Below are positions 1-48,338 of a DNA stretch of 48,338 bases, in pieces. Within the stretch, counting starts at the first letter, position 1; every line of letters starts with the position of its first letter. This stretch comes from Saccoglossus kowalevskii (lineage: Eukaryota > Hemichordata > Enteropneusta > Harrimaniidae), in contig NW_003111976.1 in assembly GCF_000003605.2 (NCBI RefSeq), positions 102,938 to 151,275 on the forward strand, given 5' to 3'. The translations under genes were made by a program, and so were the position numbers. The notes beneath the pieces were generated by a model, which worked only from the letters and a program-made list of their open reading frames with translations, was not told the DNA's origin and did no database searches.

Positions 1-28
1 CATAAAGTCAAGTATAACTGTTGCATAC

Positions 29-137
29 CTTTAACTGTTGGATCCTCTAGATTCTCCACACCTGCCATCATGTCTTCACCAGCCGTCTTCATTCCTTCCA
101 CTGAATCTACTAGTCCTTCAACATCATTGCGAAGATT
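29..137 (-). CDS. MACF1: Spectraplakin exon: start of a spectrin repeat (continues beyond window)
   Basis: Reads NLRNDVEGLVDSVEGMKTAG then a DPTVK end; 36 codons plus one base. Acceptor TTTTTAAAAACAG, donor AAAG/GTATGC. Enters in phase 0 and leaves in phase 1, the same pattern as other half-repeat exons here. It is the most 3' coding exon visible; the following exon lies before base 1. Confidence 0.85.
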
Positions 138-3100
138 CTGTTTTTAAAAAAACATGAACACAAAATCAGTATTATTGACAACTCCAGAACTAAATAGGTG
201 TTATATCAGTTTGTAACCTCATCCAAGCACAGGGGCTGCAGGAATATGATGTCATCTTATTATAAGTAGCCAATCATTAAGGCTGTTACAATTCCACTAC
301 TTGCAGGGGTTGCATGGAATAAGATGTCATCTTATAAGTAGCCAATCATTAAGGCTGTTACAATTCCACTACTTGCAGGGGTTGCAGGAATATGATGTCA
401 TCTTATAAGTAGCCAATCATTAAGGCTGTTACAATTCCACTACCTGAGATCAAACAATCAAACAAGAGTTTATTATCACTCCTTACCTGTAGTTTCTTGA
501 TTTGTTTCTTGAGTACTTCAGGATCAGCTGCAACAGGGTCAGCATTAATCAGATGGTTGGCAATCTTACCAAGTTGTTCTAGCATGTTGTCCAGATCCTC
601 ATGGTACTGAGTAACAACAAAACGACAACATCAATTAGAGGCCGAGTATGATCTTGGGGGAAAAGTTACTATGAAAATTAAAGAAAAAAGAACCCAAAAC
701 TCAAACAAAACTTACTGATGTGGTTCTTTGTAAGGCATCGGTAAGTCTTTCTGCTCGTTTCTGAACTTTCTCCTTGATCTTTTCGTATCTTGCATTGTCA
801 TCATCCGTGCGTTCTTTGACAGAATCTGCTCCCTCGCCAGGACTCAATTCCATCAGCTTGGGGGCAGTCTTGTTCAGTTTCTGGATGAATTGCTTCTTCT
901 CAGCAATCTCTTGTTTTAGCAACTGGAATGAAAAAAAACAATTATTGTTTTTAAGTGTACCTTTTTTTATTTCAAATGCCGGTAAGGAAAATATATATAA
1001 ATACTGTTGATATTGAATGGACTAAATAAACAATGGACACATATGCAAGTGTAAGTTTGCAGAATCATCTCAAGTAACGTACCCTATTCTTATCAACTTC
1101 CTTTCTGATCTCCTCTGCTTCTAAACCTGGTGGCACTAAATTCTTGAGTTCTTTCTCCATCATATCCAACCAATCCGTCAATTCCTCATGAGTTTCTTTG
1201 AACTGCAGTGCTAGTGGCACTGCATCCTCAATCTGGTCCAATTTGTCCCCGCTGATCAATTTCAGCTCATCGTATTTGGATTTCATCATATCTACTTTAT
1301 CTTTCAGTTTAGTTTTGCTTTCTTCATCTGATGTCTCCTCCATCAGCCTCTCAGCAGCAGACAGGTAGTCTTTCATCTTATCTCCCTTGGAATGGACATC
1401 TCGGTCAGCAGACTGTGAACAGATCATCAATACTTAAATTGTAACATGATTGTAAATTTTTTTTTTGTCACTATAAATTTTCATGATTTGATGACTTAAT
1501 GACATTCGTTAGTAAAGTAAAGTTTTTAGGTTCAAGGTGAATTGATGATATGACATTTTCACCATACTTTCATTTTTAAGGGTTCCGTCAGAATGCACAC
1601 ACAAAAATTGTGATCATCGGACAAATTTTTGAGATGAAAAATGGTCAAAAATGGTATTTTTATATTAGTTTTCATGGAAAGATTTTTCCTTCATACTTCA
1701 AAATTTTGTTTGACACCATTAGATGAAAAATCATATAATTTTATAAACATCATTTCTAATCTTGTGGAAACTTTTCAAAAAATTGACAAATTAATGAGTT
1801 TGTTTGTCCTAATATACAATAGGAGTTGTCTCCCACAATGCATTGCATATATGTGCAGTGACATGCTCAGTTGTGCTAAATTTGAATTTGGCTAAAACTG
1901 TTTTAGAGACCCCAGGAAAACATACAATGATAACATTTCTAGATTCTCCTCTTTCTCACCTTCATCGTTTTGAGTTGTTTTTTGGTGCCGTCTGGCTCAA
2001 CATCGATTGGTTCCTTGCAAAGAATTTTCAACATTCGTTCTAAGTCCTCCAACCACACTACCATTTCATCAAGGCTAGCAGTGATCTGATAAAAAAAAGC
2101 TCAAATTAAGCCAGGTTTCACATAATCAGGTACTTATGACTGATGACATAATGCATGTACAGCAAGGTGACTATATTCATAGTGAAATTCATTTGCCATG
2201 CGGCAAACTCACCCAATGTCATATATCAAACTATCTTACCTTCTGAGCACCTTCCAATGTGGCCATCAGTTTGTACTCAATCTCCTTTAATTTCTGGTTG
2301 ATGCCATTGTATCGTTTGTTATCCAATGTTATCTTTTCTTTCAAACTCTCAGATTCCTTGGCATCTACCAAGTCCATAAGCTTGGGTCCGACCTCATTGA
2401 TGGTGTCTATATATTGCTTGTGCTCACCTGCAAGTGCTTGTAGTTTCTGATGATGAAAGTATCAATAAAAATTATTATGTTCAAATTCTAAACAATGAAT
2501 GTAATTCTGGTGTTCAGTATAATTAAGACATGATAAGATCTTTATTGAAACCACAGAGAAAGTGTGACATTTCTAATTTCTCTATAATTAGAATGACATA
2601 AACCTGGCGGGACAAATTTTTGAAATGAAATTGAAATGTGATTTCATTCATTTTAGGGCAACACACAGACCCTCCCCACCAACTTCAGCACCTTGTACAC
2701 CTCCAAATTTCCACAGAGACGAGATTTCACTGTTTTTCAACAAAAATAATGTCATACCTCATGTTTGATCTTCTGTTCTTCTGCTGGAATGGTGGTATCA
2801 AATTTATTTACGTCGTCCTCCACCTTGTCCAGCCACTCCACCAAAATACGATGGGCTTCGTGAAATCTACTTGAGTAGGTCTTTGCTTGCTGTAACTCTT
2901 GCATACGGTCATCACTCTTGACGCAAATGTCTGTGTATTGGTCCTTTATTGAGTCAAGTTTCTGTTCCACTGCGAGCACCTCAGAACCTAATTTTAAAAA
3001 TAAATGCTATGAATATGGTTCTTCCCAGAGCATCAGTGTTGAGCGTGCCCTCTACTCTATTATTTTGCAAAAGGATATAGCACATGCCATGCATTTTATT

Positions 3101-6100
3101 TTGCATAACAGTAAAGACCACCACATACTGAAGAATGGAGGAATTGTTTGTTTTTCATTTCAGCAGATGTTTTATGGATCCAAATCAATCTTTAAAGCAT
3201 GTATTCAACAGTTTATTTGGTAAATGTTAAATTTTTTTTTAAATTTCTAAGGACAAAATAAACCATTTTGCAATTGGTATGTAAATTAGTCACAAGGCTA
3301 GGATACTTGTATATTCTAAGGAATAAATCTCAAATGCAATATTCTCGAAGTACATGTATAATCTGGTAAGTTTCAGAGAAGAAGTTGTTCATAATTATTA
3401 TTAATATATAAAACTATGAAAATAAATGATACATAACAATGTATCCTTTTTATTTAAATTTTTGAAAGGTTATGAATATTTACCAGTGCAGTGCTTGATG
3501 AGTTCGTGACCAGCTTCTATCGCTGCATCTACATCCGACTTGTGATTAACAACATCATCATTCAGGTTCTAGAAGGTTAACACAGTATAAGAAATAATCA
3601 AGAAAAGTTCACCCTGAGAAACTGTACGCAAAGAACATTTACGTGATGTTTACAAACATGATCAAATAATTGATTGCATCTTTCATGCACCTATCTATAT
3701 TACAAGATACACAACTTCTGATTGGTCAGTATATTTATGAATGATCAACTGTAACCAATAAATACTAAGCTTACATAGGATTTGAAGAGATTCCCTACCA
3801 TCATGCCAGGCAACCCCAATCACCTCCATTATTTACAATCACAAGAATATTCAATAGGACACAAAAGACTGACGCAAACAACTTGCTTGGACAGTATGTA
3901 TTACGTATGTGTTAACGATTTGACAATATACACAACATATGATGTATGACCGGTGTAGAACAGTGCTTGATAATGACAGTACTTGTGTGACGAGAGAACC
4001 GATTTTCTCAGAAGACGCTGATTGCTTGCATCGCTTCTTAGATGATGACTACTTCGGATCTCACTCTATGATTTTCTCGGTTTATTAGTGGTTATGTGCA
4101 TGCATATGAACATTGGCGAAATATGCCGTGCGTCATGGTGCAATGCGAAAAACTAATGACCTATGATGTCACAATAATGACCCCATGTGATATTTTACAA
4201 TGTTAAGTGCATACATGTTATTTTCAATATTTAAGTACCGAAAATAGTTGTCCTAGCAACAAATATTAATCTCACCAATGTTTGAATTTAGTATTATTCC
4301 TGTGAAACAATTAAGTGATATACAAAGAAAACAACAATGTGCATGCAAACAAACAAATAAATACAATATACGTGCATAAGTAAACAAAAACGCTACAACT
4401 AAAGTTAAAAGTGAAGAAGCCATTAAACATACAACTAATAAACTAAAGATTTAATATATTATTACACATGCAAGAACCCAGAATAAGTAGTGAATAAAAT
4501 TTAAAGATGCAATTCTTTTCTTACTTTGTTGAAAAATTAAATATTTGTTTCACAAAAAAAATCAAATTGCATCTCCAATTTTTTTTTAGATTCGATTGAT
4601 ACAGTGAATATATAGTAGATTTTGAGCTAAATGTGATTTATTTAATGGTTAAAAGAGGATTTAATTGAGATCTTTTTTAAAGAGCTTTTTTAAAGAAGAC
4701 AGTTGAGAGAGACCCAGAGAAGTCACCGCTCATGCGACTGATGAACTGTACCGTGTGGTCTCCTAGTTGTTGTTCGATGGTCTCGTATATGGAAGATATC
4801 GGTTCCATGGCATCCAACCGCTGATTTGTTTCCACCAACCATTGTATGAGATCTTGTTCATTCGCTCCAAATCTTTCAACATTTTTCAGCGCTTGCGCAA
4901 GCATTTTTTCTCGTCTAGCACACCGCTCAGCAATTTCATCATATCTGATTTGTGTGCGATCCATCTTGACTTGCAAGATCTCTCTGTCCTCGTCACAAAC
5001 CAAATCTCGCAGTGATTGGCCAATTGAAATAGACTGATCCAAAGGTTCTTTCTGATTGGCTACCTCATCAGCCAATGCCTGACATTGATACAGGGTGAAT
5101 GCGGAATAATAAATAGAAAATAAATTGAAGGAATTTCACATGAAATAATTGTTGCATGTATCACTAGATCCTAAAATTGTGAGGTAGGAAAACCAAGATA
5201 TATATAATGAGAAAAATAATAAATATCATGTTGCAATATCCATAGGGTTAATGAATATTCATTCTGTTGAAAGATTTTTTCACTTTTTTGTAAATATAAA
5301 TTAACATAAAATGAATAATATAAAATTCAATTATAAATTTAAAATCTTTTAAAACTTGTTTTAATAAAAACGTTTTCATTGACCTTTCAATGATTTTTAA
5401 TGTCAAACTACACACCTTGTGATCTTGTATCTGTTCTTCAATCTTTTCTGGTGTTGAACCGACAGGGTCGTGCGATGATAAAGTCTTCTCTGTCTTTTCT
5501 ATCCATTCTGTTAATGGATCCATCTTATCCTGGAATGCTTTGGCAACATCCATAAGTTCTTCCAGATTCTTGCGTCGTTTATCAGCGAGATCATTCAGAG
5601 CATCCCACCTAGTTTGCAGATCATCCAACTGTTCACGAATTGTTTCTTTTTCGTCAGTATCCATGCTAGCCATTACCTTCTCCCCCATGTCCTTCACAGA
5701 ATCAACGCTGTTCTTCTTTGCGGCAATCAGTTTGTCAAGAAGCTGGTGGAAATAAAAAATTGCGATAAATTTATTTTGTTGTTGTACAAACATGATTTTA
5801 AACTTTTATGGATGAATCACTATCGATAAGAGTTTTCATTTGCAAAATAATTTATTTTGTGAAGGAACTCACTTTTTGACCATCCAACTGAGCTTTGACT
5901 ACTTTGTAGTCAGCTGAGGGGTCTTTCTGACTCGCTAAATGCTCCTCTGTGTCTTCCAACCAATCGAGTAGAGACTGCAGAGCTTCAGAGAATTTACCGC
6001 ATTGCAATAATGAATCACTTAACTTGTTGTCTCTTTCAGACACCTGATAAAAGAAACAGATAAACAGATTAAAAATATCGCAAGAATCATCAGATAAACT

Positions 6101-9100
6101 AGTTTTCAAATTTACACTTCAATCAGCTCCAGATAAGGTATGAAATTAAAATATTGTGTTTGTCACCATAGAGGGCGTTTTCTACTACAGCTAAATATGT
6201 TCAAACTAAGCAAACTAAGGAGCCTGAGAAAGGATCAGAAATTTTTAGCTTATAGAAGTATTTTTGAAGCAAGGAGCTGTATGGCTAAAAACCAGCTATC
6301 TTGTTCACAGTGTTCGGCTTAGAGAAGTTTCTTTTTCACAGTGTTCGGCTTAGAGAGGTTTCTTGTTCACAGTGTTCGGCTTAGAGAGGTTTCTGGATCA
6401 ATGCTTGGTTTAGACAGGCTGCACTGTTAAAGAGGAAGCTGCCAATCTGAAGAATTGTTCCAAGGAATTATGGGAAACTATTCACTTTTGTTATTGATTG
6501 TAATTTCAATCCAGTAAGTATATTTGCTATGCAAGGAGGCTTAACTGGAAGTATCCTTTGTAATGGATTGAAAATAAATTGAATCGATAATGCCCCACCC
6601 CTTCCATCCCCTATAATAACTAATTATATAATACCTCCACACTGAGTTTATTCCAGCGTTCATTCATTTCTTCAATGTCTTTCTCAATCTTTGATGTATC
6701 AACACCTGTAGAGGCGCTCTGTACTAGACCCTGACCAGCTTTGTTGGTGTCGCCGACATTGCCAGACAAACGGTCGATGTGTTCCTTGTGGAATTTCTAT
6801 AATAAATAGAGAGTAAATAAAGAATTTCGAAACTGAGACACAGTAACAATTCAAGAATTAGTTTGTATGATGCACATGTGATATTTTAGTATTATTTATT
6901 ATTTGGTTGACTGATTTCAAAATTCTTTTGAATATCCAATCAGATCACTGGAAAGTGTATGATGATGTCATCAAAAATTCACTGGACTCACCTTGAAGTC
7001 AGCTTGTTGTAATTTGATGGTGTCGACATCGGCACCAACAGGTCTGTATGATCGCATGGAGTCTTCTGCTGCATCCAATGCATCGCATACCTCATCCAGC
7101 TTCTGGTAGAAATCTCGCACTCTCTCCAACGTCATGTCAAGTTCATCGCTACGACTATTAGTGCGATCGTTCAGTCGGTTCCATCTCCTCTTTAGAGTAG
7201 CAATCTGATTTAGGCAAATAAAAAAAAACAATTTGGTTAGTTGAATGAACCTGGAGTGGTAAGGCTGAGAAGGCAAGAGGGTTTAGGTATACCATGAGTG
7301 CTAAAGCTAAGAACGTGTATGGGCCGAGGCAAATATGGGTTTTGTTGAGCTATTCACAAGTGGTAAGCTGAAAATGCAAGAAGGCTTTGGTATACCATGA
7401 GTGCTAAAGCTAAGAACATGTATGTGCCGAGGCAAATATGGGTTTTGTTGAGCTTTTCACAAGTGGTAAGCTGAAAATGCAAGAAGGCTTTGGTATACCA
7501 TGAGTGCTAAAGCTAAGAACGTGTATGGGCCGAGGCAAATATGGGTTTTGTTGAGCTATTCACAAGTGGTAAGCTGAAAATGCGAGAAGGCTTTGGTATA
7601 CCATGAGTGCTGAAGCTAACAGTGTGTATGGGCCGAGGCAAATATGGGTTTTGTTGAGCTATTCACAAGTGGTAAGCTGAAAATGCAAGAAGGCTTTGGT
7701 ATACCATGAGTGCTAAAGCTAAGAACATGTATGGGCCGAGGCAAATATGGGTTTTGTTGAGCTATTCACAAGTGGTAAGCTGAAAATGCAAGAAGGCTTT
7801 GGTATACCATGAGTGCTAAAGCTAAGAACGTGTATGGGCCGAGGCAAATATGGGTTTTGTTGAGCTATTCACAAGTGGTAAGCTGAAAATGCGAGAAGGC
7901 TTTGGTATACCATGAGTGCTGAAGCTAACAGTGTGTATGGGCCTAGGCAAATATGGGTTTGTTGGACTATACACAAGTGGTAAGCTGAAAATACAAAAGG
8001 ATCTAGGGCAAATGAAGGTTTTGCTGAGCATATAATAACAAGTAAAGCAGAGAATGTAAAAAAAATACAATAAATAAAATTAAATAAAAAATAAATGAAA
8101 TCTACTACCTATATATGTAACTAACTTTAATGATAAAAAAATAATCATGCTTACAATTTAATAAATAAAAAAATATACTACATGATGATATGAACACATG
8201 CAAAATTCGTTCAATTATGTGAGGCCACAATATTTTATAACACGTGTAATAAATAAAGTGTCACTCCCTCCCTCCCCCTCCATCAATTTTAATTCAATAT
8301 ACTACTAAGACCCATTTAGAAATACATTTTTTTTCGCTCCAGACAAACTTATCACTGGGAAGTGTTAGTAATCAATAGTCATCAGACAAAAATATAACCA
8401 TGCAGATGAACAAACATTTCTCTACATAACATTTTACCTGTTTTCTCATATCTGCAATCTTCTGTTTATTTTTTTTAAAGGAGTAAGAAAAATAATATAA
8501 GCGATATAAGCAACATTTACGCAAAAAAAAAGTGAATACAAAAAAAAAAGCACTTCATCCCTTGCACCTCCAGACATTTAGGGTTTCCCACCCCACACCA
8601 TAAATGGTTTGGTCCAACCATGGATTTATTAGGTTTTTGCAGGGGTGCAAGAGTTCTAACCAACTATTACAGGTCACAACATAGAACACTTAAAGCTTTA
8701 TTTAAAAAAAAAAATCAGCAATTGTATGGCTGGGGAATAACATCAAGATTTGGAAACTACTTACGTGTATATTTGTATATTTATCAATCTAATTTGTTGA
8801 TGATGAAGTCAAAGAAATAAACAGATGTTAAAAGGAGAAAAAAATTAGAATTCTAATTTAAAACAAGTGATATTTCTCAGTTCAACAAAATGAGAAAGGA
8901 AAGTGGATGTATAACCATCGAGGCAGTGAGATCAAGAGAAGTACTCTCACTATGGTAACATAGATGTAACTACATATTTACAGTATACATGACGTATCTA
9001 TCCTAAGAACAATAATCCTGAAAATATAAAATGAGATTGAATAAAAATATTCATGGTGATAGATCTTACCTGCTCTTTGAGTTTCTCGGGTTCCGCAGTG

Positions 9101-12100
9101 AATCCTTTAGTGATGAGATCTTGTAAAGTGATTTCTTCTTTATCGATGTCCTTTTTTCGTTTTCTTAGCGAGTCTTGAAGTTCCTGAATTATACAATTTG
9201 ATTGTGTTATTTGACATTACAGTCACTAAGCAGTAGGAATAGTGACGGTATCACAATGCTAAAACTCACTATCACAAGGGATCCCTACACTGCCAGCAAT
9301 GTAAAAATGGCATCTATAATAGCATTCACCATGTGACATTGCAAAATAACAACAATGATGTAAAATCACTATCAAAGATGTACATTCCATCGAATTCATC
9401 AATATGACATACTCATCAATAACCATTATGCCCACCAATACACATTATTCTAACATTGTCATTTCAATAATCCTATAATACTGCTCCCAATATTTGACAC
9501 TAACACCATCCGGCTACTGCCACCAATGATGAGAAGAAAACAACGCCTTACCTTAACTTCATCAATTTGTTTTCTGAGGGTATCTTCATCTCTGGCCACA
9601 TGTTTGCACTGGTCGTACCTTTCCTCCAAATCACTCATATCGGACTGAAGATCTCGCAACTTATTCTGGAAAAGATCAACCTCCTCAGAAGCAGTCTCCA
9701 GATCTTTCAGTCTCTCAGCCACGGCAGTTTTCAAAAGATCAAGACGACCAGCAATGAAATCAACTTCTTCTTGAATGGGTGTTGTATCAACTTCTTCTGG
9801 TGCTTTATCAATAACATTATCCCCAAGTTCTTTAACTTTGTCCACTTTGGGTTTGATTTTATTTACTTCAGCTAGCAAGTCCTACAAATCAATTGCAAAT
9901 GTTTTTTTGTGTATTAAAATAACATGATATCATAACCTGTAAGTTCCCGCTGCCAGAAATGTATACATTTTGTATGTCGTTCAGGGATTTTAACAGCACC
10001 CTCATGCCATGACCGTGCGCCCCCTTACCCTGGGGAGCAGATCCTTAGGCAACCATAAAATTCTGATTGACCAGGGATCACATGTGCCCACAGTCTTCAA
10101 CTGTGACCTGTCAGATAGTAATTTTGACCCCAAGGAAGCTATAGAATGCTTCATTTTAACTTATCATTTTATTATCAAAAACTCCACACCTTGGTAGGGA
10201 GTACCTCATCTCTCCCACTGGGCGCCGCTGAATTGCAGTGCTCCCTCTTGCAGTTTTTTCGAGAAAAAACCCTGCTGTTTATGAGCACAACGTAACAAAA
10301 TCTGCATACAACATACAACATACAATGCCACAACATACAATGCCACAACATACAACGCCACAACATACAACATACAACGCCACAACAGACTCCACTTTCC
10401 AGCTACTGACTAATTCACAGAACAACTTACTTTAATTTTATCCAGGTGTTTACTATCTTTCTTTTCATCTCCAAGTTTATCATGATCTGCCAAAATGCCC
10501 TCACATTTACCGAGAGCATCACTGGCATTTTTCACTGCATCATTGAACTCCTGCAATGCCTTCAAGTGACTGTCTATCTCATCTTTCCTCTCAGCTGCTC
10601 CTGTGATACAATAGAAAAAGAGTCACAAATCAGGAGGAGTTATACTACGAAGATTTCAATGAAATTCGGTGATATGAACTCAAGTAAATATTTCTGAGTG
10701 AGTCTCATTATGTGTCTATCAAACAGTTCCTAATGATCATTTAGTTCTCCAGTACAAATCACCCTAGATGGAACCCTTTAATTATTATATACCCTTGATA
10801 TGATTCATTATGTATCATTAAGCGTACGTGTTATTCCAGTTCTTATGCACACATCACTAATCAACCCAATACTCCTCAATAAATACATTGTACTAAATTA
10901 AATATATTCCCACAATAAGGAGACACCAATGGTTACAAACAAGTAGAGATCAGACTTACCTTTGTTGAGTGTGTCAAATCGGTCATTAATCTCCTTGACA
11001 GCGTCTTTGATCTCGTCTCCTCCCGTTTCTGATGCATCCACCAGTTTGTCAGCAACCTGGTTGAGTTTATCAAGAATGGCTTTGTGTGCGGCCACATCAT
11101 CATTCAGAGCCTGTGTACAGATCATAGTCATAACAAGATTCATTGCAAGAAGTGATGTCTGAGTACATAAACTATAACTCAAAAGAAACTTAATACACAA
11201 GAGTAAAAAAGTTCTATGTATAATTGCGCATATCTGTCTTGTGATAATGTTGTTTTCTGTGTAATTCTTGAGTCTCTATCCTTAAATAAGAGTATTATTT
11301 CAATACTTATTTACTTTTCCCAGCGTAGTATCACACTTTATAACCTCCCTTAATAATAGAAGAGTGCACTAGTAGGGGCACTTTGAACAGACTGATGGTA
11401 AGCTCAAGACTACTTGGTAATATATCACTTTCAGTAGATACAACAAGATGAAGCTCAGTCCAACACACGATCTTTCAATGACAAGTAAAATCGCCATCGA
11501 TGTGTCAATGCAATGTTTTTTAAAGTTACACTTTGTTCTTTATTTGAGGTAAAAAAAACCATTAATTTGAACAATGGTTGACTATGCATTTAATTTTAAT
11601 GCTGGAAACCAATTTTACATCATAGTAGTGCTTCATTATTCACTGTTTTAAAATGTTACAATAATGTACCAGAAATTTTAGCATGCATTTTATTTTTTAA
11701 ACAAAGCAATATTATTTTTTCAGAGGACTCATATCAATGAATTCAATTCAAAACACACCTTGGCATCGTCTTTCTGTTTCTTTGCCTCATCCAACTCCAA
11801 ACTGACTGGTGCCTGTGTTGACAATTTTTCCTCTGCTTCCTGTAACCATGGCAACATCTTCTTCATCTCATTGTTGTATTTATCAGCGCAACTGTCCACA
11901 TCTTTCAGTTTATCTTGTCTGTCCTTTGACTTGGTGTTCACATCGTCCCATTTTGATTTCAGATCATCCACTTTGTCTTTCAAACTGTCATATTCTGGAC
12001 CTGGTTGTGCCTCTAGAAGCATTTTCTGGGCTTTAGTAGCGACTTGTTCATAAGATGGTTCTTGTTGCTTGATGTCTTTCACAACCGGCTAAAAAATAAG

Positions 12101-15100
12101 ACATTTTCATGTGATTATTCAAATAAATCAGATTATTGTTTTTGCCCAACAGTAGCGCATACACTTACAATGCAGACGCGGCTTCATCTAACTTTCAGTA
12201 TTGTCATCAATAATTTCAACATATTTTTTCTCTTGTTCAAAACTTGTTTCACTTGTACCAAAAATACCTTCCAGCTTGTAACAAATACAATTTTTGATAA
12301 ACCTGTTTGAGAAATTTACATACTGGTATTGTACAATCACTTCTGAGAATTTTGTGTATTTTTGATAACATTTTCAACCCCACATGAGTCACAACAACAT
12401 GTGAAATTTCTTTTTAGAAATTATCAAATTATGAAAATTTATGGCAGCGAAAATCATACCGTTAACAGTACATCTGATTTTAAGATTGTTTGATTGCAGG
12501 GGAAGACATACCTCGTGTTGTTTGACTTGCTCCTTGACTTTATCTGGGAGGGCATGTACTGGTTCAGCACTGACCAGTTCGTTTCCTTTCCCATCCAACC
12601 ATTTTAATATGTCAGCAAATGAATCTTCAAAGTCCTTGGATTGTAGTAGAGCAGCTTGTAGTTTACCGAGACGCTCATCTTGAATCATAGAAGTAAACAA
12701 ATAATTAGTGCATGACCAATAAAATGTTTAGTACTGATCATTCAACCAATCAACAGAAAGATTTCAGAATGAGTCTTGGTTGGATTGACCAATCAAAATG
12801 ATTGTTAGAGATGATTCCACCAATGAACAAAGAGATTTCTGAATGTATCTAGATTAACCAATCAAAAGATTTGTTACTGATGATTCAGCCAATGATATAT
12901 CTTTTCCCTACCCAAATTAGACACAATTTATTTCAAGAATTGTATTCCATGAAATGTGAATGTTTTGCATGAATGGAAGTTGTCATGGGATTGTATTATG
13001 AAATCATGGGGCACTTTGTTTTGTTGCTCGTCTTAGTTTAATCGTGATATTAAAGAGATTAGGCCTTTATAATAAAGCATGATTAAAAGAAGAACATACC
13101 AAGTTTCTGGCACAATTCATCATACGGTTTGACAACAGCATCAAGTTTCCTCTTCAAGTCGGCTTTAGCAGTTGGTTCATCTACAAGATCCATCAGAATG
13201 TTGTATTTCTCATGCATCAGAACAATGGATGGTTTCTTACTATCAACTTCCTCTTGCAGGTCCTGCAGTGAAGAAATATAACCAATCACATACCATCTTA
13301 CATATTCCATGCATATACATGTATTCCTTTTTCTGATTGACTGCACAGTAAGGTAACACTAAAATGATTGGTTAACTCACCTTTGTTTCTTGGATTTGTC
13401 TGTCAACAATCGCAGGATTGGTACTGACCGGGGAAAGATTCTTGAATCTACCATTGATATCTGACAACCAGTCGAGCATCTCTCGTAAGGCATCATGGAA
13501 TTTCTCGCTCTCAATTAACGTTTCTTCGATTTTCTTGCATCTCTCCTGCATGCTTGTTTTCAGGTCATTCCATTTGTTGTTTAGTTCGTCCAGCTGTGCT
13601 TTGACGGGTGAGGATTCAAGTTCCTCCGGCGATAGCTTATCAAGAATTGGTTGACCAGCTTTATTAACATCTTCAAGTTGATAGTCATTGGAGTCAAACT
13701 CATCAAGCAGAACCTTGGAGAGAAAAGGAATATGAACATCATTTATTTTTAAACATCTTTGTTTATCTATGATTTTTCTGAAAAAATTTGCCTTAGTTGT
13801 TTCAGTAAGTTCCTTTTTGGAGAAGGAAAGAGTCCGCACATAAAGACATATACTGTAAAGCCGTCTGTCATCAAGAATCCTCAGAGTTCATTGCCCTGGT
13901 AACCTCAGGTTGAATAAGCAGTCTAAGAATGTTTACAAAAATGTTTATTGACTTTGGGGGAATTCCGCACTGCTATTTTATGTATCAAATTATATACATA
14001 AACAACTAATACACCACTTATACCAGTTAAAATATTTTGGTTGAGATATTCACCAGTTAAGGTAATTAAGATATTTTTTTTTCAAATATTTGTCAAAACA
14101 AAGCATAAGTTTTCTCTTGGTCACAGGAAGTTTTCATTATGGGCACTGTGATAACTAATCCAAAGAAACAGGATATTTTTTTTTTAAAAAAATTTCACAA
14201 TTTTTTCTAATTTTTCAAAGTGCTATAAAACAGTCCCAATAAATGGCAAGGACTGTTTGGGTGATAAGCCAATCAGGTAAATGGCTAATCAGGAACAACC
14301 TTGTAAGTGCTACATGGCCTTCTAACTTCCTCAAGTAAGGACTTCCCTAATTGGTTCACCACCAGTTAGTGATAAGCCAATCAGGTAAGCGGCTAATCAG
14401 GAACAACCTTGTAAGTCCTACATGGCCTTCTAACTTCCTCAAGTAAGGACTTCCCTAATTGGTTCACCACCAGTTAATTAATTAATAAATAAATAAACAT
14501 CACTGTGACAGCACTACTTTAGTTCACACTAGTTATATAAACAAAGAATACAATGACACGTTTAGTACTTCCAGTCTGTCTATTCATAGCTTTATATTTA
14601 TGCAGACATACATGTATGTAGTATTTTATTCCAGTCCACCCAACTAATTAAAATCTACTAGGGCTAATTAATGATATTTGTTCTGCAGTCCAGACAGCTT
14701 GAACACATCTACAATGTCTGATGTAGTAGCACAAGTAAACAATACCAATTCCATTCCTTTGCATTATTTATAAACCCGATAGTATCAAATGATATTACTA
14801 CCAGCGCTGTACTGTTACACTGATAATTTTTTGCAAGATTTTTAAAATTTCAAGTTTTCAAATTTTGTAAGTCAAAATTTGATTTAAAATAATTATAGAA
14901 AATTGTCAACAAATTTTAGAAATGAATATTTCTTATAATTTGAGTAAAAAGAATCAATTTGATACTCTTCAATAAAAGAAATGTTTTCATCATTTAACTT
15001 CCTTTATCCTAACATGTCTAAAATTAAAAAAAAAATCTGCCTTAGTTGAGGTAATTTCCTGACAAATCTAATTATATCATTATCTCCTTTTTTTTTAAAG

Positions 15101-18100
15101 TTACATGGTCACATGATGTCATTAGATTACAGTACCTTCTCAATAAACATTCATTTCAGCTGATACTATATTATTGTTATATTTTATAAACAAGTGGTGA
15201 GTTTGAAAACATTTTAGTTTATAAAACACCACAACAAAATAACTTTATTCAGGAAAACATAAAAGTTAATTTTCATTTTTATAGAGACAAATATTGATGT
15301 TCTTCAAGTGCGTCAATTTAGGAAAGGGACTCACCTCAATTTGTTGTTTCTGGCTTCGGAGTATCATCACTTCGGCAGCTAGCGATCCAAGTACACCAAT
15401 GATCTTTTCCTTGTGCCCCAGCCATTTCTTGAGACGTTTACATGCCTCTTCGAAGTCACCAAGGTTTCCGGAGGCATCGTCCAATTCCTGTTGGCGATCT
15501 GCAGCCTTTTTCTGCAACTCTTTGTATTTATCATCTGTGGAAGGCGGAGGGAGATAAATAAAAATTGTAATTACTGTCAGCAAGAGGGCACCAAGATAGA
15601 GAAAGGTTACCATGACAACAACATGGTTCTGTGATAGTCTTTCGGGAGGAGAGAGAAAGATGGCGATGAGAAATGGATGGAAACTTAGACTGCAACATAC
15701 ACAACAGCTGGAGGTCAAAGTTCATGTGTTATTTTTATGTGTAACTGTATCCTATGAGAATGCCTGTTATGTCTTCTGTGCTTGTTTAGTTCTAATCTAT
15801 TTTATGAGAAACTGATCCCAAGGTTTCCCTCGGCAACCAGATTACTCCTCAAGTTACTTCTGAAATGTACAATTAATTTTATACCAATTAACTCCACAGG
15901 TAAATCTCCTACAAAAGTATCAAACTTTTAATTGCCACTTTCTCAACAATATCTGTCAATGTGTTTTTATATGAATTGTTTTAATTTTTACATCATAATT
16001 TTTATTATATACTGGTAATTTAATTAACATTTTATATTCCTTAAAGGAAGTAAAGAGAAGGAAAGACAAACCATTCAAAATTGTATATATAATCATTCCA
16101 AGAACCCATTCTGAGAAATTAAATTCAGCTAATTTAGGTTGGGTGAAACGATATTCAGACTGTCCTTGATGGAATTGCTGGCTACACTGGAATTAAATAC
16201 TATTAATTACTATTAAATTCCTACAAGTGTAAGTAAATATGTGGATATGATATTTGGATACATTTGGTACATGCTGGGTTCATTTGGGTACATGCCCAGT
16301 GTAAGTAGATATGTGGATATGATATTTGGGTACATTTGGTACATGCTGGGTTCATTTGGGTACATGCCCGATGTAAAAATAAGTGGATATGATATTTGTA
16401 TACATTTGGTACATGCTGGGTTCATTTGGGTATATGGTGGCTATATTTGGGTACATGTCCAGTGTAAGTAGATATGTGGATATGATATTTGGATACATTT
16501 GGTACATGCTGGGTTCATTTGGGTATATGTTGGCTATATTTGGGTACATGCCTGGTGCAATCAGATCAGATCAGTATATACACGATATATGAAATACCTG
16601 GATACAATTGGTACATGCTGGGTAATCAAATACATAATGGGTATACAAGGTATTTATGATTGGTAACAGAATACATGCAATATGGAAGCTTCAAACCCAC
16701 ATCATGCAAATAACTGACACTTATAATTGTGTTATCACAACATACCAAGAGGTTTATAATACAAGGAAGCCACATACAAAGTACCACATAGATTACGTGG
16801 TACAACAATATAGAAGCAAGACAACCTCAGTAATCAAATTATTCCCTGGCAAATTTGTGATCATCAGAAAACCAACATTTTGCACAGAACTTTGAGGATT
16901 TGGATGATAATGTATTCTCATTGTTTTAGTATCTTTTATGGAACCATATTTAAAAAAGATTTATATGCAAGAATGTAAAATACTTTATTTTAGCAGGAAT
17001 TAATTTTCGCTAAAAAGACTTTTTTGGGGTTTTGTATGGAATTTATTTTCACTGATTTTTGACGAGTTGAATGTAAAATATAGGAAAAAAAGTATATTTG
17101 CTGGATTTTATTTTCACTGAATCATCCCTTCAGCAAAATAGCGAAAATAAAGTATTTACAATAATTTGAATATTAAATATCGCTCATTATACATATTACT
17201 GGAACTTTTCAATTCAAAATTAATTTTGTTTTGAATCAAAATGAGAATACTCTTTGACAGGAAGTGATATAAGAACTGAGGCAGTTCACAAAATTCATGC
17301 TTGGCAAATATTTATTGTTGACATGCAATGGACAACACTGAAATTATACAAGTAAAAATACACTGTTTACTTAGTCTGGAGGTTATAGTGAATAATCCAG
17401 GGTCACATGCAGGCAACTTATGTTTGAGAGAACACCAAGCAGCAATATTTCACAAGATTAACATGTTTGTACAACAAAGCAATCTTTTGAAACCTTGAAC
17501 AAAATAACTCTCAATACTGTAAAATATTTTATTTCAGCTGGAATTAATTTTAGTTGATAAGCCTTTTTTGGTGTTATGTATGGAATTTATTTTCACTGAT
17601 TTTTGAAAAGTTTAACGTAAAATATAAGACAAAAGGTATGTTTTCTGGATTTTATTTTCACTGAATCATTCCTTCAGCAAAAATAGCGAAAATTAATTCC
17701 AAGCGAAAATAAAGTATTCTACAGTATGTGTTTCTATTTTTTTTCCAAATAATTTAAATAAAAATTGAAGCCAGTAAGAAATTATGTAAATTTTATCCAA
17801 AAATATGAAACAAATTATAAAAAAATACTTATGCAACATTTTTTTTCAAAATGTTTAAAAAGGTTGAGGTGAAATTGAAGCATAAATTTGATGGAGGGCA
17901 GAGTTGGCTGCGGCTTCACTGCTGTTAAATTCAGTCGTTTCACATGAAAAATGAGACCTAATGAAATGAATGTCAACGATTGTTTAAAGTTCTCTTAAAG
18001 TCAATAAAATGTACAGAAGAATGTGAAAATTGCGGCACTGCAGTTATGGTGTTGGTATTTCACAGTATATCAATCGTCAGTACCGGTATTACAGGGAGGA

Positions 18101-21100
18101 AACAAATTACAACGTTTGCCGACAAAAAAGGAATCATTGGGTATCCCATATATCATTTGATAAATTATCGGTAAAATTGAGTCAGTATAAAATTATTAAG
18201 TTTATGATAAGCTAGAGTTAGTATTTACGCATTGTGTTCAAGTTGCTGTTAAGAGATTAAAATGTGATGCTGCATGTCAGTAAGGCGTGGAATTAAAATA
18301 AGGGTGGAAAATGACTGGTGAGGTCACATGAATAAGGTGAAAGGTCAAGTATGAAAGGTTAACGGCAGTTACGCAGTCTACCATGTGTGTGCGGAAGAGT
18401 TACAAAACATTTCTGGACAATGATTCAAAGCAAAAACACTGCTTTGTTTTTATTACCCAGTGTCACGCATGCAACCCAGTGGACATGCACAATAAAACAC
18501 AAAACCCTATATATCATGAGATGCCCTGATAATGAAATAAACATACCAATACCGTATATACATGGATAATAAATACAGGTATGCAAATATAAAGCAAAGG
18601 AGAGGTATTCCAACCCACACCTTAAAAATTTTAAAATAAATAAACAGTTCATGAGGAGGGATACTTGAAAAATATGGCTGACCCACTTAAGCGGCACGCC
18701 CACCCAGTGCCACAAAATGTGACCAGCGTAAGAGATAGGAAATCACAGATACACCATTAGCAGTGGGACAAAGTTGAGCGACAAGCACCTATTAAAAAAC
18801 ACCTTCCCAAATGGTTTGAAAATTCCACCTGTTGTAAATGAGCCGTGCCTTGAATCGACGGACTCTCATGTAACGGGGGATTAACACTGTGTCCACTTGA
18901 TTGCAACAATACATATAGACACACTACAACAACATTCCTAGGTAACATTCAAGGCAGCCTAATGGAACAGATTGGTAAATGTTTCTCTTTTGAAATTTAT
19001 ACGAGCCACCTGATTTAACCTTTTGTACACCAAATTTAAAAAAATAAATAAACCTAATCACATAAAAGAAATTAATTTTTGTTCCAAAATTTCAAGAAGT
19101 ATAGCCAGAGGGAAATTAAAAAAAATACATAACAAATGTTCAAAAAATTTTGATATTTTGGTGCAAAAAATATGTTGTTCAAAAAGTTAATACTAATTTC
19201 TTTTCATTTCCAATTTGTATTTTATCATTTGAATAATGACTGCCTTGTTTGAATTCTATTCAACAGGTGGAATAATTTTCTAAAGCACCAAGGCAACACC
19301 GCTTCCCCATATATGTATGACATAAAAAATTATTAACGCATGCACAGAGTTTGTTGACCTTTATCCCACGTAAAAAATAATATTCAGCATGCAGAAAAAG
19401 AAAGTCACAATTGATCAGCTGCTGGGAAGAGCTCCAAATAATTTATAATAATTTTCAGACAAAAAAATACTCTTTTTAGAAGAAAAGAATTTTAAATTTA
19501 TATTTTTTTTTATTTTTTGAAAAAATATTTAATGAATATCAAAATTTGAGCACAAATTTTATTTAAAAGTTTATTGCATAGAAAAGGAATGTTAAGAGCA
19601 AATAAAGAGAAAGAATGTAGGTAGGACGAGAGAAGAATAAAACCGATGTATTCATCTTGGTTCTGCGGAAGAGGAAGTTTGGGTTCAATCCACACCCAGG
19701 TTGACGACACATGTACACGTTTACTGAAGACAGGTGGTGAAAACATTGAATTGTCACACAGAGACAATAACAGAGCTACTAATAAAGACCCATCACCATA
19801 GTAGCTACAAACAATTTTGCAAGCAATTTAAAAAAAATATTTTTCATCATTGCTCAAAATTTTTAAAAAAAATTTGATTATTTTTGTGTTTTTATAATTT
19901 AAAGTTTAAGTCAAATAAATTAATATTATTACGAGCTCTTCCCTTCTTGAACTAAAAGCAAGTAGAAATTAAAGGTGAATACAGCTACTGCAGTTTGCTG
20001 GATGATAACCTTATGGGACAAAATACACTATTATCAACATTACGAGAAAGACATTCAAGTAAGCAAGTGTGTTGATTCTGATCAGCCCTGTGATATCATG
20101 TCACTATTAGAATTATTGGAGAAGAGTACTTTCAAACAAACTAATTGTGAAGTGTCTCCTGTATTATGATCCATTAATTTGTGTGTTAAATAATATTGTT
20201 ATATTTTTATGGGGATAATTTAGATTTTTTTTTTATGTACTTTGTACCCATATGTTATCAACCACTTTTTGACAGTATCTGCATGAGTGGGGGTCACGCA
20301 AACCTTTCACAAGAGGACGGAGATCGGCAGAACATGACGCTTCTCCAGATAAATTGACAGCTTTCACAGTATACGTCCCAATATCATCCACGTTAGCATC
20401 ATTTAAAATTAACGTATGCCCTCCTTGATTGTCCGCATAAAACACAAAGCGGTTATTGGTGAGAATTTCAACCCCATTTCTGTACCATGTCACTTCAGGT
20501 GTAGGGTCTCCAACAACTTTGCAATCAAACTGTGCAATATCTCCATTGCTTAACTCAGTATCTAGAATCTCAATAATAAATTGTGGGGCAACTCCTCCCC
20601 GTCTGCGTTTATCATTATCCGTTTCCGTGGTACCCGAATTGCGTTCATTTAACTCCAAGCACACAGGGTTACTTCGAAAATATTCCACGGTGACTTCTTC
20701 AATTGGAGACGTTGCTTGTTCTTCATCTAACTGTATTTCCATGCAAATACCCTTCATGATTAAAGGCATTTCAGTGAGGTCCACATCCAAGGGTTCCAAC
20801 GTTAACTTCCCACAGCTGGAACGTTTCTGCTGGTTTTTGACACCAACAGATGCCTCTTTATTCTGAGGCTCAGTAGCAGAGGTCAAACATTGCTGCCTAG
20901 GGGGCACAGTTGATGTTTTAGAACGAGTTAAAGTGTCCGCCCATACTGAAGGCTCAAAAGCCAAATGTTCACGGTTAGGTATGCCATAAATCTCAGGTGA
21001 GCATTGGGACAAAACTTCTAAAATAAACAAAATTCTTGTTGAGAAAGGCTACAACGAATCAACACACTTGTATTATGGAGGGGGAAAAAATACAGAATAT

Positions 21101-24100
21101 TTCCCAGCCTTCCATTCACCTATTTTTACAAAAAATTCCAAGGAGACAGAAGTAAGGAGCTTTACCGATAACAAATACCAAGACACAGAGGAAAAGGTGT
21201 GTCAGTGTGGTGTTAAAGTGCCACACACCATAAGTGAAGTGATGTGATAAGGTGTAGTAGGCATGCAATGCAACAAGTGAAACTGACAACCCAAGGTGAA
21301 ATCAATATGCAATCTTCAGTTTGTCAAAGAAAAAAAGTAAACAAAATAATCAATGGGTTATGTAATATATAAACTGAAAAAAACAGCTGGTATTTTAAGA
21401 GATAATACTCCAGCCAGGAAGGACAATATGTTTATTTAGTCTCTCTCCACAAATATTGATTATTTCATACAGAAAAGTCTTTAGTTAAAGTCAGAATCAG
21501 AGGGTCTATGCCAAAATAAAAAAATAAAAAAATATTTTAATAAAGTAGTTTTGATACTACAGAATTCTACTTTTCAAGGGAGACGAAAAATAGGTTTTGC
21601 AGAATTCATGCAATTTGGGAAAAGTTGTGGAAGTTTTCTACTCTATAATTGATTGTAACTATTTATTGCTAAGACAGGTTTTACAGTGAAAAGAAATAGC
21701 ATCCGTTACCTGTTTACTGCATGCTTCCTAAAATTCAAACCGACATTCACCGCCACAAAGACACCATCGTACAAAGTCAATATGACACATAATGCACCAT
21801 TAAAATAACTCATGCCAAATTCACCCCCACATTCAAACCAAAGAGTTCACCATATTGTTAAACACACCATATCACATTCACACTGCCTCCATTTATGTAT
21901 TTCAAATATTAAATGTTGTGTGTGAATTTGTAAATGCTTCTATTGAAAGTCAATTCCAGATTATATAAACAGCCAAAAATTAAAAAAACATTCACAGATA
22001 TTTTTATCTCTATGAAAAATATTAAAAAATTCATGTTGTTGCTTTGATCTGAATTTAATAATACACTTTTTCAAAAAATAAATTGAGATTTGGGAAATAT
22101 TCGTTGTTCTATCACCATGACACACAAGCAATTGACAAATATGGGAAGACAATAAGAGACAAATGAGCTTACCAAGTTCCTTGAGGTCTTTCTTGATCTC
22201 TTCAGCCCCTGGGGCATTTTCTTTATCTTTGAGCAGGTCTTCTCCAAGTGCCTTCATGTCATCAACTTTGCCAGATTTGGCATCCAAATCTTTTTGAAGT
22301 GCCTACAAATACGCAACAATTACAAATTATTATTTTCTTGATTTTAAATTTGTTCCAAAGATATAATTTTATTTTTCACAACCACAAAATACCTGACAAA
22401 TTACGATTCAGAATAACACTGATAGAGTGAGTTTATCAGTGGCAACCAATCACAGTGTATGTTTCAAACAATTCAGCTAATCAGATTTAAGATTTTATTT
22501 TACCTTCTGTTGTTTGAGCTGTTTCTTGACATCGTCAGCAGAAGCTGCAACAGGTTCTTGACTGTCAATGTCTGCCTCCATTTTGTCCATCCAGCCCATT
22601 AACTCTTTCATTTCCTCCTTCAGATGGTCAGACTTCTTAAAGTTGCTGTCAAGTTCTTGTTGACGGTCCTTCAATTTCTCACCGAGGTCATCATAGCGAT
22701 CATTGATTTGGTTCAGTTGCTTCTGTACTTCTGATGTTTCTGTGGAGGAAATAAACATTTAATGTTTAATTGTTGGCAAATGACAAACAAAGAGAATGTC
22801 ATCAAAATTCAGATTGATTTTTAGTTTGGTGACAACAAATTTTTACCTTCAGTGGCAAATGGAGCGCTGTCAAGTTGATCTGATGCACGTCTTCCTAGTT
22901 TCTTCTCGGGACTACCTTGCTGAGCGGCTAATATGGCAGCTCGAGATCGTTTCCTTGGAGATGCAGTTGGAGAGGGAGCATCATCCTCCTGGTTGAGCTT
23001 GTTGATAGCATTGCCAAGGTCGTTGACTTCTTCAATCGTAGGGTGGTATTTACCATGATCATCGCTGATTGGCTGAAACAGAAAATTATTGTAAATATGT
23101 AAGTTGATACTATGAACCAAAACGATAAACGTCTTTCAACTTGTCACACTTCGGATCAATTACACCAACCTGGACCAAAAATTTCGACAAAGTATGGAAT
23201 GGTTAAAGCAACAACAACCACCTTACCTTCAAGCCCTCGAGTTCTTGCTTCAATAATTCTACATCCACAGCAACAGGTTTCAACTCTTCAACCTTTTTCT
23301 CCATTCCATCCAACCAATCCAAGACAGCTTTAGTCGCGTCATTGTATTTCTCATAAGCAGCCTGCTTATCGTTCAGTTGTTTGTTCCTTTCATAAAAAGA
23401 TAATATATATTATTCATGATTCATCTGATTTTTTATAGCTATACTTTTCTGCTTAAAAACATGTAAAAATATATTGTGTTCTTAAACTAATTTTTAAATT
23501 ATGAGCCTTTTCACCATTTTCAAAATGGCCGCTGGAATTATGTGTCCTGTTGGGAAAATACAAAATAGCTGTTGAATATTGTACACTATGGGAAATTACA
23601 AAATGACCACTAGAATATTGTTCACTATGGGAATTATAATTGGCTACTGAAATATTGTACACTATGGGAAATTACAAAATGACCACTAGAATATTGTTCA
23701 CCATGGGAATTATAATTGGCTACTGAAATATTGTACACTATGGGTAAATTACAAAATGGGCGCCACAGTTGGATTTTATCATCTAAACAATTAATTTTAA
23801 ATATTTTTGAAAGTGTTTGAACATCCATGAAAGTCATTACAGAATGCCTCAACAAAGATTAATAATAGTTATAACACATTAAGAGATTTTTATTATTCTA
23901 AAGTCACTGCTTTTGTCATCTCCTTAGAATTCTCTTTCTACTTTCACTGCACAAGCAGTCAAAAGAAATCAACAAACAACAGTTAAGAATAATAAATTAA
24001 TACATGTAGTAAAGATTCCATTGATGACAAATAATGTACCTTAAAATCAGAGATTTATTTTGAATGAGTGCTCAAAATATATTCTTACCTCTTATCTAAT

Positions 24101-27100
24101 AGATCTTCTAGCGAGCTCCAGTTTTTGTTCAAATTATCTAAAACATCTTTTACTTGAGAGGTATCAGAGAGTTTAGGATCTTTTACCAGCTCCTCACCAA
24201 GCTTCTGGATATCAGTGTACTTTGGACGGTTTTCATCTAAGTTGGCAGAGATTTCCTGTAATGTGCAATAGTCAAAAAAACAGGTTATTAACCTCTTGAA
24301 CTTTAATTGTCTATTACCTTGGTGCGTGCGGGTGTCAAAATTATACAATCGTTATTACCAGACAGGTCAGTATTGGCAAAGTGTAAATACTGTAATGAAT
24401 TAATTCTGTTTCCACTTTGATAACCTTTGGGTATTTAAACTCAACACATCAGACACATATCTTCACTACCTATCAGCAGCATAATAGCAGTTCTCTGGTT
24501 ACATATCAGCCACTGTTTCTACAACAACTACCTGTCACTGACTAGAACTTTTGACCTATATTAAATCCTACAAAAGGCTGTTCTCTTTTATCAAAAAAAG
24601 GGGACGTGCTGCACGCCCCCCGGGGTTAGCATACATGAGAGCAATTCCTAATGACGCATGTAGCTGGTTACGCTAATACTTTAGCATACCCGGACAAGAA
24701 TTTTGAAAAAGATATTGAAAGATATGTGAACACCTGTATAAGAAACTCGTCTCAGATTTGTACATTCTTTATGCCTTGCAAGATACTTTAACCCAACAAT
24801 TCCCAGACGGAGTTGTAAATGAAGAAATATACAACAGACGGATTAATTACATGGCAGAAAAAATCAAAATCATAAAACTAAGGGGTATTGGGTGATTGAT
24901 TAGTTATGGTTGGATACTGCAACTGATTATGGTCAGTGTAATGATGCATGATGGGTAGGAAGTGAAATAAAATATATGATGTTATGGAACAGTGAATACA
25001 TTGTAGTTTAGAATCATAGATATTCCTGCTGGAGGGAATTTGCTAGTGCAGTCACCACAATTAAAAATTAAATACCGACTGAATCATTCAAGAAAATGGC
25101 AACAGCTTACCAATAACTTGCTACCGAGAGCCAACAGCTCCATGGTAGCCAGATCTTTCGATTCCAATGTTTCAAGCGTCGGCAACACAAAGTCTTCCAG
25201 TTCATCAACCTTCTCCAAGAAATGATCCAGTTTTTCTTGGACACCTTGAAGGTAATTACCATGATCTTTGGTTTTATCAGAGACATCACCAAATCTTTTG
25301 TTGAGGTCATCAAGTTTGTCTTTGACCACCCTGGCGACCGACGGCTCACTGTCTTTGATCAACTCGCTAGCTGACTTATTAATGGCGTCAACGCTCGGTT
25401 TGTGGCTATCAAGATCAGATTGCAATACCTAAAAAACAGAAAAGACAAATAAAATAAATGGTCTAGGAATGTCATTGGGAATTTTTTTTTATTTTTGTTA
25501 AGTTTGGGAAAACCCAACACTCCACTGACTTTAAAAAAAAAAGTTTTTGACATTACAAAATATTTTATTGTTATTAGGAATTTCAATCATTTTTATAACC
25601 AGCAATTATCGACAAGAATACAGCCAACACTTAGTTGACCTTTAAACCTAAATTAAATAATTTCATAACACAAGTGTTTACATAAACCTTTATGACATTT
25701 TAAACAGCAAATAAGAAATGTGAAATTTACATGGTTGTAATAAAGGTGTTATCTATTTACCTATCTATAAACACTAAATCAACAATTTTGACAAGAGCTC
25801 AAAACTGGGTCACTATTTAAAAGGTCATACAAAGAGGATGGCGAGTGTATTTTTTTTTCTTTTTTCTTTTTTTTTATATATTTTGTTGCTGTTCCGATGG
25901 CTTAATAAATATTATTATTATTATTATACACAGAAAGGAGTCTCCACTGTCTCAAACTTTTGACTGATTAACATGTTTCTAAAACCTCGCATAACTAGAT
26001 GATAACTCTCCCATGAACTAGTCTGAATGAAGTTACAAGTGTTCCTTCTACACTGTCCATTGGTGTGCATCGATTGCTCGTTTTGTAGAACCAGGATTGT
26101 TTTGCTAATTGTACCGTCTACTGATTTCCAGCCAAGCAGATTATAAAATACAAAAGGCTAAATACAAAAGACTTAAAATCGGATAGTTTGTCTTCAATAA
26201 ACACACCACCAATTAACATGTACAAGTAATATTGTTGCTAATACTTTTATGTTACACACTAGAAATTTCACTCGTTTTCTGATTTAATTTTATTCGTAAC
26301 CATTCCTTTCCATCTTTGTATTAAAGGTTAATAAAGATTAATGTGTTTATCTTTTATTCCTTTGCCATTCTGCAAAATTTCTTGACAATTTCTTGTAATA
26401 ATTTTATGCAGTATTTAAAATTACTAATAGTTATAATCAACTATACATCTTTCTGCTTAAATCATTTAATGAACCAAATCTTCTTTATTAAAAGTATTCA
26501 TTTTCACAAGTCAATGTTAATATTTTGACATTTTCAGCACATCAATTGAATTTTTACTTTTACAGACTTTTTAAGCAAACTATATAAGTTTATTAGGTGT
26601 AAACAGTTATAATGTAGACTGTTTATATGGATTTAAAATTTCCAGAATTCACTTATCAGCGAAAATAACTAAAAAATAGATAAATTCTGGTAACAAATTA
26701 TTGTGTTTAAAATACCTTGATTTCGCTCTGTTTGTCCACCAATGAATCTTTTTTAGCGTCAATGGGCGATTCAGTGATCTTATCAAGTTTCTTTTCAGTG
26801 TCGTCCAACCATGTTAGTAAAGCCTCGATTCCATCTTGTACGCCCTGAGACTGCGTCAATGCAGTCTGTAGAGTGTTACTTCTATCCGTTGCCATGGCGA
26901 TAAGATCTTTGTATTTCTCTTCAGTATCATCTAGGAAAGACCAAATTCAAATTTGTAGATTGCAATTATATTTCCCACCATGTTGGAGGTACCGGTAATA
27001 AGTTTGAAAAGCATTAAATAAGAAAAGTTTATTTTTGTTGTTCAAAGAAATACCAATCAGATTTTATTATTATTTTTGAATGATTTTTTTTTTCATTTTC

Positions 27101-30100
27101 TAATTGTGTACTGACCTGTTGTATTCTGTACTTCGTCTTTACGTTCTGGTTGACTCTCAATCAAATCTTTTCCAGTATCTTTTACTTTCTCAACGTCTTT
27201 GCCGTGTGTCGCTAAATCGCTCAGCATTGCCTTTATGAGACAAAAATAACAGTATATTTATATTTGCCCTCAAATAACATGATTTTCATGATGAAAACAA
27301 TCAATTTATTGTCAGCACGTACCTTGACCTTGTCAACTTGCTTTTGAACCACCTTTGGCTCTGCACCGACTGGTTCTTCCAAAACCTTTTTCAACTCCTC
27401 CTCTGTCTGCTGCAACCATGGCAACACATTATCCAGAGCTTCTTGGTATTTCTTCCCCTTGTTGTCAATCGCCTTCAATTTGCTCACAAGGTCCTTGCAG
27501 TTGGTTTTCAGTTTCTTGTATCGTTCATTGATGTCGTTCACTCGGTTTTTAAGCAGGCTAGTCTCTGGTGCCTCAGTGAAATTTTTAGTGAAAGATTTCG
27601 GGATCTTGTTGGTTCGGAATTCTGACAGTTCACTCTTGTATTCCTGAAAAAATAAATATAAATCACTTTTAATAAAATTTCACCCATGTTTTACTGTAAG
27701 AATTTAACAACTGACTTGAGTCAAAAATAACCATTTTCATTTTATTTCCCACTTAATTCCTAATGCTTTTTGTCTTTGGTAGTAATGGCAAGTGCATGTG
27801 CAAACTAGTCTCACAAACTTAATATTGTGTGTTAGTTGGTTGGCAAGGCAGACTGTACTCTGATTTATTCTGCTGCATAAACAGTTGGATCCAAGAATCA
27901 AACACACAACCGCCTTGATGTGAGGTACAATGTACTGTAATCACCTAAATGAATCAAGTTTTAAATTTGTTTTTAATTTTTCAGTTGAGTATAATACTAC
28001 TATAACTAGTTTAATTTCACGACAGTAGAATTTTCACAAATTTCAGGTAGAAGTTAAGAAGATCCGTAAGACAGCGAAATTTAGTTCTCACGAATTACAA
28101 AAATCCATTGTGACAAAAATGAACTTCAACGTTCACAAATTATAGGAGGCAGGATTTCTAAATTTTTTACCTTGCTGTTCTCCATGAACTTTTGACCTGA
28201 CATATTGACAAATCGGAGCTCTGCTTTGTGAGAGATGATATCTTCTTCTACATCAACCAGGTTTTCTCGTTGGTCTTTAAGTTTGTCAGACTCTTTGGGA
28301 ATGTTAGTCGAGAATTTTATCAACGCATCTTCTGTGGCTGCGAGCCATTCCTCAAACGGAACCACTTCATCGGTGAACTTTTCTAATTCATCCACGGCGG
28401 TGTTGAGTTTTTTGACTCTCATAGTGGATTGCGTTGTGAGAACTTCGTAGCGTGTCGTCAATTCATTGATGTTTACTTGTAGCCTGCTTTTGTCGTCTTC
28501 TGGTATTTTCTTTCCTTTAGTATCAATCAGTTTCTCTGCGTTTCTCACAGCTTGCTGAATTGGTTGTTGATGAGTGTTGACATCATCATATACATTCTTG
28601 AAGAAAAAAATTGAAATCAGTTTGTCAGGTAATCAATCAATCATACATATTTCACTCAATTTTTTAAAGGTCCAAATCCATTTTTGTCAAAATTAATATT
28701 TTTTCAAGACATGCAGCAAATGGGAAATGTCTATTTGGAAATGATCCAAAATATAAATACAACTTTGAAAAATGTTGGTGCAAAAGACATCTCAAAATAG
28801 ACAGACTGACAGACAGACAGACTGACTGTGGCATAAGCTCCCGGGGAAAAAAAATTGCTTAAATAAAGTAATTCAAATTTTAACCTTAATTTTGAACAAA
28901 TTTTGTTCTACAAAATAATTGCAACGAATTCTTTGACCACATAAATTTATCTAAAGTAAAAGGTGACACATGTAAATATAAACACGAAATGATAAATATG
29001 CTGGCATGGTATTAGTTAATTTATGGAATAAGGTTGCATGGAGGCATTAATATCATTTTAAATAACAAAGAACTTAAATTTGCAGAGCCCTTTGTTAGGC
29101 TTAGTCTTGTTACAGGGATGTATGGGGCTATTGTTAAATTAGTTTTGACAAAGAGAGCACCTGTTGTCATGACATAATAAGTGTTAAAATGCTAAATAAC
29201 GATGAAATATTCATACAATATGTTGACAGCCAAGTGTAATTATATCTTTTGCTACATTTTTTTGAAGGAAGTAAAGAATTGCAAGTGGAAATATTTACTG
29301 GTTCTAACAACCTTGGATTTACTGGTTGTCATGGCAATTTAGCTCAATATCATAAAACGTAAATGAGACACTACCCAGCTGTGCATTTTATTTTATTTTA
29401 TTTTATTTTAAATTTTCTTTTTTTATTACACCATTAAGGGAACATTTGAAATTAGCTGTTTTTTTAAAAAAAAAAAGTAAATAATTAAAAATAAGGGGAA
29501 CAAAAATACTGACAGGAAACTGATACCCATGAATTAATTCATACCTTGTTTTCCTTCAGTTGGTCAGATAATGGTGTTATTTCCTCTAGCAACGGCTGCT
29601 GGAATCCAAGTCGTTTCTCTGTTGCTACAATCCACTCCAGCAAATCGTGAATCGCTGCGGCATCCTCGGCATACTTCTTTTGGACGGCATCCTAATACGA
29701 TGAAAAATAAAATTAAAACAGTCAGCGTTGAAAGGACACACCCATGGCTGGGTGATGAACTATATCGGTCAAAATTTGTCCTACTCACGTAGCGTGATAA
29801 ACTGAAACGGTTGTTGGCATTAGAAGCAGTAAAGACGCGTTCCTGATGGTGACAGTTATAATGGAGTCTGCCACAGACACAATATAATATTACAGCGTTT
29901 TGCACATGTCGCTTCTATACCACATACAGATTCCTAATTATATATGTGTAAATTTGCACATCTTTGAGTGTATCACGCTAATAACCGCCACTATATCGTT
30001 GGTACAATCGGCAACGTACAAACAGTTGAAATATTTGCATATTAATTATAATTTTTAAAAAAAGATAATGTCCACCCGGTTGTTGTAACACCGAAGTATG

Positions 30101-33100
30101 TACAATATGGAGGTAGCTAGATGACCCTTGACCTGTCTCATTAGCATAATGAGTCATCATAACATCAGCAGGCCACTTTAAATGTATTTGACAAATTATC
30201 GGAGAGCATGATGTAACATGTGGCTTCATAACAAAACGACAGATGTATCAATATTTAATATTCCGGTGCGGTCAAATATCGGCTACTTCAACATTATAAT
30301 AAAATATCTGATTACAAAAAGAATTTATTTAAATTGAAATATAAATATCAAAACTATATCTCACAACAGCCTTAAAGCAAAATTTGTATAGACTTAATAT
30401 TATGATGATGTAAATCTAAATCTAAAATAAATTACTATATTTATTAATTTCCAATATAATTTTTCAACAAGATTAGTTTAATTTGACAATTTCATTTGTA
30501 TATTCTGTGAATGAATGGAATTAATTTTTAGCATCTTGTTTTGAAAATCAATACAGATGACAGTTTACCACTTGGCGATGATTTGAAACAAATACTGTAT
30601 ATACACACTGATACCATTAATTGCAAGAATGTTGAATATTTTTAGCAAATTAGCAGCTAAATATATATTACAAAAGATAATATTGCAATGAATATCACAC
30701 TTCTCAGTTAATTAATTAAAATTTTAAAAATCAAATTCAAAGTTTAAAAAAAAAAAAAACATTTAGTGAACCACTAAAATTGTTGCGATTATGTATACAT
30801 GAATACTCTCAGACATGATCGACTATTTATGTCACTATGGCAACCGATAATTCCATCCTGTTCTCCGTAATGTCACTTGTACCAAATATTCCCACAGGAT
30901 AAACAATTCACTACAGAAACCAATCAGACTTGCCTTCATTAGGCCGCAAGCGCAAAAGGCCTTGTACTTTTTCATCTTGACCACGGCCGGCAGTCACGCA
31001 ACATCCAATAAATCACTCCATCATCGCGTCCAGTCAGAAAAAACGTGAAACATTTAAACATCTCGCCTTCCCTAGTGAAGTGCCTAACGCGATCTAAAAA
31101 TATCTATCCCGATGTGATGGAGTCACATCATTTTTTGTGACAAATATGCAGGTACGGACAAGAGGACAATCACACTGGCATCAATTCCCCCTCAATAATG
31201 ATATTTAAATATAGATTCAAAGCTTAACATTGTTAATACAAAGCAGCTGACCTATGTGGGCATATTGCATGCATAATTATTCAGAAGCCCCAAAAAATTA
31301 ACAGCTGTTGAAAAATCAAAAAATATCAGACAAATATTAAAATAATTACAACACAGATGGAACTAAATATTGCAGTAATATCAGTTAAATTATTTATATT
31401 TAGTTACATAATGTCATAATTATTAAATGTTTTTTAATTGCTTTTTCAGTGGCTAAAATTTGTTTACATAACTTATTTGCATAATTTATGTTAATTATTC
31501 ATAGGGTAAAGGTCAAATACCCCTATCACCATTCCATCCATCAGCATTTATTGAACACATTGTTTGTAACATGTATTTGTCCTAATTGAATAACTACATT
31601 ATATATAACCGGTATGCAAATTTTGTCAGGTGATTCATCTCAACTGATTTTATACTTATTTTTCAGTAACATTTAAATTATTATTTAGACTATGGTATGG
31701 ATCCCTGAAACTCCATTTATGAATATAATTTTTTTTTAAATTTTGCTTACAAAAATAAATTATTTTAGTTCGAACTGATTTAAATACACCACACAATTCA
31801 GGTAAATTATCTAAAGAACTGTCCATGATTGTTTATAAAATGTCAGATTTTACTGAATTTATATTATTTTTTTTTAAATCAATAAATTCTAACTAAATTG
31901 TAAATAGGTCAACAGCTGGAATGACATACTTACAATGTTGTCTCCCTTTTTTGGGTAACGTTGATAAAATAGTGATTTAATACTAAGTACACATTATGTT
32001 TGTACATGCATTAAAGCTAGAATTAATTTATTTATTATAATTTTTCTTAACCAGTAACAAAATAGAATTCCATGTTTTTTTACTGATAATGAATTATAAA
32101 CACAATATCTAAAATAATTTTAATTGACTCATCTTGTCACTACAAATACAATAATACTTTCACTCACCTTCTCAGCTTTTTCTTTTTCAAGCTGCGCAAG
32201 CGTTGATTGCAGATCTTTTAGCCTTTCCTTAGCCTTCGAAGATACATCATCAAAGCCATTTCTCAAATCATTGATTTTCTTCTGCAAGTCTTCTTTCTGA
32301 TCGGCTGTTAATTTATCTTGGTTGTCTGTCAAGAACTGCTCAGCCGCTTTCAGGGCATCAGTAATCGGTTGCTTGTGCTCGGCAGTGTCATCAACGAGAG
32401 GCTGCAATATAAAGAAAAGGTACATTGAAATATCTAGACTCGATATCAAATTCGGCGTTGAGTCGTGAGAAATGCGCATGTGCGGCATATCGTTCTTGAA
32501 ATTAAAAACATCTGTCGCTGCATGTGCACATGACCCTCATGATCAGTTCATTAATGAATCTAATAATTAATTAAAATTTAATTACAATATTAGGTTACGC
32601 AATAATCTAATGAATCAATGACAAAGTAGCATTTCACCAAAACGTGAAAATGGTGGTCAGAAAGAGCTGAGATGAGATGAGAAAAAAATAGGTTGCGACA
32701 AGAAAGGGACAAATATCACTCTTAATGGGATGATATTAATATATATCAAATGAAATAAATCTTATTTTCAATTGAATGATAATAAGCAGACCACCTGTCA
32801 CACAATGCAGTATGTTTCAATCTTACACTTAACTGCCCATATTGAATGCCCCCAGCTGACCAGCAGAGATTTCAGACTAAACATCATTGTTGTAAATCAA
32901 TGTCAAACACTGCATGAAATATTTTTCACACACAGGCAGACTCATCATGAATTATATGCGGTTGAATGCGATTTTCAGACAAAGTCGCAAATTATGTTTT
33001 CTGTTGGCAGGTCTGTCACATGTTAAAGTTGAAAATTACAGAAATTAAGACTTTTGTAAAGTTGGTTATTCAAACATCTTTGCCCACCACCTCAAATTTT

Positions 33101-36100
33101 TTTATTTTTTCAAATTTTTCAAATCTAAAAAATATCTAACATTAGGTGAATAAATCTTTCAAAGTCAAGTTTATTTTAAGAGGCGAAATATCTATATTTT
33201 GTTCCCAAATTTCATACGAGTATTCCCTGATATATACGTCTCAATAGTACACCATCCCAATTTTTATAAATGGGACACTGTCTGGAAAATCATGCACAAT
33301 CACACATGCATGCAAAGCTTGTTTAGCAACTCTAATTATTTGTATGATGTGTTTCATGCTGATTTATTCATGACATTTATCATTTAGATAAACCTTCCAT
33401 CTATCACAGTCAAACTTTAGTTACCAAACTCTAATTTGTTTACTGAGCTAAATCTGTTTGGATAATATACAAGTTTTGAGTTCCGCCATTACATTAGGTG
33501 CTTTTGTATAAAAATGTTCCAATTTTGTCTGCATGGGGAGGTTAATTTCACATTTCGTTGATTTTTTAATACTAGTAGTACAAGCCAAATAAAAATCTGA
33601 GATCTATGAAAACTGTTCACATGACGTTACTTACTGTATATTCACTTTTGATAATACGAACATAGTAAAATTTACCTTGTGTTCGTTCAATTGTTCGGTA
33701 ACTGGTTCAAGTTCACTTGCGATTGGTTCTTGAGACTCCAGCCTCTCGCCCATATCTATTACCCAGTCGAGCAAGCCTTGTACGGCCCCAGTCTTGTCGT
33801 TGAGCTCTGATACCAAACCAAGACTTCCTTCCAATTCTTTCTGCCTATCATCCAATGCTTTGATCAGTTTATCGAAACGGTCGTTGACAGCCGTGACTTG
33901 CTTTGTCACGTCAGAAGGTTCTAGAAAACATCAAATACAAGTTTACTCAACAGTTCCTTGGTTACTATGTTACTTTTCACATTTTTATGTATTTTCTATA
34001 CTTTTTTGTTTAATATTGTATCCCCCTTTTGTAAATGTGTGAGGTACCCTGACTGATATATATACAATCAAATGTTGAGATTTGCAAATATTCACATAGT
34101 TAGGGGGCTTTGTTTGTCTTTAAAGGTCAGTATACATTGTAAATATTTTTGTCGAAAGGATAAGGACCCTGTAGTACTCTTGAGAAATGAGAAAGTGAGG
34201 GCAGGATATTCACTTCTCATACCGGTATATTTTTCAGATAAAATAACATCATTTTATGTTCTTAGCTTGTTATAGGATGTTTTACATATTTGCAAAGTAA
34301 GAATCAATTTTTGGACCCAAAAATATAATTTTCCACTGACAGGTATGTTCAGTAAAATATGGAAATTTTTATGTAAAGCTTACCTTGTAAGAAATCACTT
34401 GGCACGCCTTGGTCAGACATCCTCCTGATTCTCTTTCGTTCTTCTGGTTTCTTAGCAACCTCTTCATCTTCTGGTGAGACAATTTCTGAGCTTCGCTTTG
34501 GTTTAGCTGCTTCCTTCTCTGCAGGTGTTAATACAACAGGTACTACAGCATTGAGTGCCTCCAGCTCAAGACCAAGTTCAGTGACATTCTCAATGTCTGG
34601 CCTCAAATCTTCTAGTTCATTTTTGATTGGCTGAAATGAAATAGGTTACATGGTCCATTAAAGTTGTATTTGCAAGTAAATTAGTAGAGACATACTTTTG
34701 AATTCCGTTCACAATTTCCACATTTTGATGTTTTCTTTTGTTCAAAATTACATAAAATTGATTCATGGGTATTCACTCCTAGTTTTTAATAATTGAGAAA
34801 TCATAACAAAATGAAAATAAATCAGTTTTTTTTAAGTTGTTTTTTAATACCTGTTGTTCCTCAAGTTGTGATTTGAGTGTTTTGATGTCTTTAGCAACAG
34901 GCTCCAGATCACCAACACGGTCCTCTACAGCATCCAAGAAATCTGACGCTTCTCTGATAGCAGCAATAAACTTCTCATGTGCTTTCTGTCTTTCATCAAG
35001 TTGTTTATTTCTGTAATAAAATCACCCAATTAAGTTTTGGAGAGATGCACCAGATATAAGTTTAAATAATTAAATTTTTATTTTATTATAATGCATCAAA
35101 TGTCAAGTTACGCTTGGACTGTATAGTTATCAAAAGTAAGCTGTGCTTGACAAAAACACGAACAGTTGGACGACAAGATGGAAAATGCACAGTTACTTAC
35201 CTCTTGTTGATGCCATCTTGTAATGCCTGCCAGTTTTTATTTACATTCTCTACAACTTCAGAGACTTTAGAGGTGTCTGCAGCCTGGGGGTCAGTAATCA
35301 ACTCACGGGATAGTTCTTTGATGTGGCTGAAAGTTGGTTTGTAGTCCTCGGTCTCACTAGCCACTTCCTATTGGTGGAAAAAAGTTTGAATATGTTCAGA
35401 GAAAAATTTACCATACACACAAGACAACAGTAAGCACAAGAGGAAGAATACTCAACAGCTTCTTTCCATAATACTCCCCTGCCTTACCACAACCTTTTTT
35501 GTCAACTTAAATAAAAGTTTTCATGATCTCCTGAATGAAATATCTGCTTTAATCTGAAAAGTTTATTTTTCCAGATCACATTTTGATTTGAGGGAGACTG
35601 AAGCCAAATTCTTGCCAAAATGTTAATAAACAAGTACATGTTATATTTAGTAGTGCTTTTACCAGAAGTTGGGTTCCAAGCTGAAGCAATTCCATCTTGT
35701 CCATCTCGTGGGAGTCCAGTGTTTCCAACGTTGGGATGAGCCAGTCTTCTAGATTGTCCACCTCATCTAAGAAGTCGTTCAATCGATCATGCAGACTCTG
35801 GAAATACTCTCCACACTCACTAACGGTGTCAGATGCTTTCCCGAATCGACTGTGCAAATCGTCCAACTTTTCTTGAACTGCGTGTGCGACAGAAGTATCA
35901 CTGACGGTGATGAGTTTTGTTGCCGACATGTTTACTGTCTCAATGCTTGGTTTGTGACTTCCAAGTTCACTGTACAACAGCTGTGAAAAAAGATTATATT
36001 TCAAGAAATGAAATAATGATAGCGAGTAATAAGAAAATGAAAGCCACTTTTGAAACAGTTTGTCCTTCTAAACACCTGATGTTTCCTCACTGTAAACATT

Positions 36101-39100
36101 TTGCTTTTAACAGTATTTTTCATCAACACAGCAATATTGGATATGTTTGGTTCAACATTTAAAAGAAAAACAAAAATTTTATTTAAAGCTATCCATGAAG
36201 AAGTCGAAAATGTAAAACGTTGAAGCGGACGACAGGCAATCACTCATATGATAAGCTCTGCTCAATAAAGTCAACAGCGGAGATAAAAATGTTTCAAAAA
36301 TTTCCCTAAAATAGTTGCGAGGAAATGACAAATGTCAACGTTACCTTTTGCTTTTGCATGATGTTTCTGAGTTCCTCCTTCTGTACAATCATTGGAGTAT
36401 GGAATTCCAGATTGTCCACTTTGGGTTCAAACTCATCCAGCCAATTGAGAAGAGCATCCAATCCATCCTGGACACTCTGAGACTGTGTGAGGGCAGTCTG
36501 CAAGGCATTGTTTCTGTCCTTGGCTTGTGTCTCTAATTTGCTGTATTTATCACTCACTTCATCTGTGGGAAACCAGAAAAAAAACAAATACATGTCATGA
36601 TGTCTAATCAGTTGTCTAAGATTGAGGAAATTAGAATCCCATGGATATAACCCAAGTTTAGAACTCCCGCTGACATTTGGAATTTAAAGTATCTCATAAA
36701 ACAGCCTTGTATCAAATTCACATGCATGTTTTTAAAAGATAAAAATGCATGAAAAGGGTTCAACACTAAAGACATTCCTAGATAAAAATAAATATATAGA
36801 ACATAAAGCACTTATGAAAAAAAAAGATTTTTCAAAATGGTGGTATGAGGGCGCTGTAATAATTAGTGACAGTTATATCAAATTAGTAGATCAAATAATA
36901 TATCAAAAACATGCCAGAGATTATGACCACCATAAATATATATACAAACCAACTCACCAAGCATTTTCTCAACTTCTTCCTTCATTTCTGGTTGTGTCTC
37001 TATTATTTCTTTGCCATTAGATTTTAATTTTTCTACATCTCTATTGTGGCTGTTGATATCATCTTGAAGTGCCTGGGGAGACGAATAAAACATGATTAAT
37101 TGTTGTAAATAATTACATTCAATTATTCCCTTCAAAATATCAACTGCAATTGATGAATTTGTCTACACTAATTCTGATACAGACTTCACAAACCTTGAGT
37201 TTATCAATCTGAGATTGGACAAGATCAGGTTCAGCACCAATCGACTCTTTCATCAATTTCGTCATTTCTGCGTCTGTTTTCTCCAACCACGGTAGCAGGT
37301 CATCCAGAGTGCCCTGATACTTCTGGTGCTTGTCCAGAAGATCCTTCAAGGTTTCAGTATGCTGTGTACCCTTGGCCTTCAGCTTGTTATACCTGTCGTT
37401 CATGTCAGTCAGTCTGTTCTTTGTGATGCTGGTTTCTGGAGTTTCCACAAAGTCTTTAGCTTGTTGCTTTGGTAGACTGGTGTTGCGGAAGTCAGCCAAG
37501 TCCTTCTTGAATTCCTGCAATACACCAAGTGAGTGAAATTTTTGTCATTATCACTTTTTTCTCAAAAATGATGCAATGATCTGATGCAAATTACATCTTT
37601 TTACTTACTTTGGCAGTTTCTATAAGGATCATCTCCATGACTACAACCTACAATATGCAAATCTTTTTACTTACCTTGGCGGTTTCTAAGAATTGATGAC
37701 CAGACATATTGATAAACTTCAGATCGGCTTTGTGGTCGATGACTTCCTCTGTGAATGTCTTCAACTCTTTATTCTGGTCCTTCAAGACATCTCGGTCCTT
37801 CCCGACATCAGAAATAAGTTTATCCAGTGCCTTCTCACATTGAGTCAGCCATTCTGTGAAAGTCGACGACTCGACCTCAAACTTTTTGACTTCCTCGACT
37901 GACGTCTTCAGACGTTTAACTCTAGTTTCAGTTTGGATGATGAGCACGTCGTACCTAGTCTTCAGACCAGACACACATTCTTCTAGCTTGTTCTTCTGTG
38001 GTTCTTCAAGTTTGCTGCCCTCTGTAGCTAACAGGGTTTGAGCTGCCTGCAGAGTTACTATTACAGGTCGCTGGTGATCGGTAACATCATCTTGGATTGT
38101 CTGAAAAAAAAACACAATAAATTATTCAGATGAACTGTTGAAATCAAAAATAATAATTGATTTCCTTAAATGTTATTTTTTATTTGGAAAAACTTGATAA
38201 CATTTTTAGGTGCAATCTATATCATATATAATATTGGTTCCCCATTAACTTTAATAACTAAGAAAAAGAATGAAAATTATGTACAAAAAAGTTATAAAGT
38301 ACATCATAGACTAACCTTGTTCTTATCGAGTTGTTCTGTTAATTGTTTGGGTATTTCTTTCATTGGTTGTTGCTCTCCAAGTTTGGTTTCAGTCTCCGTC
38401 ACCCACTGCAGCATGTCTTGAATTGTTGAGTTCTGTTCTGTGAACTTTTCATCCAATGCGGCCTGAAAACAATACAAAAGTAGAAACTTGAAATGAGTGG
38501 GTGAAGAATTTTAAATAATATACTGTTATATTCTTTCAAGTTCAACAATTCCCCCCACAAACATTTATACATTTTCTCCAGCTTTTGTTTTCCTGTTTCC
38601 CAGCAACCATTCATTCATCCTCGTTTCACTTTAAATAATAAAGAATATAACCAAAACTCACTTTCTCAGCTTCCTCTTTCTGCAGCCTATCAAGTGTCTC
38701 TTGCAGTTGTTTCAACCTGTCATGTGACCTGTCACTGACATCATCATATCCATCTTTTACATCATCTATTAGTTTCTGCAAGTCTGCAATTTCTTCTGGT
38801 TTCAGTTTGTCTTTGTTTTCTTTCAAGAACTCTTCAGCTGACTTGGTGGACTCGGCCACTGGAGACTTGTGATCAGTGATGTCATCAGCAAGTTTCTGTG
38901 TGATAGTAAGGGGAAATCAGAGTTTAGATGTAATGCTGCCCTCTACATTCAAAATGTAGAAATACTGATGAGGGCGCTATAGCAAATCAATGACTTTCTC
39001 AGAAATACATTTATAATACAGGATAGATATCAATTTTATGATGTGCACAGTTCCAAATGAAAAAATTTGAATTTCTAAATAATATTCTTGGAGACAGAGC

Positions 39101-42100
39101 CATGTCACTGAATGTTCTATGTTGCTAAGACGCACACCACTGTCAACGTATTTCTATGGGCTCTGTGGAACGCTAACAAGGAGCCGATGAAAACAGCTAA
39201 AGTGAAGAAAACAACACAAATTCAACTGTGAGAAAACCAAAAAAACCAGGGGTAATCTTGTTATACTGTTTAGGACAGTCTCAATAACCATCCCAAAGTA
39301 CCACTTTTAGAGAGCTTTCAAACGTTGCTTTCACTAGACATATATAAAGTAAGAAAATGACTGCACCAAAATGTGGCCGAGAAAAATTATGCCAATCAAA
39401 GGTTTAGGAACACAATCCTCCAAGAAAAGGTGACGATGAAAACAATGACAGATATAAACTTTTTTTTTTTGCATTTTGAGAAAGTTAAAAACTATTTTAT
39501 TACCTTTTGATCATCAAGCTGTGCAGTAACTGGGGAGACGTCCTGACTCACAGGTGATTGTGATCGCAGTTGCTCTTTGACCTCTTCAACCCATTCCAGT
39601 ATCGGCTGTAATTTATCAGTCTTATCGGTCAATCCCTTCATGAGATCTCGTGTCTTGGCCAACTCATTCTGTCGGTCTGCTAACTTATCAGCTAAGGTAC
39701 TGTAACGTCCAACGACATCATTTGTCTTTTTCTGAGATTCTGATGGTCCTGAAAACAAGTATAAAACAGTGCAGGTTTTACCGTTAATTTAATTATATTA
39801 AAAGTTTCACAAGAAGAGTTGTACCCAAATACCCAAACATTTTCTTTGAAAATAAAAACATTCAAAATAACACTTGTATGCCCCCACCTTTATAATACTG
39901 CCAACTCCAGGCAATTTCTAGAATATTAACTCTTGGATTGAATGAATTCTCTCAAGTTTGACATATAACTTACAACATAAGCATAGTATGGATGTACATT
40001 GTTTCAGTGGACCACTCCCATAATATGGGCAAGGTTCATTGCAAAACACAATATTTTTCACAAAAACGCTTACCAGTGAGAAGGTCACTTGGTACAACCC
40101 GATCAGACAGTCGTCTACCAGCTGGGTGTTTCTTTTCTGATGGTTTTTCAGGTCCAATATCTCTCGACCTCAGTCGTTCTGGAACAGCCTTCATCTCTTC
40201 ATCTGGCTTGGTGAGGGCATCAAGAGCTTTACAAAGTTCCTGGACTTCATCAACTTTGGGTTTGAGGTCATCAATGTCTTTCTGGATGGGCTGTGAGCAC
40301 GAAAAATGAATCATCAATAAATAACAACACATGTATAATTATATTTTAAATTAAATAAAATAAATAATTTAGTATTTTTTACAACTAAGTAACTATTAAT
40401 AAATTGGTGCCAATATAATAAGAAACATTTATTGTTTTGGGCAACATTGTCAAGATACAATTGCAATGAAACAATATTATGCAAATTAAGCTAATTAATA
40501 TACATACATTCTGGGGAAAACAAGGGACAACCTATTTCATGCACTCACCATTTGCTCATCAATCTGGTCATCTAGTTTCTTCACATCTCTGGTGACAGGC
40601 TTCAAATGATCCACCTTGTGTTCAATCTTATCTAACTCATCGCCAGTGGCTTTAACACACTTGCTGAACTCTGCATGGGCGTCTTCACGTTCGCCAAGCT
40701 GCTGGTTTCGTTTCTTCAGAGCATCCTCAAGATCCTTCCAATTCTTTTTGACATTCTTAACCACAGCCTCCACTTGACTCTTGTCCTTGGATTTGGGATC
40801 TTTGAGTAGTTCCTCGGCGAGTTTTTCAACATTCTCGAAGATTGGTTCATTCTCATCTTTCTGGTTGCCAAATTGCTGCAATAATAATAAAGTGATAACA
40901 AGTTGATGAAAGTTAAATTCACTGCTCGTTAGTTGTTAAATACAAACATTGTTTGATACAGCCCGACCGATCGACCGACCCACTCCCACAATAAATACAT
41001 TTGACTTTTTAGCATATACGTCATAACTAGTCATGACAGTTCAGAGGTCATCGACGAACTAATCTGAATATTTACCAGTAAAGTGGCTCCCATCTCAACC
41101 AGCTCCATACGATCCATATCAGGTGAATCTAGCGTTTCCAGCACAGGGATCATCCAATCATCCAGCTTATCAACTTGTTCCAAGAAATCTATCAGTTTAT
41201 CAGTCACATCTTGCAAATAACCACCCTTATCTTTAGCAGCGTCGGCAGCTTTCGTGTATCTTTTATTCAAATCATCAAGTTTGTCCTGCACGATTTTACC
41301 GACTGATGGTTCACTGTCTTTGATGAGTTTGTCTGCTGAAGTGTTAACCGAGTCCACGCTGGGTTTATGATTGTCGATGTCCGTAATTACAACCTGCAGG
41401 AAATAAATATGATTTATTAGAAACAAATATTCGTAAGTTTAGAATGGTGTAGGTCATCAAAATAAGGTCTAATTTCTAAAAATAATAATTTAAAATCACA
41501 GCATGATTGAACTTTTTACTATACAGATCACATAGTAACATAGTTAAGCTCCTTATGTACACATGTACAAGTACCAATCTCTCAATATTGGCTAAATTGC
41601 ATTTAGTGATAAAATACTGTAAATCGATTTATTTTCGCAAATTCCGTGAAATAGCGAAAATCACGAAATTGTGTAGTAGTGAAGGTGTCCCACAACATAG
41701 AGTGTACGTGACTTTTGCAAAATTTTATTCTCACAAACAATAAATAATCCACAATAAACGGTTTATAGTATACAAAATCAAAACCGATTTGTACCTTCAC
41801 GTCTTGTAACTGTCCGTGTAATACCTCTTTGTCAACGTCCACATCCTTGGCATTGATTTTCTCAATTTTGGGTTCGACTTCATCCAGCCAAGACAGCAGG
41901 CCGTCTAAACCATCTTGTACACCCTGGGACTGTGTGAGGGCAGTCTGCAAAGCATTGTTCCTCTCAGACAATTTATCCTTCAGGTTATTGTACTTGCCAA
42001 CAGCATCACCTAAATCAGATATAATGACTTTTTAGAATTGCATGACATGGAGTATTAGTAAAAAGTGTGAGACTAAAGTGAAAGGTTTGAAATTTTACAA

Positions 42101-45100
42101 TTCAAATTCCCACCATTTTGTCGGTTGGAACAAAAATCATTATGAATTTAGATTCTCACCAAAGAAGCGGTGAGAATTTAGATTTTTGCCAATTGATAAC
42201 TAAGAATAAAAATTCTCACTCATGTCAATAATATCAAGTCTTGCTAAACTGTGAGAATGTGTTTCAATCTAGTCTCACACTTTTGACTTGCACTAATAAA
42301 GAATCATGGATTCATCTATTTTTTCAAGTATAAATAAAACAACAGAAGCTATTTTTAAAAACTTACCAACAGTCTTATCAGTTTGGGGTTTAAGCTCTGG
42401 TTGTGTTTCGCCAAGATCTTTCCCGGTTTCTTTGAGTTTGTCAATGTTCTTTGCTTGAGACACTGTCTCTTCAGTCACAGGCTGGAGAAAAAAAAAATAT
42501 CGTAAATATGGATTGCTGAAAATCATGTCTCTCTCTTCTTCACAAGAATTTTTTTTTTTTTGTGCTGTCATTGTTATTGTCATCATCAACTTAGTAAAGT
42601 CAACTCTACCTTCAGTTTCTCAATTTGCTCTTTTACAACATCAGGTTCTGCTCCAACTGGTTGTTCCAGTTGCTCAGCAACAACAGCTTCAGCCTCCAGT
42701 AACCACGGCAATAGGGAATCTAACTCATCCTTGTAGTTCTTGTGTTTTTCTTTCAGTTCTTTCATCTTCTGTTCATGTTGGACACCTTGTGCCTTGAGTT
42801 TGTCATATCGGTCACTCAAACTGACCAGCCTGTTTTTGATAATGCTTGACTCTGGTGTCTCATGGAAGTCTTTGTTGAATTGAGCTGGGAGTGCGTCAGT
42901 ACGGAAGTCAGCAAGCAAAACTTTGTATTCCTGCAATAAAAGTCATATGTTTTGATGAAATAAAATCTTTGTTTTTAAAAATATTTACTTTTCATACTCC
43001 ACAGGTATGCAATATACAGAACATTGGCATATTAGTATTAAATTTGTTTTTTCAATGAAAAGATTTTAATTCTAACTAATTTCTGATATCTTAATATTTA
43101 CAAGGTCATTAATTCATAAATCTTTGAGAAAAGGATGGAAGGGTAAACTTTTTTCTTCCAGTAAAAATTACCTTCGCATGTTCCAAGAATTTCAGACCAG
43201 ACATGGAGATGAATTTCAGCTCTGGTTTGTGTTCGGCAACATCCTCATTAAAAGTCTTCATCTGGTCGGTTTGTTTTCGCACTGTGGGGTTATCTTTGCC
43301 AACATCCTTCATCAGTGCATGCAAGGTCTGCTCAGATCGAGACAACCATGTCTCAAAGGTAACATACTCATGTTCAAATTTCTGCAGCTCATCCACCGAC
43401 GAGTCCAGTTGCTTGACTCTTGATTCTGATTGGTTATTGATTTTATCATAGCGTTTATGTACATCCTTAATTGTACTGTCCAGTTTGGTTTTCTCGTCTG
43501 GTGACAGTTTATCTGCATGTGTCACCAACAAAACTTGAGCACTCTGAGTTGATATCACAAGGGGCTGTTGGTGGGCGAGTACATCATCGCGAATCGTCTG
43601 AAAAAATTTTTTTAAAAATTTAAAAAAAAAATGACAAACATAGTAAAACTTTATTTTGCAAAAATGATAAAAACATAGAATATCATTATCAGAAACCCAA
43701 AACAAATGAACAGCTTATGCAACAAATCATACAGACATCCATTCACAATTTACCTCATACTCATTTACAAATTACCCAACATGCATGCTTACCTTATTCT
43801 CAACATCCTGTTCCTTCAACGGTTTAAGATCTTCAGATGCTGGTTGCTGAGAACCAAGTTTCTCTTCTGTTTTCTGAATCCAATCTAGTATATCTTGCAC
43901 AGCGGTGATCTGTTCTGTGTATTTCTGTTCCATTGCAGCCTGAATATCACACAAAAAAAACATAGTGAATTTAAAACAGCTTTGCCCATTCTATGAATTA
44001 CTTTCACTCCTGCTAGGAAGCACAGTTCAATTGACAGGCATTTGATTACTCCAGCACACTCTCACAGCTATTTTAACATATAGTACTAGTATACTCATAA
44101 ATTGTTTTACAGTAAAAAATTTCGCAACATGATGAAGGGAATTATCTGAAAAATTAACTGGTTGATGAAATACATCCATCAATTCTATCTTGTTTTCATC
44201 ATGCGTTCTCAAAGAAATTTCACCAAATTCTCTGCATTACCTTCTCTGCCTGATCTTTTTCCAGATAATCGAGTGTCTGCTGCAGATGTCGCATTCTTTC
44301 GAGTGATTTCGCACTCACATCATCATATTTATCCTTCAAATCATCTTTCATTTTCTCAACTTCAGCCTGTTGCTCTGGTGTCAGTTTATCTTTGTTGTCT
44401 CTCAGGAACTGCTCAGCATCTTTAAGAACATCACTGAGAGGAGATTTATGTGTCTGTATGTCCTCCTGAATGTCCTGTAGAAACAGAAATCAAACCATGT
44501 TTAGAAATTTCAAAATTATACTGATACTTTTTGAAAATTATTATGATCAAGGTCAAAGAGCAGTTTCTTGCAAAAAAAAACGATTGATTAAAAAAATGAT
44601 GTAAATAAGCTTTGTAAATAATAAATATGCATACTACACAGATTCACAAATTCACAGATTTAACTAGTCTATAAAAAGCTAATTATTAAACACAATTTAA
44701 GACCTACCTTCTGATCAACAAGCTGTTCTTTGAGTGGTTCTATTTTATTTCTTTTAATTGGTTCTTGTGATGTCAGTTTCTCGTCTACCTTGTCTACCCA
44801 GTCTATCAATGGTTTCAGCTTCTCCTCTGTGTCTGTAATTGCCTTCACAGTCTCCAGTGTGTCTTCCAACTCTTTTTGTCGATCAGCCAACTTATCACTG
44901 ATGTCACCATAGCGACCACTGACTTCGTCACTTTTTCTTTGAACAAGCGATGGGCCTGAAAGTTCAGAAGAGATAAATAAATCAGTATGTGCAGAGAAAA
45001 ATAAATCCGTATGTGCAGAGAAAAATATAAAATAATTTGTGATTATTCAATGAGACAATATTAAACGCCATTAATTTTAGAGTCAAGTTCTCACCCATAA

Positions 45101-47766: not shown

Positions 47767-48338
47767 CTAAATATGGTAATTTTAAAATAATCAGAATGAT
47801 GGAAGATACAAATCAATGTACGTCATAGTAACAACAGTTGGCATGGTTACAAATTGGGTATCCAAAATGAAAAGTGTTAAGGTAGGTGTCTGCTATTAAA
47901 ACACATCGCCAAATGTTTTTTACTATATGGCTTTATTTTATGCTGTTGTTCACAAAATAAAGTAACAATGAACTTTTCATGCAAACATTTTTGAGTTATT
48001 TACCATTGGTTGCTATGGTAAAAATTTTGTTTGGGTATATATGAAAAAATCACGTCGTTATATGATAGGTACTTATTATTGGGGAATTCTGACAAATACT
48101 GTTTATTTGTTATGTACCCTATGCAGATATTAAAAAAAGAAAAATTCCATGTTTTAAAAAAAATATTTAATACCGGAGAAAAAAATCAATAATTATTACG
48201 CCTTTGAAACAAAAAACGTAATAATTTTGTTCTTCTTCTTTAAATTTTACCACATTCACGGAATGAAGATATGATACCATAATTGTAGGTTAATCAATTT
48301 GCCAATAGAGGGCGCTGTATATCCAACCCCTTGTGCCA
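47767..48338 (-). other. Intron running off the window, nothing coding seen
   Basis: In other cassettes exon k lies 93-135 bp upstream of a (128, 121 and 92 bp introns); here at least 572 bp carry no k-like frame. Ends with an AGAGGGCGCTGT motif, seen in part also at 6168 and 36847. Confidence 0.55.

Follow-up and report, generated by a model that had tools for sequence, protein, structure and literature searches.

The DNA analysed here appears to encode a section of a spectraplakin rod that grew by repeated tandem duplication of a genomic block encoding seven spectrin repeats; the copies are old and held under purifying selection, and more of them are present on a second contig, C1470. To this reading we assign a probability of roughly 85%. 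The window, which is the whole stretch that was analysed (G000:C598:102938-151275), comprises the last 48,338 bases of the 151,275-base contig C598; the assembly behind the genome-wide searches amounts to 572 Mb in 4,830 contigs. The gene lies on the minus strand, and its 5' side leaves contig C598 at the end of the window. The most upstream block, designated cassette 1, is therefore merely the first one that is visible.

Four cassettes were modelled on the minus strand by dynamic programming, with acceptor and donor sites picked by score under phase continuity and with exon core peptides hand-picked from the open frames. The resulting model comprises 39 exons in one frame, that is, exons a to k three times followed by a to g, with equal exon phases among the window copies and no stop codon in the joined frame of the four window cassettes. 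The cassettes are 858, 855, 866, and 479 amino acids long, giving a total of 3,058 amino acids. Cassette 1 (42610-47766; window positions and the minus strand apply unless stated otherwise), which contains seven spectrin repeats according to both the splice model and Pfam, consists of exons a (47652-47766), b (47036-47250), c (46424-46741), d (46081-46247), e (45797-45956), f (45164-45386), g (44708-44955), h (44241-44474), i (43793-43939), j (43172-43597), and k (42610-42930). Cassette 2 (37194-42481) is composed of ten exons, namely a (42367-42481), b (41795-42009), c (41076-41393), a fused d+e exon (40549-40875), f (40074-40290), g (39504-39748), h (38662-38895), i (38316-38462), j (37675-38100), and k (37194-37514). 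Cassette 3 (27323-37072), the introns of which are enlarged, contains exons a (36958-37072), b (36345-36562), c (35663-35980), d (35201-35367), e (34851-35010), f (34384-34630), g (33676-33920), h (32168-32401), i (29545-29691), j (28171-28596), and k (27323-27643), and cassette 4 (22504-27230) is limited to exons a (27116-27230), b (26716-26930), c (25111-25428), d (24089-24255), e (23227-23386), f (22847-23072), and g (22504-22739).

Introns of the array span 92 to 2,476 bases, those between exon k and the following exon a measuring 92-128 bases between window cassettes, and the cassettes succeed each other with start-to-start periods of 5,285, 5,409, and 9,842 bases. The initial annotation had described eleven-exon cassettes recurring about every 5.2 kb, in three full copies and a truncated fourth. 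The recurring order of a to k with matching lengths and phases is borne out by the splice model; eleven exons were found in cassettes 1 and 3 but not in cassette 2, the period fits the first two intervals but not the third of 9.8 kb, and the copy count is correct for the window but describes only what is visible, the window stopping at the end of C598. That the cassettes might belong to separate genes, a possibility raised at the same time, appears unlikely, because their exons join up on a single strand with consistent phase; they would be joined in a single transcript.

Eight of the eleven exon types (a, c, d, e, h, i, j, and k) have a constant length in all window copies, if the fused exon of cassette 2 is counted as 167 + 160 nucleotides. 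Exons a and c measure 115 and 318 nucleotides, respectively, in all four window cassettes, d and e measure 167 and 160 nucleotides in cassettes 1, 3, and 4 and correspond to the single 327-nucleotide exon of cassette 2, and exons h (234), i (147), j (426), and k (321 nucleotides) are identical in length in three out of three window copies each. The remaining types vary between cassettes 1 to 4 by up to 3 nucleotides in exon b (215/215/218/215), up to 30 in exon f (223/217/247/226), and up to 12 in exon g (248/245/245/236). The d/e intron is missing in cassette 2 (40549-40875) alone and is kept in cassettes 1, 3, and 4 as well as in the block on C1470; this is a case of intron loss after duplication.

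On the protein level, repeat A of a cassette is encoded by exons a+b (330-333 nucleotides), B by c (318), C by d+e (327), D by f+g (462-492), E by h+i (381), F by j (426), and G by k (321), with every repeat boundary lying in phase 0, and the visible array amounts to 25 repeats in the window (7+7+7+4). Whole-cassette scans of cassettes 1 and 2 yielded Pfam Spectrin in seven (E 1e-49) and six stretches (E 2.2e-40), respectively, and a search with cassette 1 returned dystrophin as the top solved-structure match (E 5.6e-33) among the five matches listed. An all-against-all BLASTP comparison was made with 43 repeats, of which 32 are of cassette type, from five cassettes including that of C1470, and 11 are taken from the rod behind the array. 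The set excludes the second copies of j and k and the single isolated i of C1470, along with the less certain downstream repeats. The best match was of the same type for all 32 cassette repeats. In the tree of the 43 repeats, for which the bootstrap is not fully settled and the deep branches are weak, each of the seven repeat types forms one clade (supports 97-100 / 91-100; recovered in 95-100% of the bootstrap trees), and the 11 downstream repeats fall outside these seven clades; a tree by exon type had been proposed in the initial annotation as a check. An origin of the seven-type block order by chance can thus be regarded as ruled out. Together with the exon lengths and phases, the single clade per repeat type bears out the earlier proposal that a seven-repeat genomic block underwent segmental duplication. 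In a tree of the five a-g blocks, cassettes 1 and 2 group together (98/97), and the second internal branch is without resolution. A structure prediction for exon j, calculated from five sequences, gave three helices with a pLDDT of 76 and a pTM of 0.40; this being only moderate confidence, it was set aside as evidence for the fold.

The age of the copies was assessed over exons a-g (473-481 aligned codons) by comparing the four window cassettes in all six pairs. These pairs are 40-46% identical in protein and 54-61, 68-73, and 34-37% identical at codon positions 1, 2, and 3, respectively; fourfold sites are 31-44% identical, dN is 0.46-0.55, and dS has a value for a single pair (3.4) and is undefined for the other five. 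Because silent sites are saturated and protein identity has fallen to this level, the duplications are old, and the window cassettes are best read as old copies under purifying selection. The placing of the duplication in "this lineage" by the initial annotation and its contrast with vertebrate MACF1 find no support in such values, which come from one animal; its hand alignment of exon c between cassettes 2 and 4 (61 identical residues out of 106) is consistent with the computed 58%. Homologous introns between cassettes were considered and rejected, there being only five short matches (20-29 bases, E 0.005-0.009) and not one between same-position introns; the earlier statement that the introns differ holds. 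It follows from this divergence that the cassettes have next to no probability of being assembly duplicates or haplotypes, a reading that could draw on two short intronic tandem duplications (14261-14476, 108 bases, 97% alike; 23575-23726, 76 bases, 99% alike) and on a pair of j exons of C1470 with 95% identity, but that is at odds with 40-46% protein identity over a-g, with introns having nothing in common beyond the short matches, and with the lack of one intron in cassette 2. For the four window cassettes, assembly duplication was rejected on these grounds.

The gene is identified as a predicted spectraplakin of the MACF1/dystonin/Shot type from the domains that lie beyond the array on C598, in the same orientation. 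Downstream of the window, a frame at C598:92755 (minus) matches Pfam EF-hand_7 (3.8e-10) and is also over the cut-off for EF-hand_1, this frame being one EF-hand exon, half of the pair; GAS2 exceeds its Pfam cut-off at C598:88229-88357 (minus), with a match that overruns the exon into one TAG and with the frame alone giving 5e-20. The spectraplakin order of EF hands and then GAS2 was thus found on C598, and so was a dystrophin-like spectrin-repeat rod, as seen from the Pfam Spectrin stretches and the dystrophin structure match; the assignment of the array to a spectraplakin rod in the initial annotation thereby stands. A tail frame on C598 containing GRTNIELRERF is also present, which we take to resemble the end of MACF1 and dystonin. 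Nesprin and dystrophin were raised as candidates by the Pfam and solved-structure matches: Spectrin_SYNE1 is just over its cut-off in cassette 1 (36.5 versus 35) and just under in cassette 2 (34.7), and Spectrin_Anc-1, a family of KASH proteins, is just over in cassette 2 (33.8 versus 33.2) and well under in cassette 1 (18.4). Both were dropped, since EF-hand and GAS2 sequences follow. The N-terminal half of the gene was not found, its predicted tandem CH actin-binding domain lying beyond the end of C598, and the plakin SH3 family PF17902 gave no match in this genome and likewise none in 14 control genomes, so that this search is uninformative. By eye, further spectrin-like frames are seen on the same strand of C598 downstream of the window. 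The region of C598 at about 46000-71000 (loci L010-L012) shows, also by eye, scavenger-receptor, WSC, CUB, and CCP-like frames in two similar sets, as well as retroelement-like frames near 68-70 kb.

The copy number given by the initial annotation is too low, for C1470 adds another a-i block as well as two incomplete ones. In the part of this 45,966-base contig that was examined, exons follow each other on the minus strand in the order j, k, i, j, k, a, b, c, d, e, f, g, h, i. Their lengths are 115 (a), 218 (b), 303 (c), 167 (d), 160 (e), 214 (f), 245 (g), 234 (h), 147 (both i), 426 (both j), and 321 and 267 nucleotides (k), and they match those of the window except for c, one k, and the types that are variable anyway. 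At the DNA level, the two j exons share 95% identity, and blastn aligns the surrounding region (41529-45966 of C1470; loci L018 and L019) as tandem duplicates that include intron DNA and are 86-87% alike, one copy apparently being split by an insertion; the j-pair duplication would reflect either a more recent duplication of this type or a local assembly artefact. Whole-cassette searches, in which the best 53 of 84 and the best 53 of 64 candidates from the examined part of the genome were scored, returned at least 42 and at least 39 matches, both being lower bounds, and all of these lie on C598 or C1470 except a weak one on C4441 (E 7.8e-6). The query of the search with at least 39 matches was c0X, a composite of the C1470 a-i block joined to the preceding j and k, which was also used in a companion to the five-block tree.

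C1470 probably represents a more upstream portion of this gene. That it might instead derive from a second, broken or partial spectraplakin copy is an improbable explanation, in favour of which its divergence, its irregular order (j, k, i, j, k), the shortened k exon, and the lack of the D motif described below can be cited. By exon type, protein identity to the window is only 18-47%, a range that predates the hand-set 160 nucleotides of C1470 exon e and enters the 130-nucleotide exon behind the array as 'h' of cassette 4; over a-g, the blocks are 29-36% identical to those of the window. On the other hand, exons a-i of C1470 are open and mostly of window-like lengths, its strand and orientation would suit an upstream neighbour, and GAS2 was found in the examined part of the genome in three matches at just two loci, C598 and C177, the latter of which looks, by eye, like a GAS2-like gene and not a spectraplakin. 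If C1470 is accordingly placed upstream, the junction with C598 would be out of the ordinary, spanning at least 572 bases before cassette 1 versus 92-128 bases for the k-a introns elsewhere; a profile search of the window found no repeat-like frame in the bases preceding cassette 1.

Behind the array, the rod continues with a 130-nucleotide exon (22173-22302, minus, phases 0-1) that encodes the first half of a spectrin repeat. According to a profile search, a fitting frame for the second half is located about 6.5 kb further on (open frame 15721-15269). Inside this intron of about 6.5 kb, which appears to split one spectrin repeat, lies an exon-like frame for an I-set immunoglobulin domain (20266-20945, minus; Pfam 8.4e-21). 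The splice model at first placed this frame in the rod with a poor donor score, and it was rejected in favour of the frame at 15721-15269 as the better partner; the immunoglobulin exon may be optional. The remaining rod in the window (487-13713, minus) consists of spectrin repeats of about 110 amino acids on one or two exons, and by hand count about 14 further repeats follow the 25 of the array. A minisatellite with a 103-base period (7161-8078) is situated in an intron and just touches a spectrin-repeat exon (7204-6992). A dispersed repeat is present in two 171-base copies (16968-17138 and 17512-17682, 87% alike), and a 54-base piece of it occurs at 46894-46947 in the intron between exons b and c of cassette 1. 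Elsewhere in the assembly, the mitochondrial contig C4830 (17,037 bases) carries a COX1 with nine in-frame TGA codons. Of the ten ATA codons of this COX1, five align, as judged by eye, with isoleucine in mouse-type or bovine COX1 and one with methionine, the others meeting valine, leucine, or no residue; its only AAA codon aligns with lysine, and AGA occupies expected serine positions in CYTB and ND1. Such a code, along with the gene order, weakly suggests a hemichordate-like deuterostome, and no other conclusion depends on this.

Repeat D carries an insert of variable length, the terminal stretch of exon f, that contains the motif R[RK]xSD[QR] in all four window cassettes, as RKSSDQ (cassette 1, exon f, 45164-45386, minus), RRLSDR, RRMSDQ, and RRASDQ, respectively. 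The motif occurs once per window cassette and nowhere else in the 3,058 amino acids, and in three of the four cassettes it is followed by [VI]PSD. It is absent from the 601 amino acids of the C1470 a-i block, the exon f of which has KRSSS instead. Shuffling gave 0.0004-0.0012 per insert, with the copies treated as independent, though they are related, and shows only that the motif is not a product of composition. We take R[RK]xSD[QR] to resemble the PKA consensus. The flexible-looking insert, with its basic, phosphosite-like motif, is a candidate for a regular hinge or point of regulation. A more speculative and rather doubtful extension is that the rod constitutes a periodic polymer of a seven-repeat super-repeat, with no fewer than five a-g blocks spread across two contigs and ongoing turnover at its upstream end, on which a kinase could act every 860 residues or so at this motif of the window blocks, thereby adjusting the linker's length, stiffness, or partner binding one block at a time.

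As to the mechanism, the seven-repeat block A-G was duplicated in tandem more than once as genomic DNA. Since the repeat boundaries coincide with phase-0 introns, unequal crossing over between such introns could add or remove whole repeats with the frame left intact. Each added block would extend the rod as a spacer, setting the actin-binding N-terminus further from the microtubule-binding EF-GAS2 end, and the block copies would multiply the binding sites along this spacer. It is possible, though on balance doubtful, that the block array is ancestral in the spectraplakins of many animals, in which case this lineage would show nothing special and vertebrates, if they have fewer copies, would have lost them. 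With silent sites saturated, the duplications may precede the phyla; vertebrate MACF1 would, according to the initial annotation, have the a-g block just once, which would speak against an ancestral array. Long rods do exist elsewhere, as exemplified by a silkworm spectraplakin with 34 spectrin repeats (PMC12193018), but this number is below the 25 array plus about 14 further repeats of the window, with the reservation that a count from annotation and one made by hand can be compared only loosely, Pfam detecting six of the seven repeats in cassette 2.

Repeated tandem duplication of the seven-repeat block in a spectraplakin rod remains the preferred reading. It would indicate how far the distance between actin and microtubules can be stretched in a spectraplakin, by means of a fixed seven-repeat block and not of single repeats, with the internal order of the block being preserved even past the saturation of silent sites. 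It now becomes testable whether rod length or block content is what matters, and whether the repeated insert site serves as a regulatory point. From such an array it is also evident that fragmented assemblies undercount structures of this kind.

Summarizing the relation to known systems, MACF1, dystonin, Shot, and VAB-10 likewise possess a rod of dystrophin-like spectrin repeats with an EF hand and GAS2 behind it. For MACF1, the repeats are described as dystrophin-like and as binding many signalling proteins (PMC8012552), and the rod of Shot, though dispensable for one localisation, influences actin-binding specificity (PMC11058685). Three complete and one partial seven-repeat block in tandem were encountered only here, the literature searched, as excerpted, containing no mention of such an array in spectraplakins. 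Nesprins (SYNE1, Msp300) are similar in their long spectrin-repeat rods, with 54 repeats in a silkworm protein of this type (PMC12193018), and in the borderline Spectrin_SYNE1 and Spectrin_Anc-1 matches obtained here, but differ in that EF-hand and GAS2 sequences follow the rod in the present gene. The nearest precedent for the block duplication is ANC-1 of C. elegans, a giant cytoskeletal linker with six tandem repeats of 903 residues that are almost 100% conserved in nucleotides (PMC8139857). Its unit is close in size to the 855-866 amino acids found here; however, ANC-1 is a KASH protein with near-identical copies, whereas the present cassettes are 40-46% identical in protein, contain many introns, and are followed by EF-hand and GAS2. 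In spectrins, the rod has grown by intragenic duplication of spectrin repeats (PMC9145010), and the likeness extends to the spectrin/dystrophin type of rod, albeit with a duplicated unit that here consists of seven repeats in a fixed order of types. Block duplication in a spectrin-repeat rod is a mechanism of a known type, notable here for the block size and the copy number.
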